Shown piece by piece: positions 1 to 64,000 of a DNA stretch of 64,000 nucleotides (position 1 is the first letter of the stretch; each line of letters begins with the position of its first letter). The DNA lies in the NCBI RefSeq assembly GCF_020515625.1, contig NZ_JAIWPJ010000003.1, forward strand, positions 310,001 through 374,000. Direction: 5' to 3'. This DNA comes from Natrinema amylolyticum. Its GTDB lineage: Archaea > Halobacteriota > Halobacteria > Halobacteriales > Natrialbaceae. The notes below the pieces were generated by a model. That model saw nothing but the letters and a program-made list of their open reading frames with translations. It did no database searches and had not been told where the DNA came from. The position numbers were made by a program, and so were the translations under genes.

Positions 1-312
1 CAGTTGCTGGAGAACCTGTTTCGCAACAGCCGGGAACACGGCGGTCCTGACGTGACCGTCACCGTTCGCCGAACGGACGCGGGGTTCGTCGTCGAAGACG
101 ACGGTCCCGGAATCCCACCGGACCGGCGGGAGACGGTGTTCGAGATGGGATACACGACGAACGACGACGGGACCGGCTTCGGCCTCAACATCGTCCGGAC
201 TATCGCCGACGCCCACGGCTGGGACGTCTCGATCGAAGCGAGTCCCGACGGGGGCGCCCGATTCGAGTTCGCCGGCGTCGAGACGCTCGATTCGGTGGCG
301 CACGACCCCTGA
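1..312 (+). CDS. Sensor histidine kinase, C-terminal ATPase domain (5' end outside window)
   Basis: The reading frame is open from base 1, so the gene starts upstream of the window. The 103 visible residues are the catalytic HATPase_c half: N box ([11 protein letters not shown]), G1 box (DDGPGIP), F-box region (FEMGYTT) and G2 box (GTGFGLNIV), in the usual order. This domain binds ATP and phosphorylates a His in the missing dimerisation domain. The gene ends with TGA at 310-312. The sensor domain and the partner regulator cannot be seen, so the signal is unknown. Confidence 0.9.
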
Positions 313-399
313 CCGGACCGTCCCACTGCCAGTCGTCGCCGACTCGTTCTCGCTCTCGCTCCACATCCGTTATACCGATTCGTTCTGTATTCCCGACCA

Positions 400-1608
400 G
401 TGACTGAGTGGACCCAGTTCAAGGGCGATCCGCACAATTCGGGACTCCGCCGCGATCTCGAGGGACCGGTCCGCGTCACCGAGGCGTGGACGACCGACCT
501 CGTCGGCCCGCCGGGGTCGCCGGTGCTCGACCGCGACACCGTCTACGTCGGCACGGCTCGAGGGAACTGCTACGCGCTCGAGCGGGAGACGGGTCGCCGG
601 CGGTGGCTGTTCGAGACGACGGCGGCGACCGGCGCGACGCCGGTCGTCACCCACGACTTCCTGTATCTGGGTACGGGCGAGGGAACCGTGTACGCCCTCG
701 ATCCCGCCACCGGCGAGGAACGGTGGCGGACCGAACTCTCGGGCTCGCTCGAGGCCGCGCTCGCGCTCTCGGACGGCCGACTCTACGCCAGCCACGCGGA
801 CGGGCTCTCCGCGCTCGAGGCCGAGACGGGGACGGAAATCTGGACCCATGAGACCGAATCGACCGTCGTCGGCGCTCCGGCGATCGCCGACGGGCGAGAG
901 GGGGAACAGCGTCGATCCGCACTGGACGAGGAGCAGGGCGACGATCCCCTCGAGTCGGGAGCGCCGTCGCTGCTCGACGCGGAGCGAGTCCAGGAGCCGG
1001 ACCGACGGTGGGGAGCGACCGAGGAACGGGTGTTCGCGGGAACGACGGCCGGGACGGTGCTGGCGCTCGAGGCCGAGACGGGCGAGGAGGCCTGGACCGC
1101 GCCCGCTAACGGATCGGTCGCCGGCGGACCGACGATCGCCGACGGGCGGGTCTACGTCGGCGACGACGGCGGGACGATGCTCGCGCTGGACGCCGGGACC
1201 GGCCAGACGTGGTTTTCCTACGAGATCGACGACGGGTTCACTACGTCCGCGACCGTGCTCGCGGCCGCCGAGACGACGTTTATCGGGGCCGACGACGGCT
1301 ATCTGCACGTCACCGACACGACCGTCGGCCGGCGGAAACTGCGCGGCTGGCTGTTCTCGCGGAAGGGCGTCGAACTCGACGGCTCGATCCGCTCCTGTCC
1401 CGTCGTCGCCGGTGACGTGCTCTGCGTCGGCGACGCGACCGGCTCGCTCTACGGGATCGACGTCGACGATCCCGAACCGCTGTGGCGGTTCTCGGCCGGG
1501 GACGCGATCAGCGGGACGCCCGCGCTCGCGGCCGAGCGCCTCTACGTCGGCAGCGACGACGAGCGCCTCTACTGCCTCGAGTGGGACGCCGACGCGCGAC
1601 CGCGCTGA
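400..1608 (+). CDS. PQQ-like beta-propeller repeat protein
   Basis: The 402-residue protein is built from repeated beta-propeller blades of the type xxVYVGTxxGxxYALExETGxxxW, about seven of them, as in BamB/PQQ-dependent-dehydrogenase propellers. No signal peptide, heme site or catalytic dehydrogenase residues are evident, so it is probably a binding or scaffold propeller. GTG at 400 is used as start because the first propeller strand follows at once and no ATG lies nearby in frame. An Arg/Glu/Asp-rich insertion of about 45 residues (roughly residues 165-210) interrupts one blade. It lies between a kinase tail and radA on the same strand. The function is unknown. Confidence 0.8.
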   Translation: MTEWTQFKGDPHNSGLRRDLEGPVRVTEAWTTDLVGPPGSPVLDRDTVYVGTARGNCYALERETGRRRWLFETTAATGATPVVTHDFLYLGTGEGTVYALDPATGEERWRTELSGSLEAALALSDGRLYASHADGLSALEAETGTEIWTHETESTVVGAPAIADGREGEQRRSALDEEQGDDPLESGAPSLLDAERVQEPDRRWGATEERVFAGTTAGTVLALEAETGEEAWTAPANGSVAGGPTIADGRVYVGDDGGTMLALDAGTGQTWFSYEIDDGFTTSATVLAAAETTFIGADDGYLHVTDTTVGRRKLRGWLFSRKGVELDGSIRSCPVVAGDVLCVGDATGSLYGIDVDDPEPLWRFSAGDAISGTPALAAERLYVGSDDERLYCLEWDADARPR

Positions 1609-1754
1609 GACGCGGTCCCCGATTCGACTCCTCGACGCGCCTTCAGTTTTCAATCCACTGCTGCTCCCTCGAGTGACCCCGCTGCCCGCCGGCACTTTCA
1701 CTTTCACTTCCCTGTTAACGAGGGTTTATGGGGGGTCCGGCACAACGAGGGAGT

Positions 1755-2786
1755 ATGCCCGAATCAGATCTCGAGGAACTCCCCGGTGTCGGACCGGCGA
1801 CCGCAGACAAACTTCACGACGCAGGTTTCGACTCCTATCAGAGCCTCGCCGTCGCCGCGCCGTCGGAACTGTCGAACACGGCCGACGTCGGCGAGTCCAC
1901 GGCCGCGGACATCGTCCGCGCCGCCCGCGGTGCCGCAGACATCGGCGGCTTCGAGACCGGCTCGACGGTACTCGAGCGACGAAACGAAATCGGCAAGCTG
2001 AGCTGGCACATCGACGAGGTCGACGACCTGCTCGGCGGCGGAATCGAGACGCAGTCGATCACCGAGGTCTACGGCGAGTTCGGTGCCGGCAAGTCCCAGG
2101 TCACCCACCAGATGGCCGTCAACGTCCAGCTCCCACAGGAGGTCGGCGGGCTCCACGGCAGTGCCATCTTCGTGGACAGCGAGGACACCTTCCGGCCCGA
2201 GCGGATCGACGATATGGTCCGCGGACTCTCGGACGAAGCGATCAACGCGACGCTCGAGGACCGCGAGATCGAGGGCTCGGCCGACGACGAGGCTGCGGTC
2301 GACGCGCTCATCGAGGACGTTCTCGAGAAGATCCACGTCGCGAAGGCGTTCAACTCCAACCACCAGATGCTGCTGGCCGAGAAGGCTAAGGAACTCGCGG
2401 GTGAACACGAGGACTCGGAGTACCCCGTTCGACTGCTCTGCGTCGACTCGCTGACCGCCCACTTCCGCGCGGAGTACGTCGGTCGTGGCGAACTCGCGGA
2501 CCGACAGCAGAAGCTCAACAAGCACCTCCACGACCTCGACAAGGTCGGGAACCTCTACAACGCGGCCGTCATCGTCACCAACCAGGTCGCCTCGAACCCC
2601 GACTCCTACTTCGGCGACCCGACCCAGCCGATCGGTGGCAACATTCTGGGTCACAAGTCGACGTTCCGGATCTACCTCCGCAAGTCTAAGGGCGACAAGC
2701 GGATCGTCCGCCTGGTCGACGCGCCGAACCTGGCCGACGGCGAGGCCGTCATGCGCGTCCAGGACGAAGGTCTGAAGCCGGAATAG
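1755..2786 (+). CDS. radA: DNA repair and recombination protein RadA
   Basis: Archaeal RecA/Rad51-family recombinase of 343 residues, the usual length. It forms ATP-dependent filaments on single-stranded DNA and catalyses strand exchange in recombinational repair. Visible features are the N-terminal helix-hairpin-helix ([12 protein letters not shown]), the Walker A motif GEFGAGKSQ, the Walker B region LLCVDSLT, and the Rad51-type L2/ATP-cap area with [10 protein letters not shown]. No intein interrupts the Walker A or other usual insertion points. The ATG at 1755 follows a GAGGGAGT purine stretch and gives the standard [13 protein letters not shown] start; an in-frame start at 1728 would add nine atypical residues. 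Confidence 0.97.
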
Positions 2787-3130
2787 CGCCCCCGAAACGC
2801 CGTTTTCGATTTCAGTTCGCAGGTGCTCGGCGACACGCCCTCCAGCGCCGCGTCAGCGCTTCCGACCCGTCGACGACCCTCCCGAACATCCCGAATGCTC
2901 TTCGTCCCGATCTGCACGATTCGCTACGTTTCGAACTGACCGGTCGCGTTCGCGGTCGCGACGGTGCCCGATCGTCGGACGCTCCGTCGAGTTCCGAGTC
3001 GTCGGGTGACCGGTCATCGGTCGTCCCCTGTCACTGCGCCTTCTCATCGTCTCGGGCTCGATTTCCTCCCCCGTCGGCTCTCAGCCCCGCTACTCCGTGC
3101 AGACGCTTCGTTCAGTATCTCCGATATATA
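2787..3130. other. Intergenic region between radA and the siderophore operon
   Basis: About 340 bases with no convincing gene on either strand. The right end is A/T-rich (GATATATATTTTA, 3123-3135) and forms the TATA region of the siderophore promoter. The rest is ordinary GC-rich spacer. Confidence 0.6.
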
Positions 3131-3149
3131 TTTTAGGTTAGCCTAAAAA
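3131..3149. promoter_or_regulatory. DtxR-type iron operator 1
   Basis: TTTTAGGTTAGCCTAAAA is a near-perfect palindrome that matches the known DtxR/IdeR consensus core TTAGGTTAGCCTAA. It overlaps the 3' edge of the TATA region, so an iron-loaded repressor bound here would block transcription of the siderophore operon. Haloarchaeal DtxR relatives (Idr1, Idr2, SirR) are the likely regulators; none is encoded in this window. Confidence 0.85.
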
Positions 3150-3167
3150 CCGGCACGTTTTTGTTGG

Positions 3168-3184
3168 TTTAGGTTTGCCTAAAA
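3168..3184. promoter_or_regulatory. DtxR-type iron operator 2
   Basis: TTTAGGTTTGCCTAAAA is a second copy, 37 bases after operator 1 and five bases before an ATG at 3190. The tandem arrangement suggests cooperative or two-step iron repression of the first siderophore operon. Confidence 0.8.
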
Positions 3185-3189
3185 CACGT

Positions 3190-3258
3190 ATGCCGACGGA
3201 CAAATTACCATCGGAACGGATCGGCGAGCGGTCGTCGAAGAGAGGTGAGCGGTCGTGA
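3190..3258 (+). CDS. Leader micro-ORF (22 codons) overlapping the aminotransferase start
   Basis: ATG at 3190 opens a 22-codon frame (MPTDKLPSERIGERSSKRGE...) that ends in TGA at 3256-3258. That stop overlaps the GTG start at 3255 in a GTGA junction. The ATG lies five bases after operator 2, the same spacing seen before other start codons in the locus, so it fits a leaderless transcript start. It could be a translated leader coupling ribosomes into the GTG-started gene. No peptide function is recognised, and it could also be fortuitous. Confidence 0.45.
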   Translation: MPTDKLPSERIGERSSKRGERS

Positions 3259-4628
3259 CCGACGGCGAGTCGTCGGCCGAGCGCCTCCTCGCACAACAGG
3301 CGCGCCGCGAGTCGAACGCGCGAACCTATCCCCGCTCGTTGCCGCTCGCGATCGAGCGCGCCGAGGGCGCGATCATCGAGGACGCCGACGGCGACGAGTA
3401 CGTCGACTGTCTGGCCGGCGCGGGGACGCTCGCGCTCGGTCACAACCACCCCGCGGTCGTCGAGCGAATGGAGGAACTGCTCGAGCGCGGCCGAGCCGTC
3501 CACACGCTCGATCTGACGACGCCGGTCAAGGAGCGGTTCGTCGATCGACTGCTCGAGAGCCTCCCCGACGAGTTCGCTTCGAACGCAAAGGTCCAGTTCT
3601 GTAGTCCGGCGGGGACGGACGCCGTCGAGGCCGCGCTGAAACTCGTCAAGACGGCCACGGGCAACCGATCGATGCTGGCGTTCCAGGGCGGGTATCACGG
3701 GATGACCAACGGTGCGCTCAGCCTAATGGGAGACACGGCGGCGAAGGAGCCGATTCCGGGGTTGATGCCGGACGTCCACCACCTGCCTTTCCCCTACGAG
3801 TTCCGCTGTCCGTTCGGACTCGGCGGCGCGGACTGCTGGCGGACGAGCGCCGAGTACGTCGAGCGGACCCTCTCGAACCCCGACAGTGGGATCGTCGATC
3901 CGGCGGGGATGATCCTCGAGCCGGTTCAGGGCGAGGGCGGCGCGGTTCCGGCACCCGACGAGTGGCTCCGGGAGATGCGTCGAGTCACCCGCGAACGGGA
4001 CGTCCCGCTGATCGTCGACGAGGTCCAGACCGGCCTCGGGCGCACCGGCGAACTGTACGGGATCGAACACGCCGATATCGTCCCGGACGTCATGACACTC
4101 TCGAAGGCCGTCGGCGGCGGACTCCCGCTGTCGGTCGTCGTCTACGACGAGTCGCTCGACGTCTGGGAGCCCGGCGCACATGCCGGCACGTTCCGGGGCA
4201 ACCAACTCGGGATGGCCGCCGGCACGGCGACCATCGAGCACGTCCTCGAGAACGACCTCGACGACCGCGCCGCCGAGATGGGCGAGCGACTGCGAGGCCA
4301 CCTCGAGGAGACGGCCGCGATGTTCGAGGCGGTCGGCGATGTCCGCGGGCGCGGTCTCATGCTCGGGATGGAACTCGTCGATCCCGACGGAGAGCCCGAC
4401 TCGTTCGGCCGCTTCCCCGCCGACGGCGACCTCGCGTCGGCCGTCCAGTCGGCGGCATTCGACCGCGGGCTGATCGTCGAGACCGGCGGCCGCGACGGCA
4501 GCGTCGTCCGGTTCCTCCCGCCGCTGACGATTTCGGCCTCGCGCGTCGATGAGATCGGCGAGATCGTTCACGAGAGCGTGCGTGCGGTCGTCGCCGACGA
4601 CCGCGCGCCCGCGGAGGTGACGACGTGA
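3255..4628 (+). CDS. dat: Diaminobutyrate--2-oxoglutarate aminotransferase
   Basis: Class-III PLP aminotransferase of 457 residues. It transfers an amino group from glutamate to L-aspartate 4-semialdehyde, giving L-2,4-diaminobutyrate, the first committed step to 1,3-diaminopropane in schizokinen/rhizobactin-type siderophores (RhbA). Visible are the PLP-binding segment IVDEVQTGLGRTG and the Schiff-base Lys in MTLSKAVGGGLP. The GTG start at 3255 overlaps the upstream micro-ORF, and the 3' end overlaps the decarboxylase start (GTGA at 4625). It is first in an iron-regulated operon. CTCGAG-rich codon use matches the host style, unlike genes further on. Confidence 0.9.
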   Translation: MTDGESSAERLLAQQARRESNARTYPRSLPLAIERAEGAIIEDADGDEYVDCLAGAGTLALGHNHPAVVERMEELLERGRAVHTLDLTTPVKERFVDRLLESLPDEFASNAKVQFCSPAGTDAVEAALKLVKTATGNRSMLAFQGGYHGMTNGALSLMGDTAAKEPIPGLMPDVHHLPFPYEFRCPFGLGGADCWRTSAEYVERTLSNPDSGIVDPAGMILEPVQGEGGAVPAPDEWLREMRRVTRERDVPLIVDEVQTGLGRTGELYGIEHADIVPDVMTLSKAVGGGLPLSVVVYDESLDVWEPGAHAGTFRGNQLGMAAGTATIEHVLENDLDDRAAEMGERLRGHLEETAAMFEAVGDVRGRGLMLGMELVDPDGEPDSFGRFPADGDLASAVQSAAFDRGLIVETGGRDGSVVRFLPPLTISASRVDEIGEIVHESVRAVVADDRAPAEVTT

Positions 4629-6238
4629 CGGGCCAGCGCAGTGCGGTCGACCGGGATCAGCCCCGTGTCGACGAGACTGACCCGACGCCGCCGGCGACGG
4701 CCGCGACCGCCTTCCTCGGCGGGTCGGACGGCAACGCCACGTACCGGGACGCGATCGAGCGGGCGCGCGACGTCCTCCTCGAGTCGTTCGCGACGCCAGA
4801 CGGGCCGTACGCGGGGACCGACCACGAGACGCTCCGCGAGCGGATCGCCGACCTCCAGGTCGTCCCCGACGACGGGGAATCGATCGAGGCGACCCTCGAG
4901 ACGGTCGCCGACGAAGTGCTCGCGGACTCAGTCCGGGTCCACGACCCCGGCTGTGTCGCCCACCTCCACTGTCCGCCGACGGTCCCGGCGCTGGCCGCGG
5001 AGCTGTTGCTGTCGGGAACGAACCAGTCGATGGACTCGTTCGATCAGGCCCCCGCGGCCTCCGTACTCGAGGAGCGGGTCGTCGACGCGTGCTGTGACCT
5101 GTTCGGCTATCCGACCGGCGCGGACGGCGTCTTCACGGGCGGCGGCACGGAGTCGAACTTCCTCGGCCTCCTACTCGCCCGCGATCGGTACTGCGAGCGG
5201 CAGTTCGACCGCGACGTGCAGACGGAGGGGCTCGGGCCCGACGCGGTGTCCGACCTCCGCGTGCTCTGTTCGGACGCCGCCCACTTCACCGCCGAACAGG
5301 CCGCCCATCACCTCGGGCTCGGCGAGGACGCGGTCATCACGGTCCCGACCGACGACGACCGTCGGATAGACCTCGAGGCGCTGGATTCGACGCTCGAGCG
5401 CCTCGAGGCCGACGGTCGCCACCCGTTCGCGATCGTCGGGACGGCCGGGACGACCGACTTCGGCAGCATCGACCCGCTCGAGGCGCTGGCGGACCGCGCC
5501 GCCGAGCGCGACCTCTGGTTCCACGTCGACGCCGCCTACGGCGGGGCGTGCGCGATCAGCGACCGGCTCCGCCCGAAGCTCGCGGGGATCGATCGCGCCG
5601 ACTCCATCGCCGTCGACTTCCACAAACTGTTCTACCAGCCGATCGGCTGCGGGGCTTTCCTGCTCCGCGACGGCGACCGCTACCGGCACCTCGAGCGCAA
5701 TGCGGCCTACCTCAACCCTGAGCGCGACGACGCCGCCGGGGTGCCGAACCTCGTCTCGAAGTCGACCCGGACCACCCGCCGGTTCGACGCGCTGAAACCG
5801 TTCGTGACGTTCAACGCCCTCGGTCGGACGGGCGTGGCCGACTGCGTCGAGTACGTCTGCGAACTGGCCGACGCGGTCGCCGCCGAGATCCGCGACGAGC
5901 CGGCGCTCGAACTGTGCTGTGACCCCGAACTGAGCGCAGTGGTCTTCCGCTACCGACCGGATCGGCCGGCGGAAACCGATCGAACCGACCGCTCTGACGA
6001 CCGGGGCGATTCTCCCCCTACCGCCACCCTCGACTGCGTGAACCGGTCGATTCGCGACGAGCTGTTGGCCGACGGCGAGGTGATCCTCGCCCGCACCGAG
6101 GTCGACGGCACCGCCGCGCTGAAGCTCACGCTCCTGAACCCACGAACGACGCTTTCGGACCTCCGTGACGCCCTCGAGGCGGTCATCGACCGCGGCGAGG
6201 CGCTCGAAACCAACCGAGAGGTGATCGATTCCGCATGA
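4625..6238 (+). CDS. ddc: L-2,4-diaminobutyrate decarboxylase
   Basis: Group-II PLP decarboxylase (537 residues; RhbB/glutamate-decarboxylase family) expected to convert 2,4-diaminobutyrate to 1,3-diaminopropane. The family's N-terminal region is present (HCPPTVPALAAELLLSGTNQ), as are GGTESNFLGLLLAR, the PLP-contact segment HVDAAYGGACAIS and the Schiff-base Lys in AVDFHKLFYQP. Translation is coupled to both neighbours: the GTG start overlaps the aminotransferase stop, and the TGA overlaps the next ATG. A short Arg/Asp-rich insertion sits near residues 455-475. This is the last gene of the locus with fully host-like CTCGAG codon style (about 14 occurrences in 3 kb together with dat). Confidence 0.9.
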   Translation: MTGQRSAVDRDQPRVDETDPTPPATAATAFLGGSDGNATYRDAIERARDVLLESFATPDGPYAGTDHETLRERIADLQVVPDDGESIEATLETVADEVLADSVRVHDPGCVAHLHCPPTVPALAAELLLSGTNQSMDSFDQAPAASVLEERVVDACCDLFGYPTGADGVFTGGGTESNFLGLLLARDRYCERQFDRDVQTEGLGPDAVSDLRVLCSDAAHFTAEQAAHHLGLGEDAVITVPTDDDRRIDLEALDSTLERLEADGRHPFAIVGTAGTTDFGSIDPLEALADRAAERDLWFHVDAAYGGACAISDRLRPKLAGIDRADSIAVDFHKLFYQPIGCGAFLLRDGDRYRHLERNAAYLNPERDDAAGVPNLVSKSTRTTRRFDALKPFVTFNALGRTGVADCVEYVCELADAVAAEIRDEPALELCCDPELSAVVFRYRPDRPAETDRTDRSDDRGDSPPTATLDCVNRSIRDELLADGEVILARTEVDGTAALKLTLLNPRTTLSDLRDALEAVIDRGEALETNREVIDSA

Positions 6239-8097
6239 CGCCACGACAGACGACATCCACGACCGACGAGCACGGCGTCGACGCGACGCGAGTCGCGCGC
6301 GACGCCACGGTGCACAGCTTCCTGAACTGCTACCTCCGCGAGACCCGCGACTACGAGGTCGTCGACGCCGACGAGGTTCCGGTACCGACCCACGGTCGGG
6401 ACGAGGTGGTTCGGGCACCCCTGCCCGAGCAGGACACGACCGTCTACGCCCCGGTTCGCCACCTGTCGCCGACCGACCGTCACCTGTTCGACCTGCCGGC
6501 GTACTATCGGCAGGGCGACGAGACGCTCGAACTCGACTACGTGACGCTGGCCTCGCTGGTGACGAAGGAACTCTCTACCGCGCGAGACGAGACCGGGAAC
6601 CGCGATGAACTCCTCCTGCGGGTCATCAAGAGCTGTAAGAACGTCGCCCGGTTTGTGGAGGCCCGACGGGACGACACCGACCAACTCTACGGCTTCGACA
6701 CGACCTTCCGGGACGCCGAGCAGTCGCTCGTCTTCGGCCACCTCCTCCACCCGACGCCCAAGAGCCGACAGGGAATCGCGCCCCACGAGTCGCCGACCTA
6801 CGCGCCCGAGATGGAAGGGTCGTTCTCACTCCACTACTTCCGGGCCGACCCCGAGTTGGTCTGGCAGGACTCGACGTTCGACGGCACCGTCAAAATCGAC
6901 ACGGGCGACGTGTCGTCCGCCACCGAGTGGATAAAGCAGTCGCTCCGTGAGGACCCCACCGTCTCCGAGGAGTTCGTCGAGGAGCACGTCGAGAGCGACG
7001 ACGTGCTGATTCCCATCCACCCGTGGCAGGCCGACTACCTCCTCGAGCAGGACCACGTGCAGGAGCATCTGGGTGACGGCCTCGAATCGCTCGGACAGGT
7101 CGGCCGCGAGTTCTACCCGACGACCTCCGTCCGGACGCTGTACGCGCCGGACGCGTCGTTCATGGTCAAGGGGTCGCTGAACGTCAAGATTACCAACTCC
7201 AAGCGGACGAACAAGCGCCCGGAACTCGACCGGGCGGTCGGCATCACCGCACTGCTGGACACCGAACTCGGCGACGAACTCGAATCGAAGTTCCCGAACT
7301 TCGACGTCGTGCGCGACCCCGCCGGCCTCACGCTCGACATCGGTGAGGGCGACGAATCCGGCTTCGAGGTCGTCTTGCGCGAGAACGTCTTCCGGGGCGA
7401 CGAGGGGAAGAACGCTACGCCGGTCGTCGGCCTCTGTCAGGACAAAATCTCGGGTGACGGCTCTCGACTGAGCGAGATAATCGAGACTCTCGCCGAGCGC
7501 GAGGACCGAAGCACTGAGGCCGTCAGCAGGGACTGGTTCCGCCAGTACCTCGAAATCTCGCTCCGGCCGTTCATGTGGCTGTTCCTCGAACGCGGACTGG
7601 GCGTCGAGGCCCACCAGCAGAACAGCGTCGTCACGCTGGAGGAGGGCTACCCCGACGAGTTCTACTACCGGGACAATCAGGGCTTCTACCTCCCCGAGGC
7701 GAAGTACGAAGAACACGACGAGCGCGTGCCGGGGCTGGGCGACCGGGGCGAGAACATCGTCGCTGACTGGATTTCCGACGAGCGGTTGCGCTACTACGTC
7801 GTGCTGAACAACATGTTCGGCGTCATCAACGCCTTCGGGACGGCGGACCTCGTGGACGAGCGCGACCTGCTCGAACTCCTGCGCGAGGAGCTAGAGTACT
7901 GCCGCAAGTTCGACGCCGAGTGGTCGTCGCTCCTCGACGGCCTGCTCGAAGAGGAGGCCCTTCCCTGCAAGGCGAACCTCCTCACTCGGTTCCACGACAT
8001 GGACGAACTGGTCGGGGAACTGGAGAACCAGTCGGTCTACGCCGACGTGAACAACCCCATCGTCACGGAGGTCGAACCGGAGGTGGCCCAGCGATGA
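6235..8097 (+). CDS. IucA/IucC-family NIS siderophore synthetase 1
   Basis: 620-residue NRPS-independent siderophore synthetase that adenylates a citrate carboxylate and forms an amide with a hydroxamate amine (RhbC/RhbF, IucA/IucC family). Typical segments are seen: HPTPKSRQG near residue 175, IPIHPWQADYLL near 258, SVRTLYAP followed by KGSLNVKITNSKRTNKRPEL (lysine-rich nucleotide-binding part) near 300-325, and the C-terminal EAHQQNSVVTLEEG with KANLLTRFHD. ATGA overlaps occur at both ends. Codon style shifts within or just before this gene from CTCGAG-rich to CTCGAA-rich, suggesting an origin different from dat/ddc. Confidence 0.9.
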   Translation: MTPRQTTSTTDEHGVDATRVARDATVHSFLNCYLRETRDYEVVDADEVPVPTHGRDEVVRAPLPEQDTTVYAPVRHLSPTDRHLFDLPAYYRQGDETLELDYVTLASLVTKELSTARDETGNRDELLLRVIKSCKNVARFVEARRDDTDQLYGFDTTFRDAEQSLVFGHLLHPTPKSRQGIAPHESPTYAPEMEGSFSLHYFRADPELVWQDSTFDGTVKIDTGDVSSATEWIKQSLREDPTVSEEFVEEHVESDDVLIPIHPWQADYLLEQDHVQEHLGDGLESLGQVGREFYPTTSVRTLYAPDASFMVKGSLNVKITNSKRTNKRPELDRAVGITALLDTELGDELESKFPNFDVVRDPAGLTLDIGEGDESGFEVVLRENVFRGDEGKNATPVVGLCQDKISGDGSRLSEIIETLAEREDRSTEAVSRDWFRQYLEISLRPFMWLFLERGLGVEAHQQNSVVTLEEGYPDEFYYRDNQGFYLPEAKYEEHDERVPGLGDRGENIVADWISDERLRYYVVLNNMFGVINAFGTADLVDERDLLELLREELEYCRKFDAEWSSLLDGLLEEEALPCKANLLTRFHDMDELVGELENQSVYADVNNPIVTEVEPEVAQR

Positions 8098-8681
8098 GAG
8101 GCCCCGGTGGAATCATCGCCGAACCCTACGACTTCCAGACCTACGACGACGAGAGAGACAAGACGGTATCGTTCCGGCCGGTCGAGATGTCGGACCTCGG
8201 GATGCTTCATTCGTGGCTCAACGAGGAGCACGTTCTGCCCGACTGGTCGCTGAACGACCCGCTCCCCGAGTTCCAGAACACCCTCGAAGCAAAACTGGCC
8301 GACGACCACATGACGCCGTACGTCGGCCACCTCGACCACGTGCCGATGAGCTACTTCGAGGCCTACTGGGCCATCGATGACGTGATAGCCGACCACTACG
8401 ACGCCGACCCAGCCGACCAAGGCTTCCACATGCTTCTCGGCCCGCCGGAGTATCTGGGCCACGGCTACGCCGAGTCGCTCATGCGGGCGATGCTCCAGAT
8501 GCAGTTCCGCCACCCCGAAACCGACCGCGTAGTGGGTGAACCCGACGTACACAACGAGAAAGTCCACAGCATCCTGAAAAAGATCGGCTTCGAGCCCCGC
8601 CGCGAGATAGAGATGGAGAACAAGACGGCCCTGCTACTGGTCTGTGAGCGCGAGCGATTCGAGCGGGAGGTGCTAGGATGA
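8094..8681 (+). CDS. Siderophore N-acyltransferase (IucB/RhbD-like GNAT)
   Basis: 195-residue acetyltransferase of the siderophore-biosynthesis GNAT family, expected to acetylate N-hydroxy-1,3-diaminopropane from acetyl-CoA to make the hydroxamate. The central SWLNEEHVLPDWSLN and the CoA-site region (GPPEYLGHGYAESLM, then EPDVHNEKVHSILKKIGFE) match IucB/RhbD. The ATG at 8094 overlaps the synthetase stop (ATGA) and gives the normal family length; upstream in-frame starts lie inside the previous gene. The 3' end overlaps the monooxygenase start by ATGA at 8678. Confidence 0.87.
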   Translation: MRGPGGIIAEPYDFQTYDDERDKTVSFRPVEMSDLGMLHSWLNEEHVLPDWSLNDPLPEFQNTLEAKLADDHMTPYVGHLDHVPMSYFEAYWAIDDVIADHYDADPADQGFHMLLGPPEYLGHGYAESLMRAMLQMQFRHPETDRVVGEPDVHNEKVHSILKKIGFEPRREIEMENKTALLLVCERERFEREVLG

Positions 8682-10087
8682 TCGAAATTCACGACGTCTT
8701 CGGGGTCGGTCTCGGTCCGTTCAACCTCGGTCTGGCAGCGCTCCTCGACGGCGCGAACCGCGACGAGGACGCGGACGTAGACGCCGTGTTCCTCGAGCAG
8801 GACGAGGCGTTCGCGTGGCACGAGGGTATGCTCATCGAGGGGACCACGCTCGAAGTCCCCTTCCTCGCGGACCTGGTGACGATGGCGGACCCGACCAACC
8901 CCCACAGCTACCTCAACTATGTCCGGGAGCGCGACCGCATCTACGAGTTTTACTTCTACGAGACATTCCAGATTCCCCGCCGAGAGTACGACGACTACCT
9001 CCGGTGGGTCGCCGAGCGACTCGACTCCTGTCGGTTCAGTCGCAGAGTCGAGCGCGTCGAGTGGATCGAGGGAGACGACGCCGAGGCCGACGCGGACGGA
9101 GACGGCTACTACGTCGTCACCGCTCGCAACCTCGAAACCGACGAGAAGTTGACCTACCGCGCCCGAAACCTCGCGCTCGGCGTCGGGAGCCAACCCCACG
9201 TCCCCGAGAACCTCCGCGGCCACCCCGACGAGGACGTGTTTCACACCGCGGGCTACCGGTCCCGGCGCGAGCGGTGTCTGGCCGCCGACTCCATCACGGT
9301 CGTCGGGTCGGGCCAGAGCGCGGCCGAAGTCTTCCAAGACCTGCTCGCCCACCAACCGGAGGGCGACTACCGGCTCGACTGGCTCACGCGCTCCGACGGG
9401 TTCTTCCCGATGGAGTACTCGAAACTCGGACTCCAGCACTTCACCCCCGAGTACGACCAGTACGTCTACGACCTGCCCCAAGAGGTCAAAGATGACCTGA
9501 TTCCGAATCAGGACCTGCTCTACAGGGGCGTGGACCCCGAGACGAGTGCGGAAATCTACGATCTTCTCTACCGGCGCTCCATCGGCGACCGAGATCCCGA
9601 CGTGGGCCTGTTCGCCATGACCGAAGTTCGGGACATCGAACCGGTGGGCGACGCCTACGCCCTCGACTGCCACCAGTGGCAGGCCGAAGAGTCATTCGTC
9701 CACGAGAGCGAGATCGTGATTCTCGGGACCGGCTACCAGCGCCCGACTCCCGACTTCCTCGACCCCATCGAGGGAGCAATCAACTGGGACGAGCAGGGTC
9801 GGTTCGGCGTGACCGAGGATCACCGTCTCGACATCGACGTGGCGGGCGACGTGTTCCTCCAGAACGCCGAACTCCACACCCACGGGGTCGGCGTCCCCGA
9901 CCTCGGACTGGGGTGTTACCGCAACACCAAGTTCGTCAACCGACTGGTCGGCCGCGAGGTCTACCCCGAGGACGACGACACGGTGTATCTGGACTTCTCG
10001 GTCGAGGAGTTCGTCGAGCGCAGACCCGATTCCCGCCGCACCGAGCGCGAGACCGAATCGGCTCCGACGCCGACGCAGGACGACTGA
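8678..10087 (+). CDS. Diamine N-monooxygenase (IucD/RhbE-like flavoprotein)
   Basis: 469-residue class-B flavin monooxygenase of the lysine/ornithine N-hydroxylase family, here expected to N-hydroxylate 1,3-diaminopropane using FAD, NADPH and O2. Visible are the N-terminal FAD site GVGLGPFNLGLAAL, the substrate/FAD loop LVTMADPTNPHSYLNYV, the NADPH site VVGSGQSAAEVFQDLL and the GTGYQRPTPDFL motif. It is last in the five-gene set dat-ddc-synthetase-acyltransferase-monooxygenase; all junctions are 4-base overlaps, so the set is one translational unit. Family length is normal. Confidence 0.92.
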   Translation: MIEIHDVFGVGLGPFNLGLAALLDGANRDEDADVDAVFLEQDEAFAWHEGMLIEGTTLEVPFLADLVTMADPTNPHSYLNYVRERDRIYEFYFYETFQIPRREYDDYLRWVAERLDSCRFSRRVERVEWIEGDDAEADADGDGYYVVTARNLETDEKLTYRARNLALGVGSQPHVPENLRGHPDEDVFHTAGYRSRRERCLAADSITVVGSGQSAAEVFQDLLAHQPEGDYRLDWLTRSDGFFPMEYSKLGLQHFTPEYDQYVYDLPQEVKDDLIPNQDLLYRGVDPETSAEIYDLLYRRSIGDRDPDVGLFAMTEVRDIEPVGDAYALDCHQWQAEESFVHESEIVILGTGYQRPTPDFLDPIEGAINWDEQGRFGVTEDHRLDIDVAGDVFLQNAELHTHGVGVPDLGLGCYRNTKFVNRLVGREVYPEDDDTVYLDFSVEEFVERRPDSRRTERETESAPTPTQDD

Positions 10088-10226
10088 CTGCACGGCGGGT
10101 TCGTCGTCCCGTCGACTCTCAACGCCCCGACAATTCGCCATCTCTCGTCCTTCCGGTTCGTCCATGTTACGGCGTAGATCATCGAAGTGATTTTCTTCGG
10201 AAGTTAATTTCGGAACTATTATAAAG

Positions 10227-10243
10227 TTTTAGGCGGGCCTAAA
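10227..10243. promoter_or_regulatory. DtxR-type iron operator 3, with TATA box
   Basis: TTTTAGGCGGGCCTAAA lies five bases before the ATG at 10249. A TATA-like TTATAAAG is at 10219-10226. The arrangement predicts a leaderless, iron-repressed transcript for the binding protein and the first glutamine-synthetase-like gene. Confidence 0.8.
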
Positions 10244-10248
10244 CAAGT

Positions 10249-11457
10249 ATGGAGGAAGAAGAGACGGCGTACGATGCACCGACGCGACGAAAGTGGCTGA
10301 AGTACAGCGGTGCGGTCGTCGGCGGCGGCCTGCTCGCGGGATGTACCGGTGATCCGGAGTCAGAGAGCCAGACGACCACGGCTAGCGAGGAAGGCTCCTA
10401 CTCGGCGACGCTCGCGCCGACAGGCGAGGTGACGCTCGACTCGGAGCCCGAAGACATCTTCACGATGCTGGGCCACCACGCCGATATGGTGCTGTCGGTC
10501 GGTCGGAGCGACGACATGAATGCGGTGTTCGAGCCGGGCTACCACCAAGGGCTGTACCGGAAGTTGACACACCATCTCGACGGGGTTTCGGTCGATTGGG
10601 AGGGGCTGTACTCCTCGTGGCAGCCGGAGAAGGAGAAAGTGTACGAACTCGACAGCGACGTTCACATCGCCGACCCAGCGAAAGTTGCGACCGCAGACGG
10701 ATGGGACAAAAGCGACGTTCAAGATATAGCTGATAACGTCGGCCCGTGGTTCGGAAACACGCTCAGTGGCACCAATCGGACGCCGCCGGAGGGCTGGAGA
10801 GACCAGTACGAGTACTACACGCTGTGGGAGATCTTCGGCAGAGTCGCACAGTTGTTCGGAGAGGACGAACGGTACGAGGCGCTCGCGTCCGTCCACGAGT
10901 CGATGGTGCAGTCCATCGAGGAGAACCGCCCGCCGGAGAGCGAGCGGCCGACCGCGGCGCTGGTGTTGTTCTCGACGTCGGACGACACGGGATGGGGCTA
11001 CAAGATGAACAATCCGGGCTACTACGCCGCACATACGCGTCCGATGGGTGTCACCGACACGCTGTCCGAGACCTTCGGGGAGGGATACGGCGATGGCGGG
11101 CGAAACATGCCGTTCGACTACGAACTACTCCTCGAGGCGGACCCGGACGTATTTCTCGTTCTCGGTTCGATGACGGAGTATTTCAATCTCGACGAGATTC
11201 GGAAGGGTCTGGAGGACCACGAGGTCGCCAGCGAACTCACTGCCGTCGAGGAGGGCAACGTCTACGCCCAAGGCGCCCGGCGACAGGGGCCGCTTCTCAA
11301 CCTGTTCCAACTGGAGATGACCGCCAAACAGCTCTACCCCGAGCAGTTCGGCGAGTGGCCCGGCTACGAGAACGGGGAGCCGTATCCCGAGATTCCAGAG
11401 GAGGAACAGCTGTTCGATCGGGACCGCGTCGCGGAGATCATCAGCGAGGGGGCGTAG
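10249..11457 (+). CDS. Iron-siderophore ABC transporter substrate-binding lipoprotein
   Basis: 402-residue binding protein of the FepB/FecB type. The N terminus has a twin-arginine, lipobox signal (TRRKWLKYSG...LLAGC; Cys near residue 28), so it should be Tat-exported and lipid-anchored outside the membrane to capture Fe(III)-siderophore. The later periplasmic-binding-protein pattern is present (FTMLGHHADMVLSVG early; LLEADPDVFLVLG late). It is followed after ten bases by a glutamine-synthetase-like gene. No intact permease or ATPase for it exists in the window; only a truncated ATPase remains at 19.9-20.2 kb. Confidence 0.87.
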   Translation: MEEEETAYDAPTRRKWLKYSGAVVGGGLLAGCTGDPESESQTTTASEEGSYSATLAPTGEVTLDSEPEDIFTMLGHHADMVLSVGRSDDMNAVFEPGYHQGLYRKLTHHLDGVSVDWEGLYSSWQPEKEKVYELDSDVHIADPAKVATADGWDKSDVQDIADNVGPWFGNTLSGTNRTPPEGWRDQYEYYTLWEIFGRVAQLFGEDERYEALASVHESMVQSIEENRPPESERPTAALVLFSTSDDTGWGYKMNNPGYYAAHTRPMGVTDTLSETFGEGYGDGGRNMPFDYELLLEADPDVFLVLGSMTEYFNLDEIRKGLEDHEVASELTAVEEGNVYAQGARRQGPLLNLFQLEMTAKQLYPEQFGEWPGYENGEPYPEIPEEEQLFDRDRVAEIISEGA

Positions 11458-11467
11458 GAGCGTAACG

Positions 11468-12814
11468 ATGGAGGTTCAGACGATAGCGGAGCGCTGTGAG
11501 CAGGCCGACGTGAAACTCGTCCGACTGCTGTACGTCGGTAACGACGGCGTGATTCACGGGCACTCGGTCAAGCGGTCCCATCTGGAGGACGGGCTCGAAT
11601 CCGGCGTCCCGTTGCCGAAACTGGTCCAGTCGTTCAACGCGCTCGGCCAGCGCATCAAGGATGCCAACTTCGACGCCGTGGGCGAGGTCCGACTGGTTCC
11701 GGACCGTTCGACGTTCCGCGTCCTCGACCACGAAGAGAACGTCGCCGCGGTGTGCTGTTCGCTGCGCGAGATGGACAGCGACACGCCGTGGTCGGCCGGT
11801 CCGCGCTCGGCGCTGGAACGACTCGTCTCGGCGTTCGAGGACGACGACGTGGTGCCGTCGCTCGCACTCGAAAGCGAGTTCCACGTCTACTCGTCGGCGG
11901 ACGGTGGACAACCCGATGGCGACCGCGGCCTCTACACGACCGACAGCATGCGCAACTCCCACGACGTCGTCCTCGACGCCATCGACGCGCTCGAATCGCA
12001 GGGAATCGACGTGAAGAAACACGTCGCGGAGTACTCCCCCGGACAAAACGAAATCGTCACTGGTCACCGCGAGGGAGTCGGTGCGGTAGACGACTACGTC
12101 TTCCTCCGCGAGACGATTGCGGGCGTTGCCGACTCTCACGACCTCCAGACGACGTTCCTGCCCCACCCCTTCGAAGCGACGACGAACGGCTGTCACATCC
12201 ACCTGTCGCTGTGGGACGAGACGACCGACACGAACCGATTCGCACCGACCAACGCGGACGAACCCCTGAGCCGAACGGGGCGGCACTTCGTCGGCGGGAT
12301 TCTCGACCACATCCCGGCCCTGCTCGCGCTCACCTCGCCGACGGTGAACTCGTACGTCCGCCTTCAACCGCAAGCCGGAGCGGCGGCCTACAGCTGTTGG
12401 GGGGTCGGCAACCGAGAGGCCGCGGTTCGGGTGCCCCAGGTCCCGTCGGACGAACGCGACATGGCGACGCGTATCGAGTTCCGCCCCGCGGACAACACGG
12501 CGAACCCGTACCTGTCGGTGTTAGGCCTGTTGGCCGCGGGTCGAGACGGTATCCGGAACGAGACCGATCCGGGAGAGCCACTGGACGCGGACCCGGGGAA
12601 CTGCGACGACGAACTGCTAAAGAAACGGGGAATCCAGCGATTGCCGACGACGCTCGGCGAGGCACTTGACGCACTCGCCGACGACGACGTTCTCAGGGCG
12701 GCGATGGGAGAACACCTGTTCGAGTCGTATCTGGCCGTCAAACGAAGCGAGTGGGAGGAGTTCACGTCCAGTGCGGCGACGTGGGAACGTGACACGCTCC
12801 GCCAGACGTTCTGA
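11468..12814 (+). CDS. Glutamine-synthetase-like amide ligase 1
   Basis: 448-residue glutamine-synthetase-fold enzyme of the non-housekeeping (GlnA-III, gamma-glutamyl-amine synthetase) type. The beta-grasp start (KLVRLLYVGNDGVIHGH) is followed by metal ligands ESEF (about residue 136), NGCHIHLS (about 240), the Arg-rich NREAAVRVP and [15 protein letters not shown] (about 335). Such enzymes use ATP to join glutamate, or a similar carboxylate, to an amine. Here it is co-transcribed with a siderophore-binding protein under an iron operator, so 1,3-diaminopropane or a siderophore amine is a reasonable substrate. That is inference; bulk glutamine synthesis is unlikely from the context. Confidence 0.8.
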   Translation: MEVQTIAERCEQADVKLVRLLYVGNDGVIHGHSVKRSHLEDGLESGVPLPKLVQSFNALGQRIKDANFDAVGEVRLVPDRSTFRVLDHEENVAAVCCSLREMDSDTPWSAGPRSALERLVSAFEDDDVVPSLALESEFHVYSSADGGQPDGDRGLYTTDSMRNSHDVVLDAIDALESQGIDVKKHVAEYSPGQNEIVTGHREGVGAVDDYVFLRETIAGVADSHDLQTTFLPHPFEATTNGCHIHLSLWDETTDTNRFAPTNADEPLSRTGRHFVGGILDHIPALLALTSPTVNSYVRLQPQAGAAAYSCWGVGNREAAVRVPQVPSDERDMATRIEFRPADNTANPYLSVLGLLAAGRDGIRNETDPGEPLDADPGNCDDELLKKRGIQRLPTTLGEALDALADDDVLRAAMGEHLFESYLAVKRSEWEEFTSSAATWERDTLRQTF

Positions 12815-12884
12815 GCGGCCCACACCGCCACATCGCTCCTGCTGTCAGTGGTAACTGCTACGCCCGGCGGCAATACTACACACT

Positions 12885-12902
12885 TTTTAGGCTGGCCTAA
12901 AA
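12885..12902. promoter_or_regulatory. DtxR-type iron operator 4
   Basis: TTTTAGGCTGGCCTAAAA, eleven bases before the ATG at 12914. It gives the second glutamine-synthetase-like gene its own iron control. Confidence 0.8.
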
Positions 12903-12913
12903 ATTAACTCCCG

Positions 12914-14248
12914 ATGAGCGACATCGAAACGGTCGAATCTCGATGCGAAGAGCAGAACGTCGACCTCGTGAGACTGTTGTACGTCACCCAAAGCGGCGTG
13001 GTTCAGGCGAGTACTATCGACGTCTCCGAAGTCGGCGCGGCCATCGAGAACGGCGTCACTACCTCGGAAGTGCTTCAGGCGTACGACTCGTTCGCCCAGC
13101 GGAACAGACAGAGCAGTTTCGACGCGGTCGGCGAAGTGTATCTCCGCCCGGAACCCGAAACGTTCCAACCACTGCCGTACGCCGAGCGGACCGCCGCGAT
13201 GCTCTGCACCATGGAGACCCCTGATGGCGACCCATGGCCCGTCGATGCCAGAACGAGGCTCCTGTCGTTCGTCGAGGACCTCGAAGCGACGGGCCTCTCG
13301 CCCGAAGTCGCATTCGAGAGCGAGTTTCACCTCTTCGATCCCGACGGCGGGAGTCGCGGAGACGAACCCGGCGCGTACCGTACGGAGTCGATACGCGGGA
13401 CCCACGAGACGATTCTCGACGTCGTCGACGCCCTCAAAGCCCAAGATATCTCTGTCAAGAAGTACCACCCTGAGTACTCCGCCGGAAAGCACGAAATCGT
13501 CTCGAGCCATCGGTCGGCGATTCGAGCGGCCGACGAACACGTCCTCCTGCGTGAGACGGTCAAGAGCGTGGCCCGCAACGACGGACAGCAGGCCACGCTG
13601 CTGCCCAAACCGTTCGATGACGGAACGAACGGCTGTCACATCAACGTCTCGCTCTGGAACGGCGAAAACGAGTTCTACGACCGCGAGCACGGCGGCCTGA
13701 GCCGAACCGCTCGGCAGTTCATCGCGGGTGTCCTCGACCACGCGCCGGCGCTCTCCGCGCTCGTGGCCCCGACGGTGAACTCCTACGGCAGACTGCGGCC
13801 GAGCCACGGTGCCGCGGCGTACGTCTGTTGGGGACACGAGAACCGCGAGGCCCTGATTCGGGTGCCCGCTCCCGAGAAGAACCTCGAAGCGGCCTCGACC
13901 CGAATCGAGTTCCGGGGCGGCGACAACACCGCGAATCCGTACCTCTCGTTGCTCGGCCTTCTCGCCGCCGGCAAGGACGGCATCGACCGCCAACTCGAAC
14001 CGTCCAACCCCGTTCCGGTGGACCCGTGCGACCTCACCGACGAACAGCGTGCGGACCGCGGCATCGAGCGGTTGCCCCGGTCGCTCGGCGAGGCGCTCGA
14101 CACGCTGGAGGAGAACGACACGATGCGGGAGGCACTCGGTTCCGACCTCTTCGACGCGTTCGTGGAGGTCAAACGGACTCACTGGCAGTCTTTCGTCGAA
14201 AGTGCCGGAGAATCGTGGCGGCGCGAACACCTCCGAAACCTGTACTGA
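12914..14248 (+). CDS. Glutamine-synthetase-like amide ligase 2
   Basis: 444-residue paralogue of the preceding ligase, with the same layout: [16 protein letters not shown], metal motif ESEF (about residue 134), NGCHINVS (about 239), NREALIRVP and [15 protein letters not shown]. One visible difference is His-to-Asn in the second position of the H-x-H nucleotide/metal segment (HIN instead of HIH), so the two copies are probably not interchangeable. It has its own iron operator. It may act on a second amine, on the mono-adduct made by ligase 1, or with it as a hetero-oligomer; these are guesses. Confidence 0.78.
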
Positions 14249-14447
14249 CCTCAATTCCTGATATAATTTGTTTAAATACTTATTTTTACTTTGTTATTTA
14301 TTTTTGTAGTTCCTATTTTCATTCCTCTAACGCTTCTCTGTCTCCTTTTTGTTCTGTCTTCGCCCGTCCCGGAGCGACCCGAAAACCGCGTCTCGTACTA
14401 CCTCGGAGCGAGGAGAAAAGTAGTGACTGCCGAGACTCCTCGACGGC
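14249..14447. other. A/T-rich spacer between convergent genes
   Basis: This 199-base gap holds a stretch (about 14262-14350) that is very A/T-rich for this genome, with several T runs (ATTTTTA, TTATTTTTG, CCTTTTTGT). It lies between the stop codons of convergent genes, so bidirectional T-rich transcription termination is the simplest reading. No gene is seen. Confidence 0.5.
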
Positions 14448-15878
14448 TCAGTCGTCGCTCGCAACCTCTGCCAGCTCGTCGCTCGAGCTATCGATAGTTT
14501 CGAGGGCGCTCTCGCGCCACGGACCGAACCGGAACCACGCGAACGCCAGCGTCGCCCCGAGTACGTTCGAGGCGGCGATGGCGACCCAGATTCCCTCCGG
14601 ACCGATTTCCTGCGCACCGAACCACGCCATCGGTAGCCGGATGACCCCGCGCATCGTCAGCACGATGACGGCCGCCACGATCGTCTTTCCGACGCCGCGG
14701 AACCCACCGACGAACGTCCGAGCGACGCCCATACACCCGAACGTCGGGACCACCCAGTGCAGGAACGTGACGCTGTGTTCGACGGTCGGCTGGTGGTCCG
14801 TGAACAGCCGCACGAGCGGTTCCGCGCCGAGCCACGTGGCCGCAGCGAGTACCGAGAGGCTTCCGAACGCGATGGCCGCTGCGCGGTAGTTGAGGCTCAC
14901 CGCGCGGTCGAGTTTCTCAGCTCCGATGTTCTGTCCGGTCATCGTCTCGACGGCCTTCGAGATGCCGACCGTTGCGAAACCGACCGTCGAGATGATACGG
15001 ATGCCGATACCGTATCCGGCGACGGCCGCCGTCGAGAAGGTACCGACCATGACGAGGAGCAGGTTGATGGCGATGCCCCGGCCCGTCTGTTCGAAGGAGG
15101 TCGGAACGCCGGTCCGGACGAGTCGCCGCGCCCACGAGAGGTCCGGTCGGAACTGGTGCGGTTCGATTCCGAGTCCGCGTTTGGAACCGAACAGCAGTGT
15201 GAACCCGACGAGGATTGCGAGCGTCCGGGCGGTCACCGTCGCAATCGCGGCACCGCGGATACCCATCTCCGGCACGAACCCCCAGCCGAAGATGAGGACG
15301 GGGTCGAGCGTAGCGTTGAGCGCGAGCGACCCCAGCATAATCGGCACCGGCGTCACCGTGTCTCCCGACCCGCGCATCAGCGAGACGAAAGCGACGAATC
15401 CGATGGTCGCCGGGAGGCCGAGTGAGAGCAGTTGGAGGTACTGGGTGGCGAGTCGGTGGACGGTCGGCGTGATGTTGTACAGCGCGAGGACGTCGTCTAC
15501 GAGGAAGAACCCGAGACCCCCGACGACGACCCCTGCCATCAGCCCGTACGTTATCGTCTGTGCCGCCGCGTGGGCCGCTCGACGGGGGTTCTCACCGCCG
15601 GTTTCCTGCGCGACGTGGATGCTCCCGGCGACGGGAAGCCCGTAGCTCACCGCCAAAAGGAGGTACGCGAGCGGATATGCGAGGGTGATGGCCGCCAGCG
15701 ACGGGTTGCCGTACTGGCCGAGCCAGAACGTATCGATGAGGGTGTAGACCGTCTGTATGGCGTTCGTGAGGATGACCGGGAGCGCGAGTATGCAGAGCGG
15801 CCGCACGATGGACCCCGAGGTCAGGTCGAGGTCGTCCTGTTTGTCGAACAGGTCCACGAACGCCTTTTGAATGCCCAT
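14448..15878 (-). CDS. MATE-family efflux transporter
   Basis: 476-residue integral membrane protein with about twelve hydrophobic helices in two MATE repeats. The N-terminal part reads SIVRPLCILALPVILTNAIQ, followed by a YTLIDTFWLGQYG segment typical of NorM/DinF-type cation-coupled exporters. It starts 15 bases after the deacetylase-family gene, in the same transcription direction, so the two form an operon behind operator 5. MATE proteins export cationic or amphipathic small molecules; in this locus, export of the siderophore or of a modified derivative is the natural proposal. Confidence 0.88.
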   Translation of the reverse strand: MGIQKAFVDLFDKQDDLDLTSGSIVRPLCILALPVILTNAIQTVYTLIDTFWLGQYGNPSLAAITLAYPLAYLLLAVSYGLPVAGSIHVAQETGGENPRRAAHAAAQTITYGLMAGVVVGGLGFFLVDDVLALYNITPTVHRLATQYLQLLSLGLPATIGFVAFVSLMRGSGDTVTPVPIMLGSLALNATLDPVLIFGWGFVPEMGIRGAAIATVTARTLAILVGFTLLFGSKRGLGIEPHQFRPDLSWARRLVRTGVPTSFEQTGRGIAINLLLVMVGTFSTAAVAGYGIGIRIISTVGFATVGISKAVETMTGQNIGAEKLDRAVSLNYRAAAIAFGSLSVLAAATWLGAEPLVRLFTDHQPTVEHSVTFLHWVVPTFGCMGVARTFVGGFRGVGKTIVAAVIVLTMRGVIRLPMAWFGAQEIGPEGIWVAIAASNVLGATLAFAWFRFGPWRESALETIDSSSDELAEVASDD

Positions 15879-15893
15879 GAGCTGTCCCTCCTG

Positions 15894-16736
15894 TCAGTCC
15901 TCTCGCTGCCGCCAGTGACGGGCGATCTCGGCACAAGTTGCGACCCACGCGCCGTCCGTGCTGGTGACGTGGTCGAGCAGTCGGTCGAGCGCGTCGATAC
16001 GACTGGCGCGACCGATAACCTGCGGATGCAACGTCAACATGAACAGCCGACCGCGGCGGTGCAGTCCATCGAACTCCGCCTTCCACGTGTCGAAGACGGG
16101 GGAGACAGGCGAGAGTCCCGACTGGAAGTCGAAGGCCGGTCGCATATTGAATCCCCAGTAGACGAAGTCGTCGAGCAGGAAGTGGTTCGGGAGTTCCACG
16201 AAGTCTACATCGTCTCGCGCGTAGGGGATGTCGGTATCCATCATCGAGGAGTCGTATATCATGGCGTTCTCCTCGGCCATCTCCAGCGTCTGGCCGGACT
16301 GTCCGCCCCGGTAGCCCAGCGGTTTCTCGCCGGTGAGATCCTCGATGACGTCGACCGTCCGTTCGAACTCCGTTTCCTCACGTTCGGCCGACATGTATCG
16401 CGGATGAACGTGGGAGTAGGTGTGGTGGGCTATCTCGTGACCGCGCTCGTGAATCTCTCGAACGGTCTCGGGCCACTCCTCGGCGACTCGTCCAGGGACG
16501 AAGAACGTCGACCGACAGTCGTGTTTTTCGAACACTTCCAGAATGCGCGGGACGCCGACCTCGGGACCGTAGGCACCTCGGAACGCGAACTTCTCGAACC
16601 CCTCTTGGCGCTTGCCGGCGGCGCGCCAGAGCTGCTCGGCGTCGAGGTCGAACGTGAATGCCGCCGCCGACTGGTGGTCGCCCCACGGATTGTCGTCGGT
16701 CGATAGCTGTGCGTCTTCGAAGTCGCTCTCTGCCAT
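15894..16736 (-). CDS. Polysaccharide-deacetylase-family (CE4-like) hydrolase
   Basis: 280-residue NodB/CE4-fold protein, closer in style to the cytosolic PgdA/allantoinase-like branch. There is no signal peptide, motif 1 is FTFDLDAE, motif 2 is HTYSH (both metal His present), motif 3 is LGYRGGQSG, and the late His is in MLTLHPQ. All usual metal and catalytic positions appear intact. It is first in a two-gene operon with the MATE exporter, seven bases downstream of operator 5. The substrate is probably a small N-acyl compound rather than a cell-wall polymer; de-acylation of a siderophore intermediate is one possibility, not shown. Confidence 0.8.
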   Translation of the reverse strand: MAESDFEDAQLSTDDNPWGDHQSAAAFTFDLDAEQLWRAAGKRQEGFEKFAFRGAYGPEVGVPRILEVFEKHDCRSTFFVPGRVAEEWPETVREIHERGHEIAHHTYSHVHPRYMSAEREETEFERTVDVIEDLTGEKPLGYRGGQSGQTLEMAEENAMIYDSSMMDTDIPYARDDVDFVELPNHFLLDDFVYWGFNMRPAFDFQSGLSPVSPVFDTWKAEFDGLHRRGRLFMLTLHPQVIGRASRIDALDRLLDHVTSTDGAWVATCAEIARHWRQRED

Positions 16737-16742
16737 TGCTGG

Positions 16743-16760
16743 TTTTAGGCTAGCCTAAAA
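16743..16760. promoter_or_regulatory. DtxR-type iron operator 5
   Basis: TTTTAGGCTAGCCTAAAA is a perfect 18-base palindrome. It is six bases upstream of the ATG (16736, minus strand) of the deacetylase-family gene and governs the deacetylase-MATE operon. Confidence 0.85.
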
Positions 16761-16838
16761 AATAAAACTTTGGAATTTTACACCAAAGGTAAAGGTGGAC
16801 GATACAAATGACGGAACGCCCGCCTCGTTCCGGACGCG

Positions 16839-17510
16839 TTACTCGTCGTCGAGGTCGGCGATGTGGTCGTTCGCCCCGGAGATGTCCGCGAGCGATTCGC
16901 CTTCGTAGAGGCGGTCGATGACCTCCTGTTCCGCGTCGGAGTGGCCCGTGTAGTGTTCGAGGAGGTGTTCGATTTCGTCCTGCGGGACGAACACGACGCC
17001 GTCCTCGTTCCCGATTGCGACGTCGCCCGGTCGAACGACGGCACCGCCCACCTGCACGGGGACGTTGATGTCCCCACCTAAACTCTCGTCGAGGCGCTGG
17101 ACCGTTCTGGTCGTCTTCGTCCGGGCGTACACCGGGAAGTCGATTTCCCGGATGGCCGCCGTGTCGGTCACTGCGCCGCCGATGACCACGCCGCGAGCGC
17201 CGTTTGCAACCGCCGCGTGGGTAGTGACTTCGCCCCAGGGCGCGTTCGTCTCGTGGCCGTCCATCTCGATGACGATAACGTCTGTCGGTCCGGCGAGTTC
17301 CGTCGCCTTGTGGACCATCGTCCCGTCTACGGGCGGAATCCGAACGGTCAGCGCCGAACCGACCACGTTCGCCGAACTCGCCGTCTCCATGAACTGGAGT
17401 TCGGGTGCCGTGTGTCCGAAGTGCCTGTGATGGCCGAGTTCGTTTGGGTCTACTCGTTCGAGTTCCGAGAGTTTCTCCTCGCTCGGGCGGTCGAACGTCT
17501 CGATCACCAT
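16839..17510 (-). CDS. RraA-like / HMG-aldolase-fold protein
   Basis: 223-residue protein of the RraA/4-hydroxy-4-methyl-2-oxoglutarate aldolase family. The fold signature GVVIGGAVTDTAAI and the later GDVAIGNEDGVVFVP are clear. In aldolase members the loop normally reads GxxRD; here it is GAVTD, so the substrate-binding Arg is replaced by Thr while the Asp is kept. Activity on pyruvate-derived or citrate-like acids may be altered or lost. The start overlaps the end of a 33-codon upstream frame. Its place among iron-regulated genes suggests turnover of a carboxylate building block, but this is inference. Confidence 0.75.
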   Translation of the reverse strand: MVIETFDRPSEEKLSELERVDPNELGHHRHFGHTAPELQFMETASSANVVGSALTVRIPPVDGTMVHKATELAGPTDVIVIEMDGHETNAPWGEVTTHAAVANGARGVVIGGAVTDTAAIREIDFPVYARTKTTRTVQRLDESLGGDINVPVQVGGAVVRPGDVAIGNEDGVVFVPQDEIEHLLEHYTGHSDAEQEVIDRLYEGESLADISGANDHIADLDDE

Positions 17511-17605
17511 CGTACCCCCCCTGAAACGGACGTGGTCTGCTTGGATTCAGCCGGCACGGCCACTCGACAGACGTGCCGCTCCGTTGCGGTACTGCTGACT
17601 TGCAT
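17504..17605 (-). CDS. Possible leader micro-ORF (33 codons) before the RraA-like gene
   Basis: On the minus strand ATG at 17605 opens a 33-codon frame (MQVSSTATERHVCR...) whose TGA lies inside the ATGGTGA at the start of the RraA-like gene. The same overlap design occurs before two other genes of the locus. Operator 6 lies 41 bases upstream with a TATA-like TTTATTG between. No function is recognised; it may be chance. Confidence 0.3.
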   Translation of the reverse strand: MQVSSTATERHVCRVAVPAESKQTTSVSGGVRW

Positions 17606-17646
17606 TCAATTCACGCTCCCGACGAAGCCGCAATAAACGCTCCGAA

Positions 17647-17664
17647 ATTTAGGCGCTCCTAAAA
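17647..17664. promoter_or_regulatory. DtxR-type iron operator 6
   Basis: ATTTAGGCGCTCCTAAAA keeps both half-sites (TTAGG/CCTAA). It lies in the divergent region between the RraA-like gene (minus) and synthetase 2 (plus), nearest the former. Confidence 0.7.
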
Positions 17665-17718
17665 GTTGGGCAGTGGTCGCACGACTCAACGCTGACACCG
17701 AACGGAAGCTTTTTACGA

Positions 17719-17737
17719 TTTTTAGGCCACCCTAGAA
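17719..17737. promoter_or_regulatory. Degenerate DtxR-type operator 7
   Basis: TTTTTAGGCCACCCTAGAA is an imperfect copy (the right half has CCTAGAA). It is 72 bases from operator 6 and 121 from operator 8, in an A/T-rich divergent promoter region. It may be a weaker auxiliary site. Confidence 0.5.
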
Positions 17738-17839
17738 CCAGGAACATCGACTATCACGCCCGGGGTGGTGGCCGAATATATTCATAACTTAAATGAAATT
17801 AATATAGCATGATACGGATCTATAGTAACATTTTTATTC

Positions 17840-17857
17840 TTTTAGGCCAGCCTAAAA
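17840..17857. promoter_or_regulatory. DtxR-type iron operator 8
   Basis: TTTTAGGCCAGCCTAAAA, five bases before an ATG at 17863, preceded by an A/T-rich stretch (ATTTTTATTC, 17830-17839). It controls the second synthetase and its leader frames. Confidence 0.83.
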
Positions 17858-17862
17858 ACCAT

Positions 17863-17910
17863 ATGGCATCGAAAACCGAACACGCTTCGCGTCCACAGGT
17901 ACCAGCATGA
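17863..17910 (+). CDS. Leader micro-ORF A (15 codons)
   Basis: ATG at 17863 encodes MASKTEHASRPQVPA and stops at TGA 17908-17910, which overlaps the ATG of the next small frame (ATGA). The start is five bases after operator 8, the spacing expected for a leaderless mRNA. A role in translational entry to the operon is possible. Confidence 0.4.
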   Translation: MASKTEHASRPQVPA

Positions 17911-18005
17911 CTGACTGGCCCGTACCTCACGACGCCCTCTTCGGCCAGCCAGTACGCCAGACGACCGACAGCGCGAACGCGACCACGACAGAGGTCGAAG
18001 TATGA
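17907..18005 (+). CDS. Micro-ORF B (32 codons) coupled to synthetase 2
   Basis: ATG at 17907 opens a 32-codon frame (MTDWPVPHDALFGQPVRQ...) that overlaps micro-ORF A at its start and the synthetase ATG (18002) at its end, both by ATGA. A chain of three overlapping frames is unlikely to be an accident, so this may be a real small protein of the siderophore operon. It is not recognised as a known family. Confidence 0.45.
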   Translation: MTDWPVPHDALFGQPVRQTTDSANATTTEVEV

Positions 18006-19819
18006 ACGGACGAGAGACGCTGACGACCGCACTCGAGACGGACAGATGGACCGACGTGAGCCACGACCTCCTCGTAAAGATGTTCGAGGAGTTCCTCTAC
18101 GAGGACCTGCTGGACCCCACCGAGACGGGGACCGACGGCGAGTGGATGCAGTATCGGCTCGACTACGGTGACGTGGCCTACCGGTTCGCCGCCCGGTCCC
18201 GACCCTTCGACAGCTACCGGGTCGATGCCGACAGCATCGAGCGCCGGGAGGGCGACGACTGGACCTCCGCGACCGATCCGGTTCAGTACCTCCTCGACGC
18301 CAGAGAAGCCCTCGGCGTGGCTCCCGAGACGGCGAGCCACCTCATCAGGGAGTACAACAACACGCTGGTCGCGGACGCCCACATCGACGCTCGGAAGGAG
18401 AACACCACCGAGAGCGTCCTCGACATGGACTACGCGGCCGTCGAGGGCGAGATGGAGGGCCACCCGTGGTTCACCATCAACAAGGGGCGCATCGGCTTCG
18501 GCTACGACGACTACCGGTCGTACGCCCCGGAACTCAAAGAACCGCAGTCGCTAGTCTGGATCGCCGCACACCGCGAGCGCGCCGACTTCCGGAGCGTCGA
18601 AGGGCTGGACTACGAGTCGCTGATGGACCAGCAGTTGGGCGACGCCGTGGCGTCGTTCGAGGACACCCTCCGGACCGAGGGCCACGACCCCGACGACTAC
18701 TACTTCCTGCCGGTCCACCAGTGGCAGTGGGACAACACCGTCGCCCAACTGTTCGCCAAGGACATCGCCAACGACGACATCGTTCCGCTCGGGACCGGCC
18801 CGAACACCTACCTCCCCCAGCAGTCGATTCGGACGTTCACGAACGTAGACGACCCCGAGAAACCCCACGTTAAGGTCCCCATCCGGGTGCTGAACACCAT
18901 CGTCTACCGCGGCCTGCCGGACGAGCAGGCGCTCGCCGCGCCCCGCGTCACCGAGTACGTCAAGTCGATTCGGGACGACGACCCCTACTTACGAGACGAC
19001 TGCGACCTCGTGTTGCCCGGCGAGATTGCGAGTCTCAACTATGACCACCCCGAGTTCTCGCAACTGGACGACGCGCCCTACCAGTACCACGAACTCCTCG
19101 GGTCGGTGTGGCGCGAGAGCGTCGCGGCCCTCGTGGACGACGACGAGCAGGTCCTGACACTCTCGGCGCTCATGCACCGGGACACCGACGGGACGCCCAT
19201 CGTCTCAAAACTCGCCGACCGGGCCGGGTCGTCCATCGACCAGTGGCTGGCCGACTGCTTCGACGTCCTGCTCCCGCCGCTGCTCCACTACCTTTATCGC
19301 TACGGGATGGTGTTCATGCCCCACGGGACGAACACGATGCTCGTCCTGCAGGACGGTCAGCCGACCCGGCTCGCCATCAAGGACTACGTAGACGAAATTG
19401 CGGTCAGCGAGGAGTGGCTCCCGGAACTCGACCGACTCCCCGACGGCCTGTACGAACACGACGACATCATCCACCAGCGGCCGCCCGAGGGACTGTGCCA
19501 GCACATCGTCGGCACGCTGTTCGTCTGCGTGCTCCGGTACGTCGCCGACCTGTTGAACCGGGAGGAGGGCTACGATGAGGAGCGTCTCTGGCGGCAGGTC
19601 CGGGCCAGCATCGAGCGCTACCAGTCGCAGGTCCCGGAACTAGAAGAGCGGTTCGAGTTGTTCGACCTGTTCAAGCCGGAGTTCGACAAGGTGTGTCTGA
19701 ACCGCAACCGGATGGTTGAGTACGGCTACGACATCGACCACGAACCGCCCGAGGTCAACGCCCACGGCACAGTCTCGAACGCGCTGGCGGACCTCGAACC
19801 CGCGGAGCGCGACGACTGA
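18002..19819 (+). CDS. IucA/IucC-family NIS siderophore synthetase 2
   Basis: 605-residue paralogue of synthetase 1, expected to add the second hydroxamate arm to the citrate mono-amide. Family segments visible are HPWFTINKGRIGFGYDDY (about residue 155), LPVHQWQWDNTV (about 236), PQQSIRTFTN with HVKVPIRVLNTIVYRGLP (about 275-310), FMPHGTNTMLVL (about 438) and the C-terminal LFKPEFDKVCLNRNRM. It is preceded by two overlapping micro-ORFs and operator 8. Codon style is CTCGAA-rich like the preceding foreign-looking genes. The remains of a third family member lie 430 bases downstream. Confidence 0.9.
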   Translation: MNGRETLTTALETDRWTDVSHDLLVKMFEEFLYEDLLDPTETGTDGEWMQYRLDYGDVAYRFAARSRPFDSYRVDADSIERREGDDWTSATDPVQYLLDAREALGVAPETASHLIREYNNTLVADAHIDARKENTTESVLDMDYAAVEGEMEGHPWFTINKGRIGFGYDDYRSYAPELKEPQSLVWIAAHRERADFRSVEGLDYESLMDQQLGDAVASFEDTLRTEGHDPDDYYFLPVHQWQWDNTVAQLFAKDIANDDIVPLGTGPNTYLPQQSIRTFTNVDDPEKPHVKVPIRVLNTIVYRGLPDEQALAAPRVTEYVKSIRDDDPYLRDDCDLVLPGEIASLNYDHPEFSQLDDAPYQYHELLGSVWRESVAALVDDDEQVLTLSALMHRDTDGTPIVSKLADRAGSSIDQWLADCFDVLLPPLLHYLYRYGMVFMPHGTNTMLVLQDGQPTRLAIKDYVDEIAVSEEWLPELDRLPDGLYEHDDIIHQRPPEGLCQHIVGTLFVCVLRYVADLLNREEGYDEERLWRQVRASIERYQSQVPELEERFELFDLFKPEFDKVCLNRNRMVEYGYDIDHEPPEVNAHGTVSNALADLEPAERDD

Positions 19820-19891
19820 CGACCGGACGACCGGACGTCCGTCACCTCCGATTCGGGGACCTCCCAGTCTGCCTTCGATTTCGTGGTTCGG

Positions 19892-20243
19892 CTACGACGA
19901 GAATCGAGAACGACCGTCCACAGCGACTACTTCGGGACGATTTCGGGGTCCGGCGTGTCGGTGACCGTCCACCTCGAACACGTCGGCCAGCAGTTGCTCG
20001 GTCACGACCTCACAGGGCGGTCCCCAATCGTAGCGTTCTCCGTCGTCCATCGCGACGAGGTAGTCGGCGAACCGGGCGGCCTGCTCGATGTCGTGGAGGA
20101 CGACTGCGATCGTGACGCCCTCCTCCTCATCGAGTTTCCTGACGACCTCCATCACTCGCAGTTGGTGGTGGAAGTCGAGGAACGTGGTAGGTTCGTCCAG
20201 CAGGAGGACGTCGGTGTCCTGCGCGAGGACCATCGAAATCCAG
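19892..20243 (-). pseudogene. Truncated siderophore ABC transporter ATPase (3' part only)
   Basis: The minus strand encodes the last third of an FecE/FepC-type ATPase: AWISMVLAQDTD, Walker B LLLDEPTTFLD and the H-loop VVLHD, ending normally at 19892. The Walker A and signature motifs are absent because homology stops abruptly at about 20243, where sequence of a different gene begins on the other strand. The product cannot bind ATP properly. It is likely the remnant of the uptake system that served the binding protein at 10.2 kb. Confidence 0.8.
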
Positions 20244-20609
20244 GCGAGTGCTCTCGAAACTGGTCGACCGCTCCGACCTCGAACTCGACGCGTGGCTCGA
20301 CGAACTGTTCGCCACGATGCTGCCGCCGCTGCTGCACTCCCTCTACCGGTACGGGACCGCCATCACGACTACCCGGAGGAACGGTTCTGGGGGCAGGTCC
20401 GGGCCGCGATCGAGGACTACCACGAGCGGTTCCCCGAGCTCGAGGACCGGTTCGAGCTGTTCGACCTGCTCGAGCCGACGTTCCCGAAGCTGATCCTGAA
20501 CCGCAATCGGATCGTGGACGTCGGCTACGGCGACCTCCTCGAGCGACCCCACGCCATCGAGCACGGCACCGTACCGAACCCGCTGTCCGAGGTCGAATCC
20601 GAGCGGTGA
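20244..20609 (+). pseudogene. Remnant of a third IucA/IucC synthetase (internal deletion, frameshift)
   Basis: From 20248 one frame reads LSKLVDRSDLELDAWLDELF and on to LLHSLYRYG, matching residues about 400-435 of synthetase 2. From about 20364 another frame resumes with YPEERFWGQVRAAIEDYHER through FELFDLLEPTFPKLILNRNR, matching its last 85 residues. About 90 residues between the two parts are missing, and everything before the first part is gone. CTCGAG-rich codons (three in the last 250 bases) match dat/ddc, suggesting this is the host's original last gene. Confidence 0.82.
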
Positions 20610-20910
20610 CCTGCCGCCGGACGCGTCGCTCATCGATCCGAGTACTCGACCCGGGGCTACGAGCGAGAGCGCAATGTGGACCAACGTCGAAATTCGACCG
20701 CTCACGGATGAATATCGGTATACAGGAATCCCCCACTGATGGTACGACATCCGGACTCTGAAAGGGCGAGTGTTGCACCCGCGAGCGAACGACGTGAGCG
20801 AGCGGCTCTTTTTCGGTCCAGACTTTTTGCGTCAGCGCGGGACCGATGGTCCCGCGAGCCGTGCGAACGGACGCTTTGTCCGTGAGCAAAGAGAGTGAAA
20901 ACGGTCGGTC
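20610..20910. other. Intergenic region with two perfect hairpins
   Basis: No gene is seen. There are two inverted repeats: CGCGGGACC-gat-GGTCCCGCG (20836-20856) and ACGGAC-gcttt-GTCCGT (20867-20883). They lie just beyond the SufU stop codon (minus strand) and could act as processing or termination structures, or be a scar of rearrangement near the broken locus edge. Confidence 0.45.
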
Positions 20911-21330
20911 TTAGTCCTCGGTCGTCGTCTTGTCGACGTCGAGTTCGCCCTGGTAGATCTCCGCGCCGTCCTGTGCGACCTTCTCGGCCAACACGGCGCA
21001 CTTGATTCGCATCGGCGAGATTTCGACGCCGAGCATGTCGACGATGTCGTCGCGATCCATCTCGTGGAGTTCCTCGAGCGTCGCTCCGACGAGTTCGCCC
21101 GAGAGCAGGCTGGCGGAAGCCTGGCTGATCGCACAGCCATCGCCCCGGAAGGCGATCCGCTCGATCGTCTCCTCGTCGTCGGCGAGTTGGACGTCCATCC
21201 GAATCTCGTCGCCGCACATCGGGTTCTCGCCGATGTGAGTGAACGTCGGATCCTCGAGTTCCCCGTAGTTGCGCGGGTTCTTGTAGTGGTCGAGGATCTG
21301 CTGTCGGTACATATCGGAGCCCAGTCCCAT
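20911..21330 (-). CDS. sufU: Iron-sulfur cluster assembly scaffold SufU
   Basis: 139-residue IscU/SufU-family protein that receives sulfur from SufS and helps assemble Fe-S clusters. The three Cys ligands are visible in NPMCGDEI, GDGCAIS and IKCAVLAEK, with the Asp next to the first Cys. The insertion before the third Cys (SGELVGATLEELHEMDRDD) is of the SufU kind. The cognate SufS is encoded 4 kb away on the same strand. ATG at 21330 is used; ATG at 21312 is an alternative. The acidic C-terminal tail is halophile-typical. Confidence 0.92.
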   Translation of the reverse strand: MGLGSDMYRQQILDHYKNPRNYGELEDPTFTHIGENPMCGDEIRMDVQLADDEETIERIAFRGDGCAISQASASLLSGELVGATLEELHEMDRDDIVDMLGVEISPMRIKCAVLAEKVAQDGAEIYQGELDVDKTTTED

Positions 21331-21547
21331 CGTTGGATACGGATAGGCGAGTGACTTGTAAAAGGGTTCCGGGGCCGAAACGAGTGGACGGCCGCGTTCG
21401 GCGCGTTCGGCCGCTCGAGCGGCCGCGAGTGGTCGCTCGGGTCGTCGAAAACACTCCAGTTACCGAGTCACCGGATATCGTCCCTCGATGCAGCGGCTAT
21501 CGATCGTCGGTCCGTCGCGTTCGCGAAACGGTTGGGAACTGGCGGTG

Positions 21548-21796
21548 CTACGCTGCGCCCCGGTCGACAGGCGGATTCAGGTAGCAGGCGTCGACGACCG
21601 CGAGTCCACCGACGACCGCCGTACCCAGCAGGGTCTGCGCCACCGACAGCTCCAGTACGGTCGCGGCGACCAGTGCAACCGCGAACGCGAGCGGGATGAT
21701 CCCTAACAGGAGATCGTACCGGCTCGCCGCGGTGAGAACGTCGACCAGGGTCTCGACGGGATCCCGTTCGGGACGGCCGATTCGTTTCTCGTACAT
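21548..21796 (-). CDS. Small two-helix membrane protein
   Basis: 82 residues with a charged N terminus (MYEKRIGRPERDPVETLVDV) and two hydrophobic helices (about residues 31-51 and 53-72). The composition and a start followed by a conserved-looking acidic/aromatic segment look genuine. No family is recognised. It stands alone between sufU and the HD-hydrolase gene, both on the same strand. Confidence 0.6.
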   Translation of the reverse strand: MYEKRIGRPERDPVETLVDVLTAASRYDLLLGIIPLAFAVALVAATVLELSVAQTLLGTAVVGGLAVVDACYLNPPVDRGAA

Positions 21797-21899
21797 GCGT
21801 TCTCACCTCGGCAGTCCGCGGCTACGGCGCTGAGTCTCAAAACTCTTTCCGCGTTTATCGTTTATTTCTGAAGGGACGCGGTCGACGTTCCCGAGTCCG

Positions 21900-22532
21900 T
21901 CACGCGTCACCGGCGACCTCCCTATCGAATCGCTCGAGAAACTCGCGGACGAACGCCGCGCGATCGGCAGCGAGTTCGCGGCCCGCGTCCGTCCGCATGC
22001 GCTCGGGAAGGTCAAGGATCTTCTCGTAGAAATGGTTGTACTGCGTCGCGCCGGCGTCGGTGTCGTCGTCGGCGACCGGCAGCGCCGGGTCGTGAATCGG
22101 CGAGCCGAGGTCCCCGCCGTGAGCGAACGTCCGGGCGATGCCGACCGCGCCCAGCGCGTCGAGGTCGTCCGCGTCGGCGACGACTTTCGCCTCGAGCGTC
22201 GCAGGTTTGATCTCGTTCGAGTAGCGATGAGTGCGGACGCAGTGCTGAACGCGCTCGATCGTCTCCGCGGTCGCACCGAGATCGCCCAGAATCTCTCCGG
22301 CCTCCCGCGCCCCCCAGACCGCGTGGTCGTCGATCTCGCCGCGATCCTCCCTGTCGCGGCCGATATCGTGGCAGAGGACGCCGAGCCGGACGATCCGCTC
22401 GTCGACGGGTTCGGGATGGCGGTCGACGAGCGTCTCGGCGAGGGCTTCGACCCGCTGGACGTGGTGCCAGTCGTGGGCCGGCGGCGCGTCCTCGAAATAC
22501 GGGCGGACACGGGAGCGGACTGCCTCGAGCAT
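21900..22532 (-). CDS. HD-domain metal-dependent phosphohydrolase
   Basis: 210-residue HD-superfamily protein. The metal site is visible as HDWHHVQRV (first His), LCHDIGRD (HD doublet) and the later VADADDLDALG (Asp); such enzymes cleave nucleotides or phosphoesters. The similarity is to the YedJ/PF01966 group of uncharacterised HD hydrolases. ATG at 22532 (MLEAVRSRVRPYF) is preferred over an in-frame start at 22586, which adds an Arg-rich extension unlike the rest of the protein. The substrate is unknown. Confidence 0.82.
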   Translation of the reverse strand: MLEAVRSRVRPYFEDAPPAHDWHHVQRVEALAETLVDRHPEPVDERIVRLGVLCHDIGRDREDRGEIDDHAVWGAREAGEILGDLGATAETIERVQHCVRTHRYSNEIKPATLEAKVVADADDLDALGAVGIARTFAHGGDLGSPIHDPALPVADDDTDAGATQYNHFYEKILDLPERMRTDAGRELAADRAAFVREFLERFDREVAGDA

Positions 22533-22673
22533 CGTCGAACGGTTTCGGCGGCGGAGAAATAAACGCGCCGTCCTCGAGCGACCCACGGCGGACGGAAGAC
22601 GAGCGGAGTCGATCGGTCATCGCCCGCGATCGTTCGCGGTCGCCGTCCGATCGCGAGCTCGCCGGTCAGCGGG

Positions 22674-23123
22674 TCACTGCGACGGCTTCTGGACGATCGC
22701 GAACCAGAACTCCTCGATCGACTGGATGAATTCGACGAAATCCTCTGGTTCGACCGGCTTCTGCATGTAGCTGTCCGCCTCGAGGCCGTGCGACTGGACG
22801 ACCTTCTCCCCCGCGTCCGAACTGGTGAGCACGACGACCGGAATCTCGGCCAGCACCGGGTCGTTTTTCAGTTCCGAGAGGACGTCGATCCCGCTCTTGC
22901 CGGGCAACTGGGGCTCGAGGAGGACGATGTCCGGGCGCGGTTCGTCTACGTATTCGTTTCGCTGATGGACGAAATCGAGCGCCGATTCGCCATCGGAAAC
23001 GGTGTGAATGGTGTTCAGGAGTTTCGCGTCCCTGAACTGCTCCTCGAAGAGCCGGCTGTCGCCGGGATTCGGTTCGACCAACAGGATATCGATCTGTTCT
23101 GTTCGCTCGTCTTCCGTGGGCAT
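22674..23123 (-). CDS. Degenerate receiver-domain (CheY-like) protein
   Basis: 149-residue stand-alone response-regulator fold of the Rcp1 type. The order is intact: acidic start ILLVEPNPGD, switch Thr in VVVLTSS, and Lys in MQKPVEP. Two key positions are changed: the second acidic residue of the pocket is Pro (residue 18), and the phospho-acceptor Asp is Glu (residue 70, in VLLEPQLPGKSG). It may be a constitutively active or phosphorylation-independent receiver. ATG at 23123 is preferred; GTG at 23129 is possible. No output domain and no neighbouring kinase are seen. Confidence 0.8.
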   Translation of the reverse strand: MPTEDERTEQIDILLVEPNPGDSRLFEEQFRDAKLLNTIHTVSDGESALDFVHQRNEYVDEPRPDIVLLEPQLPGKSGIDVLSELKNDPVLAEIPVVVLTSSDAGEKVVQSHGLEADSYMQKPVEPEDFVEFIQSIEEFWFAIVQKPSQ

Positions 23124-23314
23124 CTGCACACTGTATTATGTGCGCGGGTAAAACGTCGGTGTCATGCTCGGTGAACAGTCTCCGCGTCTGTCCACTGTCT
23201 CGGCGTCGCCCTTGAGCGCTCGACCGAGCGCTATCGGTACTGAACCCCCGAGAGTGCGAGCCGGTATGCGATTATTCCGGGCTTGCTCGAGTCGTGTGCA
23301 TCATTTCTACAGTC

Positions 23315-23520
23315 GATTAGCAGTAGATTTGAGCTACCCACCGCTAAAGCGGTGGGATTCAGCGTGGACTCCCGTTCTGGCCGCAGTTAAGGCAGGAGAA
23401 TAGCCTCCGTTCACGTTTAACATCCCGCTGTTCAAGCGCACACCCAAGGGTGCGCCTCCGTCGCCCCCAGTTTGGTTGCGACGGAGATACCGCAACCCAA
23501 TGTTCTTCGCAGCGTTGTAG
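23315..23520 (-). ncRNA. Predicted omega/sotRNA guide RNA of the TnpB element
   Basis: By analogy with haloarchaeal IS1341-type genes, whose 3' ends give sense-overlapping transcripts, an RNA from the last part of tnpB should end in the hairpin at 23337-23356. It would carry host sequence beyond it (minus strand, below 23334) as its guide. Boundaries are estimates; only the hairpin and gene context are seen. Confidence 0.4.
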
Positions 23521-24587
23521 TCAGCGTGGTTCTCATACCCGCACTTCAGGCACTCAAACGCTTCGCTATCCCGATTATCAGGGTGCGTGAACCCACAGTG
23601 CGAGCAACGCCGCGATGTGTTTTCAGGGTCAACCTGCTCCACATCAATACCGTGTTCCTCAGCTTTGTACTCCACGTAGTCGTACAGACGATCGAACGCC
23701 CACTTGTGCCCCCATGACGCGCCAGTTCGCTCGCGAATGTCGGTCAAATCCTCGAACGCGATGACCGAACATCCGTTCTCACGGGCTTCCGCGACGAGTT
23801 CATTGCTGATGCGGTGGAGCATCAGTTTGAACCGACCTTTCTCCTTCCGCCCGACTGATTGGATGTTTTCGTGCGCCCAGCGCGTGCCGCACTGTTGGAG
23901 GTCGCCACGGCGTTTCTCGTACTCGCGCCGACAGTGGTCGAACTCGTCGCCCGTCCTGAACGTACCCGTGCTGGTGACGGCGAGGTTGTTCACGCCGAGG
24001 TCAACCCCGAGAACCGTTCCGTTCTCGGTGGTCGCCTTCTCCGACGTATCAGACTCCACGTCCTTCTTGCAGTGGATGTGAAGTACCCAATCGCCGTCTC
24101 GGTAGTGCAGTTCCGCACCCGTCGTTTCGTACGCGTCTGAAAACAAGTACTCCGAGTGCGGCGTGTCACTCTCCTCGTCGGGCAGTACGTAGTTGGCTTC
24201 CACGCGACCGTCCGTGGTGGCGAGGGTTACGTAGTCGTCGTGGAACGTTGCGGTGCGCTTGTCGTAGACGACGTGTGGGCTGGTGAACGTGGGTTTGCTG
24301 GCTTTCTTCCCGTTCTTCCAGCGGGCGACGACGCTCTTGCAGGCTTCGGCGGCCTTGTTCCGAGCGGCTTGTACTAGTCCACCGTTGAAACCGTCCGTCT
24401 GCTCACGCACATCGTCGTAGGTTTCGTCGTCTAGCGTTGTTTTGCTGGTGGTGATGTATTCGCCTTGGAAGGCGTGGTCGACGACGTACTGTGCCGACCA
24501 GAGGAACGTGTCGACGGTGTCTTCGAGGAGTGCGGCGTCGTCGCTGTCCACGTCGAGCGCAACGGGGACGGTACGCCGCACATCCAT
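23334..24587 (-). CDS. tnpB: TnpB RNA-guided endonuclease (IS605-type)
   Basis: 417-residue TnpB, full length. RuvC-like catalytic residues are present in [11 protein letters not shown] (Asp), [10 protein letters not shown] (Glu) and [11 protein letters not shown] (Asp). The zinc ribbon is CSHCGF...CLKCGY. TnpB cuts DNA guided by an RNA made from the element's own 3' end. The last codons (ESHRFSGG) are encoded by the right-end hairpin itself, so coding sequence and guide RNA overlap. All catalytic residues are intact, so the protein may be active although the mobilising TnpA is missing. Confidence 0.93.
23337..23356 (-). repeat. TnpB right-end hairpin
   Basis: CCCACCGC-TAAA-GCGGTGGG, a perfect 8-bp stem with a 4-base loop. 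It lies at the very 3' end of tnpB and is typical of IS605-family right ends, where it forms the 3' stem of the guide RNA just before the guide segment. Confidence 0.8.
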
Positions 24588-24674
24588 ATCTTATATGTAG
24601 TAATTGGATTTCTTAACTGTTGGGGAGTCGGCCTGCCACTGTAGCGTGGTTTGATTCAGCAGTGACGGATTCAT

Positions 24675-24750
24675 CCCACGTTCACAAGACCGAAGGTCTT
24701 GTGCAGCCCATCAGAACGCGGAGCGTTCTGAGGACGGCTAAAGCTGTGGG
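24675..24750. repeat. Compound hairpin at the presumed left end of the TnpB element
   Basis: Outer arms CCCAC (24675-24679) and GTGGG (24746-24750) enclose two perfect hairpins: CACAAGACC-gaa-GGTCTTGTG (24683-24703) and CAGAACGC-gga-GCGTTCTG (24712-24730). The right arm is followed by TTTTCTCC. This is probably the left-end fold of the insertion element. Confidence 0.6.
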
Positions 24751-24797
24751 TTTTCTCCTGTATCTCGTATAAGTCGCCATGCGATGACAATCATAAC

Positions 24798-24893
24798 GGA
24801 AGCCGATCTCCAAACGCGCAAGCGGCGGGGGGCACGTCTCGAAATGCCCCGGGTGCTCAAGACACCCGAGACTGGCTTCCAACCCGAGAGGGT
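24798..24893 (+). ncRNA. Candidate structured RNA with its own TATA box
   Basis: Outer arms GGAAGCC (24798-24804) and GGCTTCC (24874-24880) enclose two hairpins: GGGGCA/TGCCCC (24829-24850) and CGGGTG-ctcaaga-CACCCG (24850-24868). A third hairpin with a GNRA loop follows (ACCC-GAGA-GGGT, 24882-24893). TATAAG at 24768-24773 lies at the right distance to start transcription near 24797. No known RNA family is recognised. It could instead belong to the flanking insertion element. Confidence 0.42.
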
Positions 24894-25018
24894 CCGAAAG
24901 CCATGAACGCGTACATTCTATCGGGATATAAACGTCCCGAACGACGGTGGAATCAACGCCGACGACCAGCGACTGCGCCCGATTCCCGGGACCGTCCGCG
25001 CCGTCGCCGAGGGTCGCG

Positions 25019-25222
25019 ATGACCGGCCGCGATGAACGGATCGATCCGGCCAGCGCGACGACGGAGCCGGCCGACGACGCGGCGGACGCGGCCGAGTGGT
25101 CGCTCCCCGACTGCCCCCGCTGCGGACGTCCCGTCTGGGTAGTGACCGTGACCGGTCCCACCGACGGCACCGCCTCCCCCTGTGGCTGTTCCGTACTGCC
25201 GGGGAGCCTCGAGCGCGACTAG
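25019..25222 (+). CDS. Small zinc-ribbon protein
   Basis: 67 residues with one CPRCGRP knuckle and a second CGC cluster, of the kind common among haloarchaeal zinc-binding micro-proteins. The N-terminal half is Ala/Asp/Glu-rich and probably disordered. ATG at 25019 is used. A GTG at 24947 in the same frame would add 24 residues, and a TATA-like GATATAAAC at 24925-24933 does not clearly favour either start. The function is unknown. Confidence 0.6.
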   Translation: MTGRDERIDPASATTEPADDAADAAEWSLPDCPRCGRPVWVVTVTGPTDGTASPCGCSVLPGSLERD

Positions 25223-25351
25223 CTGCGTTCGCTCGTCCCTCGCGCGTTAGCTAAAGAGCTGACGCGCTTGGCGAGAGCACGGCTCTCGCTGGCCTTCGCT
25301 CACTTCGTTCGCGAAGACGTCGTCGACATCTCCTCGCACTCCGTTGTTCGC

Positions 25352-26599
25352 TTACGCGAACAACTGTCGTGCATCGTCGATCGCATCGACCAACTTGTCG
25401 ACCTCCTCTTTCGTGTTGTAGACGTAGAAGGAGGCTCGAGCCGACGCCGCCACGCCCAGTTTGTCGTGGAGCGGCTGGGTACAGTGGTCGCCGGCGCGGA
25501 TCGCGACCGCGTGGTCGTTCATGATCGAGGCCAGGTCGTGAGCGTGGACGCTCTCGAGGTTAAAGCCGACGAGGCCGCCGCGGTCCGGACCGGGCTCGGG
25601 GCCGTAGACCTCCACGCCCGGTTCGGCCGTGAGCTGCTCGTAGGCGTAGCGGGCCAGTTCTTCCTCGTGGGCCTCGATGCGGTCCATGCCGATCTCCTCG
25701 AGCCAGTCGATCGCGGCGACGAGGCCGACGGCCTCGGCGATCTGTGGCGTGCCGGGTTCGAACTTCCAGGGGAGGTCGTCCCAGGTCGAGTCCTCGAAGG
25801 TGACCTTGCGGATCATGCCGCCGCCGTAGAGGTAGGGCTGCATCGCCTCGAGAATCTCCTTCTTGCCGTAGAGGGCACCGATCCCGGTGGGGCCGGCCAT
25901 CTTGTGGCCGGAGAAGGCGTAGAAGTCGGCGTCGATGGCCTCGACGTCGACGGGCCGATTGGGGACGGCCTGTGCGCCGTCGATGAAGGCCAGCGCGTCG
26001 TGGTCGTGGGCGATGTCGACGAGTTCGGAAACGGGGTTGACGGTGCCGAGCGTGTTCGAGACGTGGACCGCCGAGAGCATCGCGGTGTCGTCCGTGATGA
26101 GTTCGCGGGCGTGGTCCATGTCGAGGCGACCGTCCTCGTCGATCCGGATGTACTTCACGTCGGCACCCGTGCGCTTGCCGATCTGTTGCCACGTGACCAG
26201 CGAGGCGTGGTGTTCCATCTCGGTGAGGACGACCTCGTCACCGGGACCGAGTTCGTTCAGGCCCCACGCGTAGGCGACGAGGTTCTCGGCTTCGGTCGTG
26301 TTCTTGGTGAAGACGATCTCCTCGCGGCCGCCGCTCGCGCCGATGAACTCGGCGACGCGGTCGTGGGCCTCCTCGTAAGCGATCGAGGCCTCCTGGCTCA
26401 GGTGGTGGATCCCGCGGTGGACGTTGGCGTTGTACTCGCGGTAGTAGTCGCTCATCGCGTCGATGACCGAATCGGGCGTCTGCGTCGTCGCCGCGTTGTC
26501 GAGGTAGACGAGCTGCTCGCCGTTGAACTCCCGCTGGAGGATCGGGAACTCCTCCCGGATCGCGCCGACGTCGAGCGTCTCGAGGTTCCGTTGACTCAT
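25352..26599 (-). CDS. sufS: Cysteine desulfurase SufS
   Basis: 415-residue class-II cysteine desulfurase (SufS/CsdA type), PLP-dependent, supplying persulfide sulfur for Fe-S clusters. Visible are the N-terminal LDNAATTQTPD, the PLP-Lys region FYAFSGHKMAGPTGIGALYG and the catalytic Cys in RAGDHCTQPLHDKLG. The partner scaffold SufU is encoded 4 kb downstream on the same strand, separated by an HD protein, a receiver, TnpB and non-coding structures. Length and motifs are normal. Confidence 0.95.
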   Translation of the reverse strand: MSQRNLETLDVGAIREEFPILQREFNGEQLVYLDNAATTQTPDSVIDAMSDYYREYNANVHRGIHHLSQEASIAYEEAHDRVAEFIGASGGREEIVFTKNTTEAENLVAYAWGLNELGPGDEVVLTEMEHHASLVTWQQIGKRTGADVKYIRIDEDGRLDMDHARELITDDTAMLSAVHVSNTLGTVNPVSELVDIAHDHDALAFIDGAQAVPNRPVDVEAIDADFYAFSGHKMAGPTGIGALYGKKEILEAMQPYLYGGGMIRKVTFEDSTWDDLPWKFEPGTPQIAEAVGLVAAIDWLEEIGMDRIEAHEEELARYAYEQLTAEPGVEVYGPEPGPDRGGLVGFNLESVHAHDLASIMNDHAVAIRAGDHCTQPLHDKLGVAASARASFYVYNTKEEVDKLVDAIDDARQLFA

Positions 26600-26998
26600 T
26601 GGTGTCTAGGATGGACCGCACACAAAACACTCCTTCGGTCCGAAACTGGCCGATCGTGCCGGGATCGGGTTAAAGCGGCCCGTGTTGCCTCTGGAGGGGA
26701 AAATCCGACGCCGGCGCGGTGACGGATCGAGTCGCGACGCGCTGCTCGACGGTGGGGACGGAAGGGGGGAAGGTGGAGTGGGGAGGGGAGGTGGGGGGGG
26801 GGAGACGGGGTTCGGAAGGGGGAACGGCAGGGGTGTGGTGGGGGTACCCTGGTGGGCGCCCTGCCGCAATACGTGCTTGGAGGGCCTCAGGGATACCGGT
26901 ATCTCCAAATAGCTTTGGTATCCGGTCGAGCGGGAGAGACGGAACTGCTGACCGCCCGTCTCGAACCGCGGCAATCAGTGCGGACGACCGACTCGCTC
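26600..26998. other. Intergenic region with a long G-tract (upstream of sufS)
   Basis: About 400 bases without a convincing gene. Bases 26751-26843 of the plus strand are nearly all purine with many G runs, including ten consecutive G at 26793-26802. The sequence could form G-quadruplexes or a triplex-prone polypurine tract. It lies upstream of sufS (minus) and downstream of the sensor-domain gene (minus). Confidence 0.6.
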
Positions 26999-27859
26999 TC
27001 ACCGCGGCGGCTCACTGAAGATCGACGGCTGGGTGTACTGCAACAGCAGTTCCGTGTACCGCGCGTACAGCCAGGCGAGGGCGTTGAACAGGTGCAACAT
27101 GACGAGGCCGATGAGCACGCCGATCGCCGAGACGGCCAGCGCCGCCTCGAGCGAGTCGACGTACAGCGAGATCAGTTCGCCGTCGGCGATCGAGAGCGTG
27201 ACCGGTGCGATATCGATCATCCACCCGTCGTGCTGGTAGGTGAGTTCCGGGACGATCTCGACCGGGTTGCCGAGATGGATGCCGACCAGTTGATTCCGGT
27301 AATGGAGTGGGGCGGCGACCAGCGCGTACGTGAACGTGAAGCCGAGGATGAGGGCGATAAACGAGCCAGTCCCGAACACGAATTTGCTGAACAGGTAGAC
27401 GGCTCCCTTCCACGTTCCGCCGTCGAGGACGAGCCGTCGCACCCGCTCGCGGATGCTTTGGGCCGCTCGAGCGGTCGGAATCTCAACGTCGAGTAATCGA
27501 TCGGCGAGGAGTCGCTCGAAGGCGGTCAGCTCGATCGACGCGAACAGGACGACCAGTGCGGTCGGGACCCCGATACACAACAGGACCAGTGCGAGCGGAA
27601 TCCCGGCGAACAGGAGCGCGACGGGCTCGGACGTGGCCAGTTCGACGAACGCGAACGCGAGTCCGATCGGGATCGCGAACCCGGTCACGAGGACGGTGAA
27701 GTAGCCGATGCCGAGCGGGAACGCGAGCACGAGATAGAGCAGGTTGTAGTACGTCCGTTTGCGGACGCCGACGCCGAAAAACCAGCGGCTCCAGGCTCGA
27801 AGGCGGTCGAACGCGGTTTCGACTGTGGTGCGTGGCGAAGACATCGGTGTGGATCTCAT
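26999..27859 (-). CDS. Putative sensor-domain membrane protein
   Basis: 286-residue membrane protein matching the 'putative sensor' domain style (LLYLVLAFPLGIGYFTVLVTG). It has about four early helices, a middle extracytoplasmic part and two late helices, with an aromatic C terminus (LARYTELLLQYTQ-like). The ATG at 27859 overlaps the stop of the preceding gene (ATGA), favouring it over ATG 27844. It is last in a four-gene minus-strand operon with a winged-helix regulator and two small membrane proteins, divergent from an ABC-2 exporter. It likely senses an envelope signal for the exporter. Confidence 0.75.
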   Translation of the reverse strand: MRSTPMSSPRTTVETAFDRLRAWSRWFFGVGVRKRTYYNLLYLVLAFPLGIGYFTVLVTGFAIPIGLAFAFVELATSEPVALLFAGIPLALVLLCIGVPTALVVLFASIELTAFERLLADRLLDVEIPTARAAQSIRERVRRLVLDGGTWKGAVYLFSKFVFGTGSFIALILGFTFTYALVAAPLHYRNQLVGIHLGNPVEIVPELTYQHDGWMIDIAPVTLSIADGELISLYVDSLEAALAVSAIGVLIGLVMLHLFNALAWLYARYTELLLQYTQPSIFSEPPR

Positions 27860-28221
27860 CGGGAATCGGGCCTCCTGAACGAGCGAACGATCGCGAGCAG
27901 TCCGAGCAGGTGACAGACGGTGACGACGAGCAACACCGTCGCGTCGGTCGCGTCGGTCGCCCAGTCGATCGCGTGTGAAAGCGCGAACGGGACGATCGTG
28001 AGAAAGGCGACGCCGACGGCCAGGAACAGCATCGGCCGACTGGCGTTGCGGGCGTAGCCCCGATAGGCTGTCCACGTGACGACCGTTCCGAGCGCGGCGC
28101 TCGCCATCCCGGCGAAGAAGATCGTCGTCGTCTCGTCGAGGCCGAACACTGTCGTCTCGAGGACTGACGCGGGAACAGAACCGGCATCGAGCGCGCCGAC
28201 GCCGCCGGTCATCGGGGCCAC
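27856..28221 (-). CDS. Small membrane protein (three helices), paralogue pair member 1
   Basis: 121 residues from GTG 28221 (or 118 from ATG 28212) with three hydrophobic helices and a positively charged loop (YRGYARNASRPMLFLAVGV) after the first. The next gene upstream encodes a protein of the same architecture (WIAKRTYDGYRESRRRPLLW). The stop overlaps the start of the sensor-domain gene. The family resembles the short haloarchaeal DUF7521-type membrane proteins found with HTH regulators; its role is unknown. Confidence 0.65.
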   Translation of the reverse strand: MAPMTGGVGALDAGSVPASVLETTVFGLDETTTIFFAGMASAALGTVVTWTAYRGYARNASRPMLFLAVGVAFLTIVPFALSHAIDWATDATDATVLLVVTVCHLLGLLAIVRSFRRPDSR

Positions 28222-28255
28222 CTCCGGCGGACGGACCGTGCGGTATCGGTCCGTC

Positions 28256-28588
28256 TCACGGTCGGCCGTAGACGGTATAGAGGATCGCCGTGAGGCCGGC
28301 GACCTCGCTGAGGCTCGCGAGGACGGTCGTCGTCACCGACGAGGCCCCGACGACCGTCGGGAGCAGGAAGCGGAGGATCGTCGGCACTGCGGCGAGTAGC
28401 GCGATCCCGATCGCGAGCCAGAGCAACGGGCGTCGGCGCGACTCCCTGTACCCGTCGTAGGTGCGTTTCGCGATCCAGCACGCGATCGCGAACGCGACGA
28501 GTTGTCCGACGAAGACGGCGATCGCGACCGTCGTCGCGCCGCCCTCGCTCTCGACCGTCTGCAGGGGAAATTCGAGCATGGCGATCAC
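28256..28588 (-). CDS. Small membrane protein (three helices), paralogue pair member 2
   Basis: 110 residues from GTG 28588 (107 from ATG 28579). The topology is the same as the downstream gene: helix, basic loop YDGYRESRRRPLLW, helix, helix. GTG 28588 overlaps the regulator's TGA (GTGA), suggesting translational coupling. It belongs to the regulator-membrane-sensor operon. The two related copies may form a hetero-oligomer with the sensor protein; that is a guess. Confidence 0.65.
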   Translation of the reverse strand: MIAMLEFPLQTVESEGGATTVAIAVFVGQLVAFAIACWIAKRTYDGYRESRRRPLLWLAIGIALLAAVPTILRFLLPTVVGASSVTTTVLASLSEVAGLTAILYTVYGRP

Positions 28589-28926
28589 AGGTCCTCGAAC
28601 AGCCGGGTGAATCGGTCGGCCGGGTCCTCGTCGCGTCGGTACACGTCCATCTCCATCGAGCCCTCGGCGATTTCGATCGCCACGCGCTCGAGTCGCGTGC
28701 TGTATGTCTTGTAGTGGTGTCCATCGGGATCGAGCTCCTGGTATTCGTCGAGGAACCCCTGGTCCGCGAGCCGCTCGATCCGCCGGTAGATCGTCGGCGG
28801 GGAGGCGTCACAGCGTTCGGTGAGTCGGTCGACGGACATCGGTTCCTCGCTGGCCGCGATGAGGATGCGGCGCGCGTACTCGTCGTCGAGGAGGGCGAGC
28901 ACTTCCCGGTCCTCATCGTCGGTCAT
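28585..28926 (-). CDS. Winged-helix (ArsR-like) transcription regulator
   Basis: 113 residues with a helix-turn-helix core VDRLTERCDASPPTIYRRIERL and a wing (GFLDEYQELDPDGHHYKTYS), typical of haloarchaeal ArsR-type regulators. ATG 28926 is chosen; a TATA-like TTTATATC on the minus strand (28950-28957) lies about 25 bases upstream, consistent with a leaderless mRNA. It heads the membrane/sensor operon and is divergent from the ABC exporter, which it probably regulates. Confidence 0.82.
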   Translation of the reverse strand: MTDDEDREVLALLDDEYARRILIAASEEPMSVDRLTERCDASPPTIYRRIERLADQGFLDEYQELDPDGHHYKTYSTRLERVAIEIAEGSMEMDVYRRDEDPADRFTRLFEDL

Positions 28927-29028
28927 TCGGTCGTTCGTATGACAGGATGATATAAAAGACCCCACAGTTTCCGTCCGTGAAATCGTGGTCGACCGATTAT
29001 ACGGACGGCCGATATAGCTGTAATCGAG
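28927..29028. promoter_or_regulatory. Divergent promoter region
   Basis: 102 bases between the regulator (minus) and the ABC ATPase (plus). It has a TATA-like element for each direction: TTTATATC (minus strand, 28950-28957) and ATTATACG (plus, 28995-29002, about 27 bases before ATG 29029). The shared region is the likely binding site of the regulator. Confidence 0.55.
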
Positions 29029-30030
29029 ATGACGGCTATAGAAATATCCGGCTTAACGAAGGAGTACGGCGATCTCACCGCCGTCGACGACCTCGATCTC
29101 ACGGTCGACGACGGCGAGGTGTTCGGCTTTCTCGGTCCGAACGGTGCGGGGAAGTCGACGACGATTAACATGCTGTTGGACTTCACGCGACCGACCGCAG
29201 GGTCGGCGACGGTGCTGGGTTACGACGCCCAAACCGAGGCCGACTCGATCAGCCCGCGAGTCGGGGTGCTTCCGGAAGGGTTCGACATCTATCCGCGCCT
29301 GTCGGGTCGCCGCCACATCGAGTTCGCCAGTAAGACGAAAGACACCGACGACGATCCGGCCGAGATCCTGTCGCGCGTCGGACTCTCCGCCGAGGACGCC
29401 GACCGACCGGCCGGCGACTACTCGAAGGGAATGCGCCAGCGGCTCGCGACCGGCATGGCGCTGGTCGGCGACCCCGACCTGCTCATCATGGACGAGCCAT
29501 CGACGGGACTCGATCCCCACGGCATCCGCGAGATGCAGGACCTCGTCCGCAGCGAGGCCGAGCGCGGGACGACCGTCTTCTTCTCGAGTCACATCCTAGA
29601 GCACGTCGAAGCGGTCTGTGACCGCGTCGGCGTGTTGAACGAGGGCGAACTCGTCGCCGTCGATACGATCGAAGGGCTGCGCGAGGAACTCGGCGGCGGT
29701 GCGACGATGACCGTCTCGCTCGCGGACCCCGCCGAGTGGGCCCGCGAGCACGTCACCTCGCTCGAGGGGGTCGTCGACGTCACGGCGTCGGGGCGCACGC
29801 TCGAGTGTACGATCACCGATCCGACGGCCAAGGCGACCGTGGTGACCGAACTCACCGACGCGGGCGCGACGATTCGGGACCTGCGGATCGACGAGGTCTC
29901 CCTCGAGTCGCTGTTCACCGCGTTGACGAACGGTGAGGAGGCGGAGGACGGGGCCGACGCCCGGTCGGGGACGGTCGACGGGACTCATCTCGAGACGGAG
30001 ACAGAAACGGAAACGGGGGTGGCGCGATGA
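29029..30030 (+). CDS. ABC-2 type exporter, ATP-binding protein
   Basis: 333-residue ATPase: Walker A GPNGAGKST, signature DYSKGMRQRLATGMALVGDP, Walker B LLIMDEPSTGLD and H-loop FFSSHILEH. The extended C-terminal domain (about residues 215-333) is of the NatA/CcmA-type exporter class, ending in a Thr/Glu-rich tail. The stop overlaps the permease start (GATGA). It is divergent from the regulator/sensor operon, suggesting a stress-responsive exporter. The substrate is unknown; peptides, lipids or antibiotics are typical for the class. Confidence 0.9.
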   Translation: MTAIEISGLTKEYGDLTAVDDLDLTVDDGEVFGFLGPNGAGKSTTINMLLDFTRPTAGSATVLGYDAQTEADSISPRVGVLPEGFDIYPRLSGRRHIEFASKTKDTDDDPAEILSRVGLSAEDADRPAGDYSKGMRQRLATGMALVGDPDLLIMDEPSTGLDPHGIREMQDLVRSEAERGTTVFFSSHILEHVEAVCDRVGVLNEGELVAVDTIEGLREELGGGATMTVSLADPAEWAREHVTSLEGVVDVTASGRTLECTITDPTAKATVVTELTDAGATIRDLRIDEVSLESLFTALTNGEEAEDGADARSGTVDGTHLETETETETGVAR

Positions 30031-30902
30031 CGTCGCACATTCCCACCGTCGCCCGCAAGGAGTTCGACGACGCGGGCCGATCGAAGCTCCTGTGGTCGCT
30101 GATCGGGCTGCTCGTGGGCCTCGTCGTGATCGGCTACGTCGCGATCTGGTACACGGTCGACGACGTCACCGCGGCGGAGGTCCTCAGCTTCCTCGGCCTC
30201 CCGCTGCAGGTGATCATCCCGGTCGCGGCGCTGATCGCCGGCTACATGGCCGTCGTCGGCGAGCGCCGCTCGGGCAGCATCAAGCTCCTGTTGGGACTGC
30301 CGCCGAACCGGACCGATGTCGTCTTCGGCAAGCTCCTCGGACGGATGGGGGTCGTCGGGTTGGCCGTCGGGCTGGCCTTCCTCGTCTCGCTCGTCCTCGG
30401 GGCCGTCTTCTTCGGCTCGGTGCCGTTCGTCGACTGGCTCGGCTTCGCGGCCGTGTCACTGCTGTTCGGAGTCACCTTCGTCGGCCTCGCCGTCGGCGTC
30501 TCCGCAGCCGTCTCCACGCGGGGGAAGTCGATGGCTCTCGTCGTCGGACTCTACATGGTGTTCGTCGCGCTGTGGGAGCTGCTCACAGCCGGTCCATACT
30601 ACCTCATCTACGACGAGGGGCCGCCGGTCGAAGCCGAGACGTGGTACCTCCTGGTCGAGCAGTTCAATCCGATCTTCGCGTACACGAACCTGGCCAGCAA
30701 CATCGTCGAGGACACGATCTTCCCCTTCCAGTTCCAGTACGGCCTCCAGTCGATGGAGGCCTACCAGATGACGCCGGCCGAGCGCTATCCGGGCGACGCG
30801 CCGTTCTACTTACAGGACTGGTTCGGCGTCGTCGTCATGCTGGTCTGGCTGGTCGTGCCCGTCGCGATCGGCTACTATCGGTTCGATCGAGCGGATCTCT
30901 AG
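30027..30902 (+). CDS. ABC-2 type exporter, permease
   Basis: 291-residue membrane protein with six helices of the ABC-2 permease family. It begins with the cytosolic amphipathic part (HIPTVARKEFDDAGRSK) and contains the conserved GERRSGSIKLLLGLPPNRTD segment after the second helix. It overlaps the ATPase gene by four bases. The large extracytoplasmic loop between helices 5 and 6 (EGPPVEAETWYLLVEQFNP...) is typical. It pairs with the preceding ATPase; the substrate is unknown. Confidence 0.87.
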   Translation: MTSHIPTVARKEFDDAGRSKLLWSLIGLLVGLVVIGYVAIWYTVDDVTAAEVLSFLGLPLQVIIPVAALIAGYMAVVGERRSGSIKLLLGLPPNRTDVVFGKLLGRMGVVGLAVGLAFLVSLVLGAVFFGSVPFVDWLGFAAVSLLFGVTFVGLAVGVSAAVSTRGKSMALVVGLYMVFVALWELLTAGPYYLIYDEGPPVEAETWYLLVEQFNPIFAYTNLASNIVEDTIFPFQFQYGLQSMEAYQMTPAERYPGDAPFYLQDWFGVVVMLVWLVVPVAIGYYRFDRADL

Positions 30903-30952
30903 GGCCGTGAGTCGCTCGCTCTATCACGGTCCCGTATCCCTCGCAGAAAATC

Positions 30953-31036
30953 GGTCCCCGCTGACGCTCGAGCGGTCCCCGCTGACGCTCGAGCCCTCCC
31001 TACTGGCGCTCGATCAGTCCCCGCCGGCGCTCGGCT
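30953..31036. repeat. 21-base tandem repeat, four units
   Basis: Units begin at 30953, 30974, 30995 and 31016. The first two are identical (GGTCCCCGCTGACGCTCGAG plus one base); the third and fourth are diverged. It lies between the stop codons of the convergent permease and DUF424 genes. No coding or palindromic logic is evident. Confidence 0.75.
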
Positions 31037-31045
31037 CCGACCGCC

Positions 31046-31339
31046 TCACTGCATCTGCAGCAACTGCGCGTGCAGCGTCGCCCCCACCTCGAGGACGTTC
31101 GCCTCGTCGACGAACCCCTCCTCGACGGCGAGTTCGACGGCGCGGGTGCCGACGATGTTGGCGACGTCCGCCTGGGCGAGGCTCTCGAGCGCCGCGCTCT
31201 CGTCGACCGCATCGCTGCCGTAGAACTCCTCGGTGACGGTCAGAGAGAGTTCGCCCTCCTCGAACGTCTCGCCGAGGACGTCCTCGTCGCAGACGGCGAC
31301 CAGCAGCCCTTCCTGGGTCTCCCGCTCGTTGACGATCAT
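31046..31339 (-). CDS. DUF424 family protein
   Basis: 97-residue archaeal DUF424 protein (MIVNERETQEGLLVAVCDED...). The family is widely conserved in Euryarchaeota and often sits with translation or RNA genes, with no proven function. ATG 31339 gives the standard length; longer in-frame starts run into the TPR gene. It starts five bases after the TPR gene stop, so the two are co-transcribed. Confidence 0.87.
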   Translation of the reverse strand: MIVNERETQEGLLVAVCDEDVLGETFEEGELSLTVTEEFYGSDAVDESAALESLAQADVANIVGTRAVELAVEEGFVDEANVLEVGATLHAQLLQMQ

Positions 31340-31343
31340 CCGA

Positions 31344-32324
31344 TCACTCGAGTTCCCACTCGCGCTCGTCTTCGTCCTCGTCGTCTTCGACGCCGAGATC
31401 GGCGACACCGAGGTCGTCCAGTCCGATGTCTCCCTGTCGCTGGGGTGGCGACTGGCGGTTCGCGCCGCGACCGCCGAGTCCGGCACCGGCACCGCCGCGG
31501 CCAGCCCCGGCACCACCGCGGCCGGCTCCCGGACCGCCGCCAGCGCCAGCACCGCCGCCACCCGCACCCTGACCGTACATCTCCTCGCGGTCGTCCATCA
31601 TTTCCTGTTCGGCTTCCTCGCGCATCTGGTTCGCTTCGTCTGCGATCTCCTCGGCCTGATCGAACTCGCCGAGTTCCTCGAGGATCTCGGCCTTCGTCTC
31701 CAGTACCTTGGCGTTGCGCAGGCCCAGCCGGATCGCGTTGTCGACGCAGTTCAGCGCCTCCTCGGACAGCCCGCGCTCCGAGAGGAAGAAGGCGCGGTTG
31801 AACCAGCCCGCGGCGAAGCGCTCGTCGATCTCGATGGCGCGCTCGGCGTGTTCTAAGGCCTCGCTCGTCTGGCCGAACTCCCAGAGGGCGTAGGCGAGGT
31901 TCGTCTCGGCGGTCGCGGCGTGCTCGCTCTCCTCGTCGATTCGCAGGGCCTCGCGGTGGGCACCGATCGCCTCGTCCCACTCCTCGAGTTCGCCGTGGGC
32001 GACGCCCTTGTTCACCCACGCCTCCTGTGCGAGCTTCTCGTCCTCGGCGTAGCGGGCGGTCCGCTCGAAGGCATCGGTGGCCTGCTCGTAACGGTTGATC
32101 TGCATGTAGTTCAGGCCGACGTCGAGCAGTTCGCTGGCGTCGACCGCGTCCTGATCGATGTTGTGCTGGTCGAGCGTGTCGGTGACGACGCGGGAGTCGA
32201 CGGGGTCGACCTTCGACGGGTCGACGCCGAGCTCCGGCGGGTCCAGGTCGAACTCCTCGTACGGATCGCCGAATCCCTCTCCCTCGGAGAAGCGATGGTC
32301 GCGATCGTCGTCTCGGTCAGTCAT
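31344..32324 (-). CDS. Tetratricopeptide-repeat protein
   Basis: 326 residues with about five TPR motifs between residues 60 and 220 (for example VNKGVAHGELEEWDEAIGAH, NLAYALWEFGQTSEALEHAE, NRAFFLSERGLSEEALNCVD). A Gly/Ala/Arg-rich flexible linker (about 245-285) and a very acidic tail follow. TPR arrays mediate protein-protein contacts. It forms an operon with DUF424. The acidic tail and glycine linker suggest a tethered adaptor; partners are unknown. Confidence 0.85.
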   Translation of the reverse strand: MTDRDDDRDHRFSEGEGFGDPYEEFDLDPPELGVDPSKVDPVDSRVVTDTLDQHNIDQDAVDASELLDVGLNYMQINRYEQATDAFERTARYAEDEKLAQEAWVNKGVAHGELEEWDEAIGAHREALRIDEESEHAATAETNLAYALWEFGQTSEALEHAERAIEIDERFAAGWFNRAFFLSERGLSEEALNCVDNAIRLGLRNAKVLETKAEILEELGEFDQAEEIADEANQMREEAEQEMMDDREEMYGQGAGGGGAGAGGGPGAGRGGAGAGRGGAGAGLGGRGANRQSPPQRQGDIGLDDLGVADLGVEDDEDEDEREWELE

Positions 32325-32415
32325 TAGTTGAATGTCGCGGTGACGACTGTTAAGGGCTGCGACCCGGGTATCGGCGGCGTTTCGCTGACGCCGAGCGCCG
32401 GTCGGAACGCGGCTC

Positions 32416-34041
32416 TCAGACGCGCTCGCCGAGGCGTCTGGTGACCCCTCGAAGCGACTGCGTCACCGCCGCCGGGTGCGGTAGTCCGAGTCGGTACCGG
32501 ACCCGGTCCTGTCGTTTGAACGGCTCGAACACGGCGGGCTCTCTGAGCTCCCAGATCCGCGCCCGGTCCCGTCGGCCGCGTCGCTCGAGGACGGCGTTGG
32601 CCGCGCGGCGACCGGCCTCGTTGGCAGACTCCATCGAGGCCAGGTCCGAATTCGTTCGCACGTAATCGCTCGCGAGCGTGAGGTTCCGGACGCCGACGTC
32701 GGCCGGCGGCCGGTTCCGCAGCGAGCCGACGGTGTTGATCAACAGCGGCGAGCGGTTCTCGACGCCCTCGTCCGTTTCGACGATCGACGGATCGAGGAAC
32801 CAGTCGACGAGCATCTCGTCCCGCACTCGCTCGTCGGTCCCGTTCAGGTGGCCCTTCAACTGCGCCCAGATCTCCGCCGCGATCTCCTCGCGCGTACACG
32901 CCCTGGCCGGTTTCTCGTGCAGGATTCCCGGCGTGTCCCAGTCGGAGGCGATCACCGACAGGACGCCCTCGACCGCGTCGGGGCCGCGCCCCTCGAGGTC
33001 GTAGTCGGTCCAGAACTGCCGCTGCGATATCGAGGTCAGCGCCCACGGGGCGTCGGCGTAGACCTGATGGCCCCGCGTCAGTTCGACGTCCTCGGTCAGA
33101 TAGAACTGAATGCCGTTCATCCAGGCCGTCTCGAGGCGCTCGATCCGGCCCAACTCGGGCGCGGCTCGGCGCAATTCCGGCGTGACGAACTCGGGGGCGA
33201 CCTCCACCGGAACGGCCAGCACGAACTCGTCAGCCCCGATCGTCTGGTCGTCGGCCAGTTCGACGCCGGTGACGCGTTGCCCGTCGAATGCGAGGCGGCT
33301 CGCGGGGGTGTTCGGCCGGAACTCGACGCCCAGCGTCTCGAGGTGGCGAACCCACGGGTCGATCCAGGCCTCGTTCGTCGGCGCGTTCAGGATTCGCTCG
33401 GTCGGCTCGGTCGGATCGAGCTGGCCGAACAGCAACTGCAGGTAGATAGTTCCGACCGTCCGGGCGCTCCCGACCTGCGGCCGGAGCGCGACCAGCGCCT
33501 GGGTCGCGTACGCGAGGCGGTCGCGAAACTCCTGCGAGCGGTTCTCGGCGTCGATGAACTCCCACCAGGAGACGTCGTCGAGCTCCTCCTCGCGTCGCCG
33601 CTCGCAGGCGGTCAAGAGGTACAGCAGCCGCTCGAGCAGGAAGCGAACGTCCTCGGCGGGCAGGTCCTCGGCGAAGGCCGGCCGCAGTGCCTCGAGCCAG
33701 CCGCGCAGCGAGTCGGGCGTGCTCGTCTCGGCGATCTTTTCCGGCTCCGTCGTGCTCGCGATGAGCGTCGCCTCGGTCTCGACGAGGTTGTCCGCGACGG
33801 TCCCGCCGCCGTCCGGGATCCGCGTCATCGTGTCGACGACGTGGCGGTAGAACGCGGGGAAGAACCGAAAGCCGTGTTCGCCGTGCAACGCCGTCGGATC
33901 GTCCGCGATCGGCATCGAGCGCGCTTTCCCGCCGAACCGGTCGTTCGCCTCGAAGACGGTCACGTCGACCCCGCGCTCGGCGAGTTCGTGTGCCGCGGTG
34001 AGGCCGCCGATTCCGCCACCGAGTACGGCTACGTCGGTCAT
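32416..34041 (-). CDS. FAD-dependent oxidoreductase (phytoene-desaturase/HpnE-like amine-oxidase fold)
   Basis: 541-residue flavoprotein. The N-terminal dinucleotide motif VAVLGGGIGGLTAAHELAER, with E/D about 20 residues later (VFEANDRFGGKARS), is typical of the amine oxidase/phytoene desaturase/hydroxysqualene dehydroxylase family. The C-terminal FAD segment is DYVRTNSDLASMESANEAGR. Likely substrates are isoprenoids (carotenoid or squalene type) or amines. ATG 34041 is used because it immediately precedes the Rossmann strand; the start at 34101 adds 20 non-conserved residues. It is convergent with nothing and stands alone on the minus strand, divergent from thpR. Confidence 0.83.
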   Translation of the reverse strand: MTDVAVLGGGIGGLTAAHELAERGVDVTVFEANDRFGGKARSMPIADDPTALHGEHGFRFFPAFYRHVVDTMTRIPDGGGTVADNLVETEATLIASTTEPEKIAETSTPDSLRGWLEALRPAFAEDLPAEDVRFLLERLLYLLTACERRREEELDDVSWWEFIDAENRSQEFRDRLAYATQALVALRPQVGSARTVGTIYLQLLFGQLDPTEPTERILNAPTNEAWIDPWVRHLETLGVEFRPNTPASRLAFDGQRVTGVELADDQTIGADEFVLAVPVEVAPEFVTPELRRAAPELGRIERLETAWMNGIQFYLTEDVELTRGHQVYADAPWALTSISQRQFWTDYDLEGRGPDAVEGVLSVIASDWDTPGILHEKPARACTREEIAAEIWAQLKGHLNGTDERVRDEMLVDWFLDPSIVETDEGVENRSPLLINTVGSLRNRPPADVGVRNLTLASDYVRTNSDLASMESANEAGRRAANAVLERRGRRDRARIWELREPAVFEPFKRQDRVRYRLGLPHPAAVTQSLRGVTRRLGERV

Positions 34042-34178
34042 TAGCGTTCCTGGGAATCCGATCCTGATAACGGGAATCCCTAACCACGAACCGTTACGCA
34101 ACCCCGCGGGTGCCGGTCGGTGCCGGAACTGCCCTCGTCCCCGTCAGTATTGAGTACGCCGCCCGCGAGGATTCGAGT

Positions 34179-34736
34179 ATGCGACTGTTCGTCAGCGTCG
34201 ACCTCCCCGACGACCTCGCCGAACCGGTCGCCGACCTGCAAGAAGAGTTCGCTGAAGCCAGCGGACTCAACTTCACGGATCCGGACCAGGCCCATATCAC
34301 GATGAAGTTTCTCGGTGATATCGACGAGGACCGGCTGCCCGCCCTCGAGCGGGAACTGGCCGCCGCGGTCGACGACGCCGACGTCGATCCCTTCATCGTC
34401 CGGTACGGCGGTCTGGGCGTCTTCCCGAATCTCGACTACATCAGCGTCGTCTGGCTGGGCGTCGAGGCGGGCGGCGAGGAACTCACCCGACTCCACGAGG
34501 CCATCGAGGAGCGGACGACCGCGATGGGGTTCGACGCCGAGGAGCACGACTTCACGCCCCACGTCACGCTCGCGCGAATGGAACACGCCGGCGGGAAGGA
34601 CCTGGTTCAGGACCTCGTTCGGGAGCGCGACCCGACCATCGGCGAAACCCGCGTCGAGGAGGTTCGGCTGACCGAAAGCACCCTCACGGACGCGGGACCG
34701 GTCTACTCGACGGTCGAATCGTTCCCGCTCGAGTGA
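34179..34736 (+). CDS. thpR: RNA 2',3'-cyclic phosphodiesterase (2'-5' RNA ligase family)
   Basis: 185 residues with the two H-x-T/S motifs of the 2H phosphoesterase superfamily, HITMKFLG (about residue 41) and HVTLARM (about 129), symmetrically placed as in ThpR. It hydrolyses 2',3'-cyclic phosphates at RNA ends and in vitro ligates tRNA halves; the in vivo role in archaea is not settled. ATG 34179 gives the typical MRLFVSVDLPDD start; an upstream in-frame ATG at 34110 would add 23 unrelated residues. Confidence 0.92.
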   Translation: MRLFVSVDLPDDLAEPVADLQEEFAEASGLNFTDPDQAHITMKFLGDIDEDRLPALERELAAAVDDADVDPFIVRYGGLGVFPNLDYISVVWLGVEAGGEELTRLHEAIEERTTAMGFDAEEHDFTPHVTLARMEHAGGKDLVQDLVRERDPTIGETRVEEVRLTESTLTDAGPVYSTVESFPLE

Positions 34737-34866
34737 CGCCCGTCGACTCGAGTACGTCCGAAGCGATCGCCCCTCGAGCGGGACGAGTAGACCGTCCATT
34801 CAGGCGATAGTCAGGAAATACAGAACTGGGTATCAAGGGTAGTTCTCCCGTAGCGAACGCGAGACG

Positions 34867-35844
34867 ATGGCATCCGGGCTCGACGATCCGCCGGCCGACC
34901 GCACGACCGGTCGGTGGCGCGTCACGCGCCGCGAGGCGCTCGTCGCGCTCGGCGGCGCGGCCCTCGCCTCCTCGACCGGCCCATCGACGACTGCGATGGT
35001 GGCCGACCGCGGTCCCGACGAGCCCGTTCGCATTCGCGTCTACCCCGGCGACGTTCCGTTTCAGGCGCGGCTTCGGTACGGACTCAGCGACCTACGCCGC
35101 GACTGGCCGACGCCCCTCCGCGACGCGCTGGCGGCTATCGAGGACGCGTTCGAGCAGGTGCTCGCCTACGCCCGCGAGCGCTCCCGTCTCGAGTCTCTCG
35201 AGGTCCGCGTCGAACGCGGCGCTCCGATCCGGTTTCCGCCCTCGACGACGCCGCTCTCGACCGACGCGGTGCTCCCGTCGCTCGAGGCCCTCCTCGAGCG
35301 CTTTCGCGAGCGGTTGCGGAGACGGGACGCGCTCACCGGCCGGGCCTGTCACGTCCTCCTCGACTGGTCGCCACTGAATTACCGGGTCGGCTACGGCGGG
35401 ACGCTGGCCCCGAACTCGATCACCGGCTCGTCGGCGGCCGACGGTGACAGCGGTGACGCACAGACGGTCGCGAACGTCGGCGCGACCGAAGTCTGGGACT
35501 CGCGGGCGGTGACGCGGAACATGGCGATCCACGAGACGATGCACACGTTTCTCCCGCACGAGATCGTCGACGCGATCGGAGCGGCGTACTGCGACCACGA
35601 ACTCGGAACCGCCGTGCGGACGGCCGAGGACACGCTGGAGATTTCCCCGATCGCGACCGCGTACGCCGGTCACGACCGGATCGGCGGCGGGACCCGCTTC
35701 CCCGGTACCGGCTGCTGTGACCGGGACCGGTTCTCCCGCCACGACGGCACCGACGGTATCGAGAACTGGACGTACACGACCGAACTCAGCGAGGCCACCT
35801 GCGAGGCCGTGACCAGGTTCCTCGAGCGACGATTCGAGGACTGA
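34867..35844 (+). CDS. Exported putative zinc metallopeptidase-like protein
   Basis: 325 residues. The N terminus looks like a Tat signal (TRREALVALGGAALASST, about residues 19-36). A HExxH motif, HETMH, is at residues 222-226 inside a helix-like context (MAIHETMHTFLPHEIVDAIG), followed by DHELG, the pattern of zinc-dependent peptidases with further ligands downstream. A pair of Cys (GCCDRDRF) may form an extracytoplasmic disulfide or ligand. No known peptidase family is recognised from the rest. The gene stands alone; a secreted or surface protease is the best guess. Confidence 0.65.
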   Translation: MASGLDDPPADRTTGRWRVTRREALVALGGAALASSTGPSTTAMVADRGPDEPVRIRVYPGDVPFQARLRYGLSDLRRDWPTPLRDALAAIEDAFEQVLAYARERSRLESLEVRVERGAPIRFPPSTTPLSTDAVLPSLEALLERFRERLRRRDALTGRACHVLLDWSPLNYRVGYGGTLAPNSITGSSAADGDSGDAQTVANVGATEVWDSRAVTRNMAIHETMHTFLPHEIVDAIGAAYCDHELGTAVRTAEDTLEISPIATAYAGHDRIGGGTRFPGTGCCDRDRFSRHDGTDGIENWTYTTELSEATCEAVTRFLERRFED

Positions 35845-35967
35845 CGGCTCGAGGACTGCGGTTCTATCGAGACCGGCTCCGTCGCGACGCGCTGTCGTCG
35901 TCGGTCTCGACGGCTGCCCTGCGAGATGGACAAGATTTTAAGCCAGCGTGGGCTACGTCCGGCTACT

Positions 35968-36120
35968 ATGGGTAAAAAATCGAAGGGCAAGAAGAAGCGA
36001 CTTGCCAAACTCGAGAACCAGAACAGCCGCGTGCCGGCCTGGGTCATGATGAAGACTGACATGGAAGTCCAGCGCAACCCCAAGCGACGCAACTGGCGGC
36101 GTAACGACACTGACGAGTAA
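35968..36120 (+). CDS. rpl39e: 50S ribosomal protein L39e
   Basis: 50-residue basic protein ([20 protein letters not shown]...), the archaeal/eukaryotic L39e that lines the ribosome exit tunnel. Length and the [10 protein letters not shown] ending are canonical. A TATA-like ATTTTAAG (35934-35941) lies about 30 bases before ATG 35968. It heads the conserved archaeal cluster rpl39e-rpl31e-aIF6. Confidence 0.96.
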
Positions 36121-36122
36121 CG

Positions 36123-36401
36123 ATGAGCGCAAGTGATTTCGAGGAACGCGTCGTCACCGTTCCGCTGCGCGACGTCAAGAAGGGAGCCAACCACGAGGCC
36201 GCCGACTACGCGATGCGACTGGTCCGCGAACACCTCGCGAAACACTTCGCAGTCGACGAGGAGGCCATCCGACTCGATCCCTCGATCAACGAGAAAGTCT
36301 GGTCGAACGGCCGCTCCAACCCGCCGCGAAAGCTGCGCGTTCGCGCAGCCCGCTTCGACGAAGAGGGTGAAGCCGTCGTCGAAGCCGAGGTCGCCGACTA
36401 A
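36123..36401 (+). CDS. rpl31e: 50S ribosomal protein L31e
   Basis: 92-residue L31e ([20 protein letters not shown]...), a peripheral large-subunit protein near the exit tunnel. It begins two bases after the L39e stop and ends two bases before the aIF6 start codon, so the three genes are one transcript. The fold residues ([20 protein letters not shown]) are all present, and the length is normal. Confidence 0.96.
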
Positions 36402-36403
36402 AC

Positions 36404-37069
36404 TTGCAACGCCTCGCCTTCGCCGGGTCGGCCTACGTCGGCGTCTTCGCCCGTGCGACCGACTCGTGCGTTCTCGTTCGCCACGACGTCGACGACGACG
36501 TTGCCGCCGACCTGACAGACGAACTCGAGGTGCCCGTCATCCAGACGACCGTCGGCGGCTCCTCGACGGTCGGTGCGCTAGCGACCGGTAACGAAAACGG
36601 CCTGCTCGTCAGCGCTCGCGTCCTCGAGTACGAACGCGAGCTCCTCGAGGAGGAGGTCGACGTGCCCGTCGCCGAACTGCCGGGCAGCATCAACGCCGCC
36701 GGCAACGTCGTGCTGGCGAACGATTACGGGGCCTACGTCCATCCGGACCTGCCCCGCGAGGCGATCCAGATCGTCAAAGACACGCTCGAGGTCCCCGTCG
36801 AACGCGGCGACCTCGCGGGCGTCCGAACCGTCGGCACCGCTGCGGTGGCGACCAACACAGGCGTGCTCTGTCACCCCAAGGCGACCGACGAGGAACTCGA
36901 CATCCTCGAGGACGCCCTGGACGTCCGTGCCGACGTCGGCACGGTCAACTACGGCGCGCCGCTGGTCGGCTCCGGCCTGATCGCCAACGAGGCCGGCTAC
37001 GTCGTCGGCTCGGAGACGACCGGACCCGAACTGGGCCGGATCGAGGACGCGCTCGGCTATCTCGACTGA
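36404..37069 (+). CDS. eif6: Translation initiation factor aIF6
   Basis: 221-residue anti-association factor that binds the 50S subunit and prevents premature joining. The five-fold repeated fold is visible in segments such as [30 protein letters not shown] and [20 protein letters not shown]. The start is TTG at 36404, which gives the conserved [14 protein letters not shown] terminus; there is no ATG option. It is co-transcribed with rpl39e and rpl31e. Confidence 0.95.
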
Positions 37070-37208
37070 CGCGGCTGCTCCGAGGCCCGATTTCGGTTCT
37101 CTGCGCACCCCGTCTTCTCCTCGAGCGACCGCGATTGCTGTCGTTCGCTCGACTCTGAGTCCAGAAAAATTCGTTCCGTGAGTCCCCTCTCAGACCGGTA
37201 TCTATATT

Positions 37209-37224
37209 TACTCGATATCGAGTA
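37209..37224. promoter_or_regulatory. Perfect 16-base palindrome before a small membrane-protein gene
   Basis: TACTCGATATCGAGTA lies eight bases before ATG 37233 and just after an A/T-rich TCTATATTTA (37201-37210), a TATA candidate. The position matches an operator that would overlap the transcription start of a leaderless mRNA. No regulator is assigned. Confidence 0.5.
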
Positions 37225-37232
37225 CTCTATAC

Positions 37233-37556
37233 ATGGTCTGGCAGGATCTGGTCTTCATGGCCGGCAGTTTGCTCTCGGTCGTCTTTCTCGCGCCCGCACT
37301 CCGGGACGTGAACGCGCGAATCCCCCTCGCGACGAGCGTTCCCAAAATGGCGCTCGGGGCCGTCTACGCGGTCACGTTCGCGACGATGGGGATGTCTCTC
37401 GCTGCGATCGGTCTCCTCGCGACCGGACTCATGTGGTACTTGCTCGCGGCGTACCGCTCGCCGCGGGCGATCGCGGCCTCGCGTTCTCGCTCGTCCACTT
37501 CGGCCGCCTCGGTCGCCCGTGACGGGCAGCAGCGACTCCCGACCCTCGAGGACTGA
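37233..37556 (+). CDS. Small membrane protein
   Basis: 107 residues with three hydrophobic segments (about 5-24, 40-60, 52-75), the last two close together, then a Ser/Arg-rich cytosolic tail. ATG 37233 directly follows a TATA-like element and a palindrome. It is inserted between aIF6 and the ASCH/LX part of an otherwise conserved gene neighbourhood. No family is recognised. Confidence 0.6.
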   Translation: MVWQDLVFMAGSLLSVVFLAPALRDVNARIPLATSVPKMALGAVYAVTFATMGMSLAAIGLLATGLMWYLLAAYRSPRAIAASRSRSSTSAASVARDGQQRLPTLED

Positions 37557-37571
37557 CGGTTCGATCGGGCC

Positions 37572-37883
37572 TCACTGACGCTCGAACCGATGTAATACCA
37601 CATCGCTGTCGTCGTCCCACTCGAAATTCTCGTGGGCGCGCTCGAGCATGCGTCGATACCCCTCGAGGTCGTCCATTCCTTCGGCCCGCGCGTCCTCGTC
37701 GGTCAGCTCCCCGAGCGTCCGCTCGCGGACGGCGGTCACTTCGAAGGTCGTCCCGTCGATCGTGAACGTGTCCCCTTCATCGGCGTACTGATGGCCGCGG
37801 TGGATCTGGGTGACCTCGCCCTCGAGGGCCTGGGTCTGCATTCGCTCACTGGGCAGTAGCTCGCCGGGATCACGTTCGCTCAT
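37572..37883 (-). CDS. ASCH-domain protein
   Basis: 103 residues of ASCH/PUA-like fold. The pattern VTQIHRGHQYADEGDTFTID followed by FEVTAVRERTLGELTDEDAR is typical: small beta-barrel proteins thought to bind RNA or modified nucleotides. ATG 37883 is used. It is the only minus-strand gene in this translation-gene neighbourhood. Its target is unknown. Confidence 0.75.
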   Translation of the reverse strand: MSERDPGELLPSERMQTQALEGEVTQIHRGHQYADEGDTFTIDGTTFEVTAVRERTLGELTDEDARAEGMDDLEGYRRMLERAHENFEWDDDSDVVLHRFERQ

Positions 37884-38034
37884 GGTCGCGGATTCGGTCC
37901 CGCACGGTAAAACCGTTGACCCTCCGCACATCGGGAGATCGACGGCCGAGACGCGCCTCTCGCCCTCTCGTGGCAGATGTGGCCGCTCGAATGGGAAGGG
38001 AAGATTCTTCCGACTGCCTGCCGGAGGAATGGGT

Positions 38035-38208
38035 ATGAGTGAATTTACGGTCAGTGGTCGGTTCAAGAGCCGCGACGGCTTCGCGGAGTTCGAGACGACC
38101 ATCGACGCCGAGAACGAGAACGTCGCCCGCGAACACACCTACACCCAGCTCGGAAGCCAGCACGGGCTGAAACGTAGCGAAATCGAACTCGAGGAGGTAT
38201 CCCAATAA
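38035..38208 (+). CDS. rpl18ae: 50S ribosomal protein L18Ae (LX)
   Basis: 57-residue archaeal LX/L18Ae/L20a protein (MSEFTVSGRFKSRDGFAEFE...), of canonical length. The last codon overlaps the prefoldin start (TAATG at 38206-38210). With prefoldin alpha and FtsY it forms a classic archaeal gene string. Confidence 0.94.
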   Translation: MSEFTVSGRFKSRDGFAEFETTIDAENENVAREHTYTQLGSQHGLKRSEIELEEVSQ

Positions 38209-38660
38209 TGAGCCAACAGCAACTACAGCAGCTTTCCCAGGAACTGCAGGAGATCGAAGAACAGATCGAGGCCCTTCGAACGAACGTCGAGGCCGTCCAG
38301 CAGGAGAAGACCGAGGTCGACGAGGCAATCGAGGCGCTCGACACGCTCGAGACGGGCTCGACCGTGCAGATGCCCCTCGGCGGCGGTGCGTACCTTCGAA
38401 CGACCATCGAGGACATCGACGAAGTCATCGTCGACCTCGGTGCCGACTACGCCGCGGAGTTCGAGGAGGGCGACGCCGTCGACGCCCTCGAGAACAAGAA
38501 AGAGCACCTCGACGACCAGATCGACGAGCTCAACGAGGAGATCGCCGAACTCGAGACCGAGAGCGAGGAACTCGAACAGCAGGCCCAGCAGCTCCAGCAG
38601 CAGGCGATGCAACAGCAGATGCAGGGTCAGGGAATGGGCCAGGGTCAGCCCGACGAATAA
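38208..38660 (+). CDS. pfdA: Prefoldin subunit alpha
   Basis: 150 residues: two long coiled-coil helices (about 4-45 and 98-140) flanking the beta-hairpin core (GSTVQMPLGGGAYLRTTIED), the standard prefoldin alpha layout. It forms a hexameric chaperone with the beta subunit and passes unfolded proteins to the thermosome. The Gln/Met-rich tail (QQAMQQQMQGQ) is common in haloarchaea. It is translationally coupled to rpl18ae and followed after 28 bases by ftsY. Confidence 0.94.
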   Translation: MSQQQLQQLSQELQEIEEQIEALRTNVEAVQQEKTEVDEAIEALDTLETGSTVQMPLGGGAYLRTTIEDIDEVIVDLGADYAAEFEEGDAVDALENKKEHLDDQIDELNEEIAELETESEELEQQAQQLQQQAMQQQMQGQGMGQGQPDE

Positions 38661-38688
38661 CGCGGCGTAGGGACTCTTACCGATACCC

Positions 38689-40407
38689 ATGTTTGACAAC
38701 CTGAAGGACAAGCTCGGTAGCTTCCGGAAAGACGCCGAAGAGGCCGCCGAAGAGAACGTCGAGGAGGTTGACGAAGACGATCTCGAGGACGAGGACCTCG
38801 AGGCGGCCGACCCGGACGCAGCGCCGGCGGAGGCGACGGACGCGGAAGCCACCGATACCACCCCCGAAACGACGGACGCCGAGACGGCGGCCCCAGCGTC
38901 CGCTGCGGTGGACCCGGACGCGGAGGTCGCGCCAGAATCGGAGTCGGGGGCGACGACCGAGTCCGCCACTGCGGACGCGGCCGAGTCCGCGGGTCAGGAA
39001 CCGGCGACCGGTTCCGACGTCGATTCCCTCGAGTCCGACGACCCCGAGTCGGTCTCGGACGAACCGGTTCCCGACGAGGAGCCGGCCGAGACGGCGGTCG
39101 TCGACGAGGAAGCCGCGGACGAGGAAGCCACGGACGACGAGGACGAAGAAGCCACGGAAGTCACGGACGAGGAGGAAGACGACGCCGATGACGGCGGGCG
39201 GACCGGGCTCGGTGCCAGGGCTAGGTCCCTCTTTACGGGGTCGTCCGACGATTCCGAACCGGAATCGGACGAGGCGGCTCCCGTCGAGGAACCGTCCGAC
39301 GCAACGGCTCCGACCGCGGAATCCGCCGAGATCGCCGAGACGGCATCAGTCGACGAGGGGTCGACCGAGACGGAGACGGCGGCTATCGGCGACGAATCGG
39401 CCGATACAGCGGTCGGCGACGAAGAACCGGCCGATGCCGCGGTCGGCGGCGAAGAACCGGCTGTCGACGAGACCGACGAAGCCGCTGACGACGAGGACGC
39501 CGCCGATAACGGCGGAACCGGCTTCGGTGCCAAGGCCAAGTCCCTCGTCAAGGGGAAGTTCGTCATCGAGGAGGAGGACCTCGAGGGCCCGCTCCACGAA
39601 CTCGAGATGGCCCTGCTCTCGAGCGACGTCGAGATGGGCGTCGCCGAGGAGATTCTCGACAATATCCGCGACGAACTGGTCGGCGAGACACGTACCTTCA
39701 CGACCTCGACCGGCGAGGTCGTCGAGGAGGCGCTGCACAACGCGATCTACGACGTGATCAGCGTCGGCCAGTTCGACTTCGACGAGCGCATCGCCGTCGA
39801 GGATAAACCGGTCACCATCATCTTCACCGGCGTCAACGGCGTCGGGAAGACCACCTCGATCGCCAAGATGAGCCGCTACTTCGAGGAACGAGGCTACTCG
39901 ACGGTGATGGCCAACGGCGACACCTACCGCGCCGGGGCCAACGAGCAGATTCAGGAACACGCCAACGCGCTGAACACGAAGTGTATCAGCCACGAGCAGG
40001 GCGGCGATCCCGCGGCGGTGCTGTACGACGCCGTCGAGTACGCCGAGGCCAACGATATCGACGTCGTACTGGGCGATACGGCGGGTCGACTCCACACCGA
40101 CGAGGGGCTGATGGACCAACTCGAGAAGATCGGTCGCGTCGTCGATCCCGATATGACGCTGTTCGTCGACGAGGCCGTCGCCGGCCAGGACGCGGTCAAT
40201 CGCGCCCGCGAGTTCAACGAGGCCGCGGAGATCGACGGCGCGATTCTGACCAAAGCCGACGCCGACTCCAACGGCGGTGCGGCCATCTCGGTCGCTCACG
40301 TCACCGGGAAGCCGATCCTGTTCCTCGGCGTCGGACAGGGGTACGACGACTTGGAGCGGTTCGATCCCGACGAGATGGTCGACCGGCTACTGGCCGAAGA
40401 CGACTGA
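38689..40407 (+). CDS. ftsY: Signal recognition particle receptor FtsY
   Basis: 572-residue SRP receptor GTPase for co-translational membrane targeting. The C-terminal NG domain is complete: G1 GVNGVGKTTSIAKM, G3 DTAGRLHTDEG and G4 TKADADSNGGA. An acidic Asp/Glu/Thr/Ala-rich A-domain of about 280 residues precedes it, long even for haloarchaea. The extreme N terminus (MFDNLKDKLGSF) and two internal segments (GLGARARSLFTG, about residues 175-190, and GFGAKAKSLVKG, about 280-292) look like repeated amphipathic membrane-contact helices. Confidence 0.95.
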   Translation: MFDNLKDKLGSFRKDAEEAAEENVEEVDEDDLEDEDLEAADPDAAPAEATDAEATDTTPETTDAETAAPASAAVDPDAEVAPESESGATTESATADAAESAGQEPATGSDVDSLESDDPESVSDEPVPDEEPAETAVVDEEAADEEATDDEDEEATEVTDEEEDDADDGGRTGLGARARSLFTGSSDDSEPESDEAAPVEEPSDATAPTAESAEIAETASVDEGSTETETAAIGDESADTAVGDEEPADAAVGGEEPAVDETDEAADDEDAADNGGTGFGAKAKSLVKGKFVIEEEDLEGPLHELEMALLSSDVEMGVAEEILDNIRDELVGETRTFTTSTGEVVEEALHNAIYDVISVGQFDFDERIAVEDKPVTIIFTGVNGVGKTTSIAKMSRYFEERGYSTVMANGDTYRAGANEQIQEHANALNTKCISHEQGGDPAAVLYDAVEYAEANDIDVVLGDTAGRLHTDEGLMDQLEKIGRVVDPDMTLFVDEAVAGQDAVNRAREFNEAAEIDGAILTKADADSNGGAAISVAHVTGKPILFLGVGQGYDDLERFDPDEMVDRLLAEDD

Positions 40408-40487
40408 GTGCGCCGTCGCGGGACCGTCGTCACGTCACCGGTCCGCTATTTCAGAAGACACTTATTGTTCGTCTGAGATGTCGCCGT

Positions 40488-41123
40488 ATGAACCGTCCCC
40501 GCTCTCGACGAACGTTTCTCGCGTCGATAGCGACGACCGCGGCGGTCGCGACGGGCGGGTTCGAGCACGACTCGAGTCGCGCAGCCGGACAGTCGCTCGA
40601 GTCTGAGACCGTTCCCGCGGATCGGTACGACTGCAGCGACGTCGACCGTCCTGAGCCCGAGCAGTCGGACGACGAGGCGGCGCTCGAGCCGCTGGAGTAC
40701 CCGACACTGCCGTCGGCGGCAAACGCCGGCGAGGATCGCAGTTCGGCGGATGGCTCACGGTCGCCGGCGGTGTACGGTGTGACCAAGTACGTCACCGAAT
40801 TCGAGCGGGCGTATCGACGGAACGCGTTTCTCGTCCAGTACGAATCCATGGCACGGGTCTTCGACCTTCACCGGACGGCGTATCGGACGGCACCGATCGA
40901 CTCGACTGCAGACAGAGATGCCGTCCTGGTGGCGATCCGCTACAACGTGACGAGGGGGACGCGCCAGTCGACTACGAACCACCGTACCGAGTGGGACGTC
41001 CGCGTCGTCTACTATCTCGACGAGCAGTTCCTGCTCCGAGCGCAGTACGACGGCGTCGCAGAGACGGTGACGTTCGATCCCGATCCGCGAACGCAGGGGA
41101 CGCTCGTCGCCTGCTTCGGCTGA
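40488..41123 (+). CDS. Exported protein of unknown function
   Basis: 211 residues with a Tat-type signal (RSRRTFLASIATTAAVATGG), a Glu/Pro/Ser-rich linker (about 45-95) and a globular part with alternating beta-strand pattern (DAVLVAIRYNVT, EWDVRVVYYLDEQFLLRAQY, TVTFDP). One Cys in the linker and one near the end could pair. No family is recognised. It stands alone after ftsY. Confidence 0.6.
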   Translation: MNRPRSRRTFLASIATTAAVATGGFEHDSSRAAGQSLESETVPADRYDCSDVDRPEPEQSDDEAALEPLEYPTLPSAANAGEDRSSADGSRSPAVYGVTKYVTEFERAYRRNAFLVQYESMARVFDLHRTAYRTAPIDSTADRDAVLVAIRYNVTRGTRQSTTNHRTEWDVRVVYYLDEQFLLRAQYDGVAETVTFDPDPRTQGTLVACFG

Positions 41124-41508
41124 CCGTTCGCAACCCGATCACCGGCGAGATGCGCTCGAGGAGGACACGTCCCCGTTGATTCCCCGCTGATCGGATAGGG
41201 CGGTGACGCGGGCGGTTACACGGTACCGGGGACGATTGCCGCTATCACCGACGCGATCGCCGCAGGTATCGACCTCGGGTGACGCGCTTCGTCGTGCTGT
41301 CGCCGGTTTCGGGCCGGTACCGTTGTCAGTGGCCGATCGATGGGGCAGTATTTGCCGGTGAAAACGATCCACGTCATGATTCGCCGAGTTACGGGGGTGT
41401 ATAGGTGTGGGGTGGTATTACCCGCTAAACAATGGGCTTTCAAACTACTACTCGAGATACCGAAAGCGTAGGTACTTCTGCCTTCGCACGAACGACGAGG
41501 TGGTTCGC
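41124..41508. other. Intergenic region before the nitrite/sulfite reductase
   Basis: 385 bases with no convincing gene. The last 100 bases are less GC-rich (AAACAATGGGCTTTCAAACT around 41427-41446) and probably contain the reductase promoter and leader. No clear TATA box or operator could be assigned. Confidence 0.5.
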
Positions 41509-43209
41509 GTGAATACGACGGAACAATACAAACAGAACAAGCATCCGCTCGACGTTATCGACGACGTCTACGACTACGCCGACGACGAGCTCTCCTTCGA
41601 GGAGATCGAGGAGCGCGCCGGCGGCGGCGAGTGGGAGCGCCTGAAGTGGGCCGGCATGTACGCCCAGAAGCAGGAGGGCTACTTCATGATCCGGACCAAG
41701 GTGCCGGGCGGGAAGCTCACGCCCGAGCAGGCCGAGGTCATCGGCGAGGTCACCGACGACCTCGCGGTCGCCCCCGAGGAGTACGGCGGCGAGGAACAGA
41801 ACGAACTCTGGGGTGACGCGTATCTCGACATCACGACCCGACAGGACATCCAGAAACACTGGATCCGCGTCGAGGACGTCCCCGAGATGTGGGAGCGCTA
41901 CGACGAAGTCGGCCTGACGACGGTCCAGGGGTGCGGTGACTCCGCCCGGAACGTCCTGGGCTGTCCCGCGGCTGGACTCGACGACCACGAGTGTTTCAAC
42001 GCACAGCCGGTCATCGAGGCCGTCTCGGACTTCTTCACCGAGAACCGCGAGTACGCTAACCTCCCGCGGAAGTTCAAGATCACGATCACCGGCTGCGCCC
42101 ACGACTGCGCGCAGTCCCAGATCAACGACGTCGGTCTCGTCCCCGCGAAGAAGGAGATCGACGGCGAGCACCTCTACGGTTTCCACGCCCGCGTCGGCGG
42201 CGGCCTCTCTGACGGCCCGCGGATGGGTTCGGAGCTCGACGTCTTCATCGAACCCGAAGACGCCGTCGAGTTCTGCCGCGCCGTCGCCCAGACGTTCAAG
42301 GAACTGGGCGACCGCAACAACCGCGGCGTCTGCCGCATGCGGTATCTCGTCGAGCAGATGGGCCCCGAGAAGTTCGAGGAGGCCGTTCGCGACCGCTGTA
42401 CCATCGACCTGCCGACCGGCGGCGAGAACCTGACCGTCGGCTACCAGGGCGACCACGTCGGCGTCCACGAGCAGAAACAGGACGGGCTCAACTACGTCGG
42501 CTTCAACGTCATCGCGGGCCGCATGGGCGGCGACGAGTTCGCCGCGGCCGCCCGCGCCGCAGAGAAGTATGGCACCGAGGATGCCTCCGTGCGTCTGGCG
42601 ACCGATCAGAACTTCCTGATCACCCACATCCCCGACGAGAACGTCGACGACCTCCTCGCGGAGCCGTTCGCTCAGGAGTACAGCCCCGATCCGGGGCCGT
42701 TCTCCCGCGGTGCGGTCGGCTGTACGGGCAACGAGTTCTGTAACTACGCCATCATCGAGACGAAGAAACGTACCAAGCGCTGGGCCCGCCAGCTCGACGA
42801 GCGCATCGACGTGCCCGACGACATCGGGGCCATCCGGATGCACATGTCCGGCTGTTCCGCGTCGTGTGCCCAGCCCCAGATCGCCGACATCGGCTTCCGC
42901 GGCGAGACGGTCAAACTCGAGGACGAGAACAGCACCAACGCCGAGGGCGACAACATCGTCGAAGGAATGGACTTCGGCCTCGGTGGTTCGCTCGGTGCGG
43001 ACAACGAGTTCCTCGATTGGGTCGAGAGCGCCGTGCCCGCCGACTCCGTGATCCCGGCCCTCGAACAGCTGTTCGAGGCGTACTCCGCGGATCGCGACGA
43101 GGGCGAGAAGTTCTACGAGTGGTGTCGCGGTGTCGACAACGGCGAGCTCCGGACGATCATGCAAGGGGCCGACGCGCCGGTCGCACGGGGTGTTGCCCAT
43201 GGGGACTAA
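41509..43209 (+). CDS. Siroheme nitrite (or sulfite) reductase, ferredoxin-type
   Basis: 566-residue siroheme/[4Fe-4S] reductase with two NIR_SIR ferredoxin-like and two NIR_SIR domains. Cluster ligands are in GCTGNEFCNYAIIETK and MHMSGCSASCAQPQIADIGF. The CTGNxFC form is nitrite-reductase-like rather than sulfite-reductase-like, so six-electron reduction of nitrite to ammonia for assimilation is favoured. GTG 41509 gives the typical NTTEQYKQNKHPLDVIDD start; GTG 41500 is possible. Its 3' end overlaps the FrhB-like gene by 11 bases, implying a shared complex or electron path. No nitrate reductase or transporter genes are adjacent. Confidence 0.87.
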   Translation: MNTTEQYKQNKHPLDVIDDVYDYADDELSFEEIEERAGGGEWERLKWAGMYAQKQEGYFMIRTKVPGGKLTPEQAEVIGEVTDDLAVAPEEYGGEEQNELWGDAYLDITTRQDIQKHWIRVEDVPEMWERYDEVGLTTVQGCGDSARNVLGCPAAGLDDHECFNAQPVIEAVSDFFTENREYANLPRKFKITITGCAHDCAQSQINDVGLVPAKKEIDGEHLYGFHARVGGGLSDGPRMGSELDVFIEPEDAVEFCRAVAQTFKELGDRNNRGVCRMRYLVEQMGPEKFEEAVRDRCTIDLPTGGENLTVGYQGDHVGVHEQKQDGLNYVGFNVIAGRMGGDEFAAAARAAEKYGTEDASVRLATDQNFLITHIPDENVDDLLAEPFAQEYSPDPGPFSRGAVGCTGNEFCNYAIIETKKRTKRWARQLDERIDVPDDIGAIRMHMSGCSASCAQPQIADIGFRGETVKLEDENSTNAEGDNIVEGMDFGLGGSLGADNEFLDWVESAVPADSVIPALEQLFEAYSADRDEGEKFYEWCRGVDNGELRTIMQGADAPVARGVAHGD

Positions 43210-44803
43210 CCGCGAGGACAACGAGCGTCGTTTCCCACACGTCCCGGAATCGGACGACGATGACGACGCCGTCATCGTCCCCGACGCCGACGGCGGTGCG
43301 TCTCGCTCTCGAGAGAACACGGACCACGCACGGGAGGGTGCCATCGCTACCGATGGCGGCTCTGAGGGCGACAGCTGCTCGCCCGATACCTGTACCTGCG
43401 GCGAAAAGACAGCCACCGACGCCGAGTCCGAGACCCAGCCCGTCGCGACCGACGGTGCCGGCGTCGCCAACGTCGACGAGATGGGCGAACTCGGTGACCT
43501 CGAGTTCACCGAGCCCGCCGAGGACGTCAGTCAGGACGTCTACGACGACTCCCCCGACACGCGCGTCGGGATTCCCGAGGGCGTCGACCTCGAGACGCCG
43601 GAGTACTCGATCCGGTCGCGGATGAACGATATCGAGACGCCGGACGAGAAGACCTGGTTCATGGAACTGGACGAGGCCGTCGTCGACGAAGGCCGCTGTA
43701 TCCAGTGTGGGACCTGTGTCGCCGCCTGCCCGTCGGACTCGATCGGGATCGGCGACGACGGCCTGCCGGAACTGGTCAAGATGTGTACCGGCTGTTCGCT
43801 CTGTTGGGACTTCTGTCCCCGCGGCGGCCTGCGCTACGAGCGCCAGTGGAAGATCACCGGCGGCGACGACAACGTCAAGGGCGCGGGCGACCCGATCACG
43901 GAGTTCTCTGCGAAGGTCGAGGACGACTGGACCGATCAGGCTCAGGACGGCGGTGTCGTCACCGGCGTCCTCGCGACCCTGCTCGAGGAGGGCGAGATCG
44001 ACGGGGCGCTCGTCGCGACCGAGAGCGAGGAAGAAGAGTGGAAGGCCGAGAGCTACCTCGCGACGACGACCGAGGAACTCATCGAGAACGCCGGCACCGT
44101 CTACAATCAGACGATGGCGCTTGGCAACCTCGACCTCGGCCAGTGGGAGCACAAGCTCCCCGACAAGTCGTGGGACGAACTCAGCATCGCGATCGTCGGC
44201 ACGCCCTGTGAGATCGAGGGCATCCGCGCCCTGCAGGACTTCGAGTGGGACTATCAGGCCCAGAACGAGGGCATCCGCGCGGTCGACTACACGATCGCGC
44301 TGATGTGTACGAAGAACTTCAACTATCACAGCCTCATGGGCGAGCAGCTAGAGGAGCAACGGGGTATCTCGCCGTCGGAGATCGGCAAGATGGACGTCCT
44401 CAACGGCAAGATGATGGTCTACGACCACGACGGCGAGATGATCGTCGAGGAGGACATCGAGAACTTCCACGACGCCGCGCTCAAGGGCTGTGACGAGTGT
44501 GCCGACTTCACCGGCTTCTGTTCGGACATCACCGTCGGCTCCGTCGGCTCGAGCGACGACTACTCGAGCGTCATCATCCGGACCGACCAGGGGATGAAGG
44601 CCTGGGAGATGACCGAGCCGAAACTCGACTACCACGACTTAGAAGACAAGTCCGCGGTCGGCAAGCTTCAGGGCTGGGACAAGAAGAAGGCTTTCGAGAG
44701 CCTCGAGCGTCCCTTCGACCCCGACGCGCCGCGGTTCATCGAGTACACCGACCACGCCGAGAACTACGGCACGGCGCTGAACCCCCACGATCAGGGGCAC
44801 TGA
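43199..44803 (+). CDS. Coenzyme F420 dehydrogenase beta-subunit-like iron-sulfur flavoprotein
   Basis: 534-residue FrhB/FpoF-family protein. After an acidic, probably flexible N-terminal part (about 1-140, with a small cluster CSPDTCTCG) comes a 2x[4Fe-4S] ferredoxin module (CIQCGTCVAACPSD and CTGCSLCWDFCPRGG). The FrhB N and C domains follow (GTPCEIEGIRALQ; MCTKNFNYHSLMG; GCDECADFTGFCSDITVGSVGS). Such subunits oxidise F420H2 with FAD and pass electrons through Fe-S clusters. The ATG at 43199 lies inside the reductase gene's end, so it most likely feeds electrons to that reductase. Confidence 0.88.
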   Translation: MGTNREDNERRFPHVPESDDDDDAVIVPDADGGASRSRENTDHAREGAIATDGGSEGDSCSPDTCTCGEKTATDAESETQPVATDGAGVANVDEMGELGDLEFTEPAEDVSQDVYDDSPDTRVGIPEGVDLETPEYSIRSRMNDIETPDEKTWFMELDEAVVDEGRCIQCGTCVAACPSDSIGIGDDGLPELVKMCTGCSLCWDFCPRGGLRYERQWKITGGDDNVKGAGDPITEFSAKVEDDWTDQAQDGGVVTGVLATLLEEGEIDGALVATESEEEEWKAESYLATTTEELIENAGTVYNQTMALGNLDLGQWEHKLPDKSWDELSIAIVGTPCEIEGIRALQDFEWDYQAQNEGIRAVDYTIALMCTKNFNYHSLMGEQLEEQRGISPSEIGKMDVLNGKMMVYDHDGEMIVEEDIENFHDAALKGCDECADFTGFCSDITVGSVGSSDDYSSVIIRTDQGMKAWEMTEPKLDYHDLEDKSAVGKLQGWDKKKAFESLERPFDPDAPRFIEYTDHAENYGTALNPHDQGH

Positions 44804-44947
44804 TCGGGTTCACTCTCGACGCCGCGTTCGTTCTCCGATACTTTCACACAGTCGCAGACTGGCGGAGCTCGCATCACGATTCTCGAACGGTCCGTTCGAT
44901 TATGTTTCAGGACAGTTATTTATATTGGTATGTGGTAACAACGACCA

Positions 44948-45050
44948 CACTCGCGGGACCGTCTGTGTGAATGAGCTCCCAGAATCCCCGTCACATTCGA
45001 CACTCGGTGTGCGGTGATCCCGCGAGTGGACTCTCACCCCCCAATTTTTG
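44948..45050 (+). ncRNA. Candidate small structured RNA
   Basis: Perfect 11-bp arms CACTCGCGGGA (44948-44958) and TCCCGCGAGTG (45018-45028) enclose an inner stem GTGTGAATG/CATTC-g-ACAC (44965-44973 with 44994-45003, one bulged G) and a 20-base loop. A TATA-like TTATTTATAT (44917-44926) sits about 25 bases upstream, and a T run (45045-45049) follows the structure. This is the layout of an independent small RNA gene between two convergent protein genes. No known family is recognised. A 26-codon frame from 44971 is an alternative reading. Confidence 0.5.
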
Positions 45051-45141
45051 ACGTCTCGGTCGACGTGCGCCGCGGTACCATCCCTGCGAACAGGTGGACG
45101 TTTTCCCGCTCGCGTCGGAGACGAGGGCCGGCAGCCACCGC

Positions 45142-46101
45142 TCAGATCACGACGCCGGACTGCAAGACCGCGATCAGGACGGTCAACACCGGAATCGCGA
45201 GCAGCGTCGTCAGGAACACGCAGGTCGAGACGTACTCCGAGACGAGGACGCCCTCCGTCCGGGCGCTGCCGGCGAACTCGATGACGAGGATCAGCGGCGT
45301 GACGGCGGCGGGCATCGCCGTCTCGAGGACGAACACGCGCGCGACGGTCGGGTTCTCGAAGCCGACGAGGAGGGCGACGCCGAGGCCGACGACGGGGGCG
45401 ATGCCCATCTTGAGCGCCGTCGCGGGCCAGGCGCGAGAGACGGCGGAGGCAGTGTCGGTGCGCGCGAGCTGGATGCCCAGAATGAGCAACATGAGCGGAA
45501 TCGAGGCGTCGCCGACGAGTTGGAGCGTCTCCATCGCCGCCGTGTCCTCGGGCGGGACGAGATCCAGCGCCCGCGCACCCAGCGCCGCGATGACGGCGTA
45601 GGCCAACGGGATGTAGAACACGCGGCGGACGCCCTCGAGGCCGGCCGACCCGCTGCTCCGGGAGGCGACGTAGACGCCGACCGTGTACATCAGCACGGAC
45701 TGGACCGAGAGGAAGAGGACGGCCGTCTGCCGGCCGACCTCGCCGAACGCGAAATCGGAGACGGGGATGCCGAGGTTCCCTGAGTTACAGAAGATCGCGA
45801 CGAGCACCAGTCCGCTCAGGGCGGGTTCGCGCTCGCCGACGGCGCGGCCGGCGAGTTCGGCGACCCCCCACATCGTCGCGGTGAAGGCGACGATACCGAT
45901 CGTCACTCGCGCGAGCGTCGCTGCCTCGAGTTCCGTGACGGCGAGGCTGTGAAAGACCAGCGCCGGAGCCAACACGTAGACGACGGCCGTGTTCAGCGGC
46001 TCCGGATCGATCTCCTTGACGGTCGCAAGGACGTAGCCCACGCCCGCGATAGCGACGATCGGGCCGATAGCGGAGCCGAAGATACCGAGCAGATCGGCCA
46101 T
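45142..46101 (-). CDS. AEC-family transporter (auxin-efflux-carrier type)
   Basis: 319-residue membrane protein with ten helices in two halves, as in the AEC/BART superfamily. It has the N-terminal AGVGYVLATVKEIDPEPLNTAVVYVLAP segment and the mid-protein NSGNLGIPVSDFAFG motif typical of AEC carriers. Such proteins move organic acids (malonate/malate type) or similar anions. It stands alone on the minus strand, convergent with the FrhB-like gene across a region holding a candidate small RNA. Confidence 0.85.
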   Translation of the reverse strand: MADLLGIFGSAIGPIVAIAGVGYVLATVKEIDPEPLNTAVVYVLAPALVFHSLAVTELEAATLARVTIGIVAFTATMWGVAELAGRAVGEREPALSGLVLVAIFCNSGNLGIPVSDFAFGEVGRQTAVLFLSVQSVLMYTVGVYVASRSSGSAGLEGVRRVFYIPLAYAVIAALGARALDLVPPEDTAAMETLQLVGDASIPLMLLILGIQLARTDTASAVSRAWPATALKMGIAPVVGLGVALLVGFENPTVARVFVLETAMPAAVTPLILVIEFAGSARTEGVLVSEYVSTCVFLTTLLAIPVLTVLIAVLQSGVVI

Positions 46102-46398
46102 CGGTCAGCGCTCGCCCTCGCGGTGTGACGGTCGACTCGAACTCCCTCGTCGACGGATGACGATCGCGTGCTGCATTCGCAGCGAGATACTCCCTACACC
46201 TGATATGGGACTTGCGATCGGATCGGACCGCGTCCGGAAACCGCGGCGAATGCATCGAGAACGACCCCGCCGTTCAGCAGCCGTTCGACCCGCTCACCGT
46301 ACCGCTGGACACACCTTACGGCATCGGGACTGTCGTCGTCGAGACGGGACCGGAGGAATACGGTAGAGTGCTCGGCGGCCGCGCAGTTCCCGTTCCGT

Positions 46399-46608
46399 TC
46401 AGAGGCCGGCGCGCGACCACTCCTCGTCCTGTTCGCGCCGTTCGAACCGAGCGCCCTGGCCGCACTCCGGACAGCCGAACTGCTGGTACTCGATCTCGCT
46501 GCCGATGAGCGGGACGGTCTTCTCGACGCCCGTACCCCGACGCTCCATCTCGATGCCACACCGCGAACACGTGGGGGTCTCCGGGGAGGTTTCGTTCTCG
46601 AGTGACAT
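46399..46608 (-). CDS. Small double-CxxC zinc-ribbon protein
   Basis: 69 residues with two zinc knuckles (CSRCGIEM and CPECGQGA) separated by 25 residues containing an EYQQFGC strand, a classic zinc ribbon. Acidic N terminus. Proteins of this size and form are common in haloarchaea and mostly uncharacterised; nucleic-acid or protein binding is likely. The 297 bases downstream, up to the AEC gene, show nothing else. Confidence 0.75.
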   Translation of the reverse strand: MSLENETSPETPTCSRCGIEMERRGTGVEKTVPLIGSEIEYQQFGCPECGQGARFERREQDEEWSRAGL

Positions 46609-46796
46609 CGCTCTCCCGTGTCGAATGCTATCGTCTCACTCGCCTAAATCGTTTATGCCGGTCGTCCGCGGCGGCCGCGGTCGCCAGCGGCGCTCGCTGA
46701 TCGTGTTCTCGACTCGACGGATCCGGTGCGCGGCCGTCGATGAGGGAGTCACTGACTTGGTTCGCGTCTCCCGCTCGAGGCGAGCGCCGACCGTCG

Positions 46797-46820
46797 TTTA
46801 AGTACTTCTGGTCACAAGGT
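46797..46820 (+). repeat. Dispersed direct repeat, copy 1
   Basis: 24-base element beginning TTTAAGTACTTCTGGTCACA and ending AGGT. Followed by AGAGCTATG and a 13-codon frame. Similarity with copy 3 continues about 30 bases further (ACGGGA..ACGGTC..TTCTC..GGCAG). Confidence 0.8.
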
Positions 46821-46917
46821 AGAGCTATGACGGGAAGACGGTCGTTCTCCGGCAGCCATATTCGATAGTCGCGACGCTTCACGTTCGTCGGGCTGCGACC
46901 GCCGGTCGCGTTCACCC

Positions 46918-46941
46918 TTTAAGTGCTTCTGCTCACAAGGT
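46918..46941 (+). repeat. Dispersed direct repeat, copy 2
   Basis: Same 24-base element with two differences (TTTAAGTGCTTCTGCTCACA...AGGT), 121 bases after copy 1. The downstream flank differs from copies 1 and 3 beyond GGAGCT. Confidence 0.8.
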
Positions 46942-47033
46942 GGAGCTGTCCTCCTTGCGTCTCCGAACCTGATAGCGCCAGTGCTCGCTCTGGGTGACCG
47001 TCGGCTCTGATCGTCCCCGAACCTCGTTCGATC

Positions 47034-47057
47034 TTTAAGTACTTCTGGTCACAAGGT
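47034..47057 (+). repeat. Dispersed direct repeat, copy 3
   Basis: Identical to copy 1 over 24 bases, 116 bases after copy 2. The flank resembles that of copy 1 for about 30 bases. The TTTAAGTA start resembles a haloarchaeal TATA element. Confidence 0.8.
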
Positions 47058-47112
47058 GAAGATACGACGGGAGAACGGTCCCTTCTCGAGGCAGTCTCGC
47101 TCTCTAACTCCG

Positions 47113-47196
47113 GTATCGGTTCGCCAAGCTGTAGTATCGGATCGGCCAGCCTTGGTATCGGCTCGATCAGCCATCGTATCGATTCGAGCGTCGCGA
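47113..47196. repeat. 21-base tandem repeat, four units
   Basis: Units start at 47113, 47134, 47155 and 47176, each beginning GTATCG and sharing the pattern GTATCGGnTCGnCCAGCC. The last unit is degenerate. It lies in the spacer before the acetyltransferase gene, directly after the three 24-base repeats. Confidence 0.75.
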
Positions 47197-47294
47197 CCGG
47201 CGGTCGAACCGCGGCGCTGGTCGAAGACGCGTCCACGACGGCTCGCTCGAGCGCCTTCAGCGGACTTATTTCGGGCGCACGGTAACCACGACCG

Positions 47295-47900
47295 ATGACA
47301 GCAGACGCTCGAATTCGGGTCGCGACTCCGGCGGACGCGGCCGCCGTTCGCGACATCTACGCCCCCTTCTGCGAGTCGACGGCGGTCACGTTCGAGGAGA
47401 CCGCGCCCGCAGAGGCCGAACTCGCCGACCGGATCGAGTCGACCCTCGAGTGCCATCCGTGGCTCGTCTGCGAGGTCGATACTGAGGTCGTCGGCTACGC
47501 CTACGCGGGGCCGCTCCGCAAACGCCGGGCCTACGAGTGGGTCGTCGAACTCTCGGTCTACGTCGCCAACTCGGCTCGACGGACGGGAGTGGGACAGGCG
47601 CTCTACGAGTCGCTGTTCGCCGTCCTCGAGCGCCAGGGGATCCGCGACGCCTACGCCGTGACGACGGTCCCGAACCCCGAGACCGAGCGGTTCCACGAGC
47701 GGATGGGGTTCGAGCGACTGGTCGACTTTCCGGCGATCGGCTACACGCAGGACGAGTGGCAGGACGTGGCCTGGTGGCGGCGACCGCTCGCCGAGAAATC
47801 GGACACGCCCGAGCGTCCGCGCCCGTTCCCGGCGGTTCGGGAGGACGACGACTGGGAGTCGCTCGTCCGGACGGGCGAGGACTCGCTCGAACTGTCCTGA
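47295..47900 (+). CDS. GNAT-family N-acetyltransferase (phosphinothricin-acetyltransferase-like)
   Basis: 201 residues. It has the characteristic start IRVATPADAAAVRDIYAPFCESTAVTFEE, the core strand WVVELSVYVANSARRTGVGQALYESL (acetyl-CoA pyrophosphate loop R-x-x-G-x-G/A) and the C-terminal FHERMGFERLVDFPAIGYTQDEWQDVAWW of the Pat/YncA subfamily. Members acetylate amino acids such as methionine sulfone or phosphinothricin. A 30-residue tail after the domain is unusual. ATG 47295. Confidence 0.85.
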   Translation: MTADARIRVATPADAAAVRDIYAPFCESTAVTFEETAPAEAELADRIESTLECHPWLVCEVDTEVVGYAYAGPLRKRRAYEWVVELSVYVANSARRTGVGQALYESLFAVLERQGIRDAYAVTTVPNPETERFHERMGFERLVDFPAIGYTQDEWQDVAWWRRPLAEKSDTPERPRPFPAVREDDDWESLVRTGEDSLELS

Positions 47901-47916
47901 CTCGAGCCGCGGCCGA

Positions 47917-48606
47917 TCACCGCTCCAGTCGATCCGCGACCGCCGCGATCCCCTCGGTGATCAGATCCGGTTCGTCGCCGAAGGGCTCCCACGGGGTCCC
48001 CTTCCGGTCGAGCCAGACGCCCTGCATCCCGGCGTGGATCGCGCCCTGCACGTCGAACCACAGCGCCGAGACGTGGACGAGTTCGTCGAGCGGCGTCCCC
48101 GTCCGCCCGGCGGCGTGGCGGTAGAGATCCGGATCGGGCTTGAACGTCCCGAGTTCGTCCGCGCTGATGGTATCGACGAGGAGGTCGCCGATACCGGCGT
48201 GGTCGACCATCGAATCGAGCATGTCCGGGTTCCCGTTCGAGAGGACGTACGTGTCGTAGCCGGCCTCGTGCAACCGCTCGATGCTCTCCCGGACGTCGTC
48301 GAAGACCTCGAGTTCGTGATAGACCTCGAGGATCGCCTCGCGTTCGTCGGCGGGGAGGTCGATTCCGTGAGCCGCCAGTGCGTAGGCGAGCGCGTCGCGG
48401 TTGATCTCGTAGAACGTCTCGTAGGACTCGAGGTGGTTCGCGACGAGCGTGTACTGCATCGACCGCTCGCGCCAGGTCCGGGAGATGGGGTCCGGGTCCT
48501 CGATATCCGCGTGGTCCGCCAGTGCAGCTACGGTCGCATCGACGTCGACGAGCGTGCTGTAGGAGTCGAACGTGACCGTCGTGACGCGGTCGGGATCGAA
48601 CGCCAT
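47917..48606 (-). CDS. HAD-superfamily hydrolase (haloacid dehalogenase type II-like)
   Basis: 229 residues. HAD motif I is TFDSYSTLVDV (nucleophile Asp), motif II VLSNGNPDML (Ser), motif III Lys in LGTFKPDPDLY, and motif IV WFDVQGAIHAGMQGVWLDRK. The cap helices and ALWFDVQGA are typical of (S)-2-haloacid dehalogenase-type proteins, though many act on phosphates. ATG 48606. It is convergent with the acetyltransferase gene and divergent from thiE. Confidence 0.84.
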   Translation of the reverse strand: MAFDPDRVTTVTFDSYSTLVDVDATVAALADHADIEDPDPISRTWRERSMQYTLVANHLESYETFYEINRDALAYALAAHGIDLPADEREAILEVYHELEVFDDVRESIERLHEAGYDTYVLSNGNPDMLDSMVDHAGIGDLLVDTISADELGTFKPDPDLYRHAAGRTGTPLDELVHVSALWFDVQGAIHAGMQGVWLDRKGTPWEPFGDEPDLITEGIAAVADRLER

Positions 48607-48730
48607 ACCTGCGTTCTCGCGCGGCGGACCAAGAATCTCGCCCGTTCTCTTCACCGCCGAGACGGTGAGATCTACCTCTAACGCCCTGCCGATCGAAGCC
48701 GCTTAGTGCGACTACCGATTGGTAACACCC

Positions 48731-49396
48731 GTGAATCCCTCGAACTGGCGGACCTACCTCGTCACGCAGGCGTCGCTGTCGGCCGACCGGTCGACGCCCG
48801 AGATCGTCCGCGCGGCTATCGACGGCGGCGTCGACGCCGTGCAACTGCGCGAAAAGGACGCGAGCGCTCGCTCGCGGTACGAACTCGGCCTCGAGTTACG
48901 CGACCTGACGGCCGAGGCGGGCGTCGATCTGATCGTCAACGACCGGATCGACATCGCGCGAGCGATCGATGCCGACGGCGTCCACGTCGGCCAGTCAGAC
49001 CTGCCGGTCGGCGTCGCCCGCGACCTGCTCGGGCCGGACGCGATCGTCGGCTGCTCGACGTCGACAGTCGCCGAGGCCCGCGAGGCGGAAGCCGAGGGCG
49101 CGGACTATCTCGGCGTCGGGGCGGTCTACGGGACCTCCTCGAAGGACGTCGAGACGGAGAACGACGGGATCGGCCCGGAACGGATCACCGACATCGCCGA
49201 GGCGGTCTCGATTCCGATCGTCGGTATCGGCGGTATCACGGCCGACAACGCCGGACCCGTCGTTGAGGCGGGAGCGGCCGGCGTGGCCGTTATCAGCGCG
49301 ATTACCGCGGCCTCGGATCCGCGGGCGGCGACCGAAACGCTTGCTGCCGCCGTCGAAACGCCGAAGGGAGTCGGCCACGGAGGACCCAGCGAATGA
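48731..49396 (+). CDS. thiE: Thiamine-phosphate synthase
   Basis: 221 residues, TIM-barrel ThiE: joins hydroxymethylpyrimidine pyrophosphate and thiazole phosphate to thiamine phosphate. Visible are AVQLREKDAS (substrate Arg/Lys), LIVNDRIDIA, GVHVGQSDLPV, GCSTSTVAEA and the phosphate loop GIGGITADN. GTG 48731 (MNPSNWRTYLVT) is preferred over TTG 48719. Its end overlaps thiM by ATGA, the usual archaeal thiamine-salvage pair. Confidence 0.93.
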   Translation: MNPSNWRTYLVTQASLSADRSTPEIVRAAIDGGVDAVQLREKDASARSRYELGLELRDLTAEAGVDLIVNDRIDIARAIDADGVHVGQSDLPVGVARDLLGPDAIVGCSTSTVAEAREAEAEGADYLGVGAVYGTSSKDVETENDGIGPERITDIAEAVSIPIVGIGGITADNAGPVVEAGAAGVAVISAITAASDPRAATETLAAAVETPKGVGHGGPSE

Positions 49397-50223
49397 GCGT
49401 TACTGACATCGCCGCCGACGACCTCGCGGATTCGGTCCGAACGGTCCGGGAGACGGAGCCGCTCGTCCAGCACTTGACCAACACGGTGACGATCAACGAC
49501 GTGGCGAACCTGACCCTCCACTGGGGCGGGCTGCCGGTGATGGCCGACTCCTTCGGGGACGCCGGCGAGATGGCCGAGGCCGCGCGCGCGGTCGTGATCA
49601 ACATCGGCCAGGTGCCCGACGGCCGCGTCGAAGCCATGCACGAGGCCGGCCGAAAGGCGAACGAGCGCGGGATCCCGGTCGTCCTCGACCCCGTCGGCGT
49701 GGGCTCGACGCCCTCGCGCGACGCGGTCGCCGAGAGCCTCCTCTCGGAGGTCGACTTCGCCGCGATCAAGGGCAACTACGGCGAGATCAGCGCGCTCGCC
49801 GGCGTCGAGGCCGACGTGAAAGGCGTCGAGTCTATCGGCGACTACGAGGAGATCGAGGAGACCGCCCGATCCGTCGCCGAGTCGACCGGCTCGATCGTCG
49901 TCGCATCGGGCGTCGAGGACGTCGTCGCCGACGCCGACGGCGCGGTTCGGCTCACCGCCGGCCACGAGATGCTCGGCGAGGTCGTCGGCACCGGCTGTAT
50001 GCTCGCCGCGACCATCGGGACCTTCGGTGGCGCGCTCGAGGACGCCAGCGAGGCCGCCGTCCACGGCACGCTCGCGTTCGGCATCGCGGGCGAGCGCGCG
50101 GCCGAGACGGAGTACGCCGGACCGGGAAGCTACCGAACGAACTTCCGCGACGCCGTCTACGGCGTCACCGGCGACGTCGTCGACGACCTCGCGCTCGCGG
50201 ATCGGATCGAACAGGAACTCTGA
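49393..50223 (+). CDS. thiM: Hydroxyethylthiazole kinase
   Basis: 276 residues of the ribokinase fold. ThiM phosphorylates the thiazole alcohol for thiamine salvage. Features are the N-terminal PLVQHLTNTVTINDVANLTL, NIGQVPDGRVEAM, LDPVGVGSTPSR, GNYGEISALAG and the catalytic segment VVGTGCMLAATIG. The start overlaps thiE by four bases, so the two proteins are made together and act in consecutive steps. Confidence 0.94.
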   Translation: MSVTDIAADDLADSVRTVRETEPLVQHLTNTVTINDVANLTLHWGGLPVMADSFGDAGEMAEAARAVVINIGQVPDGRVEAMHEAGRKANERGIPVVLDPVGVGSTPSRDAVAESLLSEVDFAAIKGNYGEISALAGVEADVKGVESIGDYEEIEETARSVAESTGSIVVASGVEDVVADADGAVRLTAGHEMLGEVVGTGCMLAATIGTFGGALEDASEAAVHGTLAFGIAGERAAETEYAGPGSYRTNFRDAVYGVTGDVVDDLALADRIEQEL

Positions 50224-50316
50224 GACGCGGGCTCCGATTCGAGTCGTCCGAACGGTATTTCCAGCGATTCGGAACGTACTGAAACCGTTTTAATACCCCC
50301 GGGAGAACTGTCACCT

Positions 50317-50589
50317 ATGGCTCGCAACGAACTCCAGAGTGCGGCCGAGTCGATCGAGGCGGCGTCGACGGCCGCGTCCGACGACGAGGCGGCGGAACGG
50401 CTGCAGAACCAGGCGGCAAAGTTCGAGGACTACGCCACGGCCGAGCACGGCCCCGATCACGGCCAGCTCGCGCGCCACGAGCACATCCTGAAGGACATCG
50501 CGGGCGACGAGGGCGGCGAGGTCGCGGACCACATCGACGATGCGCTCGAGGCGATCACCGAGTTCCGCTCGACGCTCGAGGGCGTCTGA
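50317..50589 (+). CDS. Conserved small helical protein
   Basis: 90 residues, entirely helical and acidic (ELQSAAESIEAAS...; AKFEDYATAEHGPDHGQLAR; DHIDDALEAITEFRSTLEGV). A TATA-like TTTTAATACC (50288-50297) lies about 25 bases before ATG 50317, indicating a leaderless mRNA. The His-rich centre (EHGPDHGQLARHEH) might bind metal. It resembles short haloarchaeal hypothetical proteins; the function is not known. Confidence 0.72.
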   Translation: MARNELQSAAESIEAASTAASDDEAAERLQNQAAKFEDYATAEHGPDHGQLARHEHILKDIAGDEGGEVADHIDDALEAITEFRSTLEGV

Positions 50590-50688
50590 GGGGCTTCGAG
50601 GACGGTCGTTTTTCCGCGGCTCGAGAACGTCAGCGACAGCCGCGAGTATGCGGGAGGGACCCGTCACCTCGATAGTCGTTAGCGACGC

Positions 50689-51324
50689 TCAGCAGACGGG
50701 CTTCGGATTCGCGCCCATCCCCTCGAGCGTCTCGACGTACTCGTCGTAGGCGGCCTGGATCGCGCCGGTGGCGGCCTCCTCGGCGCGGTCCCAGTCCTCG
50801 TCGCTCTCACAGACCGTCTCGAGGAGCGCTTTCGCGCGCTCGAGTTGGTCGTCCAGGTCCTCGCCGAAGCCGCGGAACAGGCTGGCGGTCTGGGGGTCGG
50901 CGTCGCCGACGAAGTAGCCGACGACCTGATCCTTCGAGCGCTGGCTCGCGAGGATGCGTCCGACGAGCGCGCCGACGCGGGAGACGGTGTCCTCCTGATC
51001 GCGCAGGTACTCGTGGAGCGCGGGAACGTCCTCCGGCTCGTACTCGTCGTCCGCGAGCTTGTCGTCGACGGTCTCGTAGTGGTCCTGCTCCTCCGCGGCC
51101 GTCGTTTCGAACGCTTCCCGCGCGTCGTCGTCCGCCTCGTCGTCGGCCCACTCGAGGAAGGTCTGCCAGGCGGCGTACTCGGCGTCGGCGGTCGCCTCGA
51201 GGACGGGTTCGGTTTCGATCTCGCCTTCGGTCTCGGCGTACAGCGACTTCGAGGAGCCGAGTCGCGAGAGCGCGGTCTGGTTTTCCTCGCTGACAGTGTC
51301 GACGAACGTCTCGGGATCGGTCAT
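50689..51324 (-). CDS. Ferritin/rubrerythrin-like helical protein
   Basis: 211 residues, all helical, with paired acidic helices containing EYAAWQTFLEWADDE and a later EEQDHYETVDDKL (E..H spacing of a four-helix-bundle metal site). Similar haloarchaeal proteins are annotated as rubrerythrin-like or, without good evidence, as anti-termination factors. The Cys-containing C terminus (NPKPVC) is at the very end. It stands alone on the minus strand. Metal binding is plausible but not certain, because the second E-x-x-H is not obvious. Confidence 0.62.
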   Translation of the reverse strand: MTDPETFVDTVSEENQTALSRLGSSKSLYAETEGEIETEPVLEATADAEYAAWQTFLEWADDEADDDAREAFETTAAEEQDHYETVDDKLADDEYEPEDVPALHEYLRDQEDTVSRVGALVGRILASQRSKDQVVGYFVGDADPQTASLFRGFGEDLDDQLERAKALLETVCESDEDWDRAEEAATGAIQAAYDEYVETLEGMGANPKPVC

Positions 51325-51485
51325 GCAGGTCCCTTCGGGGGGCCCCGAGTTAGGTTTAACGTGACGCCGCCGTTGGGACCCCGTACTATCCCCGCGATTG
51401 CGGGCGATATGTCCCGGTTACTGTTCGAACGCTGAACTCCAACGGCACCATAACAATTACCGCATCCGAACTCTTCTCGAGCGGA

Positions 51486-52712
51486 ATGAAACGACGAGCG
51501 TATCTGGTGACGGCCGCCGCGGCGACGCTCGGTGGCTGTTCCGCCCTGAGCGATTCCGAAACCTCCGACGAGCCGACCGAAACCGACGGTACCGGTGGTG
51601 ACGACTCGTCCGATCCGTCGGACACGATCGACGAGGATCCCGGCTCGTTCGACCAGTTCGACGACCTCTCGATGTGGGAGGTGATGGAGGGCTCGCTGGA
51701 GCTCGACGCGCAGCGAGCGTACGTCGGCGATCAGTCCGGCCGCATGACGGCCGACGAATCCCAGCAGCGAGTGATGATCAAACGTCGGTTCGACTCACCG
51801 CGAGACCTCTCGACCGAGTTCCCCGCGCTGGCGCTCGCGACCGAGGAAGACGTCGATCCGATGGTCCAGCTCACCGACACCGACGGGAACCGGCTGCTCC
51901 TCCAGTGTGCCCTCGAGCCGGGGCTTCCGCTCGCGCGTCACGATCTCGCGGTTACGGACACGGACGGCGATCCGGACCTGAGCGCGATCAAGCACGTCAA
52001 GATCTCCGCGTGGGCTGGCGACGACCGGTCGGTGACGGTGTGGGTCGACGATCTCCACTTCGTCTCCCGACCGGAGACGGGCAAAGTCCTCCTCCAGTTC
52101 GGCGGCGACGAGTCCGTCTACACGCGGGCGCGTTCGACGCTGTCGGACCACGACTTCCCCGCGACGGCGTTCGTCCCCACCGACTACGTGGGCGGCAGCG
52201 GCTATCTCAGCGAAAGCCAACTCGAGACCCTCCGGAGCGACGGCTGGACGATCGGTAGCCAGGGGACGACCGCCGACGAGCTCGCCGGCGCGACCGAGTC
52301 GGCCCAGCGCGAGCAGGTCGAGGGAGCGATCGAGTGGCTCGAGGACAACGGGTTCGAGGACGGCGCGAACTACTTCTCGTATCCGCTCAACCGCTACGAC
52401 GACGGGGCGATGAACGTCGTCGCGGAGAACCACGACATCGGATTCGTCGGCGGCTACGCCGGTCACGGTGACCTGTCGAACCCCGCCCTCGCGCCGCGGG
52501 CCGTCAGTCCGGACGCCGACGAGGCCCAACGGATCCTCGATCGAACGGCCCGGTTCCGGACGATCACGACGCTCTCCTACCCCGATCTCACCGGTGGGTC
52601 GCGGCGGGCGTTCGAGGAGACGATCTCACACCTCGCCGACCTCGAGTCGGCCGGCGAGGTCGAGGTCGTCGGCCCGGATGATATCGCGTCGAATCACGTC
52701 CACGAGGAGTAG
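51486..52712 (+). CDS. Polysaccharide-deacetylase-fold lipoprotein with lost catalytic motifs
   Basis: 408 residues. The N terminus is a lipoprotein signal (MKRRAYLVTAAAATLGGC, lipid Cys at 18). A Thr/Asp/Glu linker is followed by a beta-sandwich, carbohydrate-binding-like part (about 65-195). The C-terminal half has the NodB fold, but motif 1 reads QFGGDES instead of TFDDG (about residue 204) and motif 2 reads GSQGTTADEL without the two His (about 257). It is therefore probably a surface binding protein rather than an active deacetylase. Confidence 0.75.
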   Translation: MKRRAYLVTAAAATLGGCSALSDSETSDEPTETDGTGGDDSSDPSDTIDEDPGSFDQFDDLSMWEVMEGSLELDAQRAYVGDQSGRMTADESQQRVMIKRRFDSPRDLSTEFPALALATEEDVDPMVQLTDTDGNRLLLQCALEPGLPLARHDLAVTDTDGDPDLSAIKHVKISAWAGDDRSVTVWVDDLHFVSRPETGKVLLQFGGDESVYTRARSTLSDHDFPATAFVPTDYVGGSGYLSESQLETLRSDGWTIGSQGTTADELAGATESAQREQVEGAIEWLEDNGFEDGANYFSYPLNRYDDGAMNVVAENHDIGFVGGYAGHGDLSNPALAPRAVSPDADEAQRILDRTARFRTITTLSYPDLTGGSRRAFEETISHLADLESAGEVEVVGPDDIASNHVHEE

Positions 52713-52875
52713 TCCGCTCGAATGGGGGGTTCATCGGGGTCGACTGCCGGTATTTTTGGGAAACGACGGCCGCAAGCGACAGCACTCGCTGGGACGGTGA
52801 TCCGCGCGGAAAAATCGACGTCGTTCGGACGGTGCGTCGGTCACGAGAGAGCGAGGCCCTCTCGAGCGACTACGC
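52713..52875. other. Spacer between convergent genes
   Basis: 163 bases between the stop codons of the deacetylase-like lipoprotein gene and the rhodanese gene. A short T run (TATTTTTGGG, 52751-52760) may serve termination. Nothing else is seen. Confidence 0.4.
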
Positions 52876-53739
52876 TTACTCGCCGCTGCCGGTTTCGATC
52901 GGCGCGTTGACGAGGTTACCCCACTCGGTCCAGGAGCCGTCGTAGTTGACGGTGTCCTCGTAGCCGAGCAGTTCGTGGAGCGCGAACCAGGCGACGGAGG
53001 AGCGCTCGCCGATGCGGCAGTAGGCGACGGTCGTCTCGTCGCCGTCGATGTCCTCCTCGGCGTAGAGCTCCTCGAGCTCGTCGTAGTCCTTGAAGGTGCC
53101 GTCGTCGTTGGTCACGGCGGCCCACGAGATGTTCTTCGCGCCGGGGATGTGACCGCCGCGCTGGGCGGTCTCCTGCAGGCCCGAGGGCGCGAGGATCTCG
53201 CCGGAGAACTCCTCGGGCGAGCGAACGTCGACGAGCGGAACGCCGCGATCGATTGCGTTCTCGACGTCCTCTCGGTACGCGCGGATGCTCTCGCGCGGAC
53301 CGGCGGCGTCGTACTCGGTTTCCGAGAAGTCCGGCTCCTCGTCCGTGGTCGGGTAGTCGTTCTCGAGCCAGTACTCGCGGCCACCGTCGAGCAGGTAGAC
53401 CTCGTCGTGACCGTAGTACTTGAACTGCCAGTAGGTGTAGGCGGCGAACCAGTTGGAGTTGTCACCGTAGAGGACGACCGTGTCGTCCTCGCTGATGCCG
53501 TGGCTCCCGAGGAGGTCCTCGAAGTCTTCCTTGTCGAGGATGTCTCGCTGGGTCTGGTCCTGGAGCTGCGTCTCCCAGTTGAACCCGATCGCGCCGGGCG
53601 CGTGTTCGTCTTCGTAAGCTTCCGTGTCGACGTCGACCTCGACCAGTCGGAGGTCGGAGTCGTCGTCCTGGAAGTCGTCGAGTCGGTCAGCGACCCAGTC
53701 GGCCGTGACGAGTACGTCGTTGGCGTAGTCGTTTGCCAT
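52876..53739 (-). CDS. Thiosulfate/3-mercaptopyruvate sulfurtransferase (tandem rhodanese)
   Basis: 287 residues with two rhodanese domains. The first is inactive (VVLYGDNSNWFA replaces the Cys loop with Asp). The second carries the catalytic loop VAYCRIGERSSVAW (Cys about residue 241). This moves sulfane sulfur to thiol acceptors such as cyanide or protein thiols. ATG 53739 gives the normal MANDYANDVLVTADWV start. It is divergent from a second tandem rhodanese, so the two may be paralogues sharing a promoter region. Confidence 0.9.
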   Translation of the reverse strand: MANDYANDVLVTADWVADRLDDFQDDDSDLRLVEVDVDTEAYEDEHAPGAIGFNWETQLQDQTQRDILDKEDFEDLLGSHGISEDDTVVLYGDNSNWFAAYTYWQFKYYGHDEVYLLDGGREYWLENDYPTTDEEPDFSETEYDAAGPRESIRAYREDVENAIDRGVPLVDVRSPEEFSGEILAPSGLQETAQRGGHIPGAKNISWAAVTNDDGTFKDYDELEELYAEEDIDGDETTVAYCRIGERSSVAWFALHELLGYEDTVNYDGSWTEWGNLVNAPIETGSGE

Positions 53740-54018
53740 ACGCGGTCCTACAATGGCGACACACAAAGGGACTTCTTAACCGGTCAATTCGGACACCGAT
53801 CGACCCTGGCGGAAATACTTGCCGATACTTGTGGCGCTGATTCTCGTTCCCGTCCGTACGAGCGCTGCTTTCGCCGGTTTCGAGGGGTATTCGATATATA
53901 GCAATGGGGATAGATCACCACCCCCGTCAAAAACAAGCAAGCGTTGCCACTGTCTCGGTATCCGACAATCCACCCGAAATCGGTGCGTACTCGAGTCTCC
54001 GTTTCGAACGGCGGACTA

Positions 54019-54822
54019 ATGGACGACTCCGTCGTCGTTTCCCCCGACTGGCTCGCATCGCGTCTGGACGATTCCGCCGTGCGCATCGTCGACGTCAGGG
54101 ACGCCTGGGAGTTCGACGGGATCGGTCACATCCCCGGCGCGGTGAACGTCCCGTTCGACAGCTACCGCGACGAGAGCGACGTCGATCGCGGGACCCTGCC
54201 CGGTGCCGAAGCCTTCGCCGAACTGCTCGGCGACGCGGGGATCAGCCCCGCGGACACGATCGTCGCCTACGACGACACCCACGGCGTCTTCGCGGCCCGG
54301 TTCGTGCTCACCGCACTGGAGTACGGGCACGACGACGTGCGCCTGTTAGACGGCGACTACAGCGCGTGGAATCGGGAGTACGAGACCACGAGCGAGACGG
54401 CCGCGTTCGAGTCGACCGACTACGACCCCGACCCGCTCGCGCCCGACGAGAGCCCGCTGGTCGGCTACGACGCCGTCGCGGATGCCCTCGAGCGCGACGC
54501 CGTCTTCGTCGACACGCGCGAACTCGAGGAGTTCGAGGAGGCGCGCTTGCCGGGCGCCGTCCGCTTCGACTGGCGCGAGGTCGTCGACGACGAGACGCGG
54601 CGGCTGAAGCCCGAGGCCGAACTCGAGGCGTTGCTCGCCGATCACGGCATCACGCCGGACCGCGAAATCGTCCTCTACTGCAACACCGCGCGGCGGATCA
54701 GCCACACCTACGTCGTGCTCACGGCGCTGGGCTACGAGGACGTCTACTTTTACGAGGGGAGTCTCACGGAGTGGCTCGCCAACGACGGCGAGATAGAGAG
54801 CGGTCCGGTCGCGTCCGAGTGA
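54019..54822 (+). CDS. Thiosulfate sulfurtransferase (tandem rhodanese), paralogue
   Basis: 267 residues, again two rhodanese domains: an inactive first domain (VAYDDTHGVFA, Asp in place of Cys) and an active second domain (VLYCNTARRISHTY, Cys about residue 221). RIVDVRDAWEF and FVDTRELEEFEE mark the domain starts. ATG 54019 is chosen; an earlier in-frame ATG (53944) would add 25 unrelated residues. It is divergent from the first rhodanese gene and may differ in sulfur donor, given the different active loop (CNTARR versus CRIGER). Confidence 0.88.
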   Translation: MDDSVVVSPDWLASRLDDSAVRIVDVRDAWEFDGIGHIPGAVNVPFDSYRDESDVDRGTLPGAEAFAELLGDAGISPADTIVAYDDTHGVFAARFVLTALEYGHDDVRLLDGDYSAWNREYETTSETAAFESTDYDPDPLAPDESPLVGYDAVADALERDAVFVDTRELEEFEEARLPGAVRFDWREVVDDETRRLKPEAELEALLADHGITPDREIVLYCNTARRISHTYVVLTALGYEDVYFYEGSLTEWLANDGEIESGPVASE

Positions 54823-54944
54823 GCCCCGCCCCGACGGGCGACGCTACTGACCCCATCGGCCCCGTCGAGCGCGTCTGATTCGATAGCGGGAATCCGTGCG
54901 GGTGATCGGAAGACCCATCCACCGCTATCGAGTACGCCGCACCG

Positions 54945-55757
54945 ATGGCCCGCGATTCGTTGCCGGGCATCGGCCTCGGCACGTACTCCGAAGACGACCG
55001 CGAGCAGTGGCGCGACACCGTCGAGACGGCGTTAGACGTCGGCTACCGCCACGTCGATACGGCGCAGGTGTACGAAAACGAGCAATACGTCGGCGAGGCG
55101 CTCCGATCCGCGTCGGTCGATCGCGAGGACGTCTTCCTCTCGACGAAGACGGTCCACCACGACGTCCCGGCCGACCCCGCGGCCGTTCCCGACGCGATCG
55201 ACGGCCGCCTCGAGCGCCTCGGCGTCGAGACCGTCGATCTCCTGTACGTTCACTGGCCCTCCGGCGTCTACGACCACGAGACGATCCTGCCCGCCTACGA
55301 CGAGGCCTACCGAGCGGGGAAGACTCGCAACGTCGGCCTCTCGAACTTCACGCCGGACCTGCTCGACGAGGCCCTCGAGGTCCTCGACGCGCCGCTGTTC
55401 GCCCATCAGGCCGAGATGCACCCCCTGCTTCCACAGGAGGAGCTGGTCGCCCACGCACAGGACCACGACTACCGGTTCGTCGCCTACTCGCCGCTGGCGA
55501 ACGGCGAGATCCTCGACGTGCCCGAAATCCGGCGGGTCGCCGAGAAACACGACGCGACGCCGGCGCAGGTGTCTCTCGCGTGGCTCCTCGATCACGACAA
55601 CGTCGCCGCGATTCCCAAGGCCAGCAGCCGCGAGCACCTCGAGCAGAACGTGGCGGCGCGGGAACTCGAACTCGACGCCGACGACGTCGAACTGATCGAC
55701 TCGATCGACCGTCGGCATCGCGTGATCGATCCCGATCACGGACCGTGGAACTGGTGA
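54945..55757 (+). CDS. Aldo/keto reductase
   Basis: 270-residue NADPH-dependent aldo/keto reductase. It has the TIM-barrel start GIGLGTYSEDDREQW, the catalytic tetrad region (DVGYRHVDTAQVYENE: Asp, Tyr; later STKTV Lys; LLYVHWPSG His) and the cofactor segment AIPKASSREHLEQN. It is of the 2,5-diketogluconate reductase type. ATG 54945 follows a weak spacer. The preceding gene is a rhodanese on the same strand, 122 bases away; there is no operon logic. Confidence 0.9.
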   Translation: MARDSLPGIGLGTYSEDDREQWRDTVETALDVGYRHVDTAQVYENEQYVGEALRSASVDREDVFLSTKTVHHDVPADPAAVPDAIDGRLERLGVETVDLLYVHWPSGVYDHETILPAYDEAYRAGKTRNVGLSNFTPDLLDEALEVLDAPLFAHQAEMHPLLPQEELVAHAQDHDYRFVAYSPLANGEILDVPEIRRVAEKHDATPAQVSLAWLLDHDNVAAIPKASSREHLEQNVAARELELDADDVELIDSIDRRHRVIDPDHGPWNW

Positions 55758-55818
55758 CCCGCGGCGACTCACTGGGCGACGAATACGTCGGCGGCCGCCC
55801 TCGGACTCCCGTCGGGAG

Positions 55819-57270
55819 TCACGAGACGTCTCGCCAGTCCGGTGCCGTCGAGTACGCCGCCCCCGAGAGCTCGTCGAACGCCGCGTAGACCACCTCGTTC
55901 AGCGCGGGATGGACGTGGACCGGGTCGGCGACGTCCGCGACGGTGCCGCCGCCGTCCATCGCGACGACGACCTCGTGGAGCAGCGTCGCGGCCTGCGGGC
56001 CGACGATGTGACAGCCCAGGATCTTGCCGTCCGGCCCGGCGATCGCCTTCACGAACCCGTCGTCGGCCTCGAGGATCATCCCCATCGGCGCGGCGCCGTA
56101 GGGGACGGTGACGGCCTCGTACTCGCGGTCCGCGTCCGCGAGGTCGCCCTCCGTCCGGCCGACGCTGGCGACCCGCGGTTCGGTGAAAATCGCGTGAGGC
56201 ATCGCCTCGTAGTCGATCGTCTCGCCGGCGTCGTCCAGGACGTTCCGGGTCACGACCCGCGCCTCGGCGTCGGCCGCGTGCTTGAACGGCTGCTCGCCGA
56301 GGACGTCGCCCAGCGCCCAGACGCCGTCGACGGTCGTCTCGAGGGTCTCGTCGGTCTCGACGTACCCCTTCTCGTCGGTCTCGATACCCGTCTCCTCGAG
56401 TTCGAGCGCGTCCGTGTTGGGCCGCCGGCCGGTCGCGAGCAGGAGTTCGTCGGCGGTGAGCTCGACCGCCTCGTCGTCGCTGTCGTCGCTCGGTTCCGCG
56501 GTCACGACGACCCCTTCTTCGCCTCCTCCGTCCGCCGCTGGCTCGACCGCGGCAGCCTCGTGGCCGGTGTAGACGTCGCAGTAGGCCTCGAGCGACTCGG
56601 TCACCGTCGCGCTCACGTCGTCGTCCTCCCGCGGAACGAGCCGATCGCTACGGCCGACGATCGACACCTCGGTTCCCAGCGCGCCGAAGAAGTAGCCCAG
56701 TTCGGCCCCGATGTAGCCGCCCCCGACGATCACGAGTTCGTCGGGCCGCTCCGCGAGGAAGAGCGCGTCGTCGCTCGTGAGGAAGTCGACGTCTTCGATG
56801 CCGTCGATCGGCGGGACCATCGGTCGACCCCCGACGGCGATGACGACGGTCTCGCCGCTGATCTCCTGCGTTTCCTCCTCCTCCGAATCATCCGTCGGCT
56901 CGATCGCGATCGTCCGATCGTCGACGAACCGACCCTCGCCGCGGTAGAGGGCGACTTTCTCGCTGTCCCGCAGGCCGGACTCCTGATTGTCGGCCTTCTC
57001 GTAGACGGTGTCGTGAATCGAGGCCGTGATCTCGCCGTACTCGATGTCTTTCAACTCCGCGCCGACGCCGAACGCCTCGGCCCCGCGCACCTCTCCCGTG
57101 ACGTCCGCTCGGTGGATGAGCGCCTTCGAGGGGACGCAGCCGCGAGTGATACACGCGCCGCCGAGGGGTCCGGGTTCGACGACCGCCGCCTTGAGGCCCT
57201 GTTCTGCCGCCGCGGTCGCGACCTGGCTACCCGAGCCGCCGCCGAGCACGACGATATCGTACTCCTCCAT
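55819..57270 (-). CDS. Dihydrolipoamide dehydrogenase-like NAD(P)/FAD disulfide oxidoreductase
   Basis: 483 residues, class-I pyridine nucleotide-disulfide oxidoreductase. It has FAD motif DIVVLGGGSGSQVATAA, the redox disulfide GGACITRGCVPSKAL (CxxxxC), NAD motif ELVIVGGGYIGAELGYFF and the active His/Glu HVHPALNE near the C terminus. With no E1/E2 genes nearby it may act on small disulfides (mycothione- or gamma-glutamylcysteine-type reductase) rather than lipoamide. An acidic insertion (about residues 135-145 and 240-255) is halophile-specific. ATG 57270; GTG 57285 is possible. Confidence 0.88.
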   Translation of the reverse strand: MEEYDIVVLGGGSGSQVATAAAEQGLKAAVVEPGPLGGACITRGCVPSKALIHRADVTGEVRGAEAFGVGAELKDIEYGEITASIHDTVYEKADNQESGLRDSEKVALYRGEGRFVDDRTIAIEPTDDSEEEETQEISGETVVIAVGGRPMVPPIDGIEDVDFLTSDDALFLAERPDELVIVGGGYIGAELGYFFGALGTEVSIVGRSDRLVPREDDDVSATVTESLEAYCDVYTGHEAAAVEPAADGGGEEGVVVTAEPSDDSDDEAVELTADELLLATGRRPNTDALELEETGIETDEKGYVETDETLETTVDGVWALGDVLGEQPFKHAADAEARVVTRNVLDDAGETIDYEAMPHAIFTEPRVASVGRTEGDLADADREYEAVTVPYGAAPMGMILEADDGFVKAIAGPDGKILGCHIVGPQAATLLHEVVVAMDGGGTVADVADPVHVHPALNEVVYAAFDELSGAAYSTAPDWRDVS

Positions 57271-57351
57271 ACCGGAAGCGACCACGGACGGCCGCGTAAA
57301 ACGAGCGCCTGCTATGTGAACGCGCCGCCCGCCGCGCCGATCGCGCCGGCC

Positions 57352-57573
57352 CTAGAGCCAGTCGTCGGCCGCCTCCTCCGACGTGGCTTCCCGGTAGGTC
57401 TCGACCGCCTCCGCGAGGTTCGCGAGGGCCTCTTCCGGCGTCTGTCCCTGACTCGAGACGCCCGTTTCCTCGTCGTCGGCGATGTGGAGGCCGTGGTCGT
57501 TGACTCGCATGGTCACGTCCGCGTCCTCGAGTCCCTCGTACTCCGAGGGATCGACGTCTGCGTCGGAACTCAT
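57352..57573 (-). CDS. HicB-like antitoxin-fold protein (orphan)
   Basis: 73 residues of HicB/UPF0150 style: partially open beta-fold (DVTMRVNDHGLHIADDEETG) followed by the signature TPEEALANLAEAVETYRE helix. In toxin-antitoxin pairs HicB neutralises the HicA RNase; no HicA-like gene is found on either side. In haloarchaea such solo proteins are common and may have other roles. It is the last gene of the minus-strand group that begins at 63.2 kb. Confidence 0.72.
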   Translation of the reverse strand: MSSDADVDPSEYEGLEDADVTMRVNDHGLHIADDEETGVSSQGQTPEEALANLAEAVETYREATSEEAADDWL

Positions 57574-57628
57574 GGGCGTGGATTGGCCCGCTCGAGTGAA
57601 ATACGCATCGACGCCGCCGCCGACCGGC

Positions 57629-59818
57629 TCACAGCTCGGAGCGTTTGACCAGCGCGTAGACGAGCAGGGCGGCGAGGATCGTACTGAGGTACGCCTCGGA
57701 GCCGGCGAGAAAGCGGGCGAGCGGTCCCACGGGGGCGATATTGCCGTAGCCGATCGTCGTGTAACTGATGTAGCTGAAGTAGAGGTTGTTGTAGAAGCCC
57801 GTCGCATCCGTTTCGAACAGCGGCCCGCCGAACGCGTACGGGATCGCGAAGAACACCGGTGCGATGGCGAACGCGATGCCGATCCGCATCGGTCGCATGC
57901 CGTGGCCGCAGGTGATTCCGAGGAAGAAGTTCTCCGCGGCGCGACCGAGGTTCTTCGCCCGCGTCACGACGCCTGCGTCCGGATCGCGGACGGCCTCGAG
58001 GCTCTTGTGCCGGCTGTACCGCTGGCGCTTGACGCGGAACTCGCCGGCGGTCTTCATGTCGCCGATCTCGCTCGCGCTCTGTTTGGCCTTCAGATACGTC
58101 GTCTCGACGACCTCCGGCGTCATCTCGAGGGCGTAGTCGGGGTCGAACGCGTCCGTCGACGGCTCGTCGAAGGCGTGGACCGTCCAGTCGTTCCGGTCGA
58201 GGTACTCGCGGTGGCCGCTGAAATCGAAGGTGTGGCCGTCGAACTCGTCGAACTCCGTCCGACAGAACCGAAAGTAATCGAGGAGCTGGCGGTGATCGCG
58301 CGTCCGCTCGGCCGCGAGGTCGACGTCGCCGACGCTCGCGAGCGTCAGGTCGTACCGCACCCACCCCTCGGCGGGCTGGACGATCCGGCCGCTACGGATC
58401 TTCCCGCGGGTGAAATCGACGAACGCGTCGTCGTCGATCCCCCGCGCCTCGAGGTCGATCCGTTCGGAGACGACACATCGGCTGAAATCGACCGTGCCGC
58501 CGAACGCCGTCTCCCGGAAGTTCGCCGACGAAATTTCGGCGTCGTGGAAGTCGACGTCGTCGGCGAACCGGGCCCCTTCGAAGGAGACGTCGTCCTTGAG
58601 GTGGTTCGCGCCGCCGACGAACTCGCAGCCGCGAAACACGCACCGGCCGTCGAACGCGACGCCCGAGAAGTCGGCGTCCTCGCGAAACCGCGTCTCGTCG
58701 AAGTCGACTTCCCGCGCGAACGTGACGTCGGGAAAGTCGGCGTCGCCGTCGAAGGTCGCCGACTCGAAGTGTGCTTCGCCGCGGAACTCGACGGCGGCGA
58801 ACGTCACGTAGCGAAACGAGGCGTGATGGAACGTGACGTCCCCGTGGAACGTCGTTCCGGCGAAACTCGCATCGTCGACCAGCGTCCGCGCACCACCGGC
58901 GAACGACGCGCCGCGGAAGTCCGCTCGGCCCCGAAACGCGACGTCGTCGAACGCGACGTCCCCCTCGAACCGGACCTCGTCGAAGTCCGCGTCCGCACCG
59001 AACTCGGCGCCGCGAAACTCCGCGTCGCCGGTGAACGTCGCCGCCTGGAAGACCGCCGGCTCGTCGCAGGTGATCCCGTCGAACGTCGAGAACCCGAACT
59101 CCGTCTCGCGGAAGGTCACGCCGGCGCGAAAGGTCGCCCCCGAAAACGTCGTGTTGTCCTCGAGGTAGTTCGAATCGCCGTGACACTCCGCCGCCCGAAA
59201 CGTCACCTCGTCGTCGAACGTCGTCCCGTCGAAGCGAACGTCGTCGCGGAAGGTCGCCTCGTCGCAGTCGACCGGTCCCTCGAAGGTCGTCCCGTCGAAC
59301 GTGACGTCGTCGTCGAACCGCGCCTCGAAGAGATCCGTTTCGCCGGTAATGATCACGTTCGAACACGAAATCGATGCTTCGACGTGGGCCTCCGTCAACC
59401 GGAGCGACCCGATGGTGGCACCGTCGAGCACAAACGGCAGCGTCACCCGCGCGTGCGTCAGCGAGAGCCCCTCGATGGTCGCCCCGCTGAGATCGACCGG
59501 GTGGCGATCGACGCTCTCGAGGGCGGTCCGATCCAATGATAGTTCGGGCAGCGTGACGCCGCTGAGGTCCTTCTGGGCCGCGGTCCCGCGAACGAGCACC
59601 GCACGAAACGTTTCGCAGACTTCCTCGTCGGTGATCCCCCGCGCCTCCCGCTCGGCGGGCGAGAGGTGCAGTACCGAGGAGTCGACGGATGCGCCGGCTT
59701 CCGCTGGGAGACGGCCGTCCGACTCCTCGACCGTCCCGCCGTCGACGTCGGAGCCGGCACCCTCGTCGGCGTCGGCCCCGTCACCGTTCCCGACCTCGTC
59801 CCCTGATTTATCTTCCAT
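57629..59818 (-). CDS. Pentapeptide-repeat protein fused to a two-helix K+ channel
   Basis: 729 residues in two parts. About residues 85-470 are pentapeptide repeats of the A(D/N)LxF type (units such as DDVTF DGTTF EGPVD, DADFD EVRFE GDVAF), which form a right-handed beta-helix. After a linker, the C-terminal 90 residues are a 2TM ion-channel domain: first helix about 645-663, pore loop with K+ filter TTIGYGN (687-693), second helix about 705-724. The fusion suggests a channel with a large cytosolic repeat domain for sensing or anchoring. The acidic N-terminal 60 residues are probably disordered. Confidence 0.85.
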   Translation of the reverse strand: MEDKSGDEVGNGDGADADEGAGSDVDGGTVEESDGRLPAEAGASVDSSVLHLSPAEREARGITDEEVCETFRAVLVRGTAAQKDLSGVTLPELSLDRTALESVDRHPVDLSGATIEGLSLTHARVTLPFVLDGATIGSLRLTEAHVEASISCSNVIITGETDLFEARFDDDVTFDGTTFEGPVDCDEATFRDDVRFDGTTFDDEVTFRAAECHGDSNYLEDNTTFSGATFRAGVTFRETEFGFSTFDGITCDEPAVFQAATFTGDAEFRGAEFGADADFDEVRFEGDVAFDDVAFRGRADFRGASFAGGARTLVDDASFAGTTFHGDVTFHHASFRYVTFAAVEFRGEAHFESATFDGDADFPDVTFAREVDFDETRFREDADFSGVAFDGRCVFRGCEFVGGANHLKDDVSFEGARFADDVDFHDAEISSANFRETAFGGTVDFSRCVVSERIDLEARGIDDDAFVDFTRGKIRSGRIVQPAEGWVRYDLTLASVGDVDLAAERTRDHRQLLDYFRFCRTEFDEFDGHTFDFSGHREYLDRNDWTVHAFDEPSTDAFDPDYALEMTPEVVETTYLKAKQSASEIGDMKTAGEFRVKRQRYSRHKSLEAVRDPDAGVVTRAKNLGRAAENFFLGITCGHGMRPMRIGIAFAIAPVFFAIPYAFGGPLFETDATGFYNNLYFSYISYTTIGYGNIAPVGPLARFLAGSEAYLSTILAALLVYALVKRSEL

Positions 59819-59870
59819 TGGAGAGCATTATGTAAACGCGCATCATATAAGTTTAGAATACTGCTCGGAG

Positions 59871-60425
59871 TCAAATCGTGTCCGACGGTGCGGGCGTCTC
59901 CGCCGCGCGAGCATCCGACGCGTCGGCACTCGAGGCGTCGCGATGGGTCGCGAAGACGGTCCGCGTGTACAGGGCGAGATCGAACTCGGGATAGGTGTGA
60001 TAGGTCTCGTAGCCGTCCGCGTCGATTTCGATCGTCGTGACGGCGTCGGGGTCCCCGTCGAACGCGTACGCGAGATCGAACGATCCCGGTCGAGACAGGT
60101 ACCGGTCGCGGGGGAACGCCGAGAGGGGTCGATGTTCGATCCGCGTCACGCACCGGAGGGCGTCGGTTTCGAAGGCGAGTCGGCGGGACGGGCGACCCGT
60201 CTCGAGCGGAATCGCCGTCCCCTCGCGACTCGCTACCGGGGCGGGATCACAGGTCGAGAGCTCGTGAAACCCGTACTCGGGCGCGCTGACGTAGTGTGAG
60301 CTGCCGATGATTCGAAACGTGAACTCGGTCCCCAGGAACGGCCGCGTGAGCGAGTCGAACACGCGGACGCCGTCGGTCGCCGGCGGGCGGTCGGTGTGAA
60401 CGAATTGGAGGGTCTCTCGGGACAT
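59871..60425 (-). CDS. DUF2617 family protein
   Basis: 184 residues matching DUF2617 style (SRETLQFVHTDRPPATDGVRVF...; a mid-protein GSSHYVSAPEYGFHELSTCD; late TYHTYPEFDLALYTRTVF). In bacteria this family occurs in conserved neighbourhoods with a spermidine-synthase-like protein, DUF350, DUF4178 and ion channels. Here it starts two bases after such a gene and is followed by the K+ channel fusion, which supports the same link. Its function is unknown. Confidence 0.75.
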   Translation of the reverse strand: MSRETLQFVHTDRPPATDGVRVFDSLTRPFLGTEFTFRIIGSSHYVSAPEYGFHELSTCDPAPVASREGTAIPLETGRPSRRLAFETDALRCVTRIEHRPLSAFPRDRYLSRPGSFDLAYAFDGDPDAVTTIEIDADGYETYHTYPEFDLALYTRTVFATHRDASSADASDARAAETPAPSDTI

Positions 60426-60427
60426 GG

Positions 60428-62290
60428 TCAGTCGACGATGATGTCGTAGTTCGGCCGCAGGATGCTGTTCGGCTCGACGTCCTCGTAGACGGGAAGCGAC
60501 CGCCAACGCCACTCGTCGAACGTTTCGGCGTGGTCGCGGACATAATCGCTCTCGGCGCGCTCGAGGTCAGGGGTCGGCGTCGGGCCGTCCGAGAGCACGT
60601 AGAAGCGCTCGCCGGGCTCGAGTCCCCCGTCGCCGTCGAGGTCGTCGTACACGTAGTAGGGAAGGTAGCGGTCGAACCCGGCGTCTCTGACGGTGGTGGT
60701 GTAGGCCTTGTTGTGCGCCGGGTGGCCGCTCCTCGTATAGACCCAGGAGACGACGAGGCCGTCGTCGGCCAGGTGGTCGCGGACCTGGCCGTAGAACTCC
60801 GTCGAGTACAGCGACAGCGTCTCGTCGCTTCGCGCACCGGGGACGTCGAGCAGGACGAGGTCGTACGTCTCGTCGGTCTCTCGCAGGTAGGTGACGGCGT
60901 CCTCATTCGTCGTATTCAGCCGGTCGTACTCGTAGGCGTCGTTGTTGTGCTGCCGGAAGAACTTTCGCTCCCGGGCCATCTCGAGGAACTCGCCATCGAT
61001 ATCGACCTGATCGACCGAGGCGTTGTACTGGCGGAGGTGGTCGACGGCGATGTAATCGCCGCCGCCGACGAGCAGGACGTTCAGCGAGGACGGATCGTCG
61101 AACGTCGTCATCGGGACGTCGACGAGCCCGCTGTGATAGGAATCCACCCAGGTATCACAGAACTGTATCGCCCGATCGAGGTGGAGACACTGCTCCGTCC
61201 GGGCGTGGCCCTCGAGGTCGCGCTCGTAGGTGAGCACCGTCTGATAGGGCGTCGTCTCGTAGCTGAGCGCCTCGACGTCGGCCGCTCCCTCGCGGTACTC
61301 GCCCTCGATGTTTCGCTCGAGGTAGGTCGTCGTCACCGCGCGGTCGACGGCGGCGGGCTGGCCGACGAGGCCAGCGTAGGTGCCGGTCAGGAGGAGGCCG
61401 ACGACGAGGACGGCGCGCCATCGCCCCGCGGTCGGCCGCGAGAGCACTCGAGCGGCGCCCGAGAACGTCCAGGCGGCGAAGGCCAGCGCGGCGAGGGCGT
61501 TCAACAGCCCCAGCGCGAACACGGACACGACGAGTCCGAACCGGGGGTACAACAGGAGCGCGTAGACGACCGTCCCCGCCAGACTCCCGAGGTAATCGAC
61601 GCCGAGCACCTCGGAGAAGGACCGCTCGTCGGGCTCGCCGACGGCGAAGAAGAGGCCGAGGACGCCGCGGACGATCCGTCGCGGATACAGCCGACCCAGC
61701 GACGCGAAGATCGTGTCCTCGCGGTCCTCGACGAGATCGGTCAGGAGCGGGACTTCGAACCCGGACAGCACGCCGACGACGAGGATCGGGACGTGTGAGA
61801 GCGCGAGGACCAGCGGCTCCTTCCCGGCGAATGTGAGTTCCGGGAGGGAGTTGATCGCGACGATGGCCATCGCTCCCGCGGGGCCCGCGATCGCGAGATA
61901 GATCTCGGTCCGGAGGAAGTTCGACTCCGTCTCGCCGAGCTGTGCGGAGAGCACCGAGCCGATCCCGAGCGAGAACATATAGAGTCCGATCGTGATCGAG
62001 TACCGGAGGACGGTTCCGCCGAAAAACACCGTGAGAAGCTCCGAGTAGACGAGTTCGTACGCGATCGAACAGAACGCGACGACGAACGTCGCCGCCAGCG
62101 CGACCCGTCGATCGGTGAGGACCGAACCGGACCCGCCGGTCTCCGTCCCCTCGGTCGTGTCGAGTCGGCCCCCGTCGGCGCTATCGGTCGATGTCTCGTC
62201 GGACATGTGAACTGAATTCTCGGACTCGAATCGTTCGGCGACGGCCTCGACTGCTCGATCCGGATCGACTCGAGCGCCGGGGACCGTCAT
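60428..62290 (-). CDS. Membrane-anchored spermidine-synthase-like protein
   Basis: 620 residues. About eight N-terminal membrane helices (from AATFVVAFCSIAYELVYSELLT, about residue 70, to about 305) precede a cytosolic aminopropyltransferase-fold domain. That domain has TPYQTVLTYE, the SAM-type motif VLLVGGGDYIAVDHL (GGGDY in place of the common GGGDG), VDIDGEFLEMARE and LVLLDVPGAR (Asp kept). Such proteins are thought to act on polyamines or to methylate/alkylate lipids. ATG 62290 is 16 bases after the lipoprotein gene stop; ATG 62206 is the alternative. Confidence 0.82.
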   Translation of the reverse strand: MTVPGARVDPDRAVEAVAERFESENSVHMSDETSTDSADGGRLDTTEGTETGGSGSVLTDRRVALAATFVVAFCSIAYELVYSELLTVFFGGTVLRYSITIGLYMFSLGIGSVLSAQLGETESNFLRTEIYLAIAGPAGAMAIVAINSLPELTFAGKEPLVLALSHVPILVVGVLSGFEVPLLTDLVEDREDTIFASLGRLYPRRIVRGVLGLFFAVGEPDERSFSEVLGVDYLGSLAGTVVYALLLYPRFGLVVSVFALGLLNALAALAFAAWTFSGAARVLSRPTAGRWRAVLVVGLLLTGTYAGLVGQPAAVDRAVTTTYLERNIEGEYREGAADVEALSYETTPYQTVLTYERDLEGHARTEQCLHLDRAIQFCDTWVDSYHSGLVDVPMTTFDDPSSLNVLLVGGGDYIAVDHLRQYNASVDQVDIDGEFLEMARERKFFRQHNNDAYEYDRLNTTNEDAVTYLRETDETYDLVLLDVPGARSDETLSLYSTEFYGQVRDHLADDGLVVSWVYTRSGHPAHNKAYTTTVRDAGFDRYLPYYVYDDLDGDGGLEPGERFYVLSDGPTPTPDLERAESDYVRDHAETFDEWRWRSLPVYEDVEPNSILRPNYDIIVD

Positions 62291-62305
62291 CGGACGGATC
62301 GACGG

Positions 62306-63181
62306 CTACAGTCGCGGTCGAACGTGCCAGGCCTCGTCGACGGTGAGTCCGCCGGTCGACGCTCGTTCGAGTTTGAAGTCGGCCGCCTGCCAGTCGAAGT
62401 CGATGTCGCCGTCGGGCGACTCGAGGCGGGTGCCGACGCGGTACCAGCCCTCGTCGGCGGTCGCGGTAGCAGCGGCGCTGTCGTCGGTGTCGGTCTCGTT
62501 TCCGGCGGGAGAGTCGGCTGCGGTCTCGTTCTCGGCGGGGGATTCGGTCGCTGTCTCGTTCCCGGCAGTGCCCTCCGATTCGGCAGCGGGAGCCGAATTC
62601 GACGTGAGGGTCGCGAGGTCGACCTCGAGGGTCGTCCCCGGGTCGGGATCGCTCCACTCCCGGTCCCAGTCGACCGGCTCCGGCCCCGGCGACTCCGTCT
62701 GGTACTGACCGTTCGAGCCCATGTAGGCGACGCCGAGGGCGGCGATGGCCGCGGTGTACATCTGGGCCTCGTCCCCGTGATCGTCGCGCCAGGTACTGTG
62801 CGAATGTCCGCCGTAGATGGCCCAGCCGTGTCGGCCCGTGGGAGCCGACGAGTGGCCGCCGCTGCCGCGCCCGGTCGCACCGCCTCTCCCGGATCCCGAC
62901 CCCGAGGACCGCGAGCCGGCACGCGCAGTGCCGATCGGGAGCAGCGAGCCGACGATCGCGGACCCGTCGACGTTGTCGATGGTCGATTCGACTTCCGGTT
63001 CCGAGTCGAGGGCGATCTCCATCGTTCCGTCCGCGATCGAGACGTCCTCGAACACCTCGGCCTTTCGTGGCGGTGGCTCGTCGCTCCCGTCGCTCCCGTC
63101 GCTCCCGAGGCAACCGGCTAACCCCCCGGTCGAGATCGCGAATCCTCCTCCACCGATGCGAAGGAACCGCCGTCGATTCAT
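62306..63181 (-). CDS. Tat-exported lipoprotein of the polyamine/channel module
   Basis: 291 residues with a twin-arginine lipoprotein signal (MNRRRFLRIGGGGFAIS...LAGC; lipid Cys about residue 24). A Ser/Gly/Arg-rich linker is followed by a His-rich stretch (GRHGWAIYGGHSHSTWRDDH), then a Glu/Thr/Asn low-complexity part and a beta-rich C terminus. It is first in the minus-strand operon with the synthase-like protein, DUF2617 and the channel. The family is not recognised; a similar position is taken by DUF4247 lipoproteins in bacterial versions. Confidence 0.72.
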   Translation of the reverse strand: MNRRRFLRIGGGGFAISTGGLAGCLGSDGSDGSDEPPPRKAEVFEDVSIADGTMEIALDSEPEVESTIDNVDGSAIVGSLLPIGTARAGSRSSGSGSGRGGATGRGSGGHSSAPTGRHGWAIYGGHSHSTWRDDHGDEAQMYTAAIAALGVAYMGSNGQYQTESPGPEPVDWDREWSDPDPGTTLEVDLATLTSNSAPAAESEGTAGNETATESPAENETAADSPAGNETDTDDSAAATATADEGWYRVGTRLESPDGDIDFDWQAADFKLERASTGGLTVDEAWHVRPRL

Positions 63182-63288
63182 ACCCTCCTGTGAACGTTCC
63201 ATCACAAAGTGTTTTAGGTTTTATCGATACTCTCTTCATCCACTATTCGAACCGTTGAAGTGAACTGCCTGAGTACCTCGAGCGTGAT

Positions 63289-64000
63289 ATGACCGGGAAC
63301 GAGAACGCGGTGCGACGGGAGGTCTCGGGCGACGTTCGCATCGGTGGGGGCGAGACCGCGCCCGTCGAACTCCGCGGTGCCGAAGACGTCTACGTGAGCG
63401 CCGAGAGCGTCTCGGGGCGGCTCACGGTCCACGATCCGGAGTACGTCTTCACGGACGTTCCGACCGGTGCCGAGCCGGCCGATTCGGCCGACGCTCGGAC
63501 GGTGTTGACCGGCGATCTCGACGACGGCTACGTCGACGGCGTCGACGGCGACGTTCACGTCACCGGGGCCGAAGACGTCTTCGTCGAGCACGGGGCGGCC
63601 GAGACGCTCTCGACGATCGGTGCCGAGCAGGTCTTCCACGACGACGCGGCCGCGCCCACTCGATCGCCGGAGGACTACGAGGTCTCGGTCTCCGGCTGGC
63701 GACAGACGCGAGACGTCCGCGATCCCCGCGGCGGCGTCTCAGTCAGGGGTGCGAAGAACGAACTGACCGCGACCGACGCGCGCCACGATCTCACCCTCTA
63801 CGTCGCGGGGTGGGGAAACGAGATCCGCATCGAGGGACAGGCGATCGACGTGACAGTCTACTTCGTCGGCCGCGACAACCGCGTCAGCGTCGGCCCGTAC
63901 GTCACGGCGACTACGGGGGCCGAGAGCGGCTACGACAACGACCTCGAGTCCGATCCCCTCCCGCCGGAAGCGCTCGTCGAACAGACCGAGGCCGAAGCTT
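63289..64000 (+). CDS. Acidic beta-rich protein of unknown function (3' end outside window)
   Basis: Open from ATG 63289 to the window end (237 codons visible). The sequence is a run of short beta-type repeats with Gly/Asp turns (VELRGAEDVYVSAESVSGRL, DVHVTGAEDVFVEHG, LTATDARHDLTLYVAGWGNE, IDVTVYFVGRDNRVSVGPY), suggesting a beta-helix or propeller-like fold. It is divergent from the lipoprotein/synthase-like operon across a 107-base promoter region, so it may belong to the same module. No family is recognised. Confidence 0.65.
   Translation, partial: MTGNENAVRREVSGDVRIGGGETAPVELRGAEDVYVSAESVSGRLTVHDPEYVFTDVPTGAEPADSADARTVLTGDLDDGYVDGVDGDVHVTGAEDVFVEHGAAETLSTIGAEQVFHDDAAAPTRSPEDYEVSVSGWRQTRDVRDPRGGVSVRGAKNELTATDARHDLTLYVAGWGNEIRIEGQAIDVTVYFVGRDNRVSVGPYVTATTGAESGYDNDLESDPLPPEALVEQTEAEA

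Follow-up and report, generated by a model that had tools for sequence, protein, structure and literature searches.

Gamma-glutamyl-amine-type ligases in an iron-box-controlled siderophore locus of Natrinema amylolyticum: a candidate step in citrate siderophore assembly

Introduction

Haloferax volcanii carries a six-gene cluster for a predicted schizokinen, HVO_B0041-B0046 (dat, bdb, iucABDC), which is strongly induced without iron and for which no glutamine synthetase-like ligase (GS), CE4 hydrolase, RraA-like protein or MATE exporter has been described (PMC7407949). Ligases of the GS fold that activate glutamate and accept an amine include the catabolic gamma-glutamylpolyamine synthetases, E. 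coli PuuA and Streptomyces GlnA2/GlnA3 (PMC8998196). GlnA-2 of Haloferax mediterranei ligates glutamate to putrescine and has no glutamine synthetase activity; it was described as a putrescine-use enzyme with no siderophore connection made, and these GS-like genes showed no nitrogen response (PMC8394153). In H. mediterranei RNA-seq, glnA2 (log2FC -4.05), glnA3 (-5.37) and the intervening substrate-binding protein (SBP) gene (-4.25) fell together with the iuc genes (-6 to -7), and the authors left the repression of glnA2/glnA3 alongside siderophore genes unexplained (PMC11218638).

Here we analyse a 64,000-nt stretch of Natrinema amylolyticum DNA, hereafter the window (NZ_JAIWPJ010000003.1 of GCF_020515625.1, positions 310,001-374,000, forward strand), in which a GS pair lies inside a siderophore locus.

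Results

Profile searches revealed a complete schizokinen-type NIS core at the locus, comprising dat, bdb, two IucA/IucC synthetases, a GNAT acyltransferase and an N-monooxygenase, the same six core functions as in H. volcanii. Five further genes (GS1, GS2, MATE, CE4 and RraA) are placed between the dat/bdb/iucA/iucB/iucD/SBP genes (3255-11457) and iucC (18002-19819). All five are thus interleaved with biosynthetic genes, as an earlier sequence-only reading of this DNA had held. The genes are as follows.

3255-4628, + strand: dat, diaminobutyrate-2-oxoglutarate transaminase (NF005393, 717 bits, cut-off 671)
4625-6238, + strand: bdb, diaminobutyrate (DABA) decarboxylase-like, by homology giving 1,3-diaminopropane (PF00282; NF052646, 420 bits, below the equivalog cut-off of 900)
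6235-8097, + strand: iucA-type NIS synthetase (PF04183 and PF06276)
8100-8681, + strand, start provisional: iucB-type GNAT acyltransferase (PF13523, 1.7e-48; the listed ORF spans 7920-8681 and the domain starts at ~8187)
8678-10087, + strand: iucD-type amine N-monooxygenase (PF13434, 8e-109)
10249-11457, + strand: ferri-siderophore-type SBP (PF01497)
11468-12814, + strand: GS1, gamma-glutamyl-amine ligase-like, GS1 subclade of the siderophore-linked GS clade (NF045547, tree and residues)
12914-14248, + strand: GS2, gamma-glutamyl-amine ligase-like, GS2 subclade of the same clade (NF045547, tree and residues)
14448-15878, - strand: MATE exporter (PF01554; TIGR00797)
15894-16736, - strand: CE4 (NodB-type) amide hydrolase of the PuuE/HpPgdA-like branch, metal triad intact (PF01522, structure matches and alignment)
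16839-17510, - strand: RraA-like protein, catalytic Arg replaced by Thr (PF03737)
18002-19819, + strand: iucC', NIS synthetase of the GS/CE4-linked IucC clade (PF04183 and PF06276; tree)

A palindromic iron box, TTTAGGCNNNCCTAAA, occurs at eight sites between 3132 and 17856 and serves every transcription unit of the locus. Scanning both strands of the window with up to 3 mismatches gave 17 strand-wise matches compared to 2.08 expected by chance, and none of 100 shuffles gave 17; 16 of the 17 are the eight palindromes of the siderophore locus. Across the whole genome (4.7 Mb), 32 box sites were found with at most 1 mismatch, compared to 4 for a reversed-pattern control. The boxes are listed below.

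3132 and 3168 (3132-3183), no strand: two boxes 5' of dat, TTTAGGTTAGCCTAAA and TTTAGGTTTGCCTAAA
10228-10243, no strand: box of the SBP-GS1 unit, with perfect palindrome arms
12886-12901, no strand: box of GS2 (box scan)
16744-16759, no strand: box of the CE4-MATE unit (box scan)
17648 and 17721 (17648-17736), no strand: two boxes 5' of RraA (box scan)
17841-17856, no strand: box 5' of iucC (box scan)

Predicted iron-responsive operators are therefore present throughout the locus, and the proposal that the five genes sit behind the same operators as the biosynthetic genes agrees with a shared box before every unit. At the operon level, an iron box lies ahead of 28 of the 30 GS in the siderophore-linked clade and of none of the 26 GS outside it. 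Across the haloarchaea compared, this ligase family is limited to siderophore systems under iron control. These data support the assignment of the locus as a predicted iron-box-controlled siderophore branch containing the five genes.

GS1 and GS2 scored 693 and 681 bits, both above the cut-off of 650 for NCBI gamma-glutamylputrescine synthetase (NF045547). Both keep E129, E131, E212, E220, H269, R321, R339, E357 and R359 of the glutamate, metal and ATP sites. In the alignment the ammonia-site residues D50, E327 and Y179 are lost, with P/S at position 50, G at 327 and, in GS2, Ala in place of Y179. The missing D50 and E327 speak against a canonical glutamine synthetase. The scores and residues support the predicted status of the pair as gamma-glutamyl-amine-type ligases, and agree with the earlier hypothesis of gamma-glutamylation or another amidation.

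Every siderophore-linked GS found falls in one haloarchaeal clade (UFBoot 100/SH-aLRT 99), separate from the clade of PuuA and Streptomyces GlnA2/GlnA3 (PMC8998196). The non-siderophore haloarchaeal and bacterial group has Trp at 327 and Lys at 359, in contrast to Gly and Arg in the siderophore-linked enzymes. The context of GS1 and GS2 is siderophore assembly, whereas that of PuuA and Streptomyces GlnA2/GlnA3 is amine oxidation; the locus contains no polyamine catabolic genes of the PuuB/PuuC/PuuD type. In bacteria, 45 GS loci were inspected, and IucA/IucC homologues were near none of them.

The H. mediterranei gene order glnA-3/SBP/glnA-2/MATE (GlnA-3, HFX_1686; GlnA-2, HFX_1688) matches the order GS1/SBP/GS2/MATE in Haloferax mucosum (L107), and H. 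mediterranei GlnA-2, like GS2, has Ala for Y179 and has lost D50 and E327 (PMC8394153). From gene order and the Y179-to-Ala signature we infer that GlnA-2 is the orthologue of GS2, and glnA2 and glnA3 are likely orthologues of the GS pair. The H. mediterranei iuc genes lie away from glnA-2/glnA-3, whereas the GS pair of the window is inside the siderophore locus. GlnA-2 is the sole assayed orthologue and was tried with putrescine.

IucA/IucC were present in 20 of 20 sampled genomes with the siderophore-linked GS clade, compared to a base rate of 88/293 (hypergeometric P 7e-12, uncorrected for kinship), and GS lay within ~13 kb of IucA/IucC in 18 of the 20. Co-occurrence of GS with IucA/IucC in haloarchaea, which the sequence-only reading had offered as a check, is thus far above chance. 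The wider claim, that all five genes travel with iuc, holds for members but not for an invariant set, and the association is modular. Of the genes that accompany iuc loci, GS is the commonest; CE4+MATE and RraA return in subsets, and only the window and G261 (L086) were found to have the complete set beside iuc. The recurring core of GS2-type loci is a divergent iucC-GS pair. CE4 is missing from most GS+ loci, and GS1-type genes are sometimes unlinked from iuc (L092, L122, L076). In H. mucosum (L076/L107), SBP is a sixth gene of the set, lying between GS1 and GS2 in L107, and the six-gene module is separate from the iuc genes. Among 71 mapped iuc loci, a non-random set, 43 are without GS. DABA decarboxylase is missing in three genomes with the same GS and IucC pair (G125, G131, G177), and seven GS+ genomes are without any N-monooxygenase. 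No NIS pathway containing these GS genes was found in the literature searched (the archaeal DtxR-regulon and TroR literature lying outside it), in keeping with the novelty suggested for the gene set among NIS operons.

The IucC tree splits with support of 100 into a GS/CE4-linked clade (25 rows) and a classic schizokinen clade (46 rows, 43 without GS). The IucC of the window (IucC') falls in the GS/CE4-linked clade (SH-aLRT 100) and not in that of ordinary six-gene clusters such as the H. volcanii type. Between GS+ and GS- clusters of Halorussus-type relatives, identity is 90% for Dat, 85-88% for IucA and 76-80% for IucD, but only 55-59% for IucC. Since GS+ and GS- clusters differ in IucC and not in Dat, IucA or IucD, the GS product probably enters siderophore assembly, and the product of the locus is therefore probably not plain schizokinen. 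The label "schizokinen-type", given earlier to the pathway, is probably wrong for the product, as this IucC belongs to a separate clade that co-segregates with GS. In place of GS, all four loci with IucC' but no GS in the genome have an additional NIS synthetase of the IucA type. The coupling has exceptions: classic-clade IucC lies beside clade GS in L080/L124 and L090. We know of no siderophore from any GS+ cluster.

Any roles ascribed to MATE, CE4 and the RraA-like protein are putative. MATE scored 239 bits against a TIGR00797 family cut-off of 147, is likely co-transcribed with CE4, and recurs in other iuc loci (L066, L101, L103, L211, L212, L228). This recurrence, and its place in one iron-box unit with CE4, make export of the siderophore product a plausible function. 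The CE4 NodB domain has an Asp-His-His metal triad (TFDLD and HTYSH motifs in the alignment), and its top structure matches include 3rxz, 3qbu and PuuE 3cl6. It falls short of PuuE allantoinase (TIGR03212, 123 bits, below the equivalog cut-off of 424.6); a maturation role is plausible. The RraA-like protein has VTD where 3noj has VRD, and Thr occupies the catalytic Arg position (GxVRD motif) in all 14 aligned rows of its subfamily. This weakens an SbnG-like or HMG/CHA aldolase, and an aldolase step in the "recycling" suggested earlier finds no support, the catalytic Arg of HMG/CHA aldolases being absent.

Discussion

From the gene content, iron boxes, GS clade, conserved catalytic residues and co-segregation of GS with IucC', all directly observed, we infer an iron-repressed variant NIS siderophore cluster in which a GS-made gamma-glutamyl amine would be built into a citrate amide by IucC', a reading on which we see the balance as even. 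What follows on substrates, step order, export and the parts played by CE4 and RraA is our reconstruction. The siderophore-dedicated GS2, with its paralogue GS1, would phosphorylate glutamate at its gamma-carboxylate and couple it there to a pathway amine, in this locus perhaps diaminobutyrate, or 1,3-diaminopropane either as such or in hydroxylated or acylated form. 1,3-Diaminopropane, proposed earlier as the acceptor, is excluded as a general, obligate or universal one by the three decarboxylase-less genomes. The type-C synthetase IucC' would take the gamma-glutamyl amine in place of the second acetyl-hydroxamate arm and complete the citrate amide, with the other, hydroxamate arm coming from IucA/IucB/IucD as in schizokinen. 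MATE would export the product, CE4 may open or trim an amide or imide, and SBP would participate in re-uptake.

Alternatively, the GS pair may gamma-glutamylate surplus diaminopropane, diaminobutyrate or other polyamines on pathway de-repression, for protection or catabolism, with MATE expelling the conjugates and plain schizokinen as the siderophore. Cationic amines are frequent substrates of MATE transporters, NF045547 covers polyamine ligases, and the clade's likely orthologue is a glutamate-putrescine ligase (PMC8394153). However, the locus is without the Puu-type catabolic genes, GS is kept where DABA decarboxylase is absent, and most schizokinen clusters do without GS (43/71 mapped loci, a non-random set). 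This explanation also leaves the co-segregating IucC change unaccounted for. We consider it unlikely. Slightly less probable again is that GS adds glutamate to a finished or near-finished siderophore, or turns an N-hydroxy amine into its gamma-glutamyl hydroxamate, so that the siderophore becomes more soluble in water or recognisable as self and CE4 strips the group after uptake. GS enzymes readily form gamma-glutamyl hydroxamates, as in the textbook assay, the exporter and SBP are co-regulated, and a CE4 of the amide/imide-hydrolysing PuuE-like branch belongs to the same regulon. Hydroxamate formation is nevertheless rejected as a general GS function by the seven GS+ genomes lacking N-monooxygenase, and most GS+ loci have no CE4.

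It is highly improbable that nitrogen or glutamate metabolism genes are hitch-hiking on a mobile block in the locus. The iucA-iucC block, including the five genes, was indeed gained in one piece, being 79-91% identical to G261 where dat/bdb match sister species at 80-92%. But the genes co-occur in several families with varying gene orders, iron boxes precede GS, and H. mediterranei shows no nitrogen response (PMC8394153); we reject this reading.

Incorporation of a GS product by IucC' would amount to a new NIS logic, which we advance tentatively, with doubt slightly outweighing belief: a dedicated type-C NIS synthetase would receive a gamma-glutamyl diamine (or gamma-glutamyl-diaminobutyrate) block from a GS-fold ligase, and the resulting citrate siderophores would be mixed where hydroxamate enzymes are present and form a hydroxamate-free family where they are not (seven genomes). 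Staphyloferrin B (sbn) and achromobactin likewise involve multiple NIS synthetases, a decarboxylation-derived diamine and a five-carbon dicarboxylate unit, but that unit is 2-oxoglutarate, joined by an NIS synthetase and not by a GS-fold ligase. The sbn cluster includes an aldolase-family enzyme, SbnG, and some GS1 loci (L079, L080, L117) likewise encode one (HpcH/HpaI).

These archaea probably make a siderophore via a chemical step not previously seen. If true, the hydroxamate-free siderophore family would be new to Archaea, and structurally new archaeal siderophores, hydroxamate-free ones included, are predicted. Haloarcula salina and Hca. amylolytica, which have no monooxygenase, would be expected to produce a carboxylate siderophore free of hydroxamate. 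A third kind of amide-forming enzyme, using an acyl-phosphate and the GS fold, would stand beside NRPS and NIS in siderophore assembly. MATE here, and ABC or MFS transporters in other loci, are candidates for the haloarchaeal siderophore exporter. Iron acquisition would thereby become the assigned role of an entire clade of archaeal "glutamine synthetase-like" enzymes, the puzzling glnA2/glnA3 of H. mediterranei among them.

Iron boxes and ligases of the siderophore locus

The sequence-only reading placed two glutamine-synthetase (GS)-like ligases, a MATE exporter, a NodB-type hydrolase (CE4) and an RraA-like protein within a siderophore locus. Gene calls (3255-19819) bear this out, the five genes lying between the dat-to-SBP block and iucC:

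3255-11457 (+): dat, bdb (DABA transaminase and decarboxylase), iucA, iucB, iucD and a ferri-siderophore-type substrate-binding protein (SBP)
11468-14248 (+): GS1, GS2
14448-17510 (-): MATE, CE4, RraA-like
18002-19819 (+): iucC

The eight TTTAGGCNNNCCTAAA palindromes, one of which has a mismatch at one position, all lie at 3132-17856, with none comparable in the rest of the window. The whole genome has 32 such sites compared to 4 for a reversed-pattern control. These iron boxes, presumably bound by a DtxR-family repressor, precede dat, SBP-GS1, GS2, CE4-MATE, RraA and iucC, suggesting that the five genes share the putative operators of the biosynthetic genes, as first proposed. The DtxR/SirR/TroR literature, as cited in PMC11349517, is the background for such a predicted repressor. 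For SBP, GS2 and CE4 the box lies ~6-28 bases upstream of the start codon, which would be the core promoter position of a leaderless haloarchaeal transcript. Near the downstream flank, 23334-24587 (-) encodes a TnpB/IS605 OrfB-type protein with a Cas12f1-like TNB domain.

GS1 and GS2 scored 693 and 681 bits against NCBIfam NF045547 (gamma-glutamylputrescine synthetase; curated cut-off 650) and far beneath the glutamine synthetase cut-offs. Since the genome has two further GS genes (just 351 and 342 bits against NF045547), GS1 and GS2 are probably not needed for ammonia assimilation.

A siderophore-linked GS clade

Searching 293 genomes of the order turned up IucA/IucC in 88 and, at E below 1e-130, a GS-like gene of this family in 32. 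When 62 GS proteins were placed in a maximum-likelihood tree, every siderophore-linked GS fell into one clade of 30 (support 100/99), subdivided into GS1 and GS2 subclades, with the 26 other haloarchaeal GS of the family all outside. Iron boxes were present at operon level for 28 of the 30 members (three through the SBP-GS1 unit) compared to 0/26 outside. IucA/IucC were present in each of the 20 sampled genomes that carry a clade member, compared to 88/293 at baseline (P 7e-12, kinship ignored). Clade members all keep the catalytic glutamates together with His269, Arg321, Arg339 and Arg359, but have other residues in place of Asp50, Glu327 and Tyr179. Positions that set them apart from the other group are 327 (Gly vs Trp), 179 (mostly Ala vs Cys) and 359 (Arg vs Lys). 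By eye, box-less GS genes (L073, L075, L077, L078, L082, L083, L085, L087) adjoin M20 peptidase, amidohydrolase, AstE-like or MBL-fold genes, and perhaps serve gamma-glutamyl amide turnover.

Co-occurrence of GS with IucA/IucC thus stood; the five genes as a fixed set did not, the architecture being modular. Because mapped loci were picked partly for holding GS or iuc, architecture counts are not frequencies. What recurs as the core is an iron-boxed iucC-GS2 pair in divergent orientation (hosts include Halorussus, Haloarcula, Halostella, Halegenticoccus and Halocatena). In G103, G172 and G239, iuc is accompanied by a CE4-MATE pair and no GS, and across loci the exporter may be MATE, MFS or ABC. 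Seven genomes encode RraA of the window subfamily (identity 74% or more), adjoining GS in 7/7 and iuc in 6/7. In Haloferax mucosum, an iron-boxed RraA-CE4-MATE-GS2-SBP-GS1 block stands alone (L107), with iuc on a separate contig (L215). In Actinarchaeum and YIM A00013 (L092, L122), a GNAT-GS1 operon not linked to iuc follows an iron box and has a divergent amidase-family gene beside it. A short ORF resembling a dat remnant follows GS2-MFS in Haloarcula pellucida (L110:12563-12910).

H. mediterranei GlnA-2, which lacks D50 and E327, has Ala for Y179 and is encoded between MATE and ABC-transporter genes close to glnA-3 (PMC8394153), combines the window-type GS2 signature with the H. mucosum gene order. 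It produces gamma-glutamylputrescine, does not respond to nitrogen source and is missing only in complex medium (PMC8394153), an absence that also fits an iron response. Denitrification RNA-seq (PMC11218638) recorded a parallel drop in glnA2 (-4.05), glnA3 (-5.37), the SBP gene lying between these two (-4.25) and the iuc genes (-6.0 to -7.1), together with a rise in a SirR-type DtxR regulator. Its authors describe what glnA2/glnA3 contribute to this response as unclear. The joint fall is accounted for by membership of one iron regulon.

GS partner, chemistry and origin

The IucC tree split with full support into a GS- or CE4-linked clade (IucC'; 25 rows) and a clade from ordinary six-gene clusters (46 rows, of which 43 lack GS). 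Halorussus-type clusters with GS (L064, L068) and without (L101, L226, L228) share Dat (90%), IucA (85-88%) and IucD (76-80%), yet their IucC is merely 55-59% identical, compared to 87% among those with GS. This divergence suggests that GS and its own IucC form a co-travelling unit altering the last condensation. IucC' without any GS in the genome occurred in four loci, each with an additional IucA-type synthetase (a small sample, two lineages), a pattern expected if either ligase could substitute for the other. The window's genome has a third IucA/IucC-family gene (L210, G000:C2:442897-443652), 41% identical to the extra Haloarcula NIS synthetase and with no iron boxes in 20 kb.

The acceptor first proposed was 1,3-diaminopropane or the siderophore. 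Because seven genomes with GS and IucC' lack a lysine/ornithine-type N-monooxygenase anywhere, and three of these also lack DABA decarboxylase, a hydroxylamine and diaminopropane are respectively ruled out as general acceptors; this leaves diaminobutyrate, or some amine shared by all, as the candidate. The window holds a complete hydroxamate gene set, and its likeliest product would be citrate with one acetyl-hydroxamate and one gamma-glutamyl-amine arm. Haloarchaeal NIS loci behind iron boxes without IucB/IucD (L069, L071, L072, L066, L084, L088, L089) probably make hydroxamate-free siderophores.

CE4 aligns with an intact metal triad and is closest to the structures 3rxz, 3qbu and PuuE-like; we guess that it would open citrate-imide or acyl-amide forms. 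The RraA-like subfamily has Thr throughout in place of the catalytic Arg, making a classical HMG/CHA aldolase unlikely. HpcH/HpaI aldolase-family proteins replace it near GS1-type ligases in three iron-box loci, two of them also with iuc:

L079:2214-3029, HpcH/HpaI protein
L080:6181-6990, HpcH/HpaI protein
L117:12306-13127, HpcH/HpaI protein

HpcH/HpaI also includes SbnG, the citrate synthase for the siderophore staphyloferrin B, which these proteins recall; their sequences do not single it out.

Sister Natrinema species carry an ordinary six-gene cluster in the corresponding position, next to radA. The window is 80-92% identical to them in Dat and Bdb but only 51-64% in IucA-IucC, and its iucA-to-iucC block, all five genes included, is 79-91% identical to genome G261 (L086). 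The variant block displaced the native one through recombination close to the bdb/iucA border.

That the five-gene module belongs to siderophore metabolism is close to certain; whether the siderophore incorporates the GS product is evenly balanced. The branch is real: a novel form of NIS siderophore system, widespread and under iron control.
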